Below are positions 1 through 64,000 of a stretch of 64,000 nucleotides of DNA, piece after piece. The stretch comes from Oscillospiraceae bacterium (lineage in GTDB: Bacteria; Bacillota; Clostridia; Lachnospirales; Lachnospiraceae). Positions within the stretch are counted from its first letter, which is position 1. Each line of letters starts with the position of its first letter. The stretch spans positions 186,001 to 250,000 of the forward strand of contig JAETOO010000001.1 in assembly GCA_021771715.1 (NCBI GenBank). Direction: 5' to 3'. Made by a program: the position numbers and the translations under genes. The notes under the pieces are model-generated. The model was not told the DNA's origin, searched no databases, and was given only the letters and a program-made list of their open reading frames with translations.

Positions 1-773
1 TCCGGATTTTCTGTCATCCATTTTCTAAATCGGAGCGGCCAGAATTGCTGCTGTAATCGTGCATTCTCGCGCTCACGAATTGAGATACTGCTGCAGAAAC
101 CGCACCACAGCTGCTGCATCTCCTGCTCGTTCGCTGACATCTGATGCCGGAGCGCTCCATCCGGCTCCGTGTCCAAAAGAAGACACCAGGGTCCGGCAGC
201 CCGATGGACCAGACACGCGGCATGGCCGTGATCGCAGATCATAAAATTCTCATTCGGGAAGCGGTCAGCAAAGTGATCACCGAGCAGCGGCAGCACATTT
301 GCCTCCGCGTCAATCTCAGAAAACAGCACTCCGTTCTCCAGCTCCCGAAACCGGACGAACCCCATATACCGATGTGCCTCGTGCCAGACGCGGCGGGCCA
401 GCTCAAATACGTGACAGACAGCGGGATCTGTCAGCTGCCAGATCACATCGGCCGCCTCCCGCTCGCTGATCTGCGGCGAGAGTCCCAGCACGACCACGCG
501 GTAGATGCTGTCCGCCTTCTCGTCATCGCGCGCCATCGCCGCGCGATAAATCATTTCATAGGACTCTTCCCCCATCCTGCGGCGGATCGTCCGCGCGACC
601 TTCTCTGCCTTCCCGCCATCCGGACACACTTCACAATATTCCGCAAACAGCTCTCTTGTGCGCAGGGCCCTCGTCTGCAGGCGCACATTCCGGTGTCCCA
701 GACGGCTCGCCCACGCATCGTAGACCGCAGTGAAAATACCGTCCGCGCTGTCCTCGCACTCAAAAATTATCAT
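1..773 (-). CDS. TIGR03915-family putative DNA metabolism protein (3' end beyond the window)
   Basis: The reading frame begins at the ATG at 771-773 (MIIFECEDSADGIFTAVYDA) and stays open to base 1, so the C-terminus is missing. The sequence matches my memory of the TIGR03915 (SAM/DUF4130) family: an N-terminal block beginning IFECEDS.DGIF.AVYDAW, then a helical region, then a domain with the motif RRVWHEAHRYMGFVRF. The family is almost always encoded next to a TIGR03916 radical SAM protein, and that protein lies 37 bp upstream here on the same strand. Established knowledge gives only a putative DNA modification or repair role; a uracil-DNA-glycosylase relationship has been proposed. The pair probably forms one operon driven from the SOS-like promoter at about 2150-2205. 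Assignment of the family is confident; biochemical function is unknown. Confidence 0.88.
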   Translation of the reverse strand, partial: MIIFECEDSADGIFTAVYDAWASRLGHRNVRLQTRALRTRELFAEYCEVCPDGGKAEKVARTIRRRMGEESYEMIYRAAMARDDEKADSIYRVVVLGLSPQISEREAADVIWQLTDPAVCHVFELARRVWHEAHRYMGFVRFRELENGVLFSEIDAEANVLPLLGDHFADRFPNENFMICDHGHAACLVHRAAGPWCLLLDTEPDGALRHQMSANEQEMQQLWCGFCSSISIRERENARLQQQFWPLRFRKWMTENP

Positions 774-810
774 GTCAGGCACCTCTCCCAAATGTCTACA
801 AACCGCACCA

Positions 811-2124
811 TCAGCCCGTCAACCCACACGTATCCGCAAACCGCACGTCATCGAACAGCGACATCTGCCGGTATGTCGCCGTCTCTGTGGGGATTCCCCG
901 CTTTCCGTCCTGGAGCAGATTCCGCAGAATGAAATCCTCGTCCAGCTTCAACGGGTACATCTGGCGGCCGTTGCAGGTGATAAAATAGACGGCCCGTTTG
1001 AGCACGACGCCCGTTCTCCTGAGCGTGTCGTAATCCAGCGTTCCCATGCGGCGCGCGCGGACGATCCGCTGGGCGGAGCGCGGACCGATCCCCGGCACGC
1101 GCAGCAGCGTCCGGTAATCCGCCCGGGACACCTCGACCGGAAATGTTTCCAGATGCGAGAGCGCCCAGTCACATTTCGGATCGAGGAAGACATTGAAATT
1201 CGGATGACGCTCGCTCAGGAGCTCGTCCGCCCGGAAATCATAATACCGGAGCAGCCAGTCCGCCTGATACAGCCGGTGCTCGCGCAGCAGAGGCGGACCG
1301 CCCGGGAGGACGGGCAGCAGCGGGTCCTCATTCACCTGGACAAAAGCGGAGTAAAACACGCGCTTCAGCTCAAACTTGCGGTAGAGCGACTCGGCAACCG
1401 AGATGATCTGGTAGTCATTCTCCGGCGTCGCACCGATGATCATCTGCGTGCTCTGCCCGGCCGGGACAAATCTCGGCGCGCTGCGGTAGAGCGTCAGTTC
1501 ATTTTTGTTCTCCGTGCGCGCAAGCTGTACCTGGCGCATCGGCGCGAGAATCCTCTGCCGCGTCTTGTGAGGGGCAAGGAGGCGGAGGCTCTCGGCGGTC
1601 GGCAGCTCCAGGTTCACACTGACCCGGTCCGCAAGGTAGCCGGTCTTCTCGATCAGCTCTCCGGGCGCACCGGGGATCAGCTTCACATGGATGTAGCCCT
1701 CAAAGTGGTACTCCGTGCGCAGCTTATACAGCGTCTCATACAGCAGCTCTGCCGTGTAGGCTGGGGTCCGCAGCACGCCAGAGCTCAGGAACAGGCCCTC
1801 GATATAATTCCTGCGATAAAACTCAATCGTCAGACGGCACACCTCCTCCGGGGTAAAGGAGGCGCGCTCCACATCGTTCGAGACACGGTTGATGCAATAT
1901 TTGCAGTCAAACACGCAGTCATTGGAAAACAGGATCTTCAGAAGAGAGATACAGCGGCCATCCGCAGAAAACGAGTGGCAAATACCGGGCGCAATGCAGT
2001 TCCCGACGCCGCGGCCGCTGCCCCTGCGGTCCGTACCGCTCGACGTGCAGGCCACGTCGTACTTCGCCGCATCTGAGAGAATATTCAGCTTTTCATACAG
2101 GGTGCGGCTCTTCTCTATCCTCAT
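811..2124 (-). CDS. TIGR03916-family putative DNA modification/repair radical SAM protein
   Basis: A 437-residue protein starting MRIEKSRTLYEKLNILSDAA, with AGGTGA six bases before the ATG. The radical SAM cluster motif CVFDCKYC (CxxxCxxC) lies near residue 73, preceded by a conserved Cys-rich stretch (NCIAPGICHSFSADGRC). Near residue 350 there is a helix-hairpin-helix DNA-binding motif (VPGIGPRSAQRIVRARR), which fits a DNA substrate. Radical SAM enzymes use a [4Fe-4S] cluster and S-adenosylmethionine to make a 5'-deoxyadenosyl radical; the reaction of this family is not known. The partner TIGR03915 gene follows directly. The promoter region contains three LexA-type boxes, which supports a DNA-damage role. 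Confidence 0.9.
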   Translation of the reverse strand: MRIEKSRTLYEKLNILSDAAKYDVACTSSGTDRRGSGRGVGNCIAPGICHSFSADGRCISLLKILFSNDCVFDCKYCINRVSNDVERASFTPEEVCRLTIEFYRRNYIEGLFLSSGVLRTPAYTAELLYETLYKLRTEYHFEGYIHVKLIPGAPGELIEKTGYLADRVSVNLELPTAESLRLLAPHKTRQRILAPMRQVQLARTENKNELTLYRSAPRFVPAGQSTQMIIGATPENDYQIISVAESLYRKFELKRVFYSAFVQVNEDPLLPVLPGGPPLLREHRLYQADWLLRYYDFRADELLSERHPNFNVFLDPKCDWALSHLETFPVEVSRADYRTLLRVPGIGPRSAQRIVRARRMGTLDYDTLRRTGVVLKRAVYFITCNGRQMYPLKLDEDFILRNLLQDGKRGIPTETATYRQMSLFDDVRFADTCGLTG

Positions 2125-2145
2125 ACTGATTCACCTGCCATTTCT

Positions 2146-2205
2146 CGAATGTATGTTCAGAACACCTGTTCTTCTATATAATAGCACATATGTTCGAAAT
2201 TGCAA
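2146..2205 (-). promoter_or_regulatory. SOS-type promoter with three LexA-like boxes upstream of the TIGR03916 gene
   Basis: On the minus strand a -35 TTGCAA (2200-2205) and a -10 TATTAT (2178-2183) are 16 bp apart. The spacer is filled by CGAACATATGTGC (2184-2196), which fits the Gram-positive LexA consensus CGAACRNRYGTTYG with one arm mismatch. Two further boxes lie downstream of the -10: GAACACCTGTTC (2160-2171) and, read on the plus strand, CGAATGTATGTTC (2146-2158). Boxes in the spacer and over the start site are typical repression positions. The boxes are seen directly; LexA binding is inferred. Confidence 0.7.
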
Positions 2206-2423
2206 GCACTTTTTTCATGATATCCACCGCTTTTTTTCTTTCAAATATCATCAGGGTACTTTTTCCCTTCAAATATCCCACAAATTTGATACACTCATTT
2301 TCGGCGGAGTTTCAACCAGCATATGAACATGATCCGGACAAATCTCTGCCTCTATGATATGCACTTCTTTTCGTTTACAAAGCATACTTAAGATATTGGC
2401 TATGTCCCGTTTCTACTCACCAT
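2174..2423 (-). pseudogene. Degenerate IS200/IS605-type TnpA transposase remnant
   Basis: Read on the minus strand from an ATG at 2421-2423 (RBS AGGAGGT at 2431-2437), the sequence gives a few residues and then a stop. In another frame it reads DIANILSMLCKRKEV, EICPDHVHMLVETPPKMSVS and, after a one-base frameshift near 2283-2290, KFVGYLKGKSTLMIFERKK. These match the IS200 TnpA core, including the HVH (HUH) histidine pair. The N-terminal third, containing the early conserved strand, is deleted, and the catalytic tyrosine region is lost. The 3' end has been overwritten by the SOS-type promoter of the neighbouring gene. The relic cannot transpose by itself. Confidence 0.8.
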
Positions 2424-2533
2424 ATATAATACCTCCTTTGATTAATAAAACGGTTGGCGAACCTGCTTTTATTATATCACTGGAGGTATTTTACACAACG
2501 CTAAAGCTATCCCAACCACGCCCTAACAAATAA

Positions 2534-2559
2534 GGCCATCCCAAAGTCAAGGAATGGCC
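2534..2559. repeat. Hairpin upstream of the TnpA relic, possible IS200 left-end structure
   Basis: Nine-base arms (2534-2542 and 2551-2559, one G-U pair) flank an 8-base loop, about 110 bp upstream of the transposase relic start. IS200/IS605 elements carry subterminal hairpins at their ends. Alternatively it is a second part of the terminator region behind the HepT gene. Confidence 0.35.
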
Positions 2560-2573
2560 AGTAATTTTGAGCA

Positions 2574-2604
2574 TGAAAAAACCGCCTGCCAAAGCAAACG
2601 GTTT
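2574..2604 (-). terminator. Rho-independent terminator of the mntA-hepT operon
   Basis: On the minus strand AAACCGTTTGC pairs with GCAGGCGGTTT (11 bp, two G-U pairs) around a TTTG loop, and the 3' arm runs into six T. It lies about 130 bp after the hepT stop codon. Confidence 0.7.
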
Positions 2605-2732
2605 ACAAATTCGTGTTTTTATTCTTTAACTCTCTTAGCAGCATTTATCGCTGTTTTTTATCGCTGATTCTTTATCACTGATTTCCCACCATTATCAGCG
2701 ATAAAAACATATATCACATGCTTATCCCAAGT

Positions 2733-3146
2733 CTACTGCAAGGCCCCATTTTCTAATTTCTCTTTCAAAAAAATCTCTACTCTGGAAATAAATTCTGTTG
2801 CATTATGAATCTGTTTCTCCGAATCTTCTTTTGAAGCTATGAAAAAATCTGAGTAGTCGCATTTTTCTCTTATACGATATGCACTATCTATTAACTTGTA
2901 AGTGCTACGATCAAATTTTCCTTCATGCACATAAAATTGATTAAAATGGGCAATGACTGAACTATGCTTTGAAGCATCAAAGCCATCTATAATATTCACT
3001 GCTCTGATTCCATGAAAAATCGCATAATATGACCTGTTTATTGCCACCTTATAAAAACCTGCCTGATGGTTGCTGACAGCAGCCTGCAAATCTTCTTTTG
3101 CCCGATCCAATCGATAAGCGGAAAGCGTTTTTATGTCAAGCTGCAT
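2733..3146 (-). CDS. hepT: HEPN-domain toxin of an MNT/HEPN toxin-antitoxin pair
   Basis: A 137-residue all-helical protein of the HEPN (PF05168) type. The core reads YRLDRAKEDLQAA, then NRSYYAIFHGIRAV near residues 38-51, which contains the RxxxxxxH form of the HEPN RNase motif, and a C-terminal helix ending EFISRVEIFLKEKL. HEPN toxins of this type are ribonucleases that are neutralised by a partner nucleotidyltransferase. Here the ATG overlaps the end of the nucleotidyltransferase gene by 11 bp, so the two are translationally coupled. The variant lacks an obvious RxxxxHxY motif, the usual AMPylated site in characterised HepT proteins, so the mode of neutralisation may differ. The base composition is much more AT-rich than the flanking genes, which suggests transfer. 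Confidence 0.85.
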   Translation of the reverse strand: MQLDIKTLSAYRLDRAKEDLQAAVSNHQAGFYKVAINRSYYAIFHGIRAVNIIDGFDASKHSSVIAHFNQFYVHEGKFDRSTYKLIDSAYRIREKCDYSDFFIASKEDSEKQIHNATEFISRVEIFLKEKLENGALQ

Positions 3147-3486
3147 ACAAAACTACTCCTTCCTCTGATACATTTCTATAAAACGGAGATATCTTCATCC
3201 ATGCCGTATATTCCTGATAGCTGATATCTATAATCGAAAATACCTTGAAATACTTAATAGAAATATCTGTTGAAACATCACTCAGTCTATCCTCAAAAAA
3301 ACGCAATTCTTGATCTGTTCCATCTACAAGAACCATGATATCTATGTCGGATTCATCCGTAGCAGTGCCTCGTGCAACAGATCCATATAAAATTACTGCC
3401 TTTAGCTTGTCATGATATACTTCCTGCAGCATACCTGCAAGTTCTGTTAAAATTTTTCTTAATTCTTCGTTCTGCAGTTTTTCCAT
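3136..3486 (-). CDS. mntA: Minimal nucleotidyltransferase (MNT) antitoxin
   Basis: A 116-residue protein starting MEKLQNEELRKILTEL at the ATG 3484-3486, preceded by AAAGGTGG at suitable spacing; a TTG at 3510 is a weaker alternative. The nucleotidyltransferase signature is complete: GSVARGTATDESDIDIMV gives GSx10DxD. In MntA-HepT systems this protein adds AMP to the HEPN toxin and inactivates it. Gene order (antitoxin first, overlapping hepT) and length are typical. A promoter-like sequence with an inverted repeat lies just upstream, which would allow autoregulation. Confidence 0.86.
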   Translation of the reverse strand: MEKLQNEELRKILTELAGMLQEVYHDKLKAVILYGSVARGTATDESDIDIMVLVDGTDQELRFFEDRLSDVSTDISIKYFKVFSIIDISYQEYTAWMKISPFYRNVSEEGVVLYAA

Positions 3487-3528
3487 AAATCTATCCCACC
3501 TTTCTGACAATATTATGGGTATTCACAC

Positions 3529-3558
3529 ATAATAGATATTTTGAGCGGTAGCACTCAA
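3529..3558 (-). promoter_or_regulatory. Promoter of mntA-hepT with an overlapping inverted repeat
   Basis: On the minus strand TTGAGT (3553-3558) and TATTAT (3529-3534) are 18 bp apart. The -35 forms one arm of TTGAG-N8-CTCAA, a possible operator for autoregulation. The positions fit a start about 40 bases before the mntA ATG. Confidence 0.5.
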
Positions 3559-4085
3559 TTTACTCATTCTGCCTCTTTGACATGTCTACCTGTTCCAGCC
3601 ACCCAAAACCGTTTTTCATTATATGTTCAGGCATCTTCTCTTCTTTTTTTATCATAACATATATTCATCTGTTTTTCTATGAGTTTGATATACAGTTTTA
3701 TCTATTGTTCAATTCGTCCATACCACTTTGCGTCATTCCGCTATTCGCCCTAATCATTCCTTCTAATGATATTTCTTTTTACTGTACTCTGGTGCTTGCT
3801 TCGTTTAATCCCATATTTTAAAAATGTTAGGGATTCCACTTCCGGCACATCCCCCTGCAATAACCAAATTGTATCATGATCTGATTCTCAGGAAAAGGGA
3901 AGCATCCATGCTCTTTATTTGAAACACCGCAACACCAGATAACATCAGGTGGAATTGGTATTACGGAAAGTCACTAGAAAGTATAGCATAAACAACTTAA
4001 ATGAAAAACTAAATTCCAGTTGTGGACTATCCCTGTAATTCTGCAGGATTAAATTCCACTTTGCACCTTAACAAATTTTCTTTAT
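3559..4085. other. AT-rich intergenic region without a supported gene
   Basis: About 525 bp between the toxin-antitoxin pair and the ROK promoter. It contains a plus-strand frame of 79 hydrophobic codons (3582-3821) and a 31-codon minus-strand frame around 3560-3650. Neither has a convincing ribosome binding site together with recognisable homology. It looks like decayed island DNA. Confidence 0.5.
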
Positions 4086-4114
4086 TTGACACACCCCTGC
4101 CGGAATGATAAACT
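4086..4114 (+). promoter_or_regulatory. Sigma-A type promoter of the ROK gene
   Basis: TTGACA (4086-4091) and TAAACT (4109-4114) are separated by 17 bp. The predicted start lies about 40 bases upstream of the ATG at 4163, where GGAG gives the ribosome binding site. Confidence 0.6.
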
Positions 4115-4162
4115 AACTTTGGCAATGATCCTCTCAAACGTCAGCCGGATCGGAGATATGGA

Positions 4163-5326
4163 ATGGATACGACGAAGATTACCACAACACAGCTGCGCCA
4201 GATCAACCGCAGCAAGGTCTATGAATATATTTATGAAAAGAGGGCGGTGTCCAAGCAGGAGGTGGTGCAGGCCCTGCAGATGAGCCTGCCGACCGTCACC
4301 CAGAATCTGAACGACCTCGAGGCAGCCGGGCTGATCGAGCGGACGGGATTTCTCGCCTCGACCGGCGGCAGAAAGCCGCAGATGTTTTCCTGCTGCGCGG
4401 ACGCGAGAATTGCGCTCGGACTCGAGCTGCGCAACGATCTGTTCCGCATCGCCGCGATCGACCTGTACGGCGCCATGTTCAAGGAAGAGACCCATCCGAT
4501 GGAATTTCAGAACACTCCGGAATACCTTCAGACAGTCAGCCGCTCTGTCGACGCCTTCGCGGCCTCCCTCGGCTATCCCGACGACTCCATCCTCGGGATC
4601 GGGATTGCGGCCTCCGGGCTTGTCTCAGAGGACGGCCAGTATCTGACGTACAGCAAGCTGCTCGGCTGCAGCGAGGTTCGACTCGATGATCTCGCGCAGC
4701 ATCTGAATTACCCCGCAATGCTGATTCACGACGCGATGGCGGCTGCATTCGCAGAGCTCTGGTTCCGCAGTGATATCTCTGACGCAGTCTATCTGTCGCT
4801 CAACCGGAATCTCGGCGGGGCGGTGATCCTGAACGGCACGATCTATCAGGGAACCAGCCTCATCAGCGGCACCTTTGAGCACATGTGCCTGGTGCCACAC
4901 GGCCGCAGCTGCTACTGCGGAAAAAAAGGCTGTGTCGAAGCCTACTGCTCCGCCAACAGCCTGATGGAACGCGCAAATGGAATCGCCGGCCTTCCCCGCA
5001 CTGCCGAGAAGGACGCGCTTGCGCTGTTTTTTGAAAAATTGAGAAGCCATGACCCGGACTTTGTGGCCATCTGGCGGGACTACCTCAGCGACCTCTCGCT
5101 CGCGATCAGCAATATCCGTCATGTGCTGGACTCTGATTTCATCATCAGCGGACTGCTGCACACCTACTTGCAGGAGGAAGACTACGAAGAGCTGACGCGG
5201 CTGGTCGCGCAGCGCTGCGTGTTCCCTGCCCGCCCGCCGCGCATCCTGCCCGGCAAATGCCCGAAGCAGGCGGCCGCGATCGGAGCTGCCCTGCATTACA
5301 TAAGAGAGTTTCTGCAGACGATCTGA
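4163..5326 (+). CDS. ROK-family transcriptional repressor
   Basis: A 387-residue ROK protein with an N-terminal winged helix-turn-helix (about residues 5-65; SKQEVVQALQMSLPTVTQNL is the recognition region) followed by the sugar-kinase-like ROK domain. The zinc motif CYCGKKGCVEAYCS is present near residue 253, after the conserved His of GTFEHM. The kinase ATP-binding DxGxT motif is replaced (GLELRNDLFRIAAIDL), so this should be a regulator rather than a sugar kinase. ROK repressors of the NagC/XylR type usually respond to sugars. No sugar catabolic gene is adjacent, so the effector and targets cannot be inferred. It has its own promoter and is one of few plus-strand genes. Confidence 0.9.
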   Translation: MDTTKITTTQLRQINRSKVYEYIYEKRAVSKQEVVQALQMSLPTVTQNLNDLEAAGLIERTGFLASTGGRKPQMFSCCADARIALGLELRNDLFRIAAIDLYGAMFKEETHPMEFQNTPEYLQTVSRSVDAFAASLGYPDDSILGIGIAASGLVSEDGQYLTYSKLLGCSEVRLDDLAQHLNYPAMLIHDAMAAAFAELWFRSDISDAVYLSLNRNLGGAVILNGTIYQGTSLISGTFEHMCLVPHGRSCYCGKKGCVEAYCSANSLMERANGIAGLPRTAEKDALALFFEKLRSHDPDFVAIWRDYLSDLSLAISNIRHVLDSDFIISGLLHTYLQEEDYEELTRLVAQRCVFPARPPRILPGKCPKQAAAIGAALHYIREFLQTI

Positions 5327-5392
5327 GAAGGGCCGGCGCACTTGGGGCAGGCAGCGCTGTCTGTTGGAGCACTCTGGCCTGCATGTTAGCTG

Positions 5393-5608
5393 TCAGCTCT
5401 CGAGCGCTTCCAGAAATGCGTTCAGCCTTGCGAGCAGCAGCTCGGTCTCTATCCCGTGAACTGCGGCGGCCTCCTCAAGCGTCTCCATCTGGGACGACGG
5501 GCAGCCGATGCAGTGCATGCCGCCGGAAGTGAGCACCGGTGCCAGGCCCTGATTGATGTCGAGCACCTCCCCGATCGTCATGTCCTTCGTAATCGTTACT
5601 GATGCCAT
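5393..5608 (-). CDS. DUF1858-domain protein
   Basis: A 71-residue protein beginning MASVTITKDMTIGEVLDINQ, the typical DUF1858 opening. The central motif GMHCIGCPSSQMETLEEAAAVHGI carries the CxxC pair seen in the hybrid-cluster-protein-associated subgroup (TIGR03980). The small domain is thought to take part in redox or metal functions, often beside hybrid cluster proteins or ferredoxins. Here it is divergent from a 2[4Fe-4S] ferredoxin, with both promoters in the 220-bp gap. Function is not established. Confidence 0.88.
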   Translation of the reverse strand: MASVTITKDMTIGEVLDINQGLAPVLTSGGMHCIGCPSSQMETLEEAAAVHGIETELLLARLNAFLEALES

Positions 5609-5663
5609 AATCCTATCCTTTCTTCCGATATCGGAATGTCATAAAAATTGTAGAAGCCCTCTC

Positions 5664-5692
5664 ATCATAATATGTTTTCGAGACGGATGCAA
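5664..5692 (-). promoter_or_regulatory. Promoter of the DUF1858 gene
   Basis: On the minus strand TTGCAT (5687-5692) and TATGAT (5664-5669) are 17 bp apart, about 55 bp upstream of the start codon. Confidence 0.55.
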
Positions 5693-5741
5693 GGCCTTCC
5701 AGTGTTTCCACAGAAATACATGTTAAATGTAGATTTCGCTC

Positions 5742-5770
5742 TTGTGTATTTGCGCTTTTTGTATTAAAAT
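5742..5770 (+). promoter_or_regulatory. Promoter of the ferredoxin gene
   Basis: TTGTGT (5742-5747) and TAAAAT (5765-5770) are 17 bp apart, followed by a short AT-rich leader and AGGAGG before the ATG at 5827. Confidence 0.5.
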
Positions 5771-5826
5771 AGGTGAAAGATTTCAAATGAAATCTAAATA
5801 CGTAAAATATAAGGAGGAATACGATC

Positions 5827-5997
5827 ATGGCATATGTAATTTCTGATGAGTGCGTAGCTTGCGGAACATGTGCAGGCGAGTGCCCGGCAGACGCAATCTC
5901 TGAGGGCGATGGCAAGTACGTTATTGATCCGGACGCATGTCTTGAGTGCGGCACCTGCGAAGCAGCTTGCCCGACCGGCGCAATCTCCGCAGAGTAA
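5827..5997 (+). CDS. 2[4Fe-4S] clostridial-type ferredoxin
   Basis: A 56-residue protein beginning MAYVISDECVACGTCAGECP. Two cluster motifs are complete: CVACGTCAGECP (CxxCxxCxxxCP) in the first half and CLECGTCEAACP in the second, with the pseudo-twofold repeat of clostridial ferredoxins. It carries electrons at low potential for enzymes such as pyruvate:ferredoxin oxidoreductase and hydrogenases. It is acidic, has a strong AGGAGG ribosome binding site, its own promoter and a good terminator, so it is a monocistronic and probably highly expressed gene. Confidence 0.96.
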   Translation: MAYVISDECVACGTCAGECPADAISEGDGKYVIDPDACLECGTCEAACPTGAISAE

Positions 5998-6010
5998 TTT
6001 GCTTACATAA

Positions 6011-6058
6011 GAAGGACATCCTGATGGCTGTGCAGGCCAAGGGGTGTCCTTCTTTTTT
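6011..6058 (+). terminator. Rho-independent terminator of the ferredoxin gene
   Basis: GAAGGACA pairs with TGTCCTTC around a long loop, followed by six T. It starts 14 bp after the ferredoxin stop codon. Confidence 0.8.
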
Positions 6059-6110
6059 GTAAAAATGCCGGTTGTTTCCGTGCATGTATTATTTGTTCCT
6101 TCTATGTAAC

Positions 6111-6479
6111 ACACCACCGATGAAATGACTAGCGGAAGTCTTATATCCTGTCATCGCCGGTAAAATGATCAGCAGAAATCTCATACCCTGTCATCATCAG
6201 TTAAAACGACCGGTGGAAGCTTCCTCCCTGTCATCGCCGGTAAAATGATCAGCGGAAGTCTCATACCCTGTCATCATCAATTAAAACGGCCGGCGGAAGT
6301 TTCCTCCCTGTCATCGCCGGTAAAATGATCAGCAGAAATCTCATACCCTGTCATCATCAATTAAAACAACCAACGAAAGTTTCCTCCCTGTCACCGCCGG
6401 TAAAATGATCAGCAGAAATCTCATGCCCTGTCATCATCAGCAAAACGACCGACGAACGTTTTCTCCCCGTCACCGCCGG
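6111..6479. repeat. Tandem repeat, 40-bp unit with 80-bp higher-order period
   Basis: The key word CCTGTCATC recurs every 40 bp. Two unit types alternate: TCATCGCCGG at 6151, 6231, 6311 and (as TCACCGCCGG) 6391, and TCATCATC(A) at 6191, 6271, 6351 and 6431. About nine half-units are present, and the last is one base shorter. The 80-bp period is not a multiple of three, so it is not coding through most of its length. The last unit overlaps the final codons and stop of the MerR-type gene. The repeats follow each other without spacers, so it is not a CRISPR array. Confidence 0.9.
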
Positions 6480-7207
6480 TGAAGCAGCGCGCGGAGCAGA
6501 CCGCGCAATCCCCGCTCCCCTTCCGCCTCCCGGCTGGCCGCAGCTTCGCGAAGGGTGTCCTGATATGCCTGATACAGATCAGCCACCTCCGCTCTCACCG
6601 CATCCTCCAGCGCACGCTCCAGCTTTTTGTTCTGCTCCTCCATCACCTCGGCAATCAGCCGCTTCAAAATCAGCTCAAACTGACGCAGATTGTCCTGCTT
6701 CTCGTCCACGACCAGCTCATAGCCGTTGGGCGTTTCGTCCTCCTCAAAGACAGTCCCGGCGGTTTCGCAGTGCTCCGCCTCGTCCTCGGATGCCTGGCGG
6801 GCGGCTGCGCCAGCGTTCGCTTTTATTTCCTCCTGTTCTCCCAGGTCAACTGCCTCCATCTCATTCCTGCGTCTTGCCTCTGCCTCGCCTCTCCGGCCTG
6901 ATTCCGCCTCGATCCTTCGGATGCTCTGCAGCAGATCCGCGTCCGCCGTCTGCGCATCCGACGGCCCATCCGGCTCCTTCGGCCTCGTCCCGGCCAGCAG
7001 CACGCGGATCGCGCGCAGCTGGATTCCCTGCTCCTTGAGTTCCCGCACGCGGCAGAACAGGCGGATATCGCTCTCCGAGTATATGCGGTGTCCCTGGCTT
7101 GTCCTTCGTATCTCTACCTGCAGTTCTTCCTCCCAGTAACGCAAAACGTGCGACTCCACACCGACGAGCCGCACCGCTTCTGACACAGAATATTCTTTTT
7201 CTTCCAT
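6470..7207 (-). CDS. MerR-family transcriptional regulator
   Basis: About 245 residues from the ATG at 7205-7207 (MEEKEYSVSEAVRLVGVESH), chosen because GGGGAG lies eight bases before it; an upstream in-frame ATG at 7255 would add 16 residues. The N-terminal MerR helix-turn-helix and wing are clear (VLRYWEEELQVEIRRTSQGHRIYS), followed by a Glu/Ala-rich linker and a coiled-coil C-terminal region (RQFELILKRLIAEVMEEQNK). The layout resembles the RacA/DUF3967-like MerR proteins of clostridia with long coiled coils, not the metal-sensing group. The last residues (LLHRR) are encoded by the neighbouring tandem repeat. It lies 82 bp downstream of dnaB on the same strand. Targets are unknown. Confidence 0.82.
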   Translation of the reverse strand: MEEKEYSVSEAVRLVGVESHVLRYWEEELQVEIRRTSQGHRIYSESDIRLFCRVRELKEQGIQLRAIRVLLAGTRPKEPDGPSDAQTADADLLQSIRRIEAESGRRGEAEARRRNEMEAVDLGEQEEIKANAGAAARQASEDEAEHCETAGTVFEEDETPNGYELVVDEKQDNLRQFELILKRLIAEVMEEQNKKLERALEDAVRAEVADLYQAYQDTLREAAASREAEGERGLRGLLRALLHRR

Positions 7208-7289
7208 GAAGCTTCTCCCCTTTTCCTCTTTGGGCGCATTTGTGCTCTGCTTCATGTATATGCAACGTTTCGCTTTTTTAGAACCGAAT

Positions 7290-8618
7290 CTATTTTTTCA
7301 TATTCGCAAACTTCGTAAACCGCGGCAGCCATGCGAGCTCCACCGTGCCGATCGGGCCGTTTCTCTGTTTGGCGATGATGACCTCGGCGACATCCTTCTT
7401 GTCCGTGTCGTGGTTGTAATAGTCGTCGCGGTACAGAAACATCACCACGTCCGCGTCCTGCTCGATCGCCCCCGACTCACGCAGATCCGAGAGCATCGGC
7501 CGATGGTCCGGCCGCTGCTCCACGGCACGCGACAGCTGCGAGAGCGCGACCACCGGAACCTGCAGCTCACGGGCAATCTCCTTTAAGGAACGCGAGATGT
7601 CCGAGATCTCCTGCTGCCTCGACTCCGCCCGCTTGCTTCCCTGCATCAGCTGCAGATAGTCAATCATAATGATGCCCAGGTTATGCTCCAGCTTGTATTT
7701 TCTGCACTTGCTGCGCAGCTCGGAGACGGAGATGCCGGGCGTATCGTCAATGATCAGATTCGACCGCCCGATCACGCCGGCAGCCTCGATCAGGCTCGAC
7801 CAGTCATTGTCGCTCAGATTTCCGGTCCGAAGAAGCTGCGAGTCGACGCGCGATTCGAGCGCAAACAGACGGTTCACCAGCTGCTCCTTCGACATCTCGA
7901 GGCTGAACATCGCGACCGTCTCGTTGTTCCGAAATGCCATGTACTCTGCGATATTCAGCGCAAACGCCGTCTTTCCCATAGAAGGACGCGCCGCGATCAG
8001 GATCAGGTCGGACGGCTGGAACCCGGACGTCTTGTAGTCCAGATCAATGAAGCCCGTCGCCATCCCGGTCACGCTTCCCTTCATGCGGCTCGCGGCCTCG
8101 ATCTTGTCGAGCGCGTTCAGCACGACCTCCTTGATCGGGACAAATTCATCGTTCGTCCTGCGCTGGAGCACCTGGAAAATCTTCTTTTCCGTGTCCTCCA
8201 TGATGTCGTCCACGCTGTCCTTGCCCGCGTAACACGCGGCCGCGATCTCCTCATTGACCTTGATCAGCCTGCGCAGCGCCGCCTTCTGCGCGACAATCTC
8301 CGCATAGTAGCGGACGTTCGCCGACGTCGGCACCGCAGTGATCATGTCGCGCACAAACTCCAGGCTGCTGACCTCCGGCGGGACATCTTTTTCTTTCAAG
8401 CGGTTCTGCAGCGTGATCAGATCGACCGGGCTGTTCTCCGCATAGAGCTCGACCATCGCCTCAAACAGGACGCCGTACTGCTTCTGATAAAAATCTTCGA
8501 CCGTCAGGGTCTCCGAGGCGACTGTGATCGCATCCCTGTCCATGATCATTGCGCCGATGACGGACTGCTCCGCCTCCACGCTGTGCGGCATGACCCGCTT
8601 CAATAATTCATCTGCCAC
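7290..8618 (-). CDS. dnaB: Replicative DNA helicase DnaB
   Basis: A 442-residue replicative helicase. The N-terminal primase-interacting domain starts ADELLKRVMPHSVEAEQSVI, followed by the RecA-like helicase domain with Walker A (ARPSMGKTAFALNIAE), Walker B (LGIIMIDYLQLMQG), and the conserved blocks SLKEIARELQVPVVALSQLS and DLRESGAIEQDADVVMF. I chose the GTG at 8616-8618, because GGGGGAG lies six bases upstream and the family N-terminus begins there; the ATG at 8633 would add five residues. DnaB unwinds DNA at the fork as a hexamer. It follows rplI and gdpP on the same strand, a standard Firmicutes arrangement. The gap to rplI is 93 bp. Confidence 0.97.
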   Translation of the reverse strand: MADELLKRVMPHSVEAEQSVIGAMIMDRDAITVASETLTVEDFYQKQYGVLFEAMVELYAENSPVDLITLQNRLKEKDVPPEVSSLEFVRDMITAVPTSANVRYYAEIVAQKAALRRLIKVNEEIAAACYAGKDSVDDIMEDTEKKIFQVLQRRTNDEFVPIKEVVLNALDKIEAASRMKGSVTGMATGFIDLDYKTSGFQPSDLILIAARPSMGKTAFALNIAEYMAFRNNETVAMFSLEMSKEQLVNRLFALESRVDSQLLRTGNLSDNDWSSLIEAAGVIGRSNLIIDDTPGISVSELRSKCRKYKLEHNLGIIMIDYLQLMQGSKRAESRQQEISDISRSLKEIARELQVPVVALSQLSRAVEQRPDHRPMLSDLRESGAIEQDADVVMFLYRDDYYNHDTDKKDVAEVIIAKQRNGPIGTVELAWLPRFTKFANMKK

Positions 8619-8711
8619 AGCATTCTCCCCCATTCCCGACTGCCTGTTTCAACACAAATGCACCAAACCGGCGATCCGGCCTGATGCATTCACTTAAACA
8701 CCTACTATTGT

Positions 8712-9158
8712 TTATGCCTCTACCACATGCACGCGCATCTTCGCCGTCACCTTTGTGTGCAGCCGGATCCCGATCTCTGTGTAGCCAAGCGATTTCACCG
8801 GCGCATCCAGCAAAATCTTCTTTTTGTCGATATCGTAGCCGAGCTGCTTCTTCACCGCCTCCGCGATCTCCTTCGTGGACACGGAACCAAAGACGCGGCC
8901 GCCCTCGCCGGCCTTGACCGATACCTGTACCTCCTTGTCCTTCAGCTCCTCGGCAAGCTTCTGCGCAGCCGCAAGCGTCTCCCGCGCCACCTTCTCCTCA
9001 TTTGCCTTCTGAAGCTTCAGGTCATTGATGTTCTGGCCGTTCGCTTCCTTGCCGATTCCCTTTTTCAGCAGCATATTTCTCGCGTAGCCGTCGCTGACCT
9101 CCACGATCTCACCCTTTTTTCCGAGTGCTTTTACATCCTGTAACAAAATAACCTTCAT
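8712..9158 (-). CDS. rplI: 50S ribosomal protein L9
   Basis: A 148-residue protein of normal family length. The N-terminal rRNA-binding domain has the diagnostic [20 protein letters not shown] and [13 protein letters not shown] motifs, joined by a long helix (about residues 45-75) to the C-terminal domain ending [13 protein letters not shown]. The start codon lies two bases after the gdpP stop, so the two genes are translationally coupled. Part of the conserved gdpP-rplI-dnaB cluster. Confidence 0.98.
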
Positions 9159-9160
9159 GA

Positions 9161-11227
9161 CTAAATTGCTCCTTCCTTTGTCATCTGCGTCAATACTTCC
9201 TTCAGCTTCACCCGCGCGCCCTCGAGATCCGTGTCCGCAAGCTGCGCGCCTGCGATATTCATATGCCCGCCGCCGCCGAGTCGCTCCATGATGATCTGGA
9301 CGTTCACCTCGTCGATCGCTCGTGCACTGATATAAATCTTGTTCTCATACTCCGTCAGGACAAACGAGGCCTTGACACCGATAATGTTCAGCAGCTCGTT
9401 TGCGGCCTGCGCGCCGATCACTGTAGGGCTCTCCAGCCCCTGACTCGGGCAGTTGCTGATCGCGTAGCAGCCCATAAACGCCTCCGCATGGCGCACCGCC
9501 TCGGCCCGCGCCTTGTATGTGTCCATATCGCTACGGAACGCCTTGCGCACCCGCGTCACATCCGCGCCGTACCGCCGCAAAAACGCCGCCGCCTCAAACG
9601 TGCGCATACCGGTCTTCGCCACGAAATTGTTCGTGTCGATGATGATGCCCGCGTACATGCAGTCCGCCTCATACGGCTTCAGCTTCGTCCCGTCATCGTA
9701 ATACTGCAGGATCTCCGAGATCATCTCACACGCGGAGGACGCCGACGGCTCGATATAGGAGAGCGCCGCATTCTCAATCTTCTCCGTGCTCTGCCTGTGG
9801 TGGTCAAACACGACGATCGTCTTCGTCAGATACAGGATCTCCTCGCACTCCGCCATGCTCGGCCGGTTCGTATCCACCACCACCACCACGGTGTCCTGAT
9901 TTGTCATCTCGACCGCCTGCTCGTGCGTGATGAAAATCCGCGCGTACGTCTCATCGGTCGCCTTGAGCATATTGACCCACGACCGGATACTGCTGTTGAT
10001 CTCCCCGAGCACAATGTGCACCGGCTTGTCCACCTGCATCGCCGCGCGGCAGACGCCGACGCACGCGCCCAAGGAATCAATATCCGTCATCTTGTGCCCC
10101 ATCACAATCACGCGCTCCCGCGATGCGATCATCTCACGCAGCGCCTGCGACTTCACGCGCGCGCGCACTCGCGTATTCTTCTCCGAATGCTGCGTCTTTC
10201 CGCCGAAAAACGCCATCTTGTCGTAATCCTTGACGACCGCCTGGTCCCCGCCTCTCGCGAGCGCCATCTCGATCGCCACTCTGGCCGCCTCGTAGTTCTG
10301 CGCGTAGCTGCCGCAGCTCATCCCGACGCCGATGCTGACCGTCACCGCGATGGAATTGCCGATATTGACCGTCTTGACGTCCTCGAGCACGGCAAACCGG
10401 TCCTCCTGCATCGCATCCAGCCCCTTCCGGTTCAGCACGAGCAGGTACTTATCCTTCTCCAGCTTCTTGATCAGGCCGTCCACTGACGCCACGTACTTCG
10501 TAATCCGGCGGTCCACCAGCGCCTCGAGCATGGAGCGGCGCACTTCCTCGACACTCTCCATCGCCTCATCATAGTTGTCCATATATAAAAGGCCCACGAC
10601 CGGATTCTGCTCATACGCCTCCTGCTGGTAAAGCGACAGCTCCGTGATGTCAAACAGGCAGACTGCCACGACAAAGCACTCCCCGGAAAGACGCTCAACG
10701 ATCTCGCTGTCATCCACAATCTCTCCGATCGACACACGCTTCAGGCTGACCCGGTACTTCCGGTCCTCATGGTCGATCTCCAGCTCCCGCTCCTCGTCGC
10801 CCAGCGGAAAATGCGCCGCGCTGATCTCCGGAAACAGCGTCAAAATATTGCCGTGATACGTATCTCCCTTGCCGGTCAGCTCCCGCATCCGGTTGTTCAT
10901 CCGCAGAAGCCGTCCGTCCGGCTGCACCACCGCGTACGGAACCGGGAAATCCTGCAGCATATTCTGCTCGATGCCGCCGTACTTTTTCGCAAAGTCGAGC
11001 AGCTCCATCAGCACCTTCGGCCGGAAATAGAGATCCATCACCAGTACAGTCAGATACAGCACAATCGTGAACCCGCCAACGATGACTCCGGCGAGCGTAT
11101 CAACGTAGAGAACCGCCGCCGTCAGCCCAAGAAGAAACAGCGTCAGCAGAATACTCCAGTACCAGTGACGCATCAGCTTCCCGCTGTATTTCATCTGAAG
11201 CTTGTTTTTTGTTTTCTCTTTATCCAT
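9161..11227 (-). CDS. gdpP: Cyclic-di-AMP phosphodiesterase GdpP
   Basis: A 688-residue membrane protein. Two N-terminal transmembrane helices (about residues 22-65) are followed by a PAS-like domain ([20 protein letters not shown]), a degenerate GGDEF domain (about 190-330), and a DHH/DHHA1 phosphodiesterase domain. Catalytic metal ligands are visible in [23 protein letters not shown] and VVFDHHRQ, and the DHHA1 motif [12 protein letters not shown] is near the C-terminus. GdpP hydrolyses c-di-AMP to pApA and so affects cell wall, potassium and beta-lactam responses. It is the first gene of the gdpP-rplI-dnaB set. Length is close to the usual 650-670 residues. Confidence 0.95.
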
Positions 11228-11337
11228 ACCTACTCCAGCCTTTCACACCCGTCCCTGCTCCTGTGACCCGCAGCGCCCTCTCCCGATGCTGCCCTGCCTT
11301 CCTGCAGATCTCTCCCGTGTGCAGATACAATATCTGC

Positions 11338-11521
11338 GTTACAGTTCAGCCATGCATAAAAAATGGGAAGACAGACCGTGCAAGCTTGCTTGCTAAGGGC
11401 TGTATTACCATTTTGGAATGGGCGGAACGCCCATTCAGCCACAGACAGGAGCCGCATAGCGGCGGATAGCTTGCGTAGCAAGCGGGTCTGCGGCTTGCAT
11501 GGCGTACCGGCTGAACTGTAA
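11338..11521. repeat. MITE-like element, copy 1, with 14-bp terminal inverted repeats
   Basis: The 14-mer GTTACAGTTCAGCC at 11338-11351 is matched by its exact reverse complement at 11508-11521. The 184-bp element contains several internal hairpins (for example ATGGGCGGAACGCCCAT) and no gene. A 7-bp hairpin (11321-11337, GCAGATA/TATCTGC) abuts the left end. The same terminal sequence occurs at 51.2 and 59.8 kb. Confidence 0.75.
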
Positions 11522-11568
11522 CATACCTGCCGTCATTGTACCATAATCCACGATGGATGAAAAGCGTT

Positions 11569-12219
11569 TTATGCTTCAATCATGTTGCGAATGCTCTGCA
11601 TCTCCTCATCCAGCTTTTCAATCACGTCAGCGCACACGCGCAGCCGGTCCGTGATGAGCTGTTCGTTTGTCACATCCTTCTTGTAGCGCAGCCGGTGATC
11701 GACGCTCGCCCAGAAATCCATCGCGATCGTCCGAAACTGCACCTCGACCTTTACAAAGGTCTTCCCTTCCTTTAAAAACACCGGAATCTCCAGAATCTGA
11801 TGCAGGCTGCGGTAGCCGTTCGGCTTCGGATGTTTGATGTAATCCTTCGTGCGGATCAGCCGGATATCATCCTGGCCGATCAGCAGATCCGACAGCGCGT
11901 AGATGTCCTCCTGAAACGCGCAGACCACGCGGAGCCCGGCCACGTCATACAGATTCTCCTCAATCAATTTTTCCAGACCCTCCTCATGGATCTCAAAGCC
12001 CTTGCGCGTAAGCTTCTCGAGGATACTCACCGGGCTCTTCAGCCGCGTCTCGATGGACTCAAACGGGTTGCGGTCGTACTGCAGGGAAAATTCCGCATTC
12101 AGCACGTTCAGCTTCGTCTCGACCTCCATGATCGCGCAGCGGTATTTATTCATCATCTGCATAAATTTTTTTCCGGTCTCTAGCAGCTCGATGTAGCGAT
12201 ACACATCGGAGCCATTCAT
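11569..12219 (-). CDS. Small alarmone synthetase (RelA/SpoT synthetase-domain protein)
   Basis: About 216 residues beginning MNGSDVYRYIELLETGKKFM. An ATG at 12237 and a TTG at 12231 are in-frame alternatives, and the GGGAGG sequence just upstream would best fit the TTG. The RelA/SpoT synthetase fold is recognisable in RLKSPVSILEKLTRKG, the acidic LYDVAGLRVVCAFQEDIYAL segment with the catalytic Asp region, KDYIKHPKPNGYRSLHQILE and VEVQFRTIAMDFWASVDHRLRY. There is no hydrolase, TGS or ACT domain, so this is a stand-alone (p)ppGpp synthetase of the YjbM/YwaC type. It stands alone between repeats and the adhesin gene. Regulation is not visible. Confidence 0.9.
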   Translation of the reverse strand: MNGSDVYRYIELLETGKKFMQMMNKYRCAIMEVETKLNVLNAEFSLQYDRNPFESIETRLKSPVSILEKLTRKGFEIHEEGLEKLIEENLYDVAGLRVVCAFQEDIYALSDLLIGQDDIRLIRTKDYIKHPKPNGYRSLHQILEIPVFLKEGKTFVKVEVQFRTIAMDFWASVDHRLRYKKDVTNEQLITDRLRVCADVIEKLDEEMQSIRNMIEA

Positions 12220-12482
12220 TCCTGTTTCCAAAATCATTCCTCCCGCAGGCGGACGCAAAGCAGTGCCGCCTCTGTTCTTTTGTCTTTGCCTGTCGGTTAT
12301 TTTACCATAGATCGGCGGGATTTTCCTCATTTTTTTCCTTAAATCTTTGTAAATGCGACCGGGTGAGCGGGGCAGAGTTTGTTTCGGCAGCCTGGCGGCG
12401 AAGATATAAGGGCAAGGATGCGTTCAGGTAGGACAAAGATCGAGCGCGTAGGGCAAAGCAGCTGTTTTGACTGCCAGTAGAC

Positions 12483-12514
12483 AAAAAGATCCCAGGGGGG
12501 ATCTGGGATCTTTT
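12483..12514 (-). terminator. Rho-independent terminator of the large adhesin gene
   Basis: AAAAGATCCCAG and CTGGGATCTTTT form a 12-bp perfect stem around a short G-rich loop, 54 bp after the adhesin stop codon. The minus strand gives the better T tract (TTTTT). Confidence 0.82.
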
Positions 12515-12567
12515 CAGAGAGGAATTTACCTTATCCTTAATAACTGCTCTTCTTGTCTCGCCACATA

Positions 12568-15500
12568 TCAGAGCACGTCTTGGCGCTCTGACAGTCTGCA
12601 AATGGTTTCACACGTCGTTGTTTTCGCATGTGAATACTTTCGTCCCAACTTTCTTCTGCCTCGATAACGACCCGTCATCGCACCAAGCAAAAGGACTCCT
12701 CCTGAAAGCAGCAGCAACGCCAGCCAGGAGCCGACAGGCGCACTGTCTCCGGTCCGCGGGGACTGCGCTGCGGCGGGCACCGGCTTCTTCTCGTTCTCGA
12801 GCTGCTTTGTGACCTCGATCACCGCTGTCCCTGCCCCCTGATACGGGAAAGTGATCTGGTACTCTGTCTCGTCCTTCTTGTAGCCCTTCGGCGCTTTTGT
12901 CTCGACGAGCACGTAGGATTGCTCCTTCTCCAATCTGCCGCCCGCGAAGCTTCCGATCTCCAGCAGGCTGCTCTCGGCCTCGCCCTTCCGGTCTGTGACG
13001 AGCTCCTCCAGCACCTCGCCGCTCTCTGTACGCAGCTCAAACGCAGCCCCGGCCAGGGCCTTTTTGCTTCCTTTTTCTTTCTTTTTCAGCTTCAGCCTGC
13101 CCATCGCGTGGCGATCCTGCATCGTGACCTTCTGAATCTCCCCGGTATTTTCCACCGCAAAGGAGGCCTCCTCCGCGATCACATAACCAAACGGGGCCGT
13201 CTCCTCCCGCAGGGTATAGGACGCTCCAGGCTCCAGACCGCGGATCCTGTGCGGCTCTTCCTCCGAGATCCACGTGTCCACGACTTCCCCTGCCTCACCG
13301 AGAAGCGTCAGCCTCGCACCCGGAATCTCCGCTCCGTCTACCATATCTGTCTTGGACACCTCCACCACGGTCTGCGTGTTCACAACTGTCAGCACCACGG
13401 TACAGTTTCCCTGCTCATCATACTGATACGCACACTGGGACAGTTCCTCTGTCTCTTTTTCGGCGGCCTGCGCTTCCGTCCTTGCCGCACGAAGATCGTT
13501 CTCGAAGGAGCTGTTTTCCCTCACTTTTCCCGCACGAAGATCATTCTCGAACGAGCCGTGTTCCCTCACTTTTCCCACACGAAGATCAGCCTCGAACGAG
13601 CCGTGTTCCCTCACTTTTCCCGCGCGAAGATCGATCTCGAACGAGCCGTGCTCTCTCACATATCCGCGTGGGGCTTCCTCCTCGACCACGTAATACCGGC
13701 CATGCGGCAGATCCCTCGAAAAGCTTCCCTCGCCCGCTTCATCCGTGATACACGTATCCAGCGCTGTATCCGCTTTCACAAGCACCTCACCGCTCTGCGC
13801 TCGAATGTCATCCTTCGCGTACAGCACAAGTTTTGCACCGCCGAGCGGCTTTTTGCTCTCGTTATCCACTTTTTTCACACGGATCTGCAGACGCTGGCGG
13901 ATATTTTCCAGCTTCACCGTCTCTGTCACCAGCGGCTCGTCCTGCCCCTGCTGTGCGAGCACGACGAGTCTCCCCTCCTGATCCGCAAGGTACCCCGACG
14001 GCGCCTCTTTCTCCAGAACCCGGTACGTGCCAAGCGGAAGCGGCTCTGTGGATGCACACCCGTCCTCCCCCGTCACCAGCGTCGTCACCAGTGTCCCTTT
14101 TGGGTACAGGACTCTGCGCGTGCCATCCGCCTCTCTCTGTCCATCCGGGCTGAGGATGTCCATCTCCGCCACCACGTCAAACCGTACCTCTGCAAGCGGC
14201 TCCGGGTGATACTGAAACTCCTCCGCAAAGTCTTCCGGCCGTTCCCCGGCCTTCTCCACCCGGATCCTGCCGCGAATCGGTTCGTCATAGACTTCACACT
14301 CCAGAAGCGGGTCTCCCGTCACTGGATCCACCAGATACGCCATATCCGACGCCACCACGAACGGAGTCGGACTGTCACATTTCAGATACCCGTCTGGAGC
14401 CGTCACTTCCTCAATCCGGTATTCTCCCGGCTCCAGTTCCTGCGGCAGAATCAGATATCCTTCCTCATTTGTATAGAAGGAGCTCTGCAGCTTGCTCTCC
14501 GGGTAGGAGACGGCCTGCTCCACGTAGTTCTCTGCACTGCAGTCCCAGATCCGAAACTCTGCGCCCGGTATCAGAATCGGCGCACCGCTCTCCTGGTCCT
14601 TCTTCACGATCTTCAGCCTCGCCATGAACAAATCGTCAAGAAAGACTCTCCACGGCTGCGGCTGATCCGGCAGATGCTCCGACACCGTGACGATAAAATC
14701 GCGCACCGGCCTGTGCTCTGCGGGAACCGTCGTCTCCCGGACCAGATAGCGGCCATACGGCAGGGGAACCGTGCACAGATAGCCGTTCTCATCGGTAAAC
14801 AGTTCCGTCTCTCCGGATGCCCCGAGCGCCATTGGAGCCGCTCCTTCCGTCACATAGCCTCCCTCCTCGTCCTGCGCAAGATCGGAGATCAGCCATGCGG
14901 AAAACCCGGCTCCGGCCAGGGGCTTCGGGTTCGTCTCACCGGCATTCGATACCTTTAGCAGCTGGAACGGCTGCTTCTTCACCTGCTCCGTGACCACTGC
15001 CTTGCGCATGATGATCGTCGGATCCGCCGTAAGATCTGTATCCGTTCCTGGGTCTATATTCGCACTCGTTACCTCTGCGCCGGTTCCCGTCTCCATCCCT
15101 GGGTCTGTCTTTCTCCCGGCCATCTCCGCCGAAAATGTGATCTCATACTCCGCCTCGTCTTTCACATACCCGGCAGGTGCGAGAAGCTCCTTCAGATAAT
15201 AGCGCCCCAGATACAGCTCCGTGACATCCGCTCTGCCCTGCGCGTCGGTCGTGAGCAGCGCCACCTGCTCATCCTTCTCGTACAGAACCCCTGTATGCCC
15301 GTCGGGATGGACAATCGCCTCTCTGGCATAAAGTCCGTACTGAGCTCCCTCCAGCGTCGCATCTCCCTGCGGGCTGTCCGTATTCGTCTCTCCGTCGAGC
15401 TTCTGCAGTGCGAGTGTCCCTCGGTACCGCTGATTCACACACTCTGTCTGCAGCGTGAGCTCTGCCGCCTGCGGCCGGCTCTCCATCTCAAACCGATATT

Positions 15501-18291
15501 CCCAGCCGGGTTCCAGCACGTACCCCGCCGGAGCCTGCAATTCTCTGACGTAATACGGATAGCCGCCGGGCAGCTCTGTCTGAAACCGCGCGTTTCCCTG
15601 CGCATCCGAGACAGCCGTATCCAGCAGCGCATCTGCCGCGGCCACCCTCTGCCCTGTGCAGCTGTAAATATCTGCCCCGGCAAACAGGCCAAAGCTTCCG
15701 CCCGCCACTCCTTGTGCCGTCTCCCCGTCCGTTTTCTGCACCGTCAGAGACAGCTTCTGGCGCTGATTGCGGACTGTCACCGGCTGCACGGTCAGCTCCT
15801 CCAGCTCATTTTCCGCCGCAAGCGTCACCGGAACCGGCGTCCCGTCCGTCACCATATTGTCAGGCGCACTCTTTTCCACCAGATAGTAATTGCCAGGCCA
15901 CAGCGGTCCGCTCTGAGCGTAGCCATCCTCCCCGGTCACCAGATCCGCGACTGCAAGCGCATCCTTTGAGAGCACCGCATGCCCGTGCGCATCTGCAATC
16001 GTATCTGCCGCGTACAGGTCAAATACGGCCCCCGCAAGGCCTCTCTTCTCATATACAAACGTGATTCCATGCTCCCCGTCAACCGCTCCCATGAGCAGCT
16101 CTCCTTCTTTGTAAACGCGAACCACCGTTTTCCGCGGCACATCGGTCAGCTCCAGGCGCACCTGCTGCGTCTCTCCCGGGCGCACCGGATACACCTGCTG
16201 ATCCCGGCAATACCCGGCAGGCGCCTGGAGTTCCTTCACATAATACACCTCCTGCGCTATCTGCAAACCGGTCAGCTGCGCATCGCCGTTGGCATCTGTC
16301 GCCGGAAACTGCGCTGCCAGAGCCGTGCAAGCCTCATCCGTATACAGGCCGTACACCGCTCCTGCGATTCCCTGCTGATCTGTCTGATCCTTCTTTTTCA
16401 GGGCAACGTCAAAGAAAGCGACCGGTGATGTGGCTGTAACCTGAAAGGAAACCGCGCTCTCGATCGGCGTCTCCTGCTGAGACAAAAAGGTAACATACTG
16501 CCGCTTCACACTGCTGTCCACCGGAACATACCACCAGCCCCCATATTCCTCACAGGAAGCCTGAAATACCGCACTCACGGTCAGGTGCTCCCGCGAGATG
16601 GCGCGGTAGGCCTCCTCTGTGGCCGTGAACCAAAACGGAGACAGCGCATCGCCCGCGTCCTGCTGCACGATGTCAATCCCCGACGGCAGTCCTTCTGCAA
16701 GCGTAATCTGGCTCGCGCTGACGCGCTCCGGCAGGTTCGAGCTGCAGGTATAGTCGGCCTGCGTCCTCCAGCTCCCGTCTGCCTGGCGCACCCACGCATC
16801 CTGAGACACCGGGCTGACGGCACACGTCACCTCCATGCTCTGATTGTTTGCGCTGCTTATCATCGCCGTGTCCGCGTAGGCATCTGCAATCATCTGATAC
16901 GCAAGATTATAAACCTTCTCGTTCCTCGATTTTTTCAGGTCGCTCTCTATGGAGCTCTCCCTTCCCTGACGGTAGTTGATCACATGGATCGCAATCTGTG
17001 TCAGGTAATAATCCTTCTTCCAGTCACCTGTGGAATATGCCGGATTGTATGAAGTACTCCCGCGGTATCGGCAGCCATTATAGAGACAGTACGTGATCTC
17101 TTTTGAAAAAGCGCCCGCGTCCTTCGGCTCATACGGTTCATTCTCGGGCGCTTCGCGCGTATTGTACACGCAGTATACGGCTACCTTTTTTCCTCCCGTA
17201 TCCATCCCGTGGCCCGTCGCATACTTGAAGTAGCACGGGAAATCCAGGTAGGACAGAATCGTGGAATCCTCTCTGTGGATGACCGGGCTCGCCGCCCTGA
17301 AGAGAGCAACTCCTCCTGCCTGTCGCACCATACAGTCCTGCCAGCCCTCCTCCGCCGTCATGACAGCCGCCGACTCCGGCTCTGTCTCAGACTCGGCTTC
17401 TGTGTCGGATTCCGCTTCTGTGTCGGACTCGGCCTCCGCGTCGGATTCCGCTTCCATGCCGGACTCCGCTTCTGTGTTGGATTCTGCTTCTGTGTCGGAG
17501 TCCACTTCTGTGTTGGAGTCCACTTCTGTGTTGGAGTCCGCTCCTGTGTTGGAGTCCACTTTCGTGCCAGAGTTCGCCTCTGTGTTAGATTCCACTTCTG
17601 TGTTGGATTCTGCTTCTGTGTTGGATTCTGCTTCTGCGTTGGAGTCCGATTCCATGCCAGAGCCCACTTCCACATCGGACTCTGATTCTGAGCTGGACTC
17701 CACTCCTATCCCAGGCTCTACTCCCGCGCCGGATTCTTTTTCCGTTCCGGGCTCTGCTCCTGAGCCGGACTCCACTCCTATCCCGGTCTCTGTTCCCGTG
17801 CCGGACTCCGCTCCCATACCGCTCTCTGCTTCCGAGCCAGATTCTGCATCCGGGGCAGCCTCCGCCTCCCGGTCAAACTTCGCCTCTGTACCGGGCTCCG
17901 CTTCCGGATTGGTTCCCACTTCTATATCTGCTCCTGTTTCCAGGCCCGGCTCTATTTCTGCGTCGGAGTCCATTTCTGAATTTAATTCTATACTGAATTC
18001 TGCCTCCGAACTTGGATCCGCGCTTGACACATCAGATTCACTTGCCGTGCTTTCCGCCCCCGATTGGCTCGGCCGATCTGACTGATCCGAATTACTCTCA
18101 TCTCCTGATACCTGCAATGCTATAAGCTCATTCGACACGCCTTCTGCACCAGGTTGGCCCGACTGACCGTCCTCCGCTGTCTGCGACACCTCCAGCATCA
18201 CCGCGTCCGCGTAGGCAGACCCGGCGCAGAGGAACAGCAGTATGCATACCAGCCATGCCGCAAGCTTCCGTTTCGTTCTTCCGTCTCTCAT
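12568..18291 (-). CDS. Large LPXTG-like surface adhesin with thioester domain and about ten SpaA/Cna-B repeats
   Basis: A 1907-residue secreted protein. I chose the ATG at 18289-18291 because GGGAG lies eight bases before it; a TTG six bases upstream is possible. Order: signal peptide (KLAAWLVCILLFLCAGSAYA); a Ser/Glu/Asp-rich low-complexity stalk (about 40-310); a TQXA thioester domain (Cys in VAVYCVYNTREAP, Gln in YYLTQIAIH) that can bind host surfaces covalently; about ten prealbumin-like SpaA/Cna-B domains starting with motifs such as LTVQKTDGETAQGVAGGSFG; and a sorting signal SPRTGD, hydrophobic helix and RYRGRRK tail. The motif departs from LPXTG but fits the (S/N/P)PxTG type known for a clostridial class B-like sortase. 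About 18 residues follow the basic tail, which is unusual. No sortase gene is adjacent. Confidence 0.9.
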   Translation of the reverse strand: MRDGRTKRKLAAWLVCILLFLCAGSAYADAVMLEVSQTAEDGQSGQPGAEGVSNELIALQVSGDESNSDQSDRPSQSGAESTASESDVSSADPSSEAEFSIELNSEMDSDAEIEPGLETGADIEVGTNPEAEPGTEAKFDREAEAAPDAESGSEAESGMGAESGTGTETGIGVESGSGAEPGTEKESGAGVEPGIGVESSSESESDVEVGSGMESDSNAEAESNTEAESNTEVESNTEANSGTKVDSNTGADSNTEVDSNTEVDSDTEAESNTEAESGMEAESDAEAESDTEAESDTEAESETEPESAAVMTAEEGWQDCMVRQAGGVALFRAASPVIHREDSTILSYLDFPCYFKYATGHGMDTGGKKVAVYCVYNTREAPENEPYEPKDAGAFSKEITYCLYNGCRYRGSTSYNPAYSTGDWKKDYYLTQIAIHVINYRQGRESSIESDLKKSRNEKVYNLAYQMIADAYADTAMISSANNQSMEVTCAVSPVSQDAWVRQADGSWRTQADYTCSSNLPERVSASQITLAEGLPSGIDIVQQDAGDALSPFWFTATEEAYRAISREHLTVSAVFQASCEEYGGWWYVPVDSSVKRQYVTFLSQQETPIESAVSFQVTATSPVAFFDVALKKKDQTDQQGIAGAVYGLYTDEACTALAAQFPATDANGDAQLTGLQIAQEVYYVKELQAPAGYCRDQQVYPVRPGETQQVRLELTDVPRKTVVRVYKEGELLMGAVDGEHGITFVYEKRGLAGAVFDLYAADTIADAHGHAVLSKDALAVADLVTGEDGYAQSGPLWPGNYYLVEKSAPDNMVTDGTPVPVTLAAENELEELTVQPVTVRNQRQKLSLTVQKTDGETAQGVAGGSFGLFAGADIYSCTGQRVAAADALLDTAVSDAQGNARFQTELPGGYPYYVRELQAPAGYVLEPGWEYRFEMESRPQAAELTLQTECVNQRYRGTLALQKLDGETNTDSPQGDATLEGAQYGLYAREAIVHPDGHTGVLYEKDEQVALLTTDAQGRADVTELYLGRYYLKELLAPAGYVKDEAEYEITFSAEMAGRKTDPGMETGTGAEVTSANIDPGTDTDLTADPTIIMRKAVVTEQVKKQPFQLLKVSNAGETNPKPLAGAGFSAWLISDLAQDEEGGYVTEGAAPMALGASGETELFTDENGYLCTVPLPYGRYLVRETTVPAEHRPVRDFIVTVSEHLPDQPQPWRVFLDDLFMARLKIVKKDQESGAPILIPGAEFRIWDCSAENYVEQAVSYPESKLQSSFYTNEEGYLILPQELEPGEYRIEEVTAPDGYLKCDSPTPFVVASDMAYLVDPVTGDPLLECEVYDEPIRGRIRVEKAGERPEDFAEEFQYHPEPLAEVRFDVVAEMDILSPDGQREADGTRRVLYPKGTLVTTLVTGEDGCASTEPLPLGTYRVLEKEAPSGYLADQEGRLVVLAQQGQDEPLVTETVKLENIRQRLQIRVKKVDNESKKPLGGAKLVLYAKDDIRAQSGEVLVKADTALDTCITDEAGEGSFSRDLPHGRYYVVEEEAPRGYVREHGSFEIDLRAGKVREHGSFEADLRVGKVREHGSFENDLRAGKVRENSSFENDLRAARTEAQAAEKETEELSQCAYQYDEQGNCTVVLTVVNTQTVVEVSKTDMVDGAEIPGARLTLLGEAGEVVDTWISEEEPHRIRGLEPGASYTLREETAPFGYVIAEEASFAVENTGEIQKVTMQDRHAMGRLKLKKKEKGSKKALAGAAFELRTESGEVLEELVTDRKGEAESSLLEIGSFAGGRLEKEQSYVLVETKAPKGYKKDETEYQITFPYQGAGTAVIEVTKQLENEKKPVPAAAQSPRTGDSAPVGSWLALLLLSGGVLLLGAMTGRYRGRRKLGRKYSHAKTTTCETICRLSERQDVL
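13480..13662 (-). repeat. 45-bp in-frame tandem repeat inside the adhesin gene
   Basis: Four copies encode a 15-residue unit of the form KVREHGSFExDLRAG within one SpaA-type domain, after the conserved YVREHGSFEIDL strand. The nucleotide copies are almost identical, which points to recent slippage or unequal exchange. Confidence 0.85.
17370..18060 (-). repeat. Degenerate 18-bp repeats encoding the Ser/Glu-rich stalk of the adhesin
   Basis: Short units of the form (A/T)ES(D/N)TE repeat dozens of times between the signal peptide and the thioester domain. Such stalks hold the binding domain away from the cell wall and vary in length by slippage. Confidence 0.75.
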
Positions 18292-18414
18292 AGACAATTC
18301 TCCCTTTTCCTTTCTGCATGGCGAAGAAACCCACTCTCAAACGGCGAGTCCTTCACCAGACGACTGCATACAGGGAATCAGGCGTCTGTCAGATGATCCT
18401 TGGATGATGTCACT

Positions 18415-18444
18415 ATCATAGCACAGCAAGGTTCATAATGTCAA
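18415..18444 (-). promoter_or_regulatory. Promoter of the large adhesin gene
   Basis: On the minus strand a perfect TTGACA (18439-18444) and TATGAT (18415-18420) are 18 bp apart. The start codon is about 125 bp downstream, leaving a leader with no structure that I recognise. Confidence 0.7.
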
Positions 18445-18554
18445 TATAATATATTATGTTGTATCAAATTTATTTTTGTGAATTTTCGTTCATGCAGACT
18501 GAGCCGCCGCATCGCGTTCCGCTCCTCAAACGCTTGCAGGTATCGAACGATCCG

Positions 18555-19091
18555 CTACCTGATTCTCACAATTTTTTTGTGCGCTTTCAGTTTTTTCACA
18601 GCCCAGTTGTAATGACTTGATGTGCTTGAGACGAAATACGAACCTAGCGCGTTGCCCTTGCACCACGCAAACGCCGTTCGGGAAAACAGCTCGTCATTCG
18701 AAAAAGTTTCCGCCAGGGCGAGAACCTCCCGGTGTGATTCCGCCAGCATCTGCTTTGCGTCCTCCAATGCGGTATCCTGGTGCTTTTTCCAGAACTCCAC
18801 ATTCATCTCGCCGTAGGTCCTCCAGTTGTACGGCTCCGGGAGAAACGGCCTGCACTCTCCGCTCTGATTTGCCCGGACCCAGACGAGCAGGAGCTGATGC
18901 CACTCATAGAGATGCACCAGGACATCCCTGAGATTTTTATCTCTCTTCCAGTGGGCTTCCTTCTTTTTGTCGTCAAACGCAAACGGAACGGATAATTCTT
19001 CCTCCGTGAGCGAGGAAATTACTGCGCTCAGGTTCTCATAACCCTCCTCTGCTGCCCGCATGAGATCTGTCTTTGTAGCCGGTCTTCCCAT
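18555..19091 (-). CDS. ClbS/DfsB-family four-helix bundle protein
   Basis: A 178-residue protein beginning MGRPATKTDLMRAAEEGYEN, the typical opening of ClbS/DfsB proteins. Further family motifs are the histidine-containing helix NLRDVLVHLYEWHQLLLVWV and the C-terminal GSYFVSSTSSHYNWAVKKLK. The family is related to DinB-like four-helix bundles; ClbS itself protects E. coli against colibactin by opening its cyclopropane. Most members, DfsB included, are widespread and lack a proven substrate. It stands alone between the adhesin and a WYL regulator. There is no sign of a colibactin-like biosynthesis cluster in this window. Confidence 0.9.
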   Translation of the reverse strand: MGRPATKTDLMRAAEEGYENLSAVISSLTEEELSVPFAFDDKKKEAHWKRDKNLRDVLVHLYEWHQLLLVWVRANQSGECRPFLPEPYNWRTYGEMNVEFWKKHQDTALEDAKQMLAESHREVLALAETFSNDELFSRTAFAWCKGNALGSYFVSSTSSHYNWAVKKLKAHKKIVRIR

Positions 19092-19156
19092 AATTCTTTC
19101 CTCCTGATTGATTTGTGATGATACTTATCTTATCAGGAAATTGCTGACACCTCATG

Positions 19157-20221
19157 TCAGGTTTTATACTTTTCAAACATTAATTTTGCCTGCTCCGCCA
19201 GCACCGCTCTCAAATAGACGGGCTCGATCACGTCCACCTTCGTCCCGAAGGAGAGCAGGAAGCCAACGAGCCACGCGTCCTCCGGCATGTCCGCCGAGAC
19301 GATGAAGTCCCCGTTCTCCTGCCGCTCGATCTCGGCCCCGGCAAACTCATCGTAGACCCGATACGCCATTTCTCTTGGGAAGCGAAGCTTTATCCCTGCA
19401 CTGTGCAATTCCTGCATCAAAGGGTCCCGACTCATATTCTGCGGTTCCTGCATCAAAGGGTTCCGACTCATACTCTGTGATTCCTGAACCGAAGGGTTCC
19501 GACTTACACGCTGCGGCTCCTGAATCAAGAGGTTCTGCCCCGCACTGTGCGGTTCCTGCATCAAAGAAGTCCGCCCCGCAGTTTCGTCTTTCGACTCGGA
19601 CGCCGGGCACGGGACAGCGCTCTCGCTCACGACTTCCCATTCCAGAATGCGGGTCAGCTTAAAGAGGCGCTCCTCCTGGCGTCTGGCGCAGAACGCTTTC
19701 ACATACCAGGCCCTTGACTTGTAGATCAGCTTCAGCGGCCAAATGACCCGCCCGCTGATCTCCCCGGACGTGCCTGCATACACAATCCTCACGCTTCTGT
19801 GGCTCACGACGCACGATTTCAGCAGCTCAAACTTCTCGTTGTCATCCGTCTGCCCGCCCCACCTCGAAAAATCGACCTCCAGCCAATTCCCGGAACTGAC
19901 ACGAAAGAGGGCAGAAAGCTTGCTCAGCATGTCGCTGCCATCCATGTTTTGGGCGGCATGCAGGCTCTGCACAGCGTCAAGAATGTCTCTCTTCTCCTGC
20001 TCCGACAGAACCGCTTTGTCCAGGACAAAACCTTTCATCAACTGTATGCCGCCGTTCCTGCCGGGCTCTGTATAGACCGGGATGCCGGCTCCGCTCAGGG
20101 CATCTATATCCCGGTAGATCGTCCTGACGGAAACCTCAAATTTCTCCGCCAGCTCCCAGGCTGTAGCCCGCCTCTTGTCAAGCAGGTAATACACAATCCG
20201 AAAAAGTCTGCTCTCCTGCAT
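19157..20221 (-). CDS. HTH-WYL transcriptional regulator with an expanded linker
   Basis: A 354-residue regulator beginning MQESRLFRIVYYLLDKRRAT. The N-terminal winged helix is of the DeoR/HTH_11 type (WELAEKFEVSVRTIYRDIDA), followed by a WYL domain (IWPLKLIYKSRAWYVKAFC) and the C-terminal WCX region (DAWLVGFLLSFGTKVDVIEP). WYL domains sense ligands, often nucleotides or nucleic acids. Between the WYL and WCX parts, about residues 215-275, an inserted tract of five 12-residue repeats (of the form PLMQEPQxxSRN) interrupts the fold. Regulators of this family usually have about 300 residues, so the insertion explains the extra length. The target is unknown. Confidence 0.88.
   Translation of the reverse strand: MQESRLFRIVYYLLDKRRATAWELAEKFEVSVRTIYRDIDALSGAGIPVYTEPGRNGGIQLMKGFVLDKAVLSEQEKRDILDAVQSLHAAQNMDGSDMLSKLSALFRVSSGNWLEVDFSRWGGQTDDNEKFELLKSCVVSHRSVRIVYAGTSGEISGRVIWPLKLIYKSRAWYVKAFCARRQEERLFKLTRILEWEVVSESAVPCPASESKDETAGRTSLMQEPHSAGQNLLIQEPQRVSRNPSVQESQSMSRNPLMQEPQNMSRDPLMQELHSAGIKLRFPREMAYRVYDEFAGAEIERQENGDFIVSADMPEDAWLVGFLLSFGTKVDVIEPVYLRAVLAEQAKLMFEKYKT
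19396..19580 (-). repeat. 36-bp in-frame tandem repeat inside the WYL regulator gene
   Basis: About five copies of a 36-bp unit (marked by recurring TTCCTGCATCAAAGGGT or close variants on the plus strand) encode the 12-residue linker repeats. The neighbouring copies differ by several bases. Confidence 0.85.
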
Positions 20222-20323
20222 CGACCGTCTCTCCTTTCACAGCAAAACAGCCCCGGGGAAGGTGTGGCAAACCGCTGCGCCCTCCCCGAGGCTCTCCTCA
20301 CGTCCGGCTCATCTCCCGGAAAC

Positions 20324-20575
20324 TCATCCTTTCAGCCCGCGCGACTGGCGTTCCATGTCCTCCACCACGATATCATAGATCTCGCCGAGCGATGCGCAGT
20401 ATTCCAGCACCTTCCACGGCTCGTTGGTGTGGAAGTGAATCTTGATCAGCTCCTCATCGCCGACCGCCAGCAGGCAGTCGCCCTTGAAATGCTCTGTAAA
20501 GTATGCGCCGATCTCATCCTCATCCAGGTTTTCACCCTCGATCAAAAGCTGTGTGTCATACCGAAACTCTAACAT
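20324..20575 (-). CDS. Small stand-alone C-terminal DAK-phosphatase/YloV-like domain protein
   Basis: An 83-residue protein starting MLEFRYDTQLLIEGENLDED, with GGAGGGAG as ribosome binding site. It matches the C-terminal domain of YloV/FakA-type proteins (kinase related to dihydroxyacetone kinase): the motifs GDCLLAVGDEELIKIHFHTN and EPWKVLEYCASLGEIYDIVV fit the VVVGDxDLVKVHVHTxxP..VLExxxxxGxL consensus. In FakA this domain belongs to fatty-acid kinase; here it stands alone without the kinase domain. It is divergent from the DUF3783 gene. Function as a free domain is unknown, and a truncated relic is possible, although the start site is good. Confidence 0.75.
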   Translation of the reverse strand: MLEFRYDTQLLIEGENLDEDEIGAYFTEHFKGDCLLAVGDEELIKIHFHTNEPWKVLEYCASLGEIYDIVVEDMERQSRGLKG

Positions 20576-20616
20576 TTTTTCTCCCTCCTAAGCCCTCGGT
20601 TTCCGCGAAAAACCGG

Positions 20617-20644
20617 TTGTAAATTCGCACGTTTTTATTATAAT
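20617..20644 (+). promoter_or_regulatory. Promoter of the DUF3783 gene
   Basis: TTGTAA (20617-20622) and a perfect TATAAT (20639-20644) are separated by 16 bp, about 70 bp before the ATG at 20718. Confidence 0.6.
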
Positions 20645-20717
20645 TATAGAGAAAACTACCATAGCGGCCGCCTGCAGCGCAGCGCCGCCGGATTTCAAAA
20701 AGAAAGCGAGACATTTT

Positions 20718-21233
20718 ATGAGAGAACTTGTACTCTACTATACCCCCTCCAAATCCCCGCAGACCGCAAAGCTCAAGGACGTCCTTGTGCGGATGGGCAT
20801 CCGGATCCGCAATGTCACCCCGGATCAGCTTAACCAGAAAATCGGCCATCTCGCAGGCGTCCCGGGCTACGAAGCGTCCGGCGAGCCAAATGTACCAGGC
20901 TATGAAGCGTCCGCCGAACCAAACGTCCCGGGCTGCGAAGCGTCCGGCGAGCCAAACGTCCCGGGCTACGAAGCGTCCGGCGAGCCAAACGTACCGGGCC
21001 GCCCGGACATCCCTGACCAGGAGGTGCTCGTTCTCCACCTGTTCACCGGCTCAAGGCTCGATGAGCTGCTGCGGAATCTGAAGGCTGCCGGTGTCCGCAT
21101 CGCGCTCAAGGCTGTCGTGACCGAGAGCAACTGCGACTGGACCTTCTGCGAGCTGTACGAGGAGCTCCTGAAAGAGCACGCCTCCATGCACGCGCAGCGC
21201 CCTACGGCTTCCCAGGCTCCTTCCCGAACTTGA
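20718..21233 (+). CDS. DUF3783-domain protein with internal repeats
   Basis: A 171-residue protein beginning MRELVLYYTPSKSPQTAKLK. Both halves of DUF3783 are recognisable: an N-terminal strand-helix part (VLVRMGIRIRNVTPDQLNQK) and a C-terminal part (LHLFTGSRLDELLRNLKAAG, then IALKAVVTESNCDWTFCELY). Between them sit four copies of an 11-residue unit (VPGYEASGEPN), which enlarge a loop of the normal ~120-residue domain. The final bases overlap the convergent phosphoesterase gene by 32 bp. Function of the family is unknown; it is common in gut clostridia. Confidence 0.85.
   Translation: MRELVLYYTPSKSPQTAKLKDVLVRMGIRIRNVTPDQLNQKIGHLAGVPGYEASGEPNVPGYEASAEPNVPGCEASGEPNVPGYEASGEPNVPGRPDIPDQEVLVLHLFTGSRLDELLRNLKAAGVRIALKAVVTESNCDWTFCELYEELLKEHASMHAQRPTASQAPSRT
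20859..20990 (+). repeat. 33-bp in-frame tandem repeat inside the DUF3783 gene
   Basis: Four exact-length units start at 20859, 20892, 20925 and 20958; each begins GT(C/A)CC(G/A)GGCT and differs at only a few bases. A partial fifth unit begins at 20991. Confidence 0.92.
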
Positions 21234-21843
21234 GGCTACTTGGCATCTCATCCTCGTAGTCAAACACGAACCGCTCATACCCGTTGATGATCTGCGTTTC
21301 CCCGTACTTGTCGAAGCGCTTCACTGACCGCCCGTAGGTCAGGTGCACATGGCCGTGCAGAAAATACCGCGGGTGGTACTTGTCCAGCAGTTCCACGAAC
21401 GCCCGGAAGCCCTGGTGCGGCAGATCTCTCCCGTCGCCCAGCTCATACGCCGGCGCGTGCGTGACCAGAATGTCAAACCCGCGCTTCCACAGCAGCTTGA
21501 ACCGCAGCTTGCGGACCCTCCGGTGCATCTCCTGCTCCGTGTACTGGTGGCTGCCCGGGCGGTACCGCATGGAGCCGCCCAGCCCCAGAATCCGGATCCC
21601 CTCGTGCACATAAATCTGATCCTCGATGCAGATGCAGCCCTCCGGCGGCACCCGCTCATATTTGTCGTCGTGATTCCCGTGCACGTACAGCACCGGCGCT
21701 GACGTGAACGTCGCAAGAAAAGACAGGTAATGCGGATGCAGGTCGCCGCAGGAAATGATCAGATCAATCCCTTCCAGCTTTTCCTTCTCAAAGTGATCCC
21801 AGAGCCAGGACGATTCCTCATCCGCAATCACCATAATTCTCAT
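21202..21843 (-). CDS. Calcineurin-like metallophosphoesterase
   Basis: A 213-residue protein with the metallophosphoesterase motifs in order: a first block MRIMVIADEESSWLWDHFEK, in which the usual DxH is replaced by DEE; GDLHPHYL; GNHDDKY; a His in LVTHAPAYELG; and the C-terminal FLHGHVHLTYG. Two metals are expected in the active site, but the altered first motif may change binding. Family substrates range from nucleotides to phosphodiesters; none can be assigned. The gene starts four bases inside the end of the ParB/BMP-like gene (21840-21843 overlap), so the two are coupled, and its 3' end overlaps the convergent DUF3783 gene. Confidence 0.85.
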   Translation of the reverse strand: MRIMVIADEESSWLWDHFEKEKLEGIDLIISCGDLHPHYLSFLATFTSAPVLYVHGNHDDKYERVPPEGCICIEDQIYVHEGIRILGLGGSMRYRPGSHQYTEQEMHRRVRKLRFKLLWKRGFDILVTHAPAYELGDGRDLPHQGFRAFVELLDKYHPRYFLHGHVHLTYGRSVKRFDKYGETQIINGYERFVFDYEDEMPSSLKFGKEPGKP

Positions 21844-23756
21844 GCCTTCGCCGTCCCTTTCGCTGTCTTAATCCCCTGCTGGGACAGAGCGGGCTGCGCA
21901 TAGTCCGTCAGCTCCTCCAGCTTCGGGATCGTCCCGACTACGTTTTCCGCGAGCCAGTCCATCGACATGATCTCCTCCGGCGAGAGCACGTTGTCCGGGT
22001 GGTCCTTGACTATGCCGGTCTGCGAGTACAGGATGCCGGCAAACGGGTTGAACTCTCCGGTGCTGATCGTGCGGTTCAAGAGCTCCACCAGGCGCTTCGT
22101 GCCCATCGGCAGATTCTTCGAGCAGATCACATCCACGACCCCCGAGGACATCCCCCACCAGTAATTGATAGCCTTCTCCGTGTTGTCGTCATATTTCCAG
22201 GTGCCGTCCATGATCGTGCGGATCAGCCGCTCGTAAAACCGGCCCCAGTGGCACAGCGGCATCGCGAGATTTCTGGGACGGCCGTCCGCCATGTAGTAGA
22301 TCCCGAAAAAGCGCGACTCCTCCTGCGGAATCACCATGTCCTTGCCGGACACGCACGACGGATTGACGCTGCGGATCCGCTCGTTGATATCCACACCCTT
22401 CTTCGTCGACCACTCCAAGTACACCTTCGCCCGCGGATTGATCATCTTCGCGCCCAGCGCAAACGCGTTGATATTTGCGATTGTGCCGAACATCGGATAG
22501 TCCGCCAGGTAGAAGAGCCGGTCATTCTCCGACATGGCCCCCGCGATCGCTCCCATCAGGAACTTCGCCTCGTGCATCCGCGCATAGTACGTGCGGATGT
22601 AGCGGTGCGACGTGTTCAGCGAACAGTTCAGGATCTTTACATGCGGGTGTGCGATCGCCGCCTTCACGCTGGCCGACGCGAACGCAGGTGTCGTCGTGAA
22701 AATAATATTGCAGTCCTGAGCAACAGCCTGCTCCAGCGTCTCGCCGATATTCTCCACCGTCACATTGTCATAGTACAGCGTGCTCACCTCATCCGAGAAT
22801 GCCTGCTCCAGGTGCAGCCGCCCCAGCTCATGCGAGTACGTCCACGCCGAGGACTCCGCCGTGCGCTCGTAGATGAACGCAATCTTCAGCTTCGGCGTGC
22901 CGGACGGCAGGATCCGGTTGAGCAATGACTTCTTCTCCTCGGTCGGCTCCATCTTGAGCTCCACCTCGGTATCGGCCTGCACCATCTTGAACTCTTCCCA
23001 GCTGTCTCCGACGATCTCTTTCAGCTCGCTGCTCGTCTTGTCATCAAAAATGTGGTAATCGTACAGCTTGATAAAGGCCAGGAACGCGTCCCCGGTCGTG
23101 ATCGAGAGCTTCTCCCCGCCGTTCGCCTTAAACGCAACCCGGAACCGCGTATACATCGAGCTGAAATTGATGCGGTCGTCGTCGGTCCACATCTCATCCG
23201 GCTGTTTTCCGAACAGCTCCGGGATCTGCGCAAAGCAGCCTTCCTTCGAAAACCAGATGTAGTTGATCCGCGTGTGGCGGTAAAAATCGAGGAACTCATA
23301 GTAAATCTTGTTTTCCTTTTCCTCCGTGCGCTTCGGGAGAATCCGGGTGACGTTGCCGGCAATCGAGTCCGCCTTGAAGAATTTCATCACGCTGACCCGC
23401 TTGTTGCCCTCCTCGACATAAAATTTATTCATATATTCCCACGCCTTGATCGGGTCGTGAATCCCCTCCGTCTCGTGCGCGGTGCTCAAGGTCGCCCATT
23501 TCCGCCCAAACTCTGACCGCTCATCTAGAAGCGGCATAAAATTTCCCGCAAACGCATTGCTTCTGCCTTCATAGCGGGTCCCGACGAGCTGTGAGAGCGG
23601 GATCTGTACCAGCCCGAGCGACTCCACCGACAGCGCTTCATTGGAGGGCAGAATATCATCCAACACCTCGAGCGTCGGGCGCTGCCCCCTGAGCAGCCGG
23701 TTCTGATAATCTCTTTTGGCAGATTTGTAGGCCTTTCTATAATCCTCAACTGACAT
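21840..23756 (-). CDS. BMP-family (nucleoside-binding-like) protein fused to an N-terminal ParB-like domain
   Basis: About 638 residues from the ATG at 23754-23756, chosen for GGAGG six bases upstream; an in-frame start at 23915 lacks support. No signal peptide or lipobox is present. The N-terminal part holds a ParB/sulfiredoxin-like motif (GIHDPIKAWEYMNKFYVEEG followed by NKRVSVMKFF). The C-terminal part (about 290-620) is a BMP/PnrA-like periplasmic binding fold (LKIAFIYERTAESSAWTYSH, IIFTTTPAFASASVKAAIAH). Normal BMP proteins are exported lipoproteins of purine nucleoside ABC transporters; this one should be cytoplasmic, and no transporter genes are near. It may be a nucleoside or nucleotide sensor. 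It is coupled to the phosphoesterase gene downstream. Confidence 0.78.
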   Translation of the reverse strand: MSVEDYRKAYKSAKRDYQNRLLRGQRPTLEVLDDILPSNEALSVESLGLVQIPLSQLVGTRYEGRSNAFAGNFMPLLDERSEFGRKWATLSTAHETEGIHDPIKAWEYMNKFYVEEGNKRVSVMKFFKADSIAGNVTRILPKRTEEKENKIYYEFLDFYRHTRINYIWFSKEGCFAQIPELFGKQPDEMWTDDDRINFSSMYTRFRVAFKANGGEKLSITTGDAFLAFIKLYDYHIFDDKTSSELKEIVGDSWEEFKMVQADTEVELKMEPTEEKKSLLNRILPSGTPKLKIAFIYERTAESSAWTYSHELGRLHLEQAFSDEVSTLYYDNVTVENIGETLEQAVAQDCNIIFTTTPAFASASVKAAIAHPHVKILNCSLNTSHRYIRTYYARMHEAKFLMGAIAGAMSENDRLFYLADYPMFGTIANINAFALGAKMINPRAKVYLEWSTKKGVDINERIRSVNPSCVSGKDMVIPQEESRFFGIYYMADGRPRNLAMPLCHWGRFYERLIRTIMDGTWKYDDNTEKAINYWWGMSSGVVDVICSKNLPMGTKRLVELLNRTISTGEFNPFAGILYSQTGIVKDHPDNVLSPEEIMSMDWLAENVVGTIPKLEELTDYAQPALSQQGIKTAKGTAKA

Positions 23757-23973
23757 GATTGTCCTCCTGTCTGCTTTGCTAACTAACCTTTTCCTCATTA
23801 TATCCGCCGCCGCACCCGAAAAACAAGAACCACTTTGTCCGGAAATTGCTGCAGATTCCGGCTCTATGACGGCACACTCCCGCCGCCTCGTCCCTGTTCC
23901 CCGGTAAAATGTCAAAAATCCCAGTCGTTATGCGTGTAATGAACAATGAGGGCTCTATCCCGTAAAACGCAAA

Positions 23974-25044
23974 CTATAAGTCCGTAAAGGAGAGCTGCTC
24001 GTAGCGCGGCCCGCGTTTCCGGTCCTCCTGCTCATCCGCCTGCTGCAGCGCATGGTTCTGCTTCGCCTGCGCGATCACAGGCACCACCTCCCCCGGATCG
24101 GCCGACTGCACGATCCGCTCCGAGTGCGTCGCAAGGATCATCTGGATCTCGAGCCTGTCGCGGAGCTCCTGAAGCACGCGCAGGAAGCGGACCTGCAGCG
24201 CTCCGTCCAGATGCGCCTCCGGCTCGTCGATCAGAACCACCCTCGTCCGCTCCGGGCAGTACCGCAGAATCCCCGAGAGGATCTGCAGCACCTGGAGTGT
24301 CCCGCTGCCGCAGCTGCCGAACTCGAGGCCGACCGTCTCCTGCTGCAGCGTCTGCTCGTACTCCGTGAAAACGTAGCGCTCGCTGTTTTCATGGAAATGC
24401 ACCTCGCCGATCACGAAGCCAAACTCCTCGCGCATGATCCGGCACAGGTACTCGAATTTCTCCGGCGCGCGCAGTTTCAGGTCGAGCACAAGGTTGCGCA
24501 CACTCGAGGTGATTTCCCCGGAGGCAGCATGCGCCTCCAGGATCGCCGGGTACATCCGCTCCTCGCGGAACCGGATCCCCGCATAGCCCGAGATGTAGAG
24601 CGGCGCATAGTTCTGCAGCGTCGGACAGTGCAGCTCGGCGGCCGGCGTCAGAAGCTTCACGTTCAGATTTTTAAAGAGCTCCCGCATATGCAGCCGCAGA
24701 TGATTCCCCTGCCCGTCGACCAGCTCGACCAGCGCTCCGCTGTTCTCGTCGTACGTCGCGCTGCCCCGCGCAATCTTATTGTAAAACAGACTGTTCAGAT
24801 CGTCCTGCGGCACAAAGGGGACGTCGAACATATAGTAGCCGGTGCCGCTGATGCGCGCCTGGAGGGTGCGCCGGTCAACCGTGACCAGCTTCCCCTGATA
24901 CAGGCTGTGCAGCGCCAGCCAGATCGCCTGCAGCACCGTCGTCTTTCCCGAATTATTCTCACCCGTCAGGATGCAGAACGGCGCAAGCGCAATCTCCGTC
25001 TCGCGGAATTGTTTAAAACGCGTCAGTTTAATGGATTCTATCAT
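23974..25044 (-). CDS. AAA family ATPase (SMC/OLD-like, AAA_21 type)
   Basis: A 356-residue protein starting MIESIKLTRFKQFRETEIAL. Walker A is GENNSGKTT near residue 28, the ABC-type signature region is EFGSCGSGTLQVLQILSGIL, and Walker B with the switch follow as VVLIDEPEAHLDG and ILATHSERIV. This is the short RecF/OLD-type ATPase layout without a TOPRIM nuclease domain. It is monocistronic here, so a partner nuclease cannot be named. GC-rich codon use matches its neighbours, unlike the AT-rich ATPase at 28.2-29.3 kb, so it appears resident and not recently acquired. Confidence 0.85.
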   Translation of the reverse strand: MIESIKLTRFKQFRETEIALAPFCILTGENNSGKTTVLQAIWLALHSLYQGKLVTVDRRTLQARISGTGYYMFDVPFVPQDDLNSLFYNKIARGSATYDENSGALVELVDGQGNHLRLHMRELFKNLNVKLLTPAAELHCPTLQNYAPLYISGYAGIRFREERMYPAILEAHAASGEITSSVRNLVLDLKLRAPEKFEYLCRIMREEFGFVIGEVHFHENSERYVFTEYEQTLQQETVGLEFGSCGSGTLQVLQILSGILRYCPERTRVVLIDEPEAHLDGALQVRFLRVLQELRDRLEIQMILATHSERIVQSADPGEVVPVIAQAKQNHALQQADEQEDRKRGPRYEQLSFTDL

Positions 25045-25165
25045 GGGCTTCTCCTTTGGCTTCTCTTTTGCTTTCCATATAGGATTATTTTATCTTGTTT
25101 TATCAAAAAAAGAAACCTGTTTTTTCACAATTTAGGCGGATATTCTGAATCTGAAAAGCAAGTAA

Positions 25166-25198
25166 AGCTGCCCTGAATCCTTGGCGGGACGGGCAGCT
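25166..25198 (-). terminator. Possible terminator downstream of the Cys/His repeat protein gene
   Basis: AGCTGCCC and GGGCAGCT form an 8-bp stem with a 17-base loop, followed on the minus strand by TTTACTTGCTTTTC. The T tract is interrupted, so this is a weak call. Confidence 0.4.
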
Positions 25199-25341
25199 CT
25201 GCTTAAATACTGATGACTTGAAGTGCGATCGCTTGCAGCTCTGATGTTCGCCGGAAACGGATCGGTTTCCTCTGCCGTCCCGGCTGTACTGTTACGTATA
25301 TTATATGAAAAAACAATTTCTTACAGGCACAAAGAATTGAG

Positions 25342-25938
25342 TCAGTATGCCTTTATGGTCGAATGTCCGTAGTAGCATGTTCCACGGTGCGTATGCATTT
25401 TCGCCTTTTTGCATCCCGGAACGGTGCACTGCCTGTATACGTTCCTGCCATTGGAATGGCCATAATAATACTTTCCGCTGTGCTTATGTTTTTGGGTTTT
25501 CGTACATCCGGACACCGTACATTGGCTGTACGTCTTGCAACTGCTGGAATGCCCATAATAATATTTTCCGCTGTGCTTATGCTTTTGGGTCTTCTTGCAT
25601 CCGGACACAGCACATTGGCTGTATACCTTTTTCCCATTGGAATGTCCGCAATAATACACTCCATTGTGGCTGTGCGTTCCGTTTTTTTTGCACTTTGATA
25701 CAGTACACTGTCTATAAGTCACGCGAAAACCGGCATGTCCTTCATAACACTTTTTACCATGAACATGCTGTCCGATCTCATTGCAACCGTTTTTACTGCA
25801 GGGACGATATCCCTGGGCATTATTGTGATGGCCTCCGCCCCCATGACCGTGCCCATGAGCCAGAACCGCTGTCGGACTCATTAAGACGGCAACTGCGATC
25901 GCCAAAATGAACATTATTTTGCTTATGTTTCTTTTCAT
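25342..25938 (-). CDS. Secreted Cys/His-rich repeat protein, putative metal-binding
   Basis: About 198 residues starting MKRNISKIMFILAIAVAVLM; the second of two adjacent ATGs is better spaced from GGAGG. A signal peptide probably ends at PTAVLA, leaving a mature N-terminus HGHGHGGGGHH. The rest is five 31-residue repeats with the pattern C-x4-C-x5-H-x-H-x7-H, for example YSQCTVSGCTKTQKHKHSG. Each repeat offers two Cys and three His, so zinc or copper binding is a reasonable inference. I do not recognise the family. It is preceded by a good promoter, has its own ribosome binding site, and stands alone. The CxxxxHxH pattern resembles motifs near the N-terminus of the giant adhesin at 37.8-48.0 kb. 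Confidence 0.75.
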   Translation of the reverse strand: MKRNISKIMFILAIAVAVLMSPTAVLAHGHGHGGGGHHNNAQGYRPCSKNGCNEIGQHVHGKKCYEGHAGFRVTYRQCTVSKCKKNGTHSHNGVYYCGHSNGKKVYSQCAVSGCKKTQKHKHSGKYYYGHSSSCKTYSQCTVSGCTKTQKHKHSGKYYYGHSNGRNVYRQCTVPGCKKAKMHTHRGTCYYGHSTIKAY

Positions 25939-25979
25939 CATGTCCTCCGTTTTGTGCCTCTCCTGAATTTACTATTTTT

Positions 25980-26008
25980 AATATAGCACGGACACATATG
26001 CATTTCAA
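25980..26008 (-). promoter_or_regulatory. Promoter of the Cys/His repeat protein gene
   Basis: On the minus strand TTGAAA (26003-26008) and TATATT (25980-25985) are 17 bp apart, some 40 bp upstream of the start codon. Confidence 0.62.
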
Positions 26009-26024
26009 GTAACAATCCATTAAC

Positions 26025-27425
26025 TCAGTGATCCTCCGCCGGCCTCCATCTGCCGCTCGCGTAGTGGATCGCGAAGAGCACGAACAGCAGCATATTGTGG
26101 GCGATCATGCAGCCCCACGCCGAGACGAGGCCACCCCCCGCCAGGCGGATGCAGACAAACGTGCCGGCAATGCGCGCGCACCACATGCCGAGGATGTTGT
26201 AGACGAACGGCGCCACGGTCCTGCCGACGCCCTGCATGAGCCCCTCGATCACGATCGGCACGCCGTAGAACGGCTCCGAGACCGCCACCATCCGAAGCAC
26301 CGTCGTCCCCAGGTGAATTACCTCGGGATCGCCGGAGAAAATCTGCATCAGCTGCGGCGCAAACACAAACAGCAGGCCGCCGGAGCAGATCATCAGTCCC
26401 ACCTCGAGCGGCAGGATCGTCCGCGCCAGCTGCCGCAGCTTCCGCTCATCGCGCGCGCCCCAGGCATTCCCCGCCAGCGTGGCCGCCGCGGTCTGCATGC
26501 CGTAGCCGGGGATGTAGAACGCCGACTCCACCGTATTCGCGATCGTGTGCGCCGCCGTCGACACCTCCCCGAGCGAATTGATCATGGAGGCAAAGACCAC
26601 ATAGCCCAAGGACGTCCCAAAGCGCTGCAGCATGTTCGGAAACGCGACGCGCAGACACGGCCGCAGCACGCTCCAGTCCGGCCGGAACTGCTGTCCGCGC
26701 GGCGACACCTCCGCATGGCGCCAGAGCCTGCCTGTGATCGCCACGCCGCCGTACAGATACGACACCGCGCTCGCCGCGGCCGCTCCCTCGATCCCCCAGC
26801 CTGCGCCCGGAATCGTCAGCGAGAGACCTCCGAGCGCCACGCTCCGCGTCTCGTAGATCAGGAAAAAATTCAGTACGATATTGATCAGATTGACCGAGAC
26901 CCCGACCCGCATCGGCGTCTTCGTGTCCCCCGCCGCGCGCAGCACCGTGCCAAAGATAATGCTCGCGCACCGGAACAGCATCGGCGTGTACAGGATCAGA
27001 AAATACCGCGACGCCATCCCGCGGATGCTCTCATCCACCTGCATCCAGACCGGCACACGCCCGCTCAGTCCCATCGTCAGAACCGTAAAGAAAACGCCGA
27101 CCAGCCCCGTCACCATCGCAGCTTGTCCCGCCGCGCGTTTCGCGCGCGCACGCTCCCCCGCACCGATCGCCTGCGAGATATACGCCAGGAACCCGACCCC
27201 GATCGCCGAGACCGTGCTGCCGATCAGCCAGTTCACCGTGCTCGTCGCCCCGACCGCCGCCGTGGCCTGCGTCCCGAGCGTCCCCACCATCGCCGTGTCT
27301 ATGTACTGCACCGCCGTCTGCATCAGCTGCTCCAGCATCGTCGGCCACGCCAGCGCGACAATCACCGGAAGCATCTGCAGCCTCGGATTCTCCCTCATTC
27401 GTCTTGTAAGTTCACCGTTTCTCAT
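26025..27425 (-). CDS. MATE-family multidrug/antiporter efflux protein
   Basis: A 466-residue membrane protein with about twelve hydrophobic helices in two related halves. MATE features include the N-terminal VIVALAWPTMLEQLMQTAVQ and YIDTAMVGTLG motifs, and the corresponding second-half start RVAFPNMLQRFGTSLGYVVF. These transporters export cationic drugs or metabolites against Na+ or H+. It is the last GC-rich gene before the AT-rich island and lies 48 bp downstream of the trio's third gene, on the same strand. Substrate is unknown. Confidence 0.92.
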   Translation of the reverse strand: MRNGELTRRMRENPRLQMLPVIVALAWPTMLEQLMQTAVQYIDTAMVGTLGTQATAAVGATSTVNWLIGSTVSAIGVGFLAYISQAIGAGERARAKRAAGQAAMVTGLVGVFFTVLTMGLSGRVPVWMQVDESIRGMASRYFLILYTPMLFRCASIIFGTVLRAAGDTKTPMRVGVSVNLINIVLNFFLIYETRSVALGGLSLTIPGAGWGIEGAAAASAVSYLYGGVAITGRLWRHAEVSPRGQQFRPDWSVLRPCLRVAFPNMLQRFGTSLGYVVFASMINSLGEVSTAAHTIANTVESAFYIPGYGMQTAAATLAGNAWGARDERKLRQLARTILPLEVGLMICSGGLLFVFAPQLMQIFSGDPEVIHLGTTVLRMVAVSEPFYGVPIVIEGLMQGVGRTVAPFVYNILGMWCARIAGTFVCIRLAGGGLVSAWGCMIAHNMLLFVLFAIHYASGRWRPAEDH

Positions 27426-27472
27426 GCCAGATGGTCCTCATATTCATTTATGTATCTATACCTCCGTTTTCA

Positions 27473-28216
27473 TTATTCGCGCACAAACCTTCTGTCTAAT
27501 TCGCGCTTAATGTCCTCTCCCAAATCATCCGCTCTGTACCCGTGGTAATCTACATCCCTCTCGTTTTGAAAAGCATAATATTTGCCATTTTTCTTCGCAT
27601 ACAATCTTCCTTTGATTTTGACCGCTTTATTCAGCAATTCCTGCGCCTCATCATCATGCAAATCCATTCTGCTTCCAACCTTCCCTTTTCCGTAGGGATT
27701 TTCTCTTGAGAACTTATGCTTTTTTTCATTTGCTACATACCTTCTAACTCCCAGTTCTTTTCTGTAATAATTTATATGTTCCATCTTGGAAAGGTTTCTT
27801 ATGTATACTTCTTCCCCTGTAAAGAAACCCTTCACCACCGGTGCTTCAAACAATGCATGTGACAGTAAACTTATCAATATATTATCTATTGCATACACAC
27901 ATACCTGCGACTCTTTCTCGTCTATCAGGCATGGATTTCCCTCTTCTGAACGATAAGTCCCTTGATTTGTCAGTAAGCCAAGTAAAAATGTTCTTTCTTC
28001 TCTTGTCTGAAAACCCTGCAACAGCTGAATCAGCTTAAAATCAGGACTTATCTCTATCTGCGTATCAATCACACCTGTCTTTATTTCATCAATATTGGTC
28101 ACTTCTTCCTTTTTTACCCGCTTACACAGGTCAAGAAATTGATGCATATATTCTGTCGCAAGCTCCTTTGACGCAAATGGATATTGAAATGAAATATCAT
28201 TTATTACCGCAATCAT
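27473..28216 (-). CDS. Uncharacterised third gene of the DUF262-DUF3696 module
   Basis: A 247-residue protein starting MIAVINDISFQYPFASKELA at the ATG 28214-28216, with AGGTGAT just upstream; it lies 14 bp after the ATPase gene. I recognise no family with certainty. The N-terminal half is mixed alpha/beta (ISPDFKLIQLLQGFQTREER); the C-terminal part is basic and contains KHKFSRENPYGKGKVGSRMD followed by GRLYAKKNGKYYAFQNERDV and DYHGYRADDL, which could be a small nuclease or toxin-like domain. That is inference from the charged, His-containing end only. Tight coupling with the ATPase and the DUF262 gene suggests it is a functional part, perhaps the effector, of a defence module. Confidence 0.7.
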   Translation of the reverse strand: MIAVINDISFQYPFASKELATEYMHQFLDLCKRVKKEEVTNIDEIKTGVIDTQIEISPDFKLIQLLQGFQTREERTFLLGLLTNQGTYRSEEGNPCLIDEKESQVCVYAIDNILISLLSHALFEAPVVKGFFTGEEVYIRNLSKMEHINYYRKELGVRRYVANEKKHKFSRENPYGKGKVGSRMDLHDDEAQELLNKAVKIKGRLYAKKNGKYYAFQNERDVDYHGYRADDLGEDIKRELDRRFVRE

Positions 28217-28230
28217 TTTTATCACCTATT

Positions 28231-29328
28231 CTACAGCAACTCCAAAAGCGCATTATCCCATTCATCGAAAAATCCTTCCGGCCATTCATTTAATCTGCCA
28301 TTTTCATCCAAGACCGGGCATATCACTTTATGCTTGAAGGAATCATCTATATCTTTATAAAAATAGAAAAAACCAGTCTTTTCCGGATCCAGCCTTCTCT
28401 TTTTTACAGCAACACGGATTCCATTCAGCACATGATCACTGTGAGTTTCAACAATCACCTGAACCCCTCCCGCTCCGACAGCCGCTAACAACTCTCCCAG
28501 TATTCTTTGTCCCTTCGGATGAATATGCGCTTCCGGATTTTCAATCAAAATGATATCCCCTGACTTGGCGGATACCAAGGCAACAATTACCGGGAGTACA
28601 TAGGTAACTCCAAATCCCACATTAACACTTTTGTATGAGTTCGTTTTTTCTCTTCCTTCGATATATTCATATTTCAATTCCGCCGTTCTGGAAGACATAT
28701 TAATCGAAATCACTGGCGATACACCCGGCGAAATCATATCCAACCATGCCTTTACCTGATCCGCAATTGTCTTTTTATCTGTATTTCCGGCTAAAATTGC
28801 ATGATTTATTACCTCATCTCCACCATGCAATTTCAAATATTGTATAGCAAACTCTCCGTTTTTTGCAAAATATCTTTCAGCAACTTCTTTATCATTCTCA
28901 ATTCGATACAGAAATTGCGGTTCGATACGATACGCAGATAAATACTGCAAGCGATTTGCCCATACTACGCTCAAAGCTTTATCCGCAGCATTCTCCACGG
29001 CTTTTAAAGGTAAAACATCTGTTTCCGGCTGATATGCAAAAAAATACCGTTCTTCTGTATCCTCCGTCCGAACGCAAATCCCTATCTCATCCTTCTCAGC
29101 TTTTTCAAACAAAATATCCTGCCCAACGCCGAGATCTACATATTTACCCTTCAATGACAATACATGCTCTGACATAATACTTTTCTGAGACTGCCCCAGA
29201 AGCAGAATACTCTGCATGACTGTTGATTTTCCCATCCCATTCAGACCCGTCAAAATATTCACACCGGAAAATTCCAATCTCATTTCATCAAAACACTTAA
29301 AATTTTTAAGAGCTAATTCTTTAATCAT
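28231..29328 (-). CDS. AAA ATPase with DUF3696 C-terminus
   Basis: About 365 residues from MIKELALKNFKCFDEMRLEF; the ATG at 29326-29328 overlaps the stop codon of the DUF262 gene (ATGA) and has GAAGAGG upstream. Walker A is GLNGMGKST (about residue 26), Walker B is ILIENPEAHIHPKGQ and the switch histidine is in VIVETHSDHVLNG. The C-terminal part (YFYKDIDDSFKHKVICPVLD and NEWPEGFFDEWDNAL) matches DUF3696. Such ATPases accompany DUF262 proteins in phage defence loci. AT-rich codon use marks it as acquired. Confidence 0.88.
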   Translation of the reverse strand: MIKELALKNFKCFDEMRLEFSGVNILTGLNGMGKSTVMQSILLLGQSQKSIMSEHVLSLKGKYVDLGVGQDILFEKAEKDEIGICVRTEDTEERYFFAYQPETDVLPLKAVENAADKALSVVWANRLQYLSAYRIEPQFLYRIENDKEVAERYFAKNGEFAIQYLKLHGGDEVINHAILAGNTDKKTIADQVKAWLDMISPGVSPVISINMSSRTAELKYEYIEGREKTNSYKSVNVGFGVTYVLPVIVALVSAKSGDIILIENPEAHIHPKGQRILGELLAAVGAGGVQVIVETHSDHVLNGIRVAVKKRRLDPEKTGFFYFYKDIDDSFKHKVICPVLDENGRLNEWPEGFFDEWDNALLELL

Positions 29329-30608
29329 AAAAACCTCTTCACAAATCGCCGACATGTATTCACTCGCTTTGCAAGTGCATACTGATCACCAGATTTTAGC
29401 ACAGATATAAACTCGGTATCCGAAAGAATTTTTCCGAATTCAATTACAAATCTATCCTTGTCCTTCTTTATTTCTTCCAACTGTTCATTATCCAGTTCGC
29501 TGAAGCATATTGACCATATTTCAAAGAGCGCCTTATTAATCGGGCCACGCCGAAAATCCTGATTATACTTTCTAAAAGCATACTTTCCAAATATATCTTT
29601 GCATGCATTCATAATCCGTACAAATCGATTTGTGACGCGCGCAATATCCTTCTCATCAAAATTATTTGCTTTTTTTAAACCTTTTATCAGGAAATTGTCA
29701 ATATTTCCTTTATATTCTTTTTTATAATCCAGCTCAGTAAAAGAAACAAACCGCAATGCGTATTCACGATCCAACATTCGCTCCGGTTTTACCGCAAACT
29801 GAGTCGCCTCCTTAAACTCCGTTCGCTCTGCCAGATCTCTGATCAAATCCGTTCCTTTTCCTGAATACAAGGCCTGCCTGATCTCCTGATCATTCAGCTG
29901 AACTCCCCCGGTATTAATTCTTTGAAATATATTGAATACAACCTCATCCGGTGTCCCCTGTGTAACAGTATACGCAACAATCGAAGACTCTTTGATTCTT
30001 CTGATATATTGTCTTGGCAAACTGTCAAATGTTTTTCCATTAAAATCTGTCAGATACTGCATTCCTTTAAATACACTTTTTTTTCTGGACCCATCTTCCT
30101 GCTCATTTCCCACCAAATAGTTCTGGAATGCCGTAAGGCGCTGCAGACCATCTATTACGATCCATTCATCCTCCTTAGACGCATCGAAATAGAATGCCGG
30201 AAGCGGTATTTTCAGCATTAACGACTCAATCAGTTGACTCTGTTTTTCTTCATTCCATAGCCCGCCGTGTCTCTGAAACGCCGGAGTCAAATCAAATTCT
30301 CCATTTTCTAACCGGTCCATTATATTTGAAATGTTTGTGGGAACCTGCGTGATATTTACATCAGAAGGAATAAATTTATCCGGTTCGTCCTCGTCTGCTT
30401 TATACCCTTCATCCATATCCAAGGGAAGAATCCTTATTCCCTTTTCCCGCAGCTGATAAAGCGCTCGGTTAAGCAAATCTTCATCTACTCCTGTTTTTTT
30501 GTTCTTTATAATATCCTGAACCACAAACAAACTAATCTCATTGTCGTTTTCCTTCGCAAAATTTTCAATTTCTCTTATACGATCCGATATAGTCTGTAAA
30601 TTTTTCAT
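29325..30608 (-). CDS. DUF262-domain protein (GmrS/ParB-like fold)
   Basis: A 427-residue protein starting MKNLQTISDRIREIENFAKE. The DUF262 core carries the motifs FDLTPAFQRHGGLWNEEKQS and WIVIDGLQRLTAFQNYL (DGxQR motif), then VFNIFQRINTGGVQLNDQEI. The fold is that of ParB/Srx NTPases and of the GmrS part of modification-dependent restriction enzymes; there is no DUF1524 HNH nuclease part here. An N-terminal extension of about 90 residues with a winged-helix look precedes the core. It is the first gene of a tightly overlapping trio. The family name is confident; its role as sensor or NTPase in defence is inferred. Confidence 0.88.
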   Translation of the reverse strand: MKNLQTISDRIREIENFAKENDNEISLFVVQDIIKNKKTGVDEDLLNRALYQLREKGIRILPLDMDEGYKADEDEPDKFIPSDVNITQVPTNISNIMDRLENGEFDLTPAFQRHGGLWNEEKQSQLIESLMLKIPLPAFYFDASKEDEWIVIDGLQRLTAFQNYLVGNEQEDGSRKKSVFKGMQYLTDFNGKTFDSLPRQYIRRIKESSIVAYTVTQGTPDEVVFNIFQRINTGGVQLNDQEIRQALYSGKGTDLIRDLAERTEFKEATQFAVKPERMLDREYALRFVSFTELDYKKEYKGNIDNFLIKGLKKANNFDEKDIARVTNRFVRIMNACKDIFGKYAFRKYNQDFRRGPINKALFEIWSICFSELDNEQLEEIKKDKDRFVIEFGKILSDTEFISVLKSGDQYALAKRVNTCRRFVKRFL

Positions 30609-30724
30609 TGTCTTTTCACGCTCTGCTTTCCATCACCGTGTATTTTAGCTTTCTTTTTTATCTTACCATGAATCAAAATAGGAGACAAGCTGATATATCC
30701 CCGTTTTTCACCATAAAAGTCCAC

Positions 30725-30760
30725 AAAAGGCAAGGCCCCTCTCTTTGGCCTTGCCTCTTT
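30725..30760 (-). terminator. Rho-independent terminator behind sortase relic A
   Basis: On the minus strand AGGCAAGGCC and GGCCTTGCCT form a perfect 10-bp stem with a short loop, running into TTTTG. It directly follows the relic's stop codon, so it may be the original terminator of the pilus operon. Confidence 0.8.
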
Positions 30761-30768
30761 CCTTTCTA

Positions 30769-31134
30769 TTATCTCCGCTTCCTGGAATGAATCAGCACCC
30801 AGAGCAGCCACAGCACCAGCGTCGGCACTCCGATCGCCAGAGCCACCAGCTTCGGCTCGATCTGCTGCGCGTCGGCGGTCACGCGGATCTGCGATGCGGT
30901 TTCGAGGTTCTCGATCCGGTGGCCGCGCACCAGCAGACGGTGCGAATTGACTCCGTAGGGCGTGCACGTCACCAGCGTGCACAGATCCTTCCCCTTGATA
31001 AATTCCAGGGAGGACACGTCCTCCGGCTCCACGATCAGAATCTGATCCACCTCATACGTCAGCGTCTCGTCCAGGACGCGTATCATGAAAATGTCGCCCT
31101 CTCCACGAGCTGATCCAAATTTGTGAACAGCTTT
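30769..31134 (-). pseudogene. Sortase relic A: 3' part of a class C sortase gene
   Basis: Nearly identical, base for base, to the 3' part of the intact sortase (34824-35187). It keeps the catalytic region TLVTCTPYGVNSHRLLVRGH and the C-terminal helix down to the stop codon. A 2-base insertion near 31099 breaks the frame, and homology stops abruptly after GTGAACAGCTTT, so the N-terminal half with the catalytic His is missing. It lies between two AT-rich cargo modules. Confidence 0.9.
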
Positions 31135-31203
31135 ACGAACCTTTTATTGCAGGCAACTGATGAAATAAGACAGAAGACTCCTGTTTTTGATTTCCTGTTC
31201 TAT

Positions 31204-31407
31204 CTATGGTTTGAATACATACCCAAAGCTTTCTGCAATTTTTTTCTCATCCAGATAACTAACTGCAAAACAATCATTAGGCATATATGAACAATCATCT
31301 TCCAAATACTTAGGACAATCCTCATCTGGCTTCTCTGGTACTGTTATTTTATCAGAAATTCCCTTTATGTCTTGTTTGTTTGGAGGTATTACTCGTTTTC
31401 CTGCCAT
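31204..31407 (-). CDS. Small acidic protein, third gene of the Panacea operon
   Basis: A 67-residue protein beginning MAGKRVIPPNKQDIKGISDK, six bases after the Panacea gene. It has three Cys (DCPKYLEDDCSYMPNDCFAV), is acidic, and has no signal peptide or membrane helix. I do not recognise it. Its tight position makes it a probable part of the same transcription unit. It could be a small accessory factor or an additional antitoxin; that is a guess. Confidence 0.6.
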   Translation of the reverse strand: MAGKRVIPPNKQDIKGISDKITVPEKPDEDCPKYLEDDCSYMPNDCFAVSYLDEKKIAESFGYVFKP

Positions 31408-31413
31408 TTACCC

Positions 31414-32037
31414 TTATCCTAATTGAGAATAGTATTGCAAAATGTCATAGTTAGAAATAACGTTGGAACATGCATCGCCACTTGAAATTCCCTGCCGAGC
31501 ATTTTTCCACGGCATTTCATTATGCGAAATAGCCTCTAATTCGTCTGCTGTAAATGAACCATAGGCTTCCCAAACCTGTTGAAATAATGATTCAAGTTCT
31601 TTTTCTACAACTGGTTTAATATCTACTTTTGGTATTTCATGCCATCCATATCTCTTATATCTTTGATATAATTGCGGCGAAACCGGACCATGAATCCAAG
31701 CTTGGAAGGGCTCTGAACAGAGGACACGAATATCTCCTACATTCTCTTTTGTAATAAGTTCGACATCATTATAAAAAACAATATACCAGCAGTATGCATA
31801 ATAGCATAGTTTTTGTAACTTCTTATTCGACATTGATGACATGCTCAAAAACCATTGTGCCAAACGTTCAAGTGTTGAACCAATCTGTATATGGAAATTG
31901 GTAGTGTCATTTGTAGTTAAGTCTATATACTTCAATTTATTAACTAACGACGAAGAAGTTATGGTTGCCGTGGCTTTATATGAAGTGTCAACATATTTAC
32001 TTGGCAAAATAAAATTTATTTTAGAATTATTTTCCAT
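31414..32037 (-). CDS. Panacea-domain (DUF4065/SocA-like) antitoxin-type protein
   Basis: A 207-residue protein. From about residue 68 it follows the Panacea domain: MSNKKLQKLCYYAYCWYIVF, EPFQAWIHGPVSPQLYQRYK and FTADELEAISHNEMPWKNAR. Panacea proteins are hyperpromiscuous antitoxins of two-gene toxin-antitoxin systems (PanA/PanT) and relate to SocA. The first 65 residues (MENNSKINFILPSKYVDTSY onward) are an unusual extension. The gene starts three bases after the end of the upstream gene and is followed by a small gene six bases downstream. AT-rich codon use marks it as acquired. Confidence 0.85.
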   Translation of the reverse strand: MENNSKINFILPSKYVDTSYKATATITSSSLVNKLKYIDLTTNDTTNFHIQIGSTLERLAQWFLSMSSMSNKKLQKLCYYAYCWYIVFYNDVELITKENVGDIRVLCSEPFQAWIHGPVSPQLYQRYKRYGWHEIPKVDIKPVVEKELESLFQQVWEAYGSFTADELEAISHNEMPWKNARQGISSGDACSNVISNYDILQYYSQLG

Positions 32038-32040
32038 AAT

Positions 32041-32400
32041 TTATTCACTTTCTTTAGGAATAGGATTCCCCATTGCTTTTCGATTTTCTAACTCCTGGAT
32101 TTGATTTCCTAGCCATTCATATATAGATTTTGCATTTTCTTCACTTAATACAATACCTGTAGATATATAACGAATAACTGTATCATTAAGATTTTCTGGA
32201 TCAATGCCAACAATTCCCCCTAAAGTACCATCAAGATTAACTGAATTAGTCACTGAATTAGGTACCGGCATACGTTCCAAGAAAAAATTGGCAACTATTT
32301 CGCCCTGAGTAGAAATTCCACCAAATGCACCATTACAATACACCGGATTATAATTTTCTGGAAAAACATACTTAAATCTAATCTGACGTTCCTCACTCAT
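32041..32400 (-). CDS. DUF3467-like protein, first gene of the Panacea operon
   Basis: About 119 residues starting MSEERQIRFKYVFPENYNPV at the ATG 32398-32400, supported by AAGGAGTC; an in-frame start at 32460 lacks such a site. The pattern (VYCNGAFGGISTQGEIVANF, then VIRYISTGIVLSEENAKSIY) recalls DUF3467 proteins, in which an R...S/T.G.V.S..A motif is followed by a final helix. No toxin motif is visible. By analogy with Panacea systems, in which the partner gene encodes the toxin, it is a toxin or accessory candidate; this is inference. Confidence 0.62.
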   Translation of the reverse strand: MSEERQIRFKYVFPENYNPVYCNGAFGGISTQGEIVANFFLERMPVPNSVTNSVNLDGTLGGIVGIDPENLNDTVIRYISTGIVLSEENAKSIYEWLGNQIQELENRKAMGNPIPKESE

Positions 32401-32431
32401 TTTTAAGACTCCTTTATAATTTACGCAAAAG

Positions 32432-32460
32432 TTTTTATATATAGTATATCGCATTTTCAA
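32432..32460 (-). promoter_or_regulatory. Probable promoter of the Panacea operon
   Basis: On the minus strand TTGAAA (32455-32460) and TAAAAA (32432-32437) are 17 bp apart, about 30 bp before the start codon. The -10 is weak. Confidence 0.4.
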
Positions 32461-32528
32461 TAAAAATCTATGAATTTTTTATTCCTGATACTTTGATACT
32501 TTGTGTTAAAAAACTTTCAGCCCAGAAA

Positions 32529-32540
32529 GAACAAATGTTC
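32529..32540. promoter_or_regulatory. LexA-type box GAACAAATGTTC upstream of the Panacea operon
   Basis: GAAC-N4-GTTC with AT-rich centre matches the core of the Gram-positive SOS box. It lies about 70 bp upstream of the likely -35, which is far for direct repression. Confidence 0.35.
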
Positions 32541-32628
32541 TTTTCCCTATTTTACTTCATATTTTTATCTATGTCAATCATCATTCGCAACTAAAATAAA
32601 AAATGCTTCTTTTCCTCGCATTATTTTC

Positions 32629-32828
32629 CTAGAATGAATCAGCACCCAAAGCAGTCACAGCGCCAGAGTCGGCACTCTGAGTGCCAGGGCCACCAGCTTC
32701 GGCTCGATCTGCTGCGCGTCAGCGGTCACGCGGATCTACTCCCCTTGACAAATTTAGCTGATCCAGATCTGTGAACAGCTTCGCCGTGGCGGATCGCAGC
32801 TATACCTTGATGGCAAGGGGATCGCGAA
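32629..32828 (-). pseudogene. Sortase relic B: internally deleted class C sortase fragment
   Basis: Aligns with the intact sortase in blocks: the C-terminal codons (plus strand GAATGAATCAGCACCC), the block ending GCGGATCT, a short CCCCTTGACAAATT block, AGCTGATCCAGAT...GTGAACAGCTT, and a further block resembling CACCTTGATGGAGGGGATC. At least three deletions separate the blocks, so it is non-functional. It is more diverged than relic A. Confidence 0.82.
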
Positions 32829-32831
32829 ACA

Positions 32832-33269
32832 TCAACAGACGTTATGATGAAAAGCTATAATTACTTTTGGAGCATAGTTTTTACTCATCTGAATTACTTC
32901 ACTATTACTCAATATAATATCATTATTATTAATAAATTTTATTTTAGACAGCGAAACCAGACAACTCTGGTTACATTTCACAAATCCGTAATGAGACAAT
33001 TCTTTTAATTCATTATTAAGAGATCCGTATTTTTTTATATCTCCATGAGCGGTATGGACAATAATATGATGTCCCTTAATTTTCAAATAATAAATATCAT
33101 TCATTCGAATTCGTATGGAAGTGGTTTTTGTCCTGCATGTATATTCTTGCTGCAAGTTTTCATAAAAATGTATTGCTTCTTCTAATCCCTCTATTCCATA
33201 TTTTGTTAAGAAATTTGATATCAGAACCTCCAATGCTTTATTATCGGAAAGCTCTTTAAGCCAGTTCAC
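32832..33269 (-). CDS. LytTR-type DNA-binding protein
   Basis: A 145-residue protein with a LytTR domain over roughly residues 45-140: SIRIRMNDIYYLKIKGHHII, KYGSLNNELKELSHYGFVKC and KFINNNDIILSNSEVIQMSK. The first 45 residues are a short helical region, without a response-regulator receiver domain. LytTR proteins bind direct repeats in promoters and often control bacteriocin, competence or surface genes. It is divergent from the SH3 membrane protein gene (33638) across a 370-bp AT-rich gap and is therefore a candidate regulator of it. AT-rich codon use. Confidence 0.85.
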   Translation of the reverse strand: MNWLKELSDNKALEVLISNFLTKYGIEGLEEAIHFYENLQQEYTCRTKTTSIRIRMNDIYYLKIKGHHIIVHTAHGDIKKYGSLNNELKELSHYGFVKCNQSCLVSLSKIKFINNNDIILSNSEVIQMSKNYAPKVIIAFHHNVC

Positions 33270-33562
33270 TGTTACTATTCTCCTTCCCTTTTCTCATAGA
33301 CTCTCAGAATCACTAAGCTTTATTCCACACTGTACGTCCTTGATTAACAAAGTAATTCATTCCGCACAGCCTGGATAGCCTTTTTGCTAATTCCTGTATT
33401 CATACTGTCTATCAGATATATATATTTCCATTATAAACTATGTCAGATGGAAGATCCAGAATAACCACTCATCTTTCCATGTGAAAAATGGATTATTCTG
33501 TAGATTTTTTCTAAATATGATGTAAAAATGAATGAATATGCTGTCTGGAAATGCGATAGATT

Positions 33563-33592
33563 ATGGTTAAACCATGATAATAGTTGTATAAT
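33563..33592 (+). promoter_or_regulatory. -10 element and palindrome upstream of the SH3 protein gene
   Basis: A perfect TATAAT (33587-33592) is preceded by ATGGTTAAACCAT (33563-33575), an inverted repeat with a single central base placed where an operator would overlap the -35 region. No good -35 is present, which suggests activator dependence. The rest of the gap (33270-33560) is AT-rich and has one hairpin (CAGAATAA...TTATTCTG, followed by a T run near 33505) but no gene. Confidence 0.5.
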
Positions 33593-33637
33593 TTGAAATG
33601 GATTGTGAAATTAATTTGAATATTAAGGAACTTGATT

Positions 33638-34723
33638 ATGGTTGGTATATGGATACTTTTTATTATTTGGTTGTTTGCAGCAATAGGAGCCATAATATCA
33701 TTGATCCGTCTTTTTTGGGTCAAGAGGAAACCTTCGGACAAACCTACAGAAGTTATAACAGCAATTGTGTCAATTTTGACATTACTATTTTCATGGTTTG
33801 CAATCAAGATTCCTTCCCCAGAGATATATCCTTTAGATAATGAAATTCCTAAGAATGAATCTGTTAATATTACACTCGTAGCAAATAAAGGATTGAAAAT
33901 TAAATATACCCTTGACGGAACTGATCCCAAAAGCGGAAACAATTACATAGATAGCTTTAACCTAAATCACTCCGCAACAGTTGCCGCCAGAGCAAGGTTC
34001 GTTTTATGGTGGAGCGACATTAGTAAAAGCAATTATACCATAGAAACAGCACCCTATACTTTAGATGAATCCAACGCCGGGATCTATTCTGTTGACCACT
34101 GTGAAGCAAGTCCAAGATATACATATATCAGAGATAGCGCAACAAATAATGGAAATATCATATTTGAATTGCGCAAGCATAATATTATTGAAGTAAAGGG
34201 AACCTATTCAAACGACAATTCCGAATGGGCATATGTTGAATATTGCGGAATATGTGGATGGGTCAACACAGAATTTCTTACCAAAGTTCAAATAACAGAA
34301 AATGCAGTTGTTAACAGTTTAGGTTACTATTATGTATCCACTGATTGGGCAAACATGCGGAAAAGTGCAAGTGAGCAAGCTGAAAAAGTGCAAAAGGTAT
34401 ACTATGGACAAAAGTATTATGTCGATCGTTTTCAGGAAGGTTGGGGTATCATAAAAAACTCTCCAGATGATGAGACGATTCTAGGCTATATCAGCATGGA
34501 GTGTATGAGTCTATTTCAACCCGGAATTTATAAAATAAACAGCGTTTCTGAGTCCGGATTAAATTTCCGAAGTATGCCTGACGAAGAAGATGATACTAAT
34601 ATTATTGACAAAATACCGAATGATACCGAAATCAATATTACAAAACATGAAAATGGTTGGATTGAAGCAATATATAAGGGTGTTAACGGGTGGGTAAAAA
34701 TGAAGGACATGAAATTAATTTAA
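33638..34723 (+). CDS. Membrane-anchored protein with chitobiase-type and SH3 domains
   Basis: About 361 residues from the ATG at 33638 (MVGIWILFIIWLFAAIGAII), with AAGGA eight bases upstream. Two N-terminal membrane helices (about 1-25 and 40-60) are followed by a CHB_HEX_C_1-like domain (IKYTLDGTDPKSGNNYIDSF) and then three bacterial SH3-like modules, of which two are clear (YYYVSTDWANMRKSASEQAE, GLNFRSMPDEEDDTNIIDKI). The extracellular part probably contacts the cell wall. It is the only plus-strand gene in the island, divergent from a LytTR gene. No catalytic domain is visible, so it could be a sensor, an anchor or an immunity-type protein. Confidence 0.72.
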   Translation: MVGIWILFIIWLFAAIGAIISLIRLFWVKRKPSDKPTEVITAIVSILTLLFSWFAIKIPSPEIYPLDNEIPKNESVNITLVANKGLKIKYTLDGTDPKSGNNYIDSFNLNHSATVAARARFVLWWSDISKSNYTIETAPYTLDESNAGIYSVDHCEASPRYTYIRDSATNNGNIIFELRKHNIIEVKGTYSNDNSEWAYVEYCGICGWVNTEFLTKVQITENAVVNSLGYYYVSTDWANMRKSASEQAEKVQKVYYGQKYYVDRFQEGWGIIKNSPDDETILGYISMECMSLFQPGIYKINSVSESGLNFRSMPDEEDDTNIIDKIPNDTEINITKHENGWIEAIYKGVNGWVKMKDMKLI

Positions 34724-34757
34724 CTAGTGAATTCTTTTTCCCTGGCAATAAAACAAA

Positions 34758-34797
34758 CCTCTAAACTGAGTAATTTTATCTTACATCAGTTTAGAGG
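34758..34797. terminator. Bidirectional terminator between the SH3 gene and the sortase gene
   Basis: CCTCTAAACTGA and TCAGTTTAGAGG form a perfect 12-bp stem. On the minus strand it is followed by TTTGTTTTATT, suiting the sortase operon end; it also lies 35 bp after the SH3 gene. Confidence 0.75.
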
Positions 34798-34823
34798 CAA
34801 CATTAAACTTTTCCCAGATCTGC

Positions 34824-35651
34824 TCACCTGCGCTTTCTGGAATGAATCAGCACCCAGAGCAGCCACAGCACCAGCGTCGGCACTCCGATCGCCAGCGCCA
34901 CCAGCTTCGGCTCGATCTGCTGCGCATCGGCGGTCACGCGGATCTGCGACGCGGTCTCGAGGTTCTCGATCCGGTGGCCGCGCACCAGAAGGCGGTGCGA
35001 ATTGACCCCGTAGGGCGTGCACGTCACCAGCGTGCACAGATCCTTCCCCTTGACAAATTCCAGGGAGGACACGTCCTCCGGCTCCACGATCAGAATCTGA
35101 TCCACCTCGTACGTCAGCGTCTCGTCCAGGACGCGCATCATGAAAATGTCGCCCTCCACGAGCTGATCCAGATTCGTGAACAGCTTTGCTGACGGCAGCC
35201 CGCGGTGTCCGGACACGACACAGTGCGTCCCCACGCCGCCGACCGGCAGCGCACTGCCCGGAATATGCCCGACCGCCACCTGCAGGATGGCCTCGTCCAC
35301 ACCGTGGTAGATCGGCAGCGACACCTTGATGGAGGGGATCTCGATGTAGCCCATGATTCCGGTGCCGCTGATATTCAGCACCTCCTCATACTCCTCCATC
35401 TCCTCCTCGGAAAGGTGCCAGTTTGCGCCCTCCTTCGCGAGCTTTTTGTTGTAGGCGACTGCATCCTCCCACATCTTCTCGTACAGCTTATCATCGATAT
35501 TCGCCACTGCCTCCGCGTACGACGCGATCGCCCGCGACTGGTGAAACGAGTTCCAGTAGTCACTGACCGTCGGATACAGCAGTAAGGAGATGCCTACGAG
35601 CAAAATCATAACCAGCATGATTGTAGATAAGCTTATCCTTTTCCGTCTCAT
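34824..35651 (-). CDS. Class C pilus sortase
   Basis: A 275-residue membrane protein with an N-terminal helix (about 8-30, TIMLVMILLVGISLLLYPTV) and a C-terminal helix followed by HSRKRR, the two-anchor layout of class C sortases. The catalytic residues are in order: His in THCVVSGHRGLPS, Cys in TLVTCTPYGVNSHR, Arg in RLLVRGHRI. These enzymes polymerise pilins through LPXTG cleavage and lysine isopeptide bonds. It is the last gene of the pilus operon. Two damaged copies of its 3' part lie downstream (relics A and B). Confidence 0.95.
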   Translation of the reverse strand: MRRKRISLSTIMLVMILLVGISLLLYPTVSDYWNSFHQSRAIASYAEAVANIDDKLYEKMWEDAVAYNKKLAKEGANWHLSEEEMEEYEEVLNISGTGIMGYIEIPSIKVSLPIYHGVDEAILQVAVGHIPGSALPVGGVGTHCVVSGHRGLPSAKLFTNLDQLVEGDIFMMRVLDETLTYEVDQILIVEPEDVSSLEFVKGKDLCTLVTCTPYGVNSHRLLVRGHRIENLETASQIRVTADAQQIEPKLVALAIGVPTLVLWLLWVLIHSRKRR

Positions 35652-35884
35652 AAAAATCTCCTTGCCGTTGTATCGTCACAGAAACAGGAAGCCTCATGCA
35701 GGCGGCACGACACATTCCCATGCCTGACCGCCCACACTCGGCCACCCATTCCGAACTTCTTCCAATCTTTCTTACTCGCAGCCTGCTGCCCTTCCCAAGC
35801 TCCAGGGGAAGCTCCGCAGAGCTCCCCTTGAGCCATCTCAGGCACAGAAGCTGCGCCATTACACTATTACACTAAATCAAATGC

Positions 35885-37597
35885 TTATTTCTCTGCACCC
35901 ATGCGCTTCTTCGTAACCAGCACAAGGCCTGCACCGATCACAAGGATCGCACCGAGTACGTAGAAGATCGTGGTACCGATACCACCGGTCTCAGGAAGGG
36001 TAGCACCCTCATTATTTTCAATCTTCACTTCCGTTGCAGGAACGCCAGCATTCAAGCTTACTCCTACCGAACTAAGCTGATCGCCCGTACTACCCGGCGT
36101 ATGTGCATCATAAGTGCTCTCTACGTATGTTGGCTTAATCTCTACTTTTTGCGCTGTAAGTAAGCGATTATATCCATCCGGAGCTACTGTCTCTACCAAG
36201 TAGTATGTGCCCTGATCCAAGCCCTGAATCTTGTACTGTGCACTTGTATCTGTTACTAACTCCTGCACCACACCTTCTGTAGTACTCGTTACAGCAAGCT
36301 TATAACTTCCCGCTTCTTCTGAACCGTCTTCCTTAGTCACTTTTGTAAACGATAATGCTTTAGACAGATCGCTTGGATTTGCTGCAGCCGCATTCGCATC
36401 GTCTTCATTAGCAAACAAAGCAAACTTTGCTCCCGCCAGAGACGTCTCCGTCCCTGCAATCACCTTATTTACCGGAATCCCAAATGTAAATACTACTACT
36501 TCATCCTCTTTAGTCGTTCCATGTCCAGTATCATTCGGATTATTGGAATATTCCAGCGTCACCTTATTCGGATTGCCAGGATTTCCAATCACAGCGCTAC
36601 TATTTAACTTTGCTGTATATTCCACAACAATGTATTGTCCTGCAGTAATGCCAGTAACTTTTTTCAGATCAGCAAATGTCACCTTAAATCCATTAGTTTC
36701 CGTACTAACAGAATATATTACTTTTCCATCGCTCGGATTCACTATTTCCGTTCCGCCAGCTCCAATCTTCTGATTCCTATTTACCGCATCCATGCTATCT
36801 CCACTTGCAAGATAAACATGAACACTGTCAGCATTGAAATCTAATGCACTCGATAATACATCATTAAACTGATAGAAATACTCATCATAATACTGCATAT
36901 CCGGAACATAACCTACCAGTCGGAACGGTACGTCATCTCCAATATCATAATCAGCCGCATCATTCCAATTATCCTTACGACCAGGAGTAGTGTCATTATC
37001 CTCTTTTACCTTTTTTGTAACAGACGGAACATCTGTTTTTGCTGTAACCTCAACATCTTTCACAACTTTCAAGATATACTTAGACACAGCATTTCCTTTT
37101 TCCGAACCGCTGTTGATCTCATCTTTCACAAAGTAATAGCCTGGATCCAACCCATCTAAAACATACGTATATTCCTGATCTGATACCTTCGTTCCTGTAT
37201 TTACCGACTTCGTTGCTGGGGATGCTAAATAACTCGCTACAACATCAGCAAATTCAGAAGCAATGTTTGCTTTATTGTTATCAGAAAGCAACTGTGCTAC
37301 ATCTCTCGCACTCTTGCAATTATCTGTAGTATAGATTGACTTAAGATCTATTAATGCTTGCAGCAACTCTTTTTCTTTATCCTTATCCACACCAGAGCCC
37401 CAGACAATATTGGAAAGCACACCTTTGTCTGTAAGATCACCATCAAAAATCTGATATGCACTATAAGTATGGCCATCCGTTTTCGATGTAATAGTAATTT
37501 TATTACTCGTAGTATCTGCAGATACGTTCACTACCGTCATCGCCATCACCATGACGACCGCCAGCAATAAGCTGACTATTTTTTTCATTTTCTTCAT
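35885..37597 (-). CDS. Major pilin (isopeptide-forming, LPETG-anchored)
   Basis: About 570 residues from the ATG at 37595-37597, chosen because AAAGGAAAAAGG precedes it and the signal peptide starts here (MKKMKKIVSLLLAVVMVMAM). Then follow an N-terminal domain, a fimbrial D2-type isopeptide domain (DVPFRLVGYVPDMQYYDEYF) with the lysine-rich segment VPSVTKKVKEDNDTTPGRK as likely pilin-motif region, a Cna-B type domain (IPVNKVIAGTETSLAGAKFA), and the sorting signal TLPETGGIGTTIFYVLGAIL with basic tail. It fits the backbone pilin of a Gram-positive pilus. It lies between the giant adhesin and the class C sortase. Confidence 0.92.
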   Translation of the reverse strand: MKKMKKIVSLLLAVVMVMAMTVVNVSADTTSNKITITSKTDGHTYSAYQIFDGDLTDKGVLSNIVWGSGVDKDKEKELLQALIDLKSIYTTDNCKSARDVAQLLSDNNKANIASEFADVVASYLASPATKSVNTGTKVSDQEYTYVLDGLDPGYYFVKDEINSGSEKGNAVSKYILKVVKDVEVTAKTDVPSVTKKVKEDNDTTPGRKDNWNDAADYDIGDDVPFRLVGYVPDMQYYDEYFYQFNDVLSSALDFNADSVHVYLASGDSMDAVNRNQKIGAGGTEIVNPSDGKVIYSVSTETNGFKVTFADLKKVTGITAGQYIVVEYTAKLNSSAVIGNPGNPNKVTLEYSNNPNDTGHGTTKEDEVVVFTFGIPVNKVIAGTETSLAGAKFALFANEDDANAAAANPSDLSKALSFTKVTKEDGSEEAGSYKLAVTSTTEGVVQELVTDTSAQYKIQGLDQGTYYLVETVAPDGYNRLLTAQKVEIKPTYVESTYDAHTPGSTGDQLSSVGVSLNAGVPATEVKIENNEGATLPETGGIGTTIFYVLGAILVIGAGLVLVTKKRMGAEK

Positions 37598-37830
37598 GTC
37601 CTTTTTCCTTTCGATTTGATTTTTTAATTCCGTGCCTTTTTCCGGCTCATGGGGTTGTGTGTCATGATGCCGGAGCTGGCGCACGTTGTTCCCGTTTTGA
37701 TGTAATTCTGCATCCAATGCTTTTGTTCAGAATGATGGAGGCAGAGTCGCTGTGCCTGGGCACAGCCGCCGGGGAGGCGAATGCCTGGCCGGTCTTTCCC
37801 TATTGCTGTCTCTTGTTGTCTTTTCGCGTA

Positions 37831-40800
37831 TTAGAAGAAACCCTGCTCCTCCTTTCTTCGCTTATTTTTTATACCTATTAGAAGAGATGCGATTGCTGTC
37901 AGCAAGATCCCTCCTAAAGTATACAGTTTGGTGCCGGGGCCGCCGGTCTCGGGGAGGACGTAGGTCTGTTTGTCTGTGTTCCTAATCGTGAGTGTCGTTC
38001 CATCATCTGATGTCTCATAAGAAACATCATACTCATCCTCCGCTGGCTTTCCATCCACATAAACTTCCTTGACGGTATACACATAGTCCTGCTTATTTCC
38101 GGCAGCATCCGTATACGACTTATCCAGATCATCAATTTTCTTGCTCCAGGTCTCAGTATCTCCATCAAAGCTTAATTCGTAAGGAGAATCTTCTACTAGC
38201 TCTGGCTCCGACTCCTGACCTCCGGATGAAACTTTTTGCCGATATAAACTAAAGGTAATGACTATATCCCTATTGCCTACCGGCTTTAATTGCCCCGTGC
38301 TTGTGAACCACTGTTTATTGACTGTGATACTTGTGGTTTCCCTCACAGGAGCATTGCTCACCGTCACCTGTAAGTCTTTCTTATCGGTAGTGCCAACCTT
38401 TGTATACTGATACGAAGTCGTATAACCGGGAACCGCTATCTCCTTCACGTAATAATACAATGCGTTTTCTGCCACATCTTTTGCCGGGAGCTTTGACCAG
38501 GTGTACTTCCATCCCCTGTTCCCGTATCCAGATACAGTCTCATACTCCGGTCCCAAAGGTAACGTTGCGAGTAATTTCCTGTCTTCCGGCAAAACAGGCG
38601 CCCCGTCGCTTCCAGTCGCTCCATAATCTGTAGTCGAACTGTAAAGCTCTACCGTGACTTTACTGTCCCCGTGCTTCTCATTTCCATCTGTCCAGATTTT
38701 TTCTACCGATACGTCAGTCGTCTCCGTACATTTCCTGTTCGTAATCGTGAGTGTGCCTCCAGGCATCCCATTCTCGGAACCATATACGGTCAAATACCCC
38801 GGTATCAGGCTGAGCTCTTTGACACCGTACACATACGTAACGTGAGAACCATTCTCATCCACGCCCTCCAAAGGCAGGTTTTTCGCAGGATATGACCAAC
38901 CATTCTCAACATTGAGTGTAAATTCTTCACCGTATGGCTTCTTATCCAGAGCAGTATCCGCTCCACGATAAATGACATCTGCAGTTATTTTAAGTGATCC
39001 AGTCCCATACACTCCCTGTACTCCAACTTCGATAGTTGTGTCTTTATCCACCACAATTGAATACGATTTGTCAGGGTTTGAAAAAACGGAGTCGCCATAA
39101 CCTGAATCAGTGCTATTCCGCCAACTTCTCTCGATTGTTCCATTTCCTTCCACCGAAAACGTTATCTCAGATCCTTTTCGCACCCATAAAACACTCTTCC
39201 TACTACCGCTAGTATCAACGGTAGTAAGATTGACCTTTGCCAAATTATCCTCAATTTTTCCTGTCAATGCTGCCTGCCAAAGCTGCGCCGTTATCTCAGG
39301 CGCATCAGAAGACACATCATTCCCGTTCTCATCCCTCCACTCCTTTTTCACAGACAGTTCGGTCTCTTCCACCTCTGTATTCGTAATCGTGACTGCCTCC
39401 CCATCTGAAACAAGCTGCACAGTATAAGAAGGTATATAGTTGGACGGTGCATCAAGCTCACGGAATCCATACACATAGGTAACAAGGTTTCCATCCGCAT
39501 CTCTGCCCTCCTGAGGCAACTGCTCTATTACTGCCTGCCAGGAAGTGTCAGTATTCCCAGAGATGGGGTATGGATCTCCGTATGGAACCATATTCGCTGA
39601 AACACCCACAGCTATTTCTTTGCTGTCTGGTTTAGCACCATTAGCATTACAGTTAAGCTTACAATCTCCCGTTACCATAATTCTCCAATCGTGTGCTGTG
39701 CCAATTGGCTCAATATCAGGATTTTGCCCTGTTCCGTCATCGATGGGTTTCACCTCACTCCAATTTTTATAACGAAGTATTAATGTGCCGCCCTTTCTTA
39801 CATAGATCGTCTCCGTCGTTTTAGCATCGTACTGCAGTTCAACCCTTGCATAATTTTCCGTAAAGCTGCCCGGAAGCGTCTCACACATCAGCTGCACTCG
39901 TATTGGGCCCTTGTCCTTTGAAGCATCCGCTCCATTACTGTCCAGCCATTTTTTGTTCAACGTTACCTGCATTTTCCGCATCTTCGTGTTGGTAATCGTT
40001 ACCGTTCCGCCGACTGCGCCTTGTTCCGCGCTGGTAGAAGCTATATACCCTTCCGGAACCTCGAGCTCCCGGAAGCCGTATACGTAGGTAACCACATTGC
40101 CGTCATCATCTACTCCTTCCTGAGGTAACTTTGAAATCGTAATCTGCCAGTCCTCACTCGCTGGAATTGTGTATGGCGCTTTATACTCCTTCATCGTCAT
40201 GTCCGAAGTATTCCAGGATGTCCCTTTCACCACCTCAACCGCAACACCCGCATTAGGATTAAAATCATACTGTATCGTTGCATTATCTGACACTGTATAT
40301 CGATGTCTATGACCTGGAGGACTTGTTATAGGATCAAGGGTTTCTCCTGATGCATTATCCTTATATGTCGTTTGACTCCATGCGGCATTTTTTAATTGAA
40401 GTGTTATAGTCCCTCCCTTTCTCACATAGATCGTTTCATCTGTCTCAAATTTACCATTTACTTTCTTTTGCAGCTCAACCTTTGCAAAGTTTTCTTCGAA
40501 AGTACCCTGTAACACGGCCTGCATTAACTGTACTTTTACTTCGCTTTCACTGATATCTGCTGGGGACTGTTGTGTTCCATCACTATTCAGCCACTCTTTT
40601 TTCAGTGTGATCTGTGTCTCTGACATCTGCGTATTGGTGATCGTGACTGTACCGCTCACTGCTCCCTGCTTTGCACTGCAGGAGGTTTTATACCCTTCCG
40701 GTACATTGAATTCCTCAAACCCATACACATAAGTGACGACATTTCCATTCCCATCTACGCCTTCCTTTGGAAGATCAACAAATTCTTCCTTCCAATCTTC

Positions 40801-43800
40801 GCTTTTCAAAGTCGTCTGCTTCTGAACCGTCTTATTGGCCAGATCAGCGGTGTCCCAGGTTACCTTTATTTCCGGCTCAACCGGTACCTGATTTTTATGA
40901 GAATCATAATTAATTACTGCATCATCAGATACTATATACTCATATTTTTGATCCACCTTATCCGACGATACACCATTATAAGTTACTCTGCTCCATTCAG
41001 CATCTTTAAACTGAAATGTTATTTTTCCTCCCTTTCTAATGTAGATAACTTCCTTATCCACATCTTTTTCCTGCAACCGGATCTTTGCAAAGTTCTCCTC
41101 GAAGCTGCCCGACAGTTCTGCACGCCACATTTGAACATCAATGCTTTCAACTGGCGCAGTACTGCTTCCATCTCTGTTCACCCACTTCTTTTCCACCTCA
41201 ATCTGCGTCTTATCGATCACCTGATTGTCGAGCCGGATGGTTCCTCCCAGAGTGCCGTTTCCGCTGATTACCGGCTTGTAGCCATCGGGCACGGAGGTCT
41301 CCTTTATGTAGTAATACCACAGCTGACCATCATCGTCTTTCCACGGCAGCTTGTTCCAGGTATAGCTCCAGCCCGTCGTATCATAGCCCTCGTGCCCTGC
41401 CATTGCTGCGCCAAGCTCCACTTCTGCCTCATATTTGTTTGCATCCGTCAGCTCTGCCAGCTTTGTCGCAGCGCTGTGCGTGCGATAGAGCTGCACTTTT
41501 ACGGAAGGAACATCTTTCAGGTTTGTAATCTCTGTACCGTCTGCGTTGAGCCACTTTTTCGATACTTTGATGAAGGTATCGTCCAGCACATTGGCTACTG
41601 TGACCTTTTCGCTATCCACAGTACCCTCCTGTACCGAAAGATCCGTTCCCTTTGTTCCGTTCTGGAAATACAGGGCATCGTATATTCTTTCTTCTCCTTC
41701 ATCGGTTTCCTCTACCACGTAATAGAAGTACTCCTCTCCGCTGACCTCATCCGCTACGGGAAGCTCCTTCCATGTTCCCTTCCACTCCTTTGCCGCTGAG
41801 ACGAGAATCGTACCGGCATCATAGTCACGATACCTCGCTTTCAGGACGCCATTTACTATGCCGTCTTCAAAGCAGTCCTTCCGCGCATTTGAGGGCAGCT
41901 TCGCAATATCCGTCGTCGTTCCGTACAGATGAAGCGTAATCACCGCCTTATCCAGGCCCCATGCCTTAAGCTCTGCATCTGAAAGGCTGGGCGCATTCTC
42001 CTCACCGGACGTCGTCCATTTTTTCTCGATCTTTACATTCGTGATGTCTCTTGTATTCGTAATCGTCACTATATTGCCAAGCGACGCCGATACCTTAGAG
42101 GGATCCGTATATGTGTTGCCTCCGTAGCTATACTCTACCTTGTATCCTGCTACCGAGGTCTTCTCCTGCACATAATACCGCACGTCCTCGTCCTTATCTA
42201 ATCCCTTCACATGAGCGATCCAGTCGTCCTCTGCGCTCAGCTCGACCGTTTTCACCAGCTGATCCTCCGTGTCAGCCGCAGTTGACTTCTTCCAGATTTC
42301 CACCTCTATTTTCTTCAGCGTAGTCGGAATACCCTGATCCTCCCAGACTTTCCGGACAGTCAGTTCATCCTTAGCTGTGACCCAAGTGTTGGTGACGATT
42401 ATCTGACCCTGCTGTATCCCGGACGTATTTGAATAGTCCACGATGCAGGATGCATTATCTCCTTCCTCCTTTACAATATAACAGCACTCTTTTTGATCCT
42501 CCGTCGTCGAGGGCAATTTCCCCCACGAATAGGACCACTTGAGGCTTCCATCTTCCTGCACTATCGGAAGAGTTACCGGATTCGTGATTGCTTTACCGTC
42601 TACCTCTCTCACCAGATCATCCGTAGTTTTGATCCGGGGCTCTTTGCCTGAGAACACCAGATCCTCTTCAGCCGGTATCCTGTCCGCTGTAATTGTGACA
42701 GAACACTCATCTCCCTTGATGTTGCTCACGGAACATACGCCTGCACCCGTCTCATGACCATACACCGCAGTCGGCACGGACAGTCTGGCATCACAATTTA
42801 CTGCATCCACCGTAAAGCTCTGCACATTGCTCAGCTGATAAGACCCAAATGTAAACGACATATCCGTGTCCCTTGCTATCTGATATGTCACCTCTCGCGG
42901 CGCTCCGCTGAGATTGTTGCGATTCTTTATGGTCACATGCACCGTCACCGTATTCTCCGGATCCGCCTCTTTTGTTCTGAGGTAAAGTCCGATCTTTACT
43001 TGCTTTCCTTCAATCTTTTCAGGAGCGATCTGACTTCCGGCCTCGTCGACCCATGCCTTCCTGACACCGACTCCTTCGTACTCATTCGGCACAAAAAGTT
43101 CTCCACTCCCAGGCCGCAGGAAATGGATTTCTTCTTTTTTAATCTCCTTCCCATCGTACTTGAAAAAGTCAGTTCCAAGAGTCGTCCATACATCGTCTGC
43201 TTTTTCAACAATTCCTGTGGCTTCGTTCACCTGCAGGCACATGAAATAGTATGCCTTTCCAGATTTCACATACCCTTCCGGAGGAGACACCTCAGTCAGC
43301 CGGTATAAGGCGTTTGGATGCAATACCGCATTAATGCTGCCATCCTCCGCGTCAGCCTGATTAAACTCAATTTTTCCCTCTGCTGTGGTCTTATATCTGT
43401 CTATCTCTTTCCATTTTTCGTTCTTCGTTTCATCTCCATTCTTTGTCTGTATCCGTTCCTCAAGCTTAAATTTGGCGCCAGGCAATCGTGTAGAATAATC
43501 CTTGCCGTCAACCTTATAGACCGTCACTTTTTCCTTCGAAACATTTGCCCAGGAAGAGCTGGTCTTGATACTCGTATTTGTCTGATGCTTATACATACCA
43601 GACAGCGATACATCATTCGACAGGTTTACGGTTTTTTCGCTCCCGTCTCCGGCAATCCGGTATTTGTATACGAGAACGCAGGCAAGCTTATCCGGAATCG
43701 TCAGCGTCAATACATATTTTTTCTGACCATTCTCCACCTGTTCTTCATACGATATCTGATACTGGCTCTTGTCGATCTCCGCTCCACAATTATCCGGCTC

Positions 43801-46800
43801 CTTACTGTCATATTGGCACAGCTTCAATTCATCGAGCAAAAGCTGTGCATCCAGCACACCTCCTGTCAATGTGTCCGTCAGTGTCAGTGTGTCATGATAC
43901 GGATCCAGATCCGAACCTGCCGGATTAATAGTAACCGTATATTTGACATCGTTTGAAATAATTGCTTTTTGATCCGTCCAATCATAGGGATTTCCGTTAC
44001 TGTCAAGCTGGGTCCCGACCTTCCTAAGCTTCTCTACGGTGCGCTCCACGTCGGTCTTTCTGCTGTCTTCCTTGGTGCCCCATACCGCATGGTTGGTATA
44101 CGTCTTCTTCTCCGTATCCTGCCCCTGCCATACCGGGTCGTCTTTCACTGATACACGGTATTCTATTGCAAGAACTCTTCCGTTTCCGTCCGTAACGCCA
44201 TCATTATAGCCGCCCAGAATTGTCAGAATGAGTTTCTTCTTCGTGGTTCCATCCTCTGATGGGTCCTCTTCAACTCTACCTACCACCTTCTGAGCACCAT
44301 CAAAATTATAATCTCCTATGCTTGTATAATACCACCACTCATTCCCCTGGAAAGAACCATGCGCAGAGCCTTCCACATACTCCATGTTGGCATCCAGATA
44401 ATCTACTACTTCAATTTTATCATTCTCATTCGCATCCGTACGAAGCAGCAGCCTGTAATAAAGGATGCCGCCTGACGCCGTCCAATCCACCGCTACGTCG
44501 CTGTCATAATAGGTAAGATTTCCGTTCTGCATCACGCCTGCCTGCTTTGAGAACGTCTTCGGAACCTTATGATCGTTGTGCGCCGTTTTCCATTCGCTCT
44601 GCGGGATCTTGCCGTCATTTGTAAACCTCCAGGTATCGCCCTCCTTCATATTCTTATACTCTACTCTGGTAGGATACTTGAATGACAGCTTCTTCCCTAC
44701 AAATGTCACTCCATCCTTCGGTTTTACATTGACTTTGAAGCTCGTTACCGGCGTAGAAGAATCACCTTTAACTTCATTTCCCTCCGCATCGTAGCATGTG
44801 ATACTAAATTCCACTGTATCATTCACATATCCGACAGTTGAATCATCAGTTGAATCATCAGCGCCGGTCAACTCAAGTGAACTGCGTATCGCCTCCGCTA
44901 CCTCGCTTGCAATGGCATAGTGATTTTTCCCGCTGGCCGTGCCGTCCGCGTCCTTGATCACATCCTCATACGTGAACTCCGTCAGATTGCTGTCCGGCAA
45001 AGTAACCTCTGTGCGCCATGTGTAACGGGTGATCCCTTCTTCCGTCTTTTCAGAGTCAAACCATTTCTGCAGATCCCATTTTCGATGAGATACATTGACG
45101 CCCGTTCCTGACTCATAGGTGCCCTCACCCTGCTTGCCAAGATCTGCCTTATTCGCGACATTGCCGTCATTTTCGGGCGCACTCGTTTTAAATGTGACCA
45201 CATAAGTTTTGCAGGAGTTTTTCCCAAATGTATACTCTATTTCGTTTTTTCCATTGAAATCTACTTTATCTACTGGATTGCCGTCACTGTCTTTGATCAC
45301 CACATCGCCTTTGACCACCAGATCTCCCGGAAGCTTATCATGCAGCTTATATCCTTCAATGTCTTTTCCATCTTCATTATTTACCGTGATCTTCCACACC
45401 ATCTCATTTTTATTGGCGTCATACCAGCCTTCCTTCTTGATCATGGCCTTGGAGATTTCCACGCTGTCAGAATCCCAGTCTGTTTTTCCCTGATCCGAAG
45501 CGCTGGCGGAATTGCCAACGGTGCCGGATCCGTCCTGATTCTTGCCGGAAAGCTCGACATCCGCAGAATAATCCACGACATATTTCTCCCCCGGCTGCAG
45601 CTCATCCAGATCACTGATGACAAAATACGCTTTCCCGTCTGCATTTACAGCTTGCTCCAGCTGATACTTGTCTGATGCCACGAGTGCCTTATTCGTGCTG
45701 TTTGCTGCCACTTTGTATACTTTAATGCTGTCTTTGATATATGTCTCCGTCGTAGACGTGCCCTTAAACTCGTCCCGGACCGTCACCTTTCCATCCGTTC
45801 CCAGTGTGGTGGATACTGTCAGCTCATAGTCTATCTTGGTCTTCCCGTTTTGGGGGGTCCCCTTGTTTACTACAGTTTTCTCTATCTGGATATCCGAGGT
45901 TTCCTTATTTTTAATGACCGTAATTGTGCTGCCACCACCGCCGAACTCGATCTTTTCTTCGTCTGACGTGCCGGACATAGACAGTGTTCCCTCAAAATAA
46001 ATGGAACCCTTAAAGCTGTCGCCGTTCGCAAAGTCATCATTGAAAACAATACTGATCAAACCGTCTGTACCGATTTCATACGTACCGACAGCTTCACCCA
46101 TGTTATAAACGATACCTCGCTCTACCTTATTGGGACGTACACCGTTTGGCAGTCTATAAGTAATCTTTTTATTTGTGCTGTTTACCGTTCCCTTCGGCAG
46201 ATTATAATCAATCTTTACTCTTACCTGATCCCCGTCCGTAAACTGATCGCTTACCTGCCATTCGCCATTTACCTTTTTAGAAATCGTTGCGCTGGTCACA
46301 TACCTGCTGAAATCAGTTCCCTGATCGACTGACGCCGCCTGTTCTTCTGCCTGCTCTCCATCCAATGTCAGCGTAACCGCCCGCGCACGAGCCATCCGCC
46401 TGCGTCCGGAAACAGACGAAGTCTCTGTATGAAGCTCAGACTTTTCCACAACGCACCAGCTGCTGCCATTCTTATAAATATCTGAATCCACTACAGCCTC
46501 TGTCTCGGTCTCGGATTCCGTCTCTGTCTCCTTCTCAGTCTCAGTTTCAGTCTCAGTCTCAGATTCCGTCTCTGTCTCACTCTCGGATTCAGATTCCGCC
46601 TCTGTAATCAACTCGGTCTCCGACTCCGATTCTATTTCCGTCTCGGACTCAGATTCGCTCTCTGTCTCAGACTCTGCGGCCGTGTCACCCTTCATTCCGA
46701 TCACACCTTCCGCAGTCTGCTCTGACATGTTCTCGGTCTCGGTCTCGGACTCTTCCTCCGTACCCTGCTCAGTTTCTGTCTCAGATCCGGATTCCACCTC

Positions 46801-47988
46801 CGTGCCCTGCTCGGTCTCGGACTCTTCCTCCGTGCCCTGCTCGGTCCCCGTCTCTGTTTCGGTCTCTGTTTCCGTCTCGGTCTCTTCCTTCGCAGCCGAC
46901 TTCGTCTCAGACTCCTGCTCGGACTCTGTCTCGCTCTCCGCGGTCTGCTCCGACTCTGCTTCGGACTTTGTCTCCGACTCAGCCTCTGCCTCGGTCTCAG
47001 TCTTCGTCTCCGGCTGCGCTTCCTGCCCGGACTTCGCCTCGGTCTCCTCGCTTACGTTCGTCTCGCCCTCTGTGACGGTCACCTCGAAGGTCTCCATCAC
47101 GTCCATGCCGTCCGTGATGCTGTCGTGCACGATGTAGACGACGCCGGCGGCGTTTGCGCGCAGCTCGGCCACTGCGCCATCCTCGCCGACGATGGAGACG
47201 ACGTCCTCATTCAGGATCGACCACACGTGCTCCGCGCCGTCCCGGCCGAAGATGTAGGACTGCTGGCCTACCGTCATCGCTACCCGGTTGTGCTCGGGCA
47301 CAGTCACCGTAGTCTCTCTGGTCTCCGTCTCCGTGCTCTGCTCCGTCTGCGCTTCGGTCTCCTGCTTGATGCACATGTCATCGTGTACGTGTTCTTCTTT
47401 TCCGCACACCACAATCAGCTCTCCGGATTTGTTTACCGCATAGCAAATAGCGTTGTGCTGATGCTCTTCCATACCGCACACGTACTCGGTCTCCTCGATG
47501 ATCCCTTCCTCGGTCTCCGCTGCCTCTGTCTCAATCCAGCCGTCCGTCACCGGATCCTTGCCGGAGACGGTCAGGCCGTCGTCAGCAAGACCCGGGTCGC
47601 TGACCTCCTCGACACCCATCAGGAACGGGGAGTTGGACGCACCGGTGCCATCGGCGCCCGCTGCTGTGGACGCGGGGGCGCCCGCCGCTTCCTCCAGGAT
47701 CACGTCGTCCTGTCCCTTGCCGTTTTTCCTGTAACATTCATCCGTATGTATATGTTCGTCTTTTCCGCATACGATCACTCCGGCCTTGCCGTAGCACGAC
47801 TCGATGTGCGCGTGCTCCTCAACTCCGCAGACCGCGTCCCTTTCCATTGTAATAGCAGGCAAAATAAGCATGTAGGTCGTGGTGAATACTACAACCACCG
47901 CCATGCTTGTCATCAGACGATACCAAATATTCTTTTTGCGCTGTGCCCGTAAGAATGTCTTTGCGCGTTCCAGTAACGACGAATACAT
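37831..47988 (-). CDS. Giant LPETG-anchored pilus-associated adhesin (3385 residues)
   Basis: Domain order: N-terminal export helix (SMAVVVVFTTTYMLILPAIT); four Cys/His motifs of the form CGxxEHxHxxxC between about residues 53 and 205; a Big-like domain; a Glu/Ser/Thr-rich stalk (about 310-490); several SdrC/isopeptide-type domains beginning near VTSATISKKVNGEWQVSDQF; then about ten Cna-B domains, each opening with motifs such as VRKVWEDQG or VEKKWVNRDG. Four of the later Cna-B domains contain an inserted block (ENFAKxxLQ, then IYVRKGGTITLQLK). It ends YVLPETGGPGTKLYTLGG, a membrane helix and KNKRRKEEQ. It is probably the tip or ancillary adhesin of the pilus. Length makes it one of the largest clostridial pilus proteins I know of. 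Confidence 0.92.
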   Translation of the reverse strand: MYSSLLERAKTFLRAQRKKNIWYRLMTSMAVVVVFTTTYMLILPAITMERDAVCGVEEHAHIESCYGKAGVIVCGKDEHIHTDECYRKNGKGQDDVILEEAAGAPASTAAGADGTGASNSPFLMGVEEVSDPGLADDGLTVSGKDPVTDGWIETEAAETEEGIIEETEYVCGMEEHQHNAICYAVNKSGELIVVCGKEEHVHDDMCIKQETEAQTEQSTETETRETTVTVPEHNRVAMTVGQQSYIFGRDGAEHVWSILNEDVVSIVGEDGAVAELRANAAGVVYIVHDSITDGMDVMETFEVTVTEGETNVSEETEAKSGQEAQPETKTETEAEAESETKSEAESEQTAESETESEQESETKSAAKEETETETETETETGTEQGTEEESETEQGTEVESGSETETEQGTEEESETETENMSEQTAEGVIGMKGDTAAESETESESESETEIESESETELITEAESESESETETESETETETETEKETETESETETEAVVDSDIYKNGSSWCVVEKSELHTETSSVSGRRRMARARAVTLTLDGEQAEEQAASVDQGTDFSRYVTSATISKKVNGEWQVSDQFTDGDQVRVKIDYNLPKGTVNSTNKKITYRLPNGVRPNKVERGIVYNMGEAVGTYEIGTDGLISIVFNDDFANGDSFKGSIYFEGTLSMSGTSDEEKIEFGGGGSTITVIKNKETSDIQIEKTVVNKGTPQNGKTKIDYELTVSTTLGTDGKVTVRDEFKGTSTTETYIKDSIKVYKVAANSTNKALVASDKYQLEQAVNADGKAYFVISDLDELQPGEKYVVDYSADVELSGKNQDGSGTVGNSASASDQGKTDWDSDSVEISKAMIKKEGWYDANKNEMVWKITVNNEDGKDIEGYKLHDKLPGDLVVKGDVVIKDSDGNPVDKVDFNGKNEIEYTFGKNSCKTYVVTFKTSAPENDGNVANKADLGKQGEGTYESGTGVNVSHRKWDLQKWFDSEKTEEGITRYTWRTEVTLPDSNLTEFTYEDVIKDADGTASGKNHYAIASEVAEAIRSSLELTGADDSTDDSTVGYVNDTVEFSITCYDAEGNEVKGDSSTPVTSFKVNVKPKDGVTFVGKKLSFKYPTRVEYKNMKEGDTWRFTNDGKIPQSEWKTAHNDHKVPKTFSKQAGVMQNGNLTYYDSDVAVDWTASGGILYYRLLLRTDANENDKIEVVDYLDANMEYVEGSAHGSFQGNEWWYYTSIGDYNFDGAQKVVGRVEEDPSEDGTTKKKLILTILGGYNDGVTDGNGRVLAIEYRVSVKDDPVWQGQDTEKKTYTNHAVWGTKEDSRKTDVERTVEKLRKVGTQLDSNGNPYDWTDQKAIISNDVKYTVTINPAGSDLDPYHDTLTLTDTLTGGVLDAQLLLDELKLCQYDSKEPDNCGAEIDKSQYQISYEEQVENGQKKYVLTLTIPDKLACVLVYKYRIAGDGSEKTVNLSNDVSLSGMYKHQTNTSIKTSSSWANVSKEKVTVYKVDGKDYSTRLPGAKFKLEERIQTKNGDETKNEKWKEIDRYKTTAEGKIEFNQADAEDGSINAVLHPNALYRLTEVSPPEGYVKSGKAYYFMCLQVNEATGIVEKADDVWTTLGTDFFKYDGKEIKKEEIHFLRPGSGELFVPNEYEGVGVRKAWVDEAGSQIAPEKIEGKQVKIGLYLRTKEADPENTVTVHVTIKNRNNLSGAPREVTYQIARDTDMSFTFGSYQLSNVQSFTVDAVNCDARLSVPTAVYGHETGAGVCSVSNIKGDECSVTITADRIPAEEDLVFSGKEPRIKTTDDLVREVDGKAITNPVTLPIVQEDGSLKWSYSWGKLPSTTEDQKECCYIVKEEGDNASCIVDYSNTSGIQQGQIIVTNTWVTAKDELTVRKVWEDQGIPTTLKKIEVEIWKKSTAADTEDQLVKTVELSAEDDWIAHVKGLDKDEDVRYYVQEKTSVAGYKVEYSYGGNTYTDPSKVSASLGNIVTITNTRDITNVKIEKKWTTSGEENAPSLSDAELKAWGLDKAVITLHLYGTTTDIAKLPSNARKDCFEDGIVNGVLKARYRDYDAGTILVSAAKEWKGTWKELPVADEVSGEEYFYYVVEETDEGEERIYDALYFQNGTKGTDLSVQEGTVDSEKVTVANVLDDTFIKVSKKWLNADGTEITNLKDVPSVKVQLYRTHSAATKLAELTDANKYEAEVELGAAMAGHEGYDTTGWSYTWNKLPWKDDDGQLWYYYIKETSVPDGYKPVISGNGTLGGTIRLDNQVIDKTQIEVEKKWVNRDGSSTAPVESIDVQMWRAELSGSFEENFAKIRLQEKDVDKEVIYIRKGGKITFQFKDAEWSRVTYNGVSSDKVDQKYEYIVSDDAVINYDSHKNQVPVEPEIKVTWDTADLANKTVQKQTTLKSEDWKEEFVDLPKEGVDGNGNVVTYVYGFEEFNVPEGYKTSCSAKQGAVSGTVTITNTQMSETQITLKKEWLNSDGTQQSPADISESEVKVQLMQAVLQGTFEENFAKVELQKKVNGKFETDETIYVRKGGTITLQLKNAAWSQTTYKDNASGETLDPITSPPGHRHRYTVSDNATIQYDFNPNAGVAVEVVKGTSWNTSDMTMKEYKAPYTIPASEDWQITISKLPQEGVDDDGNVVTYVYGFRELEVPEGYIASTSAEQGAVGGTVTITNTKMRKMQVTLNKKWLDSNGADASKDKGPIRVQLMCETLPGSFTENYARVELQYDAKTTETIYVRKGGTLILRYKNWSEVKPIDDGTGQNPDIEPIGTAHDWRIMVTGDCKLNCNANGAKPDSKEIAVGVSANMVPYGDPYPISGNTDTSWQAVIEQLPQEGRDADGNLVTYVYGFRELDAPSNYIPSYTVQLVSDGEAVTITNTEVEETELSVKKEWRDENGNDVSSDAPEITAQLWQAALTGKIEDNLAKVNLTTVDTSGSRKSVLWVRKGSEITFSVEGNGTIERSWRNSTDSGYGDSVFSNPDKSYSIVVDKDTTIEVGVQGVYGTGSLKITADVIYRGADTALDKKPYGEEFTLNVENGWSYPAKNLPLEGVDENGSHVTYVYGVKELSLIPGYLTVYGSENGMPGGTLTITNRKCTETTDVSVEKIWTDGNEKHGDSKVTVELYSSTTDYGATGSDGAPVLPEDRKLLATLPLGPEYETVSGYGNRGWKYTWSKLPAKDVAENALYYYVKEIAVPGYTTSYQYTKVGTTDKKDLQVTVSNAPVRETTSITVNKQWFTSTGQLKPVGNRDIVITFSLYRQKVSSGGQESEPELVEDSPYELSFDGDTETWSKKIDDLDKSYTDAAGNKQDYVYTVKEVYVDGKPAEDEYDVSYETSDDGTTLTIRNTDKQTYVLPETGGPGTKLYTLGGILLTAIASLLIGIKNKRRKEEQGFF

Positions 47989-48032
47989 TCCGGCCCCTCC
48001 TTCTCACAATTTTTTCAATTTGTTTTCTCTCG

Positions 48033-48626
48033 CTATTCTTCCAAAAAACCAAACCGGTCGAGCGGCCAGATCCGGAACACCAACCTTCCCACGATCTGCT
48101 CCTCCGCCACACAACCGACTGAGGTGCTTCTGCTGTCCACCGACACCGATCGGTGATCCCCCATGACGAACAAACGTCCCTCCGGTACTTGATACGGTAA
48201 CTGGATATCGCACTCCCCGAAGGCCAGCTCCTCCACGTACGGCTCCTCCAGAGGCACTCCGTCCACGGACACCTGCCCGTCCTCGTCTATATTCACCCAC
48301 TCTCCCGCACGCGCTATGACACGCTTGACGAGAATCTTGTTGTTGTAGTAGAACGCTACGATATCCTGCTTCTCGAAATCGGAGTCCTTCAGGGACAGGA
48401 CGATCTCTCCGTTCTCCAGCGTGGGTGTCATCGACGTCCCGTAGATCTGGAGCACCGGGAGCAGAAGCGTCGCCACCAGCACAGCGGCAGCCGCCACCGT
48501 GATCAGGACACCGACCGTTCCCCGCAGCGTCCTGCGGTAATTTTTTTTGTACTTGATACGCGCGATCTCCCGCTCCAGCTCCGGTATCGTCGGAGCGGCT
48601 CGCTTTTTCTTTCTTCTTCCCATCAT
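48033..48626 (-). CDS. Type I signal peptidase of the pilus operon
   Basis: A 197-residue membrane protein beginning MMGRRKKKRAAPTIPELERE. One membrane helix (about 40-62) precedes the S26 catalytic motifs: Ser in QIYGTSMTPTLENGE, Lys in NNKILVKRVIARAGEWVNI, and the late GDHRSVSVDSRSTSVG and GRLVFRIWPLDRFG motifs. Signal peptidases with S/K dyads often head pilus operons, helping to process long pilin precursors. It is the first gene of the unit signal peptidase-adhesin-pilin-sortase, 44 bp before the adhesin gene. Confidence 0.95.
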   Translation of the reverse strand: MMGRRKKKRAAPTIPELEREIARIKYKKNYRRTLRGTVGVLITVAAAAVLVATLLLPVLQIYGTSMTPTLENGEIVLSLKDSDFEKQDIVAFYYNNKILVKRVIARAGEWVNIDEDGQVSVDGVPLEEPYVEELAFGECDIQLPYQVPEGRLFVMGDHRSVSVDSRSTSVGCVAEEQIVGRLVFRIWPLDRFGFLEE

Positions 48627-48864
48627 TCTCTCATTTCATCTTGCTTCTATGCCGTGCGGCGGACGCCGCCGGATCACAGGCGGCCGCGTCAGGCACACCT
48701 TTTTTCCTTATACACGCTTAATAACGGTCATCAGGGACGGCCGTCTTGTAATTTTTTCGCTGATATTCACGAAATTATATCCCGCTTTTTGTGAAAAATT
48801 TACAAATACCAGCCATTTTGTTTTCTTAATTATACATCCCGGCCTGTGTCAGATACAATTATTA

Positions 48865-48928
48865 TTCCGTGAATGAATTTTATTTCGCTATTTTTCTTCA
48901 TTCGCGAACAATTCTTTCCTTTCGCGAA
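48865..48928. promoter_or_regulatory. TTCGCGAA palindromes between the pilus operon and the LytTR gene
   Basis: TTCGCGAA occurs at 48901-48908 and 48921-48928, exactly 20 bp apart (about two helical turns). Related half-sites lie nearby (TTCGCTA at 48884, TTCCGTGAA near 48866). Phased sites between divergent genes are typical operators. The rest of the 48627-49096 gap is AT-rich; a TATAAT-like -10 for the operon may lie at 48774-48779, without a clear -35. Confidence 0.5.
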
Positions 48929-48976
48929 TAGTCAGCCGGTTTCCGCGTGCCTCGGAAGCAAGAAGTCAGATTTTTC

Positions 48977-49005
48977 TTGACATTTTCCGGGAAATCATCC
49001 ACAAT
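48977..49005 (+). promoter_or_regulatory. Promoter of the LytTR gene
   Basis: A perfect TTGACA (48977-48982) and a weak CACAAT (49000-49005) are 17 bp apart, about 92 bp upstream of the start codon and downstream of the TTCGCGAA sites. Confidence 0.5.
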
Positions 49006-49096
49006 AAAACTATTGCTTTCCTGTCACAAAAACAGGCACAGCAGCACAGGGTCATGGGAACCCTTTACAGACTATACTTTCAGGGGGCGCACAGAC

Positions 49097-49465
49097 ATGG
49101 CAGTAAAAAATCCCACCACGATCAACCTGATCGTCGGCAGGCAGGAGCGGACGATCTTCATCAATTCGATCCTCTACGCGGAAGTGCAGGACAAGCTCTG
49201 CACCATCCATCTGACGAAAAATGAGACCCTTTCCGTCTTTCTGTCGATTGCCTCTCTGGCGGCGCTGCTGCCGGAAAAAGCCTTTTTGAGGGCCAGCCGG
49301 AACTGCCTGGTAGCCCTGCAGTACATCCAGTGCATTGACGAAACCGATATCATCCTCTTCAATGCCGACCGGATCCCGTACAGCCGCCGACGCAAGACCT
49401 CTGTCTACCAGGCGTTTCAGGAATATCTCTCCTCAAAAACCTTTTCTGAGAAATCCACCGCCTAG
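49097..49465 (+). CDS. LytTR-domain regulator, cut from a PAS domain by an in-frame UAG
   Basis: A 122-residue protein starting MAVKNPTTINLIVGRQERTI at the ATG 49097, with AGGGGG upstream; an earlier in-frame start at 48947 would read through promoter DNA. The LytTR domain spans most of the protein (SILYAEVQDKLCTIHLTKNE, AFLRASRNCLVALQYIQCID, YSRRRKTSVYQAFQEYL). It ends at TAG 49463-49465, and the same frame continues without a stop into a PAS-like domain. It is divergent from the pilus operon and therefore a likely regulator of it. Confidence 0.85.
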   Translation: MAVKNPTTINLIVGRQERTIFINSILYAEVQDKLCTIHLTKNETLSVFLSIASLAALLPEKAFLRASRNCLVALQYIQCIDETDIILFNADRIPYSRRRKTSVYQAFQEYLSSKTFSEKSTA

Positions 49466-49897
49466 GCGCTCGATCTCTACTCTGAGTTCTCCTGCTTCAA
49501 CCACTGTCCGTACGCGTTCTGCATTTTCGAGGTGTCCGTACGCGAGGACAAGGGGATGCAGGAATTCTATGTCCGCTATGCGAACGACGCCATCGCGGCT
49601 GCCCTGCGCATGCCGCTCTCCCGGCTGATCAACACGCCGCTCTCGCAGATCGTGGGGTTTCACTACGGGAATCTGTTCCGTATGGTCGCGCGCACAGCGC
49701 TCGCGGGCGGCCACTATGACCAGTTCTGGCATGAGAGCGCTTCGAACCGCCTCATGCACGTCGCGTTCTATCAGCCGCACTACGGTTTCTGCGCCTGCAT
49801 GTTCATTCCGACCACGGAAGAACAGATGTCTCTCTCCGTACTGCCCTACGAGCAGCCGGATCTCGAGGGCTCTCTCTCTGCCTCACCCAAAATCTGA
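49466..49897 (+). pseudogene. Detached PAS domain in frame after the LytTR stop codon
   Basis: The frame immediately after TAG 49463-49465 reads LYSEFSCFNHCPYAFCIFEV, then ANDAIAAALRMPLSRLINTP and ends with HVAFYQPHYGFCACMFIPTT, the pattern of a PAS domain as found in Lachnospiraceae signalling proteins. The first possible start codon is GTG 49532 (then ATG 49553), inside the domain and after its first strand, without a clear ribosome binding site. So this is most likely the second half of one LytTR-PAS protein, interrupted by a nonsense codon or produced by readthrough; an independent 121-residue gene is less likely. Confidence 0.7.
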
Positions 49898-50013
49898 CAT
49901 TTCCGGTTGTTCTCCCTCCTCTCCAGGGTATATAATGGAAGTACGGAACGGCTGCGGCGCCTCCGACCGGAGATACCTGCGGCAGGTTCACGAACCTATG
50001 GGAGGGATTTGCA

Positions 50014-51183
50014 ATGGCTATCAAACTGAACAAAGAATTTAACGGCGTCGTCTTTGCGCCGCGCCGGGAGGAGATCAAGCCCGGCCCCGGCGTCCTCTAT
50101 CCGCGCGTCATGGAGCTGCAGCACGCAGGCGAGGCAAACGGGACGCTGCTCGCGACCTTCGAGTCCTACAAGCAGACGGAGCCCGCTGTCATTCCGATCT
50201 ACAAAAGCACAGACGGCGGGAAGACCTGGGCGCATCTGAGCGATGTCTCCGACACGAAAAACGGCTGGGGCATGCGTTTTCAGCCCATGCTCTTCGAGCT
50301 GCCGCAGCCCTGCGGCGATCTGCCAGAGGGGGCGATCCTCTTTGCAGGCAACTCGATCCCGATGCAGGCCTTCGAAAAGGGGAATCCGCCTGATTTTGTC
50401 GGGACGGAGCTGCAGCTCTACGTGAGCCTCGACCGCGGCGAGACGTGGACGTACCGCTCCTCCTTCGCGTACGGCGGCGTCCCGGTCGAGTACAACTGGG
50501 ACTGCATGGGCCCTGTCTGGGAGCCGTTTCTCTACCTCAACGGCTACGGCGAGCTGACGGCTGTGTTCTCTGACGAGAAGCCGCACACCGGGCGCGTCCT
50601 GAACCAGTGCCTTGCGGTCGTCTCCTCCCCGGACGGCGGGCGGACGTGGAACGAGCAGCACCTCGTCGTCGCGATCCCGGACGGCATCAAGCGTCCCGGC
50701 ATGGCGATCGTCACAAAGCTGCCGAACGGCAAATACTTCATGTGCTACGAGATCGTGAACACACCGGATGAAGGCATCCACTTCAAGCTCTCCGACGACG
50801 GCATGGATTTCGGCGATCCCGCCTCCTACGGGACAAGAGCCGAGACGGCGGACGGCGCGTACGTCGGCAGTATGCCCTACTGTGTCTGGACCTCGAACGG
50901 CGGACCAAACGGGGCCATCATCCTGAGCGGCAAGCGCGACAACGGCTGGCTGGGCCTGCGCGACCCCGGCAAATTCCTCGTCAACTACAACCTCGGCGAA
51001 GGCCCGTGGGAGCAGGCAGACATGCTCGTCTCCTACGACTCCCGCATCCACCAGGCCGGCTGGAGCATGGGCATGGCCGTCATCGCTCACGACACCAAAC
51101 TGATCCAGCTCGCACCGGTACAGATGGACCCGACACTCCTGCAAATCTCGTACGGAATTGCGTCCATAGAGACAACGGACTAA
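50014..51183 (+). CDS. Sialidase/exo-arabinanase-like six-bladed beta-propeller hydrolase
   Basis: A 389-residue protein with repeated Asp-box (BNR) motifs (KSTDGGKTWAH, VSLDRGETWTY, SSPDGGRTWNE) and no signal peptide, so it should act in the cytoplasm. The length, the early PRVMELQHAGEANGTLLATF and WEPFLYLNGYGELTAVFSDE fit the exo-alpha-sialidase-like / GH93 exo-arabinanase group of family members. The enzyme would release terminal sugars from a short oligosaccharide taken up into the cell. Substrate choice between sialic acid and arabinose cannot be made by eye. It is transcribed alone, upstream of a palindromic repeat. Confidence 0.78.
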   Translation: MAIKLNKEFNGVVFAPRREEIKPGPGVLYPRVMELQHAGEANGTLLATFESYKQTEPAVIPIYKSTDGGKTWAHLSDVSDTKNGWGMRFQPMLFELPQPCGDLPEGAILFAGNSIPMQAFEKGNPPDFVGTELQLYVSLDRGETWTYRSSFAYGGVPVEYNWDCMGPVWEPFLYLNGYGELTAVFSDEKPHTGRVLNQCLAVVSSPDGGRTWNEQHLVVAIPDGIKRPGMAIVTKLPNGKYFMCYEIVNTPDEGIHFKLSDDGMDFGDPASYGTRAETADGAYVGSMPYCVWTSNGGPNGAIILSGKRDNGWLGLRDPGKFLVNYNLGEGPWEQADMLVSYDSRIHQAGWSMGMAVIAHDTKLIQLAPVQMDPTLLQISYGIASIETTD

Positions 51184-51189
51184 ACAATA

Positions 51190-51236
51190 GACAAGCCATG
51201 CACGATCTCTTTTTCGAGACACGCGCATGGCTTGTC
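51190..51236 (+). terminator. Hairpin after the sialidase-like gene
   Basis: GACAAGCCATGC and GCATGGCTTGTC form a perfect 12-bp stem. No T tract follows, so it may also be part of the adjacent repeat, whose left end overlaps it. Confidence 0.45.
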
Positions 51237-51581
51237 ACAGTTCAGCCCGCCACCCTCAAAGAAGAATGCAAGGCCACCGAAACACGACTATCGCGAGTCT
51301 TTACAAGCCCGCCACCGTCAGAGAAGAATGCAGGGCCGCCGGAACGCGACTATCGCGAGTCTTTACAAGCACTTAGGTCTCAGAAGGCCGGAGCATCTGT
51401 AAAAATTCTGCCTTCCGGCAGAATTTTTAGCCGGCACTGTCCGAGCAAAATGTGCATCAAGCACATTTTGTGAGTTGCCGGCGGCAGATGCGCAGACCTT
51501 CTGAGACCTTAGTGCTTGTAGACGAGCGATTCGGAGCGTTCCGGCGGCCCTGCATTCTTCTCGTCCGCGTTGCCAAAACTC
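51234..51581. repeat. MITE-like palindromic element, copy 2
   Basis: Starts with GTCACAGTTCAGCC (one mismatch to copy 1). A 61-bp unit is tandemly duplicated (51248-51308 and 51309-51369). Arms at 51321-51388 and 51497-51562 are long inverted repeats of each other (GAGAAGAATGCAGGGCCGCC against its complement). Two perfect inner hairpins lie at about 51401-51429 (AAAATTCTGCC/GGCAGAATTTT) and 51446-51471. No coding function is visible. The right terminal repeat is diverged. Confidence 0.8.
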
Positions 51582-51590
51582 AATTTCCTC

Positions 51591-54032
51591 CTAAAACGAC
51601 ACCTTCCCCCTTCCACTCTCCTTCGACTGATAAAGCGCGCGGTCCGCCGCCTCATACAGACTGTCGAACGTCCCGCACTCCTCACTCAGAAACGCCCCAC
51701 CCATCGACAGACTCGTCCCGCCCTGCTTATGGGCCGTCAGCGTCAGATTAATCTTATCGCAGATCTGCAGGGCCCGCTCAACCATCCGCTCCTTTGGCGT
51801 GTCATTCTTGAAGAACAGCATCGCAGCAAACTCGTCCCCGCCCATGCGGCAGGCGAAGTCGTCCTTGCGCAGCGACGTCAGCAGCGTCTGTGCCACCATG
51901 ATCAAGAACTCATCCCCGGCGTGGTGCCCGTAGGTGTCGTTGTACTCCTTGAACCGGTCCACATCCATCATCAGCATCATCGCCTGCATCCCGCCGGAGA
52001 GCAGCCGCGTCTCCACGTCGTTCTTGAACGCCTCGTGGTGCAGCAATCCGGTCAGCGAATCCCTGCGGAACTTGTTCTCCCAGCGCTCGAGCCGCCTGGA
52101 CGCCTTGCTCTGCTCGATCTGTATGATGGACTGCACTGAGTACGTCGCCGTGCTGTCGCTTATGATGATCTCGGTGCGCTCCTTGCCCGCAGCCGAATCG
52201 TAAAACCGTCTCCCGTAGCAGAAGACGTAGACCGACCTGCCGTCCTTGCGGCGGATCCGGTGCTCAATGTAGGCCGACGAGTGCCTGCCCGCCTCCTCGC
52301 GCACCAGATTCACGTAGTCCGCGCGGTCCTCCTCGAAAATCAGGTCGTACTGCGTCAAGCACCGCTCCTCCACCTCCCGGCGCGTATATCCGGTCAGCTG
52401 CTCAAACGCCTCGTCCACCTCGACAATCTGAAACTCCATGTCCACGATATAGCGGCTGTAGCGCATCGCATGGACATGAGGCACTTTCTGGCTCAGGGAT
52501 TCCTGGGACTCGGAGGACCACTGCAACGTGTTCTCCCCCTTCTTCTCCCTGCCCTCCTCCAGCTTCAGGTACACCGGAGCCTCCTCCATCAGAATCTGCA
52601 GGAACTCCGAGACGATCGCCGGGTCGAACTGTGTCCCGGCGCAGCGCTTCAGCTCCCGGCACGCCTGCTCAAAGGTCATCGCGCTGCGGTACGGGCGGTC
52701 GCTGACCATCGCGTCATACGCGTCCACGACCGCGATCACGCGAGACAGCAACGGAATGCTCTCCTTGCTCAGCCCGTCCGGATAGCCCTTACCGTCCCAG
52801 CGCTCATGGTGGTAGAGAATCATCTCCGCGATGCCGTTCAGCTCCGCGGAACTCTTCGCGATCTCATAGCCCTTCTCCACATGCGTTTTCAGCACACCCC
52901 ACTCCGCGTCCGTCAGCCGCCCCGGCTTGTTCAGGATCTCGGGCGGTATGCCGATCTTTCCGATGTCGTGCAGGATCGCGAGCAGCGCCAGATGGCTCTG
53001 CTGCTCCTCGGTCAGCCCCAGCCGCCTGCCCAGCTTGCCGCCAAGCTTCTGCGTCCTGCGCACGTGCGCCTCCGTATCCTTGTCGCACTCCTGCAGCGTC
53101 CGCACGAGTGAGTACAGCACGTCCGAGTGCCGGGAATTGTGGTCGAGCAGTTTGCGCGTGCGCAGCGCATCCATCGCGGCGCGCACCGTGTCGCTGCGCT
53201 TCTCCGACGGCTCCTGGCGCTTGATGCTGCACTGGAAGCAGATCGTTTTTCCCAGAAACGGCTCTTTTTTCAGCGCGTCTTCCATCCGTTCCAGATACGA
53301 GCGAACCGCCTCCTCGCTCTCTTCCTCGCAGACCGCAATCAGGATCGCCTCGCGGCCGCGGACAAAGCAGGTGCCCGCCGGAAAACAGCTCCGCAGCTGC
53401 CGCGCGAGCGTCTGAATCGCGCGGTCACCCCCGCTGCGCCCGAACTCGCTGTTGAGATCTGTCAGCCCGTTGATATCGCACGCCGCTGCGATCACCGCTT
53501 TGCCGCGCTCCTTCTCCTCCTGCTTTTTGTAGAATTCCCATTCATAGAAGCCGGTCAGCGCGTCGTACTCGGCGCTCAGCTCTGTGTAGATGAAAAGCCG
53601 TCCGAGCATCTCGCCCTTCTTGCCGGGAAGCACGCTGTAATCGCACCGCATCGGGCGGATCCGCTCGCCATCGTCCGGATAGCACAGAAGCGAGTATTTG
53701 CGCCCGTCCGCCCCGAGCGTCAGCAGCTCGCCGGCCTCCCCCGGCTCAAACAGACCGATCAGATCGCCGATCGCCGGGTGGCCGCCCCACTCCATGCCGC
53801 AGAACAGCTCGCGCGCCTTCTCATTTTCCAGGATCAGCTTGTTCTCACAGTCAAACAGCAAAAATCCCTGGTCGATGTTTGCAAGAATGTGGTGGTACCG
53901 CTCCTCCGTCAGGCCAGCCGGCCCAACGTCCTTCTTCGTCCTGGAATATTTTTTCTGACACAGCCAGGCAAACAGCAGATCTGACAAGATCACCGCGATA
54001 AACACGGCCAGCAAACCAATGTACAGCGGCAC
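51591..54032 (-). CDS. Membrane GGDEF/HD-GYP/PAS signalling protein
   Basis: An 813-residue protein. Order: a membrane helix (MPLYIGLLAVFIAVILSDLL), a PAS domain (ILANIDQGFLLFDCENKLIL), a degenerate GGDEF (about 165-280, active site RGREA in place of GGDEF), an HD-GYP domain (LLAILHDIGKIGIPPEILNK; MILYHHERWDGKGYPDGLSK), a second PAS (IVDMEFQIVEVDEAFEQLTG) and a C-terminal GGDEF with intact active site (ACRMGGDEFAAML). It should make and degrade c-di-GMP, with the balance set by the PAS inputs. A small-molecule ligand cannot be named. It stands alone. Confidence 0.92.
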   Translation of the reverse strand: MPLYIGLLAVFIAVILSDLLFAWLCQKKYSRTKKDVGPAGLTEERYHHILANIDQGFLLFDCENKLILENEKARELFCGMEWGGHPAIGDLIGLFEPGEAGELLTLGADGRKYSLLCYPDDGERIRPMRCDYSVLPGKKGEMLGRLFIYTELSAEYDALTGFYEWEFYKKQEEKERGKAVIAAACDINGLTDLNSEFGRSGGDRAIQTLARQLRSCFPAGTCFVRGREAILIAVCEEESEEAVRSYLERMEDALKKEPFLGKTICFQCSIKRQEPSEKRSDTVRAAMDALRTRKLLDHNSRHSDVLYSLVRTLQECDKDTEAHVRRTQKLGGKLGRRLGLTEEQQSHLALLAILHDIGKIGIPPEILNKPGRLTDAEWGVLKTHVEKGYEIAKSSAELNGIAEMILYHHERWDGKGYPDGLSKESIPLLSRVIAVVDAYDAMVSDRPYRSAMTFEQACRELKRCAGTQFDPAIVSEFLQILMEEAPVYLKLEEGREKKGENTLQWSSESQESLSQKVPHVHAMRYSRYIVDMEFQIVEVDEAFEQLTGYTRREVEERCLTQYDLIFEEDRADYVNLVREEAGRHSSAYIEHRIRRKDGRSVYVFCYGRRFYDSAAGKERTEIIISDSTATYSVQSIIQIEQSKASRRLERWENKFRRDSLTGLLHHEAFKNDVETRLLSGGMQAMMLMMDVDRFKEYNDTYGHHAGDEFLIMVAQTLLTSLRKDDFACRMGGDEFAAMLFFKNDTPKERMVERALQICDKINLTLTAHKQGGTSLSMGGAFLSEECGTFDSLYEAADRALYQSKESGRGKVSF

Positions 54033-54082
54033 GCCGCATCCCTCCCTTCTGCTTTGGCCGCAGTCCGCGGCCTGTTTTTCTT

Positions 54083-55231
54083 CTACCAGAGGAACGTCCC
54101 CTGTCCCTTCAGCTTGTACACTGCCTCCGCAAAGTAGTAGTCCGCGTAGGACATCGTGCCGTGGCGGATGCCGTCGTGGTAGGCGGCGGTGCAGTTCTGC
54201 ACAATCGCGTCACAGCCGCGGCTCCAGTCGGACCGTGTCTCGCCGATCGTCCGCAGGATCCGGAAGGCCGCCCTGCGGTACAGCTCGCGCTCGCACTCCG
54301 GCACCGCCTTCGCCAGCTCAAGCAGGCCTCCGGCGATCACGCACGCCCCGCACGAGTCCTCGAGCGCCGGGCTTTCGGGCTGGCGGAAGTCGCTCGGCAC
54401 GATGCCGCTCTCCGGGAGGCTGGCGATGCAGTAGTGCGCCACACGCTTCGCCGCATCCAGGTACTCCTGCCTGCCGGTGTGCAGATAGCTGATCGTAAAG
54501 CCGTACACCGCCCAGCCCTGGCCTCTGCTCCAGGACGAGCCGTCCGCGTAGCCCTGCCCGCCGTAGCTCTTCACCATCTCCCCGCTCTCCGGGTCGAACT
54601 CCACGATATGGCGGACGGAGCCGTCCGGGCGGACAAAGCAGCGCAGCGCCGTGTCCGCGTGGCGCATCGCGATGTGGCGGAACCGTGGATCCCTGCTCTC
54701 CTCCGACGCCCAGTACAGCAACGACAGGTTCATCAGGCAGTCGATGATCGCCCAGCCTCTCTGATCCTGCGCGCCGTCATTCCACGCCCGGATAAAATTG
54801 CCCGCCGGGTTGAACCGCCCCGCGAGCAGGTTCGCCGCGTGCATCGCCGTCCGTCTCGACCGCTCATTCCCGGTCAGCCGATAATCCGTCACCGCCGTCA
54901 GCACGTACATAAAGCCCACGTCGTGGTGCAACCCGTAGTAGTCCGTAAGACACTGCTCCAGCTTGTACTCCGCTCCTCTGGCGATCTCGGCGTACCGCTC
55001 CAGCCCCGTGTCCTGGTACAGCAGCCACATCAGGCCGCCCCAGAAGCCGTTCGTCCACCAGTTCAGTCCGTCGTCCAAATTCCAGTCTACCGTCTTGTCC
55101 GACCGGTCATCATAGCTGCCGTCCTGGCCCGTCGTGTACGGAATCTTATCCTTATTCTTCTCGCTCACCCACTCCATCTTCCCGCGGATTTTCCCGATCA
55201 TCTCATCCGCCCACAGCTCGTATCTATCCAT
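54083..55231 (-). CDS. GH88 unsaturated glucuronyl/rhamnogalacturonyl hydrolase
   Basis: About 382 residues starting MDRYELWADEMIGKIRGKME at the ATG 55229-55231, chosen because GGAGG lies six bases before it; an in-frame GTG at 55279 is unsupported. The (alpha/alpha)6 barrel family GH88 motifs are present: WTNGFWGGLMWLLYQ, LHHDVGFMY with the first catalytic Asp, GWAIIDCLMNL with the second, and SSWSRGQGWAVYGF. The enzyme hydrates the vinyl ether of unsaturated uronic acid products left by polysaccharide lyases. No signal peptide, so intracellular. No lyase gene is near. Confidence 0.9.
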   Translation of the reverse strand: MDRYELWADEMIGKIRGKMEWVSEKNKDKIPYTTGQDGSYDDRSDKTVDWNLDDGLNWWTNGFWGGLMWLLYQDTGLERYAEIARGAEYKLEQCLTDYYGLHHDVGFMYVLTAVTDYRLTGNERSRRTAMHAANLLAGRFNPAGNFIRAWNDGAQDQRGWAIIDCLMNLSLLYWASEESRDPRFRHIAMRHADTALRCFVRPDGSVRHIVEFDPESGEMVKSYGGQGYADGSSWSRGQGWAVYGFTISYLHTGRQEYLDAAKRVAHYCIASLPESGIVPSDFRQPESPALEDSCGACVIAGGLLELAKAVPECERELYRRAAFRILRTIGETRSDWSRGCDAIVQNCTAAYHDGIRHGTMSYADYYFAEAVYKLKGQGTFLW

Positions 55232-55295
55232 CAGCAGCCTCCATATTTTTTGCTTTTCATCCTGTTTTATTCCCTGCACAACTTCCGGTGCGGCA

Positions 55296-55383
55296 GCGTA
55301 TTCATTTTCCTCAGCTTCCGCAGCAGCATATTCATTTTCCCCAGCTTCTGCTGCAGCAGCACCTTCATTTTTCTCAGCATCCG
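55296..55383 (-). repeat. Three imperfect ~30-33 bp repeats upstream of the GH88 gene
   Basis: Units start at 55296, 55326 and 55359 and share TTCATTTTCC(T/C)CAGCTTC on the plus strand. They would read as Ala/Glu-rich (ENEYAAAEAE) in the GH88 frame, but no start codon supports translation. They lie between the GH88 and SGNH hydrolase genes. Confidence 0.6.
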
Positions 55384-55395
55384 GCCCGGAACTGC

Positions 55396-56058
55396 TTATC
55401 TCTGTGTCAGTTCCAGCGTCTCCCGCACGATCCCGCAGACGGCCTCCGCGAGCTTCCGGTGGCCTTCCTTAGACAGGTGAATGCAGTCCTTCACCGATAC
55501 CTCGGCGATCTTGCCCGCGTCGAGCACCTGCACGCCCGCGCGCCCCGCAAAGATCTTCTCGTACTCTCCGGCCAGCGCCCTGCTCTTTGTGATGGACTCT
55601 TCGTCGTACATCCCGTAAAACTCCGACTGCGGCAGTTCCTCCCGGACCGGCGCCGGTGCGATCACCAGCACCTCGGGCACCTTTCCCACCCAGTAGGTGT
55701 ACGGATTCTGAATCTGATTCACCAGATTCGACACGCCGATCGCGATCTCGCGCACGCACGGCGTGAAAATGTGCCGGATGTCGTTTGTCCCGAGCATCAG
55801 AATCACCATGTCCAGCGGCTGGTGGCTCAGCAAAAAGCAGTTCAGAAAACGGCTCCCGTTGCGGTCCGGCGAGGTCGGGTCGTCGTACATGACCGTCCTC
55901 CCGCACAGCCCCTCCTCTATGATCTTTGCCTCTCCCTCGAGCATGCTCTGCAGGACGCCGGTCCAGCGCTCGTCATCCGCGTAGCGGAAATTCGTCCCCT
56001 CCGGCTCCGGATTGTGCCCCCACGTGTTGGAATCGCCAAAACATAAAATTCGCTTCAT
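55396..56058 (-). CDS. SGNH/GDSL-family hydrolase (arylesterase-like)
   Basis: A 220-residue protein starting MKRILCFGDSNTWGHNPEPE. Block I is FGDSNTWG with the nucleophilic Ser, block II is the Gly of EEGLCGRTVMYDD, block III is MLGTNDIRH, and block V is VKDCIHLSKEGH with Asp and His. This is the common small esterase of the TAP/arylesterase group, usually acting on acetyl or short acyl esters of sugars. No signal peptide. It lies upstream of the GH88 gene on the same strand, which would fit deacetylation of oligosaccharides before hydrolysis. Confidence 0.93.
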   Translation of the reverse strand: MKRILCFGDSNTWGHNPEPEGTNFRYADDERWTGVLQSMLEGEAKIIEEGLCGRTVMYDDPTSPDRNGSRFLNCFLLSHQPLDMVILMLGTNDIRHIFTPCVREIAIGVSNLVNQIQNPYTYWVGKVPEVLVIAPAPVREELPQSEFYGMYDEESITKSRALAGEYEKIFAGRAGVQVLDAGKIAEVSVKDCIHLSKEGHRKLAEAVCGIVRETLELTQR

Positions 56059-56094
56059 CTCGCTTCTCCTTTCCGTCTGATCCCGGGCCGGTCC

Positions 56095-56934
56095 TTATTC
56101 CCAGATCCTGTCGGCATCATACACGATATTCCCCAGCTTGCCGTCCGCCCGCAGCTCCTGCGGGACGCATGCCTTTGCGATCAGTGCTTTGCGCCCCATG
56201 AAGTCAAAAGGCACATCGTCGCATCTCCCGGCCTTGATGTCCTCGCAGACCTCCAGCACCTCGTCGATCAGCGTCATCGGGTACTCCCGGCCCGGGCCGT
56301 GTGAGAGGTAGATCCGGTCGAAGCGCCCGGCCGCCTTCTCCTTGAGCGACTGCAGATTTTTCTCGTAGGCGGAAATTTTCAGCGAATAGTCGTCGAACAG
56401 GAAGGTGAAGGTGTTGCACGCATCCCCGGTGATCAGCGTGCGCTCCTCGGCGAGCAGCATGCAGACGGAGCCTCTTGTGTGCCCCGGGCATGCGAGAATC
56501 TCGATATGGATGCCGCCCAGGTCGAAGACATCCCCGTCCTTCAGATCCCGAAACGCGTCGCAGGACGTCACCGGAATGTAGTCCTCCGGCACGATCCCGG
56601 CGTACGCCGGCGCCTGGGATAGATAGCCCATCCGCACCGGCAGCGGGCAGTGCTGGTTGTAGATGTAGTCATCCGCGCGGTTCATGTACACCGTGTCGAA
56701 CTCCGGCGCTCCCAGCGCATGGTCGACATGGCCGTGCGTCAGCAGCACGATCACCGGCTTCTGCGTGAGCGTCTCCACGTACGCGCGCAGGCTGCCCGCC
56801 CCGCTCCCCGTGTCGATCAGCGCCGCCCGCTCGTCGCCCTCGACCAGATACATCTGCTCCCGCGTCAGGCCATAAATCCTCGTCACACGCTCTGTCACTT
56901 TTTCTGACTCAAATCGAACCATAGTCTTATCCAT
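56095..56934 (-). CDS. Metallo-beta-lactamase fold hydrolase
   Basis: A 279-residue protein. The metal-binding motif THGHVDHALGAPEF (HxHxDH) lies near residue 64, with the further ligands His in CPGHTRGSV and Asp in ITGDACNTF, and a C-terminal HGPG. The fold covers glyoxalases, RNases and many others. The pattern resembles unspecific clostridial MBL hydrolases and not RNase J or Z. Its role is unknown. Confidence 0.9.
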   Translation of the reverse strand: MDKTMVRFESEKVTERVTRIYGLTREQMYLVEGDERAALIDTGSGAGSLRAYVETLTQKPVIVLLTHGHVDHALGAPEFDTVYMNRADDYIYNQHCPLPVRMGYLSQAPAYAGIVPEDYIPVTSCDAFRDLKDGDVFDLGGIHIEILACPGHTRGSVCMLLAEERTLITGDACNTFTFLFDDYSLKISAYEKNLQSLKEKAAGRFDRIYLSHGPGREYPMTLIDEVLEVCEDIKAGRCDDVPFDFMGRKALIAKACVPQELRADGKLGNIVYDADRIWE

Positions 56935-56965
56935 CCTCTCCGCTACTTATTTTTGTCTGTATTCA

Positions 56966-57110
56966 TCATACGGTTTCTTTTGCTAATTCGCCCTCTTTAT
57001 ACATATTTCTTACATGCTTTTCTATTTCTTCTACAAATGATTGCTCAACAGGATACTTTTTAGCAATGTCTTCTCTAATTACTTCACTATCAGGTGCGAT
57101 TACTTTTCGT
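56966..57110 (-). pseudogene. AT-rich 3' fragment of an unknown gene
   Basis: The frame reads KVIAPDSEVIREDIAKKYPV, then QSFVEEIEKHVRNMYKEGEL and stops at 56966. It is AT-rich, unlike the surrounding GC-rich genes. Upstream the frame continues only inside the 3' end of the methyltransferase gene, where the sequence (PGGAQCPPPSSPG) is plainly an overlapping shadow. So a 3' gene fragment was joined to the methyltransferase end near 57105. Family not recognised. Confidence 0.55.
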
Positions 57111-58302
57111 CGCACACCTGGAAGATATAAAATTTCAGGTAATACGACTCGTCCGCTGCCCACAGGATCGGGTGGTCCGGGGCCTGGGTGCCAAACTCGA
57201 CCTGGCGAAGACGGCGGTGGACATTGTGCGCCGCCTGGCCGATGGTCTGCGTGAACAGCTCGTACGTCATAAAGTGCGAGCACGAGCAGGTCGCGAGATA
57301 ACCGCCGTCCTTCACGAGCTTCATCCCGCGCAGGTTGATTTCCCGGTAGCCCTTTATGGCATTCTTGACGGAGCTGCGCGACTTGGTGAACGCAGGCGGA
57401 TCGAGGATCACCAGGTCAAACTTCTCTCCCTTCGCCTCCAGCTCTGGCAGCAGCTCAAAGACGTCGGCGCAGACAAACTGCACGCGATCCTCCAGGCCGT
57501 TGAGCCGCGCGTTGACCCGCGCCTGGTCGACGCCCAGCTGCGACGCGTCGACGCCCAGCACGCTCGCAGCCCCGGCCATCCCCGCGTTCAATGCAAAGCT
57601 CCCCGTATGGGTGAAGCAGTCGAGCACCCGCGCACCCGGGCAGAGGCGGCGGATCGCCTGGCGGTTGTACTTCTGATCGAGGAAAAAGCCGGTCTTCTGC
57701 CCTTCCTTCACATCGACCTGGTAGCGCACGCCGTTCTCCACAATCTCGACCAGCGTATCGAACTCGGGCCCGAGAAAGCCCTTCGTGCGCTCCATGCCCT
57801 CCTGCTCGCGCACCTTCGCGTCGCTGCGCTCATAGACGCCGCGGATCGTCACGCCGTCCTCCAGGAGCACCTCTCGCACCAGCGCCAGAATCGTCTCCTT
57901 CATGCGGTCAATCCCCAGCGCCAGCGACTGGACGACCAGCACATCCGAGAACTTGTCCACCACCAGGCCCGGCAGGAAATCCGCCTCGCCGAAGATCAGA
58001 CGGCAGCTCGACGTGTCCACCGTCTTTTTCCGGTACTCCCACGCATCCTTCACACGCATTTTCAGGAATTCCCGGTCAATCTCCTGGTGGACATTCCGCG
58101 TCATCATCCGGATCCGGATCTTTGAGCGCCGGTTGATAAACCCGCGCCCAAGCGGATACCCGTCAAAATCGTGCACCAGCACGATGTCCCCGTCCGCAAA
58201 GCTTCCGGCGACACTCTCGATCTCATTGTCATAGATCCACGCGCCGCCCGCCTTCAGCGTGCGGCCCTCTCCCCTCTTCAGGGTGGCAACTGCCATGCTC
58301 AT
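57100..58302 (-). CDS. RlmI-like class I rRNA methyltransferase (PUA domain)
   Basis: About 400 residues from MSMAVATLKRGEGRTLKAGG at 58302 (AGGAGA eight bases before); an in-frame start at 58338 is weaker. An N-terminal PUA domain (GGAWIYDNEIESVAGSFADG) precedes a central RlmI-type domain (RLIFGEADFLPGLVVDKFSD) and a Rossmann methyltransferase domain with VLDCFTHTGSFALNAGMAGA and the DLVILDPPAFTKSRSS active-site motif. RlmI forms m5C at C1962 of 23S rRNA; other members may modify other positions. It has its stop at the junction with the AT-rich fragment. Confidence 0.92.
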   Translation of the reverse strand: MSMAVATLKRGEGRTLKAGGAWIYDNEIESVAGSFADGDIVLVHDFDGYPLGRGFINRRSKIRIRMMTRNVHQEIDREFLKMRVKDAWEYRKKTVDTSSCRLIFGEADFLPGLVVDKFSDVLVVQSLALGIDRMKETILALVREVLLEDGVTIRGVYERSDAKVREQEGMERTKGFLGPEFDTLVEIVENGVRYQVDVKEGQKTGFFLDQKYNRQAIRRLCPGARVLDCFTHTGSFALNAGMAGAASVLGVDASQLGVDQARVNARLNGLEDRVQFVCADVFELLPELEAKGEKFDLVILDPPAFTKSRSSVKNAIKGYREINLRGMKLVKDGGYLATCSCSHFMTYELFTQTIGQAAHNVHRRLRQVEFGTQAPDHPILWAADESYYLKFYIFQVCDEK

Positions 58303-58394
58303 ATCGCTACTCTCCTGTCCACTATTTTCTGTCTGCACACTACAGACGCCTTACACATCCTTAAGATGCAGGAACCTCCAGGTACTGCTTATCC

Positions 58395-58721
58395 TTAGTC
58401 GTCCATGTACTGTCTGGCTTCGTCCTGGTCCAGGGAAAATTCCTTCATCACCTCTGCCAGGATCTCCGGTTCCGGCATGTTCTGACGCCGATAAATCCGA
58501 ATCATCGTACGGATACCTCCTTGCTTTTCCCCTTGCTTTTCCCCTTGCTTCTTTCCTTGCTTTTCTCCCTCCTGATACGCCAGTTTTTTCTCATTCGCCT
58601 TATGGATCTCGTAGTCATATCCCGTCAATATCATCTCCGTCACCTCCGCCCGATGTCTCCGCAAAAATTCATCCAGCACTCCGTGATCAATACAATCCTG
58701 CACAGTAGCGTCCTCAGTCAT
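58395..58721 (-). pseudogene. Duplicated C-terminal part of the Rpn nuclease gene (copy 2)
   Basis: A 108-residue frame almost identical to the last third of the intact Rpn gene: VQDCIDHGVLDEFLRRHRAE, then MILTGYDYEIHKANEKKLAY and the end SLDQDEARQYMDD. Its linker has additional GEKQG-type repeats (GEKQGKKQGEKQGEKQG) that are absent from the intact gene. It overlaps the end of the intact gene by eight bases, so the two sit as a tandem array. It has a possible start (MTEDATVQD) and could be translated, but it lacks the nuclease domain. Confidence 0.8.
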
Positions 58722-59574
58722 CCATATACCGTCTGGCTTCGTCCTGATCCAGGGAAAATTCCTTCATCACCTCTGCCAGTATCTCCGACTCCGGCATGTT
58801 CTGACGCCGATAAATCCGAATCATCGTACGGATACCTCCCTCCTGATACGCCAGCTTTTTCTCATTCGCCTTGTGGATCTCGTAGTCATATCCCGTCAAT
58901 ATCATCTCCGTCACCTCCGCCCGATGTCTCCGCAAAAATTCATCCAGCACTCCGTGATCAATACAATCCTGCACGGCGGCATCCACCGCCTCCCTCAGCG
59001 CCTTCCCGGACGACAGCTCCTTCCGGATGCGGTCGATGAGAATGGAGTAATCCCGCAGCTTCCGGCACTGCGACAGGATCTGCTGATTGTATCCGCAGTT
59101 CACATTAAGATACGTCGCAATACACTCCACGGCCGGCACCTCTCCCTCCCGCTTCGGAAACGAATCAGAGAGCCGCACCTCCATTCGCTCGCCGATCTCT
59201 TTCGTCCCGTTGAAAAATACGACATACTTCGGCAGCGGAAGAGGCACTTTGCCCTCTCCGTAGATATCCAGCTCGCGCTTCGCCACATATCCCTGGTAGA
59301 GCTGCGAAAAGTAAAAGAAGCCCCGCAGCGGCATATTCGGATTCCACGTGCTCTGCGCTTCGTACAGGCTGAGGCAGTCCTCGATCAGGAAGGAAATATC
59401 ATTTTTCATTCCCATGTACAGGACATCCTCGATCGTGTTCACCTCCAGAAGCTCCGGGTTCGAATAATCTGAGCCATTGATCGCATTGTACAGGCTCAGC
59501 AGCTCCTTCTTCTCGCTGAAAATCATGCGGAACAGGCTGTCTTTATATTTGCGGTTTATAGTTCCATTGTGCAT
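58714..59574 (-). CDS. Rpn-family recombination-promoting nuclease / putative transposase
   Basis: A 286-residue protein of the Rpn (PDDEXK, formerly transposase_31-like) family, starting MHNGTINRKYKDSLFRMIFS. The nuclease core contains the typical KDSLFRMIF, SFLIEDCLSLYEAQSTWNPN (with the E-Q/S element of the PD-(D/E)XK fold) and GYVAKRELDIYGEGKVPLPL. The C-terminal region is helical (YDYEIHKANEKKLAYQEGGI). Rpn proteins are DNA endonucleases that raise recombination, and can act as phage defence with internal start products. Two additional copies of its 3' end flank it, one on each side. Confidence 0.88.
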   Translation of the reverse strand: MHNGTINRKYKDSLFRMIFSEKKELLSLYNAINGSDYSNPELLEVNTIEDVLYMGMKNDISFLIEDCLSLYEAQSTWNPNMPLRGFFYFSQLYQGYVAKRELDIYGEGKVPLPLPKYVVFFNGTKEIGERMEVRLSDSFPKREGEVPAVECIATYLNVNCGYNQQILSQCRKLRDYSILIDRIRKELSSGKALREAVDAAVQDCIDHGVLDEFLRRHRAEVTEMILTGYDYEIHKANEKKLAYQEGGIRTMIRIYRRQNMPESEILAEVMKEFSLDQDEARRYMDD

Positions 59575-59749
59575 ACAATTCCTCCTCTATTTTACTACGA
59601 TCCGCGGTTGTATGCAACCATTCTATCACACGCCCTGTTAAAGTCAATACATATATTATGAATGTTATATATAGCTTTTTATGATATTATGCTATTATAT
59701 GTTGTATTATGAATCAGCAAAATTGAGAACTAAAATTTAATGATACAGA

Positions 59750-59821
59750 ACTTGTAGACAAGCGATTTGGAGCTTTCGGACGGTCCTGCTGTCTTCTCAT
59801 CCGGGTCGGCTGAACTGTAAC
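59750..59821. repeat. MITE-like element, copy 3 (right half only)
   Basis: Aligns with the right arm of copy 2 (51511-51581) from TTGTAGACAAGCGATTTGGA onward, and ends in GGCTGAACTGTAAC (59808-59821), the exact right end of copy 1. The left half is missing. Confidence 0.75.
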
Positions 59822-59836
59822 GATCTGACAGCACAA

Positions 59837-59879
59837 TGCCCGGCGTGCAGGATGCACAAAACATCCTGCACGCCGGGCA
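59837..59879. repeat. Perfect 18-bp stem hairpin beside repeat copy 3
   Basis: TGCCCGGCGTGCAGGATG (59837-59854) and its complement (59862-59879) surround a 7-base loop. There is no T tract on either strand. It lies 16 bp after the terminal repeat; similar hairpins adjoin the left ends of copies 1 and 2. Confidence 0.8.
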
Positions 59880-59933
59880 GCCTTCTCCTGTCCTGTCTTC
59901 TTTTTCTACATTCGAATCCGCACGACAGCGCCC

Positions 59934-60176
59934 TCAGTCATCCATATACCGTCTGGCTTCGTCCTGATCCAGGGAAAATTCCTTCATCACCTCTGCCAGT
60001 ATCTCTGACTCCGGCATGTCCTGACGCCGATAAATCCGAATCATCGTACGGATACCTCCTTGCTTTTCTCCTTCCTGATACGCCAGCTTTTTCTCATTCG
60101 CCTTATGGATCTCGTAGTCATATCCCGTCAATATCATCTCCGTCACCTCCGCCCGATGTCTCGATGCCTGAATCAT
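59934..60176 (-). pseudogene. Duplicated C-terminal part of the Rpn nuclease gene (copy 3)
   Basis: An 80-residue frame (RHRAEVTEMILTGYDYEIHK to SLDQDEARRYMDD) nearly identical to the C-terminal end of the intact Rpn gene, with one EKQG linker unit. The N-terminal nuclease region is absent; the homology begins at the HRAEV segment. It lies 24 bp downstream of the DUF3786 gene on the same strand. Presumably non-functional, although it may encode a short peptide. Confidence 0.8.
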
Positions 60177-60200
60177 CCGGCGCCTTGTGAGCGCTATCTT

Positions 60201-60995
60201 TTATTCTCTCATCCCCATGAGCTCCTTCAGCCGCTTCAGCAGATGTCCCATGACGTAGTACGTCGTCTCAAAATGCATAAAATCAAGCGTCCGCCGATCC
60301 CAGAGCAGCATGATCACCGGCTCGAACTCCTCATCGCCGTCCCAGAACTGGACGATCACCGGGAAAAACGGAAACAGTCGGAGCTTGTAGCACGCGTCTG
60401 CGCTCGCGGGAACGGACTGCTGTTCTCCGCCCAGGGCTCTGCAGGCATTCTTCAGCTCCTCCACATGGCCGGAAAAAGCTTTCGCGTACGAGCGCGTCAT
60501 CCTGTCGGGGCTCGGACTGCTCATCGTCACCTGGAGTGACTGCACCGGACACCACTCTCCGGACAGCTGCGGCTGTTCCTTAGAGCAGCACAGAATATCG
60601 TAAATCGACATAACCACTTCAAAATCCAGGCAAGAAGTGTATCCCTCCCGACTAATCCTGTCATTTACTTCTCCCTGCACAAACTGCCTGACCTGGCCGT
60701 TCGTCTCTGATTGCACGCTCCGTCCAATCTGACTCTCTTCCTCCGCCTGTACATCAAGTCGATCTCTCTGGCCTTCTCTCTCCGCCTGTCCCTCGCGTCG
60801 CCCTATCCGCCCGCTGGGTAGTCCGAAGACCTCGATCGCCCCCGTCGCGCGCACGATCCGATAATGTCTGCCGACAAATTCGATATAGAGATACTCCGTG
60901 TCGTGCTCCAGCCCAAATTTCCGGATCAACAGTTCCTGATCGTAGTTTTGGAAGAGTTCCTGTGCAATATATACCTGCTTCACATAATTATCCAT
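60201..60995 (-). CDS. DUF3786-domain protein with a charged insert
   Basis: A 264-residue protein starting MDNYVKQVYIAQELFQNYDQ. The DUF3786 features are the central EVVMSIYDILCCS and PASADACYKLRLFPFFPVIV followed by FWDGDEEFEPVIMLLWDRRT, and the final MHFETTYYVMGHLLKRLKEL. About residues 62-118 form a polar, Glu/Gln/Arg-rich insert (GRREGQAEREGQRDRLDVQA) with weak repeats that is not part of the normal domain. DUF3786 proteins occur in anaerobes, sometimes beside corrinoid proteins; function is unknown. It ends six bases before the transporter gene on the coordinate scale, so the transporter gene lies directly upstream in transcription. Confidence 0.82.
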   Translation of the reverse strand: MDNYVKQVYIAQELFQNYDQELLIRKFGLEHDTEYLYIEFVGRHYRIVRATGAIEVFGLPSGRIGRREGQAEREGQRDRLDVQAEEESQIGRSVQSETNGQVRQFVQGEVNDRISREGYTSCLDFEVVMSIYDILCCSKEQPQLSGEWCPVQSLQVTMSSPSPDRMTRSYAKAFSGHVEELKNACRALGGEQQSVPASADACYKLRLFPFFPVIVQFWDGDEEFEPVIMLLWDRRTLDFMHFETTYYVMGHLLKRLKELMGMRE

Positions 60996-61001
60996 CGCAT
61001 C

Positions 61002-62243
61002 CTACCTCGCGTTCAGCTTCGCCGCCTTCCAGAACAGCACGAACCCGATCACGAACATCACTGAAATCATGGCCACGCCCAGATTCGCCACACCGGTGAG
61101 CTGCGCCATCAGGCCGACCAGCATCGTCCCCATGAAAGATGCGCCCTTACCGCAGATGTCATAGATGCCAAAATACTCGCCCGACTTCTCCGCCGGTATG
61201 ATCTTTGCAAAATACGAGCGCGACAGCGCCTGAATCGCCCCCTGGAACATTCCGACGCAAACCGCCAGCAGCCAGAACTCCCACTGTTTATCAAGCTGGA
61301 TCGCAAACAGCGCGATCGCCGTGTACGCCGCTATGCAGACCTTGATCAGCAGCGCCGTCTCATATTTTTTAGAGAGCTTTCCGAAAATCAGCGCAAACGG
61401 GAACGCCACGATCTGAGTCACCAGCAGCGCCAGCAAGAGCCCCTGCGAATCCAGCCCCAGCGCGCTTCCGTAAGCCGTCGCCATCTCGATAATCGTATAC
61501 ACGCCGTCGATAAAAAAGAAGAATGCCAGCAGATACATGAAAATATGCTTCTGTCCGCGGATGTCCTTCAGCGTCGCCGCCAGGCGGCCGAAGCTGTTTC
61601 TGATCGGATGCGCCGGCATCTCCACGAAATTTTTCTGCTCATAATTTTTCAGAAGCGGAACCGTGACGCCGAACCACCACGCGGCATTCAGGAAAAACGC
61701 GATCATCATCGCCGTACTCATCGTGATTCCGATCTTATCGTACAGCAGTACAAACACAAGAGAAATCACAAACGGGATGCAGCTTCCGATATAGCCCCAC
61801 GCGTAGCCCTGCGAGGATACCACATCCATGCGCTCCTCGTTTGTCACGTCGACCAGCATCGAATCGTAAAAGATCAGGCTCGCGTTGTAGCCGACCTTTG
61901 CAATCACGAACACCGCGAGAAACACCACCCACGAGGTCGGAAACGCCAGCGCAGCACATCCGATCACGCCGACCATCATCGTAACCGTAAACAGTGGCTT
62001 TTTGTAGCCCTTCGTGTCCGCAACCGAGCCCAGCACCGGCCCGATCAGGGCTACCAGCACCGTCGCGACCGACGCCGCATACCCCCAGTACGCAAGATAA
62101 TCCACCTCCGAGATCCCCGCGTTGCCCGCCAGATAATTGAAATAGATCGGGATGATCGTCGAGACCAGCAGAATAAATGCCGAGTTTCCCACGTCATATA
62201 AGATCCAGTATTTCTCCAGCTTCGTCAATTTCGTCTTGTCCAT
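61002..62243 (-). CDS. MFS transporter of the UMF1/Atg22-like family
   Basis: A 413-residue protein with about eleven to twelve membrane helices, beginning MDKTKLTKLEKYWILYDVGN. The opening DVGNSAFILLVSTIIPIYF, the loop between helices 2 and 3 (GPVLGSVADTKGYKKPLFTV) and the later SRSYFAKIIPAEKSGEYFGI are diagnostic for UMF1 (unknown MFS family 1), related to fungal Atg22. The substrate is not known for bacterial members; amino acid export has been suggested by analogy with Atg22. It is probably cotranscribed with the DUF3786 gene. Upstream (62244-62381) the gap holds short irregular ATTCGAT-like repeats. Confidence 0.92.
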   Translation of the reverse strand: MDKTKLTKLEKYWILYDVGNSAFILLVSTIIPIYFNYLAGNAGISEVDYLAYWGYAASVATVLVALIGPVLGSVADTKGYKKPLFTVTMMVGVIGCAALAFPTSWVVFLAVFVIAKVGYNASLIFYDSMLVDVTNEERMDVVSSQGYAWGYIGSCIPFVISLVFVLLYDKIGITMSTAMMIAFFLNAAWWFGVTVPLLKNYEQKNFVEMPAHPIRNSFGRLAATLKDIRGQKHIFMYLLAFFFFIDGVYTIIEMATAYGSALGLDSQGLLLALLVTQIVAFPFALIFGKLSKKYETALLIKVCIAAYTAIALFAIQLDKQWEFWLLAVCVGMFQGAIQALSRSYFAKIIPAEKSGEYFGIYDICGKGASFMGTMLVGLMAQLTGVANLGVAMISVMFVIGFVLFWKAAKLNAR

Positions 62244-62381
62244 AGTTCCCGCTCCCTCCTTTTTCCGTTCATACCACGTTCGATTTTATTCTATCCGACC
62301 ATGTCATTTCCGATTATGCTACATTCGATCGTACCTTTTTCGATGATATCCTTTTGAATCGTACCTTTTTAATCACACCTC

Positions 62382-63470
62382 TCAGCTAAAGGTCCGGTCA
62401 AAGCGCTCCGGCAGACGCGCTCCTGTGCACACGCTCTCATCCAGGCACGCGATCATGCGCAGCGCGATCTCCACCGACGCATCGTACCGCAGCTTCAATC
62501 CCGCGTTTGACTCGGCACAGTTCGGATTGTCGAAGCGCTGCAGCATCACGCCGTTCAGCTGCGGGTACACACCGGCCAGCTTCATCACCGTGTTGATCAT
62601 ATCCTGCTTCAGCGGCTGCGGGGCGGTCAGGAATTTTTTGATCGCCCTCAGATCCTTCAAGGAGCGCCGGATCGTCGCTACCGTCAGATATCGCCTGCCT
62701 GTATTTTCGCATTCTCCCGGATCTTCGTTCTCCACAAAGTTTCGGCTGACTCCTTGTTTCCCACTCTCCTCCGGATTTCTGTCCATTCCGAATTCTCTGC
62801 TCTCCTCCGCATCCAGGTCATACTCTACCCCCTGGACCTCTTCCTCGGCCCAGGCGCTCTTCTTTCGAAAACGCCTCCGGACCCTGCTCACCCCTGTGAT
62901 CTGTGAATCGCGCAGCTGCCAATCCTTCCGCTGCTCCTTTAGCCGGTCTTTCAACCGCTCCACCGCCTCGGGCTCCCGCATTTTCACCGGGTAGAAGGGC
63001 TGGATCGACCGCGCCGTCTCCTCGTCGGTCGGCACGAGCGTATCGAGCGGAAACGCGACCGGATCACGGCCGTCGAGCCGCAGCAGGAGCTTCTCAAACT
63101 CCGCCTCGATTTCCAGATGCTGCACGCCGCTCTCCTGAATCATCTCCTCCACGTACGGATGACACTCGCTGTCGAGAACAAAATGGCACAGGAACCCCAG
63201 CAGGTACGCATACTCTCCGCTGTCCCGGCCCGTCTCCTGTATGACCTTTACCGCATGCCGGAAAAACGGGTATGCCGACACCTGATGCAGATGCTCCCCA
63301 AACCGCACAACCTTGTTGTTCGTGTGCGCTCCGTAGAAAAAGAAAATATCCGGTCCCTGCAGCCCGATCTGATACTGCCTGTCATATTTCTCTATGAGTT
63401 CTCTCAATTCCCCGTCCAGCCGTCCCGACACCTCACGGCCAAACCGCTCATGCGCATACAATGCCGGCAT
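62382..63470 (-). CDS. Zinc-dependent phospholipase C family protein with a long insert
   Basis: A 362-residue protein starting MPALYAHERFGREVSGRLDG. Histidine motifs of the family are present: ALYAHERFG at the N-terminus, QGPDIFFFYGAHTNNKVVRF, YLLGFLCHFVLDSECHPYVE. The core matches the Zn_dep_PLPC family, in which many members are non-secreted and of unknown substrate. There is no signal peptide. About residues 195-270 (VRRRFRKKSAWAEEEVQGVE onward) are a low-complexity charged insert not seen in normal ~290-residue members. No operon partner is visible. Confidence 0.86.
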   Translation of the reverse strand: MPALYAHERFGREVSGRLDGELRELIEKYDRQYQIGLQGPDIFFFYGAHTNNKVVRFGEHLHQVSAYPFFRHAVKVIQETGRDSGEYAYLLGFLCHFVLDSECHPYVEEMIQESGVQHLEIEAEFEKLLLRLDGRDPVAFPLDTLVPTDEETARSIQPFYPVKMREPEAVERLKDRLKEQRKDWQLRDSQITGVSRVRRRFRKKSAWAEEEVQGVEYDLDAEESREFGMDRNPEESGKQGVSRNFVENEDPGECENTGRRYLTVATIRRSLKDLRAIKKFLTAPQPLKQDMINTVMKLAGVYPQLNGVMLQRFDNPNCAESNAGLKLRYDASVEIALRMIACLDESVCTGARLPERFDRTFS

Positions 63471-63577
63471 ATTCCCACCTCCGTCTGTCTTTTTCTAACC
63501 AACTCATGCCACCTGGTCCTCATCACTTTTTGCAGGCTGGTTTCTATTTAAGCAATTTTCTCCTATGCCACCGCGTT

Positions 63578-64000
63578 TCAGCTCTCCCCGGCCTCCAGCA
63601 GTGCCGCGTAGATCTCCCGCTTCGACACGCCGCGGTCCTTCGCCGCCTGCTTCATCGCCTCCTTGCGGTCCATGCCCTGCGCGATGTACCGGTCGACGTG
63701 CTCCTGCACGGTCAGCTCCTCGAAGGCTCTGCGCGCCTCCTCCTGCAGCTGGGCACGGCTGCGGCCTTCCATGACAATCACACACTCGCCCTTCGGTTCG
63801 TTCGCCTCATAATACGCGGCCGCCTCCCGCAGCGTCGTCAGAAAAACCGTCTCATGCTTCTTCGTCAGCTCCCGGCAGACCGTGATCCGCCGGTCTCCCA
63901 GCGCTTCCAAAAGCTCACCGAGCGTCCGGACCAGCCGGTGCGGCGCCTCATACAGAATCGTCGTGCGCGTCTCTTCCTTCAGCTCCTCCAAAATCTGCTG
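63578..64000 (-). CDS. rsmI: 16S rRNA (cytidine-1402-2'-O)-methyltransferase RsmI, C-terminal part
   Basis: The frame is open to the window edge, so the N-terminal part is missing. The visible ~140 residues match RsmI: EELKEETRTTILYEAPHRLV, RTLGELLEALGDRRITVCRE, LTKKHETVFLTTLREAAAYY, GECVIVMEG, and a C-terminal helical extension (YIAQGMDRKEAMKQAAKDRG) with VSKREIYAALL. RsmI adds the 2'-O-methyl to C1402 in the decoding centre. The end of the protein is normal. Confidence 0.95.
   Translation of the reverse strand, partial: QQILEELKEETRTTILYEAPHRLVRTLGELLEALGDRRITVCRELTKKHETVFLTTLREAAAYYEANEPKGECVIVMEGRSRAQLQEEARRAFEELTVQEHVDRYIAQGMDRKEAMKQAAKDRGVSKREIYAALLEAGES

Follow-up and report, generated by a model that had tools for sequence, protein, structure and literature searches.

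Cargo modules and sortase-gene remnants in an apparently strain-variable interval between a pilus-operon sortase gene and a MATE-type transporter gene

Some genomic islands re-supply the 3' end of the protein gene that they enter, as prophage e14 does in icd. Displaced 3' ends of the target gene then lie beside the island.

One precedent is the group of integrase-poor hotspots that are maintained by recombination at flanking genes. As described in the passages of PMC5635113 that bear on this, variable cargo lies between fixed neighbours, there is no recombinase gene, and homology of the flanks suffices. Further examples are the core defence hotspots cDHS1 and cDHS2 of Pseudomonas aeruginosa and the defence hotspots of E. 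coli, where, in the relevant parts of PMC10250203 and PMC10121019, differing defence systems occupy one position across strains and the cargo is of lower GC content.

The window, the whole stretch of 64,000 nucleotides of DNA that was analysed, contains an interval between the sortase gene at the end of a pilus operon and the gene for a MATE-type transporter. As in the recombination-maintained hotspots, cargo varies between fixed neighbours, and no integrase or mobility gene was found by a PF00589 search of the window and by Pfam on the cargo. There are two differences from the hotspots as presented in those passages of PMC5635113: one flank is repeated inside the site, with its remnants separating the modules, and the neighbours are not conserved beyond close strains. 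The likeness to the P. aeruginosa and E. coli hotspots lies in the differing systems at one position and in the lower GC content, whereas the parts of PMC10250203 and PMC10121019 that concern them present no sortase or pilus landmark, and the present site is represented by two sequences only. Such an arrangement was not found in the open-access literature, among the matches listed.

The initial annotation described an alternation of cargo genes and sortase pieces, and this layout was confirmed, with the cargo genes and the intact sortase gene at the places given there. A comparison of the region with itself, proposed in the same annotation as a way to fix the breakpoints, yielded three minus-strand sortase-like stretches and their limits: the intact gene, relic A, and relic B. 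The intact gene (34824-35651, minus strand) is the last of the pilus operon and encodes a class C sortase (NCBIfam class_C_sortase, 278.7 bits, cut-off 160). It is followed by a hairpin (34757-34798, minus strand; fold -23.7 kcal/mol, z -3.75) that also lies downstream of a convergent cargo gene, which encodes a 363-residue SH3_3/chitobiase C-terminal-domain protein (33632-34723, plus strand; Pfam). The next cargo gene encodes a LytTR DNA-binding protein of 145 residues (32832-33269, minus strand; Pfam), and its end lies only a few bases off relic B (32626-32827, minus strand).

Beyond relic B, three minus-strand cargo genes encode a DUF3467-like protein of 139 residues (32041-32460; Pfam E 1.9e-4, below the cut-off), a SocA_Panacea antitoxin-like protein of 207 residues (31414-32037; Pfam 47.1 bits, cut-off 25.7, with NCBIfam SocA_antitoxin below its cut-off), and a 67-residue protein without a Pfam or PADLOC match (31204-31407). 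Relic A (30769-31134, minus strand) is a sortase 3' end with a frameshift near its 5' side. As had been claimed, it ends at the sortase stop codon (30769-30771), which is retained, and is followed by a strong hairpin (30725-30759, minus strand; fold -24.8 kcal/mol, z -4.43). The last cargo group is a minus-strand trio (27473-30608) in which PADLOC finds NsnA (DUF262/GmrSD_N; 29325-30608, E 3.7e-120), NsnB (AAA_15, DUF3696; 28231-29355, E 1.8e-109), and NsnC (27473-28225, E 1.2e-140); we take these three names to denote Menshen. The MATE-type transporter gene (26025-27425, minus strand), named by reading its protein, forms the left landmark.

The cargo has a GC content of about 0.30-0.43, against about 0.65 for the MATE gene and 0.59 for the sortase gene. 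The backbone pilin gene is likewise AT-rich (GC 0.38-0.41). Upstream of this pilin gene lies a single surface-protein-like open reading frame of 3385 residues (37831-47988) with long Glu/Thr-rich stretches, and upstream of the pilus operon there are nested inverted repeats (51321-51562; 27 nt at 100% and 36 nt at 89%).

A second sequence at strain level is provided by L008, a contig of 6651 nt filed under a [Clostridium] symbiosum MAG. Its sortase gene is 95.1% identical to that of the window over 816 nt, and its MATE gene 97.4% identical over 610 nt. The cargo between these two genes is wholly different from that of the window. One of its genes encodes a 510-residue DACNH-DAC protein, which NCBIfam DS2_3_antiphage matches with E 9.3e-41 but at 139.8 bits where the cut-off is 630, and the other a 948-residue protein without a family match. 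This two-gene cargo (L008, 1250-5615) is a candidate conflict system, and an HExxH-like stretch, HEVAHF, can be seen by eye in the 948-residue protein. Between the cargo and the MATE gene of L008 lies a sortase-tail remnant (5729-5798), of which 66 nt are 94% identical to the contig's own sortase gene (E 7.6e-25).

The name under which L008 is filed may mislead. When the 8.9-kb stretch of the window to the left of, and including, the MATE gene was compared with the MAG that holds L008, 98% identity was reached over only 565 nt at one contig end, and elsewhere identity was 63-78%. Because the rest of the MAG is this distant, L008 is probably mis-binned and derived from a strain close to that of the window.

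As read from these two alignable sequences (n=2), the sortase-MATE interval is a strain-variable site: the same landmarks enclose different cargo, and in both a sortase-tail remnant lies on the far side of the cargo. The alignment with related strains lacking some of the modules, which the initial annotation had suggested, thus found different cargo at the same position together with a tail remnant, in one strain rather than in several. Among the other species of the genus that were examined no empty site was found, and the site is seen in the two sequences only. No sortase match occurs in the stretches fetched around the MATE gene of five genus members (G003, G006, G007, G018, and G029, the last of which extends less than 1 kb past the MATE gene in the direction that matters), nor does a MATE match occur in the sortase stretches of two others (G020 and G030). 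The two neighbours are thus not kept together in the genus members examined.

Relic A is very similar to the intact gene. Direct repeats and self-comparison align its positions 30773-31134 with 346 of 362 nucleotides identical (96%, E 5e-168). Over the last 324 nt, which align without gaps, relic A and the intact gene differ at 14 positions (12 silent codons, two changing the amino acid), relic A and the L008 gene at 13 (12 silent codons, one changed), and the intact and L008 genes at 11 (10 silent codons, one changed). With L027 as the outgroup, the shared-derived sites for the three possible pairings number 3, 4, and 3, which is a star. To judge from these codons, relic A was a functional gene under selection during the greater part of the time since it diverged. 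Since its changes are nearly all silent and its divergence is like that between strains, it looks like a recently lost allele and not like an ancient paralogue. The star pattern means that it acts as a third allele of the species rather than as a recent copy of its own chromosome's gene.

The initial annotation had offered decay of old tandem sortases, with later insertions, as the simpler alternative. For relic A this did not hold: at 96% identity with almost all differences silent, it is far closer than the tandem sortases that follow other sortases in seven related loci, and than the tandem pair elsewhere in this genome is to the window sortase; ancient tandem sortases are rejected as its source on the identity and the silent-site pattern.

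The main rival explanation, possible but somewhat unlikely, starts with a local tandem duplication of the sortase gene; cargo would then have been inserted independently between or into the spare copies, which decayed. Further sortases do occur close downstream in relatives and at the C42 locus of this genome, and the internal deletions of the relics suit redundant copies. However, relic A resembles the intact gene with which it shares a chromosome no more closely than the L008 gene does, although gene conversion could blur this comparison. Tandem sortases in relatives also show greater divergence (67-80% identity along part of the gene), and an insertion beside a sortase copy is demanded for each of the three modules and for the L008 cargo as well.

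Four collinear pieces make up relic B, which bears three internal deletions and an in-frame stop. The first piece (32626-32737) is identical to the sortase gene at 100 of 112 positions (89%; E 8e-39), with eight silent and four changed codons, one of the latter a stop. The second (32740-32754) matches at 15 of 15 positions (E 0.019), the third (32756-32784) at 26 of 29 (E 1e-5), and the fourth (32784-32827) at 37 of 45 (E 1e-5). The fourth corresponds to sortase nt 308-350, and no score as high arose in 2000 shuffles or in 1808 control stretches. By its degree of decay, relic B is older than relic A.

A probable counterpart of these extra pieces can be found in relic A. One base off its tail, 24 nt (31136-31159, minus strand) match sortase nt 191-214 at 19 positions, and all five mismatches are transitions. 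This match was equalled by 4-6 of 2000 shuffles and by 0-6 of 1808 control stretches, and relic A probably also extends 5' of its joint with more upstream sortase sequence. The scrap is more diverged than the tail (5/24 against 14/324, P 0.006); the 5' half of the gene is also more variable between the two strains (27/452 against 13/364 for the intact and L008 genes). Relic A may therefore be a hybrid, in which an older-looking 5' scrap stands beside a nearly pristine tail, stop codon, and hairpin that came with the arrival of Menshen. This reading depends on the 24-nt match, which is itself only probable.

Both relics had been described as breaking off after GTGAACAGCTT. As a joint, this point stands. 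As the end of sortase similarity, and so as the boundary of an insertion, it does not, for relic B clearly and relic A probably run on beyond it. Because sortase sequence from 5' of GTGAACAGCTT is present in relic B and probably in relic A, the breakpoint marks where a deletion joined parts of a longer sortase remnant; an insertion site at GTGAACAGCTT is ruled out by the continuing similarity. On these alignments the relics derive from longer sortase copies that lost internal stretches, a reading that is certain for relic B and probable for relic A.

An account modelled on e14 and icd would have a site-specific integrase, lost or acting in trans, insert islands inside the sortase gene, each with a replacement 3' end that displaces the old one. 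It would yield a displaced tail with stop codon and hairpin beside each module, and it fits the shared position of the joint in the two relics, near sortase nt 460. The likeness to such islands ends there: a displaced 3' end should start at the crossover core and hold nothing from 5' of it, whereas relic B does hold such sequence and relic A probably does. Nor was any Phage_integrase match found in the window, in a search for family PF00589. An integrase crossing over at GTGAACAGCTT is thus not supported, and the account as a whole is very unlikely.

Repeats can also be made or misjoined by an assembler. The draft genome has 54 contigs and the repeats lie within 8 kb of each other. Against such an artefact, which is extremely unlikely here, the copies differ and bear their own mutations, with a longest exact match of 59 nt between the intact gene and relic A, 29 nt between the intact gene and relic B, and 32 nt between the relics, and a second assembly, that of L008, shows the same kind of remnant.

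The best explanation, for which the chances are judged to be about even, is that the sortase-MATE interval took up several defence or conflict modules, and that homologous recombination, with its anchors in the sortase and MATE genes, exchanges them. The process would start with DNA from another strain that carries a sortase allele, its own terminator, and cargo. On one side this DNA would recombine with the resident sortase gene or a sortase remnant, through the insertion of a single circle or through unequal crossing-over; on the other it would recombine with the MATE gene or a remnant. Each event would leave a second sortase copy, which would later decay by deletions between short repeats. 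Such remnants would supply further homology, so that modules could stack and be swapped.

What is special about the site is that one of its anchors, the sortase, is duplicated within it. A more specific proposal, which we regard as unlikely, is that the sortase tail serves as a portable homology arm, so that units of tail, terminator, and cargo could enter at any copy or remnant and stack without a dedicated recombinase.

The idea that the 3' end of the pilus operon is a repeated insertion point, acting through recombination between sortase copies, is therefore upheld as to variable cargo at the site, through the one L008 sequence; with recombination itself the data are consistent. Two features make the history less simple. 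The more decayed relic B lies nearer the intact gene than relic A does, so that a plain series of additions at the active gene does not account for it; this order requires an extra step, in which exchange took place at an inner remnant and perhaps brought in Menshen with a fresh tail and terminator. Nor does the exchange model explain why the two relics share a joint position near sortase nt 460, beyond the short repeats GCG and GCGAAG, which were spotted by eye at the joints in the alignment.

If the sortase remnants are homology arms, the locus can be read as a history of successive exchanges and suggests a way in which defence modules may stack without a recombinase. If they are not, it still represents turnover of defence genes between strains beside a surface-pilus operon, probably in gut Lachnospiraceae as the names of related records suggest.

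The 3' ends of the copies differ. Strong hairpins follow the intact gene (z -3.75), relic A (z -4.4), the L008 gene (z -4.2), and the L008 remnant (z -5.2), and no strong hairpin follows relic B (z -0.2). A simple terminator scan gave five sites where 6.1 were expected, no excess over shuffles, and these hairpins are absent from its list; that after relic A was missed because its loop is longer than the scan permits. Among the 150-nt flanks 3' of the copies, 15 pairs showed no clear relation (lowest shuffle counts 5, 8, and 13 of 200). Unrelated flanks and separate hairpins fit an arrival of each tail together with the DNA that follows it, or insertions that are tolerated only after the stop codon.

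How general the arrangement is was examined in 81 sortase loci, the window and 80 that were fetched, of which 70 extend at least 1 kb and 57 at least 5 kb downstream. Near-identical sortase-tail remnants occur only in the window and L008. In seven related loci (L031, L039, L063, L071, L073, L074, and L085) a diverged sortase match follows within 0.3-3 kb; these are tandem sortases, with 67-80% identity along part of the gene. When the window's own genome was searched, no further near-identical copy appeared; the other four sortase matches are 68-73% identical at the DNA level, and a tandem pair elsewhere in the genome is 45 and 50% identical to the window sortase as protein.

In the loci sampled, defence genes are not enriched near sortase stop codons. 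The sample comprised 21 of the 43 loci that reach 9 kb or more downstream, the window and L008 being set aside. PADLOC at E<=1e-15 matched five families among 77 near reading frames (of 158) and eight among 77 far ones (of 160), each family in one frame, so that near and far look alike; two very long far frames (L043:7734-13466 and L048:7183-11175) are excluded from the count. Reading of the translations at two further pilus loci in this genome found no defence genes directly 3' of the sortase gene. A general hotspot at the 3' ends of pilus operons, as first suspected, is thus not supported by these low and similar counts and by tail remnants in two of 81 loci.

The exact sortase-tail pattern had no match in viral contigs, and the sortase protein had one relative there at 45%. 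Three sortase loci from one MAG (L010, L011, and L014; Lapin-002 bin83) lie on contigs that stop 447-475 nt past the sortase match. Their sortase regions are 87-95% identical, with the last 270-odd nt at 98-99% where aligned apart, and their pilins have diverged; they may represent repeated pilus operons or mixed strains.

Menshen has been named as a DUF262 system, in the part of PMC10952713 that concerns it. All three components that PADLOC expects stand in a row in the window and no difference is apparent by sequence. In a survey of 298 further genomes from the family, with E<=0.001 as the threshold and only the two best candidates scored per genome, DNA of the Menshen trio is found in 18 (short matches only in nine), of the Panacea module in 11 and of the LytTR/SH3 pair in six (all short, at most 63 nt), and of the L008 cargo in 10 (long in two). 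The distribution of the cargo across the family is patchy. Pfam assigns none of the eight cargo proteins of the window, nor the two of L008, to a mobility family. In G020, of the same genus, a Panacea-domain gene (L013:13863-14234) lies about 3 kb past the sortase gene, beyond a SpaA pilin gene and an AT-rich open reading frame of 221 residues.

The Phage_integrase search covered PF00589 only, with serine integrases and transposases outside it; it found no match in the window and 10 in the window's genome (G000), the nearest (C31:295442) about 74 kb from the window's sortase gene. In this genome, three further pilus loci carry a Phage_integrase gene some 9-13 kb away from the sortase gene; the stretches concerned are L177 (7073-7372), L178 (7166-7478), and L179 (4636-4964), located at C31 near 295 kb and 475 kb and at C42 near 181 kb. 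Near each of these integrase genes is a pair of inverted repeats with 229-273 nt between the arms, an arrangement that resembles phase-variable promoters, each served by an invertase of its own.
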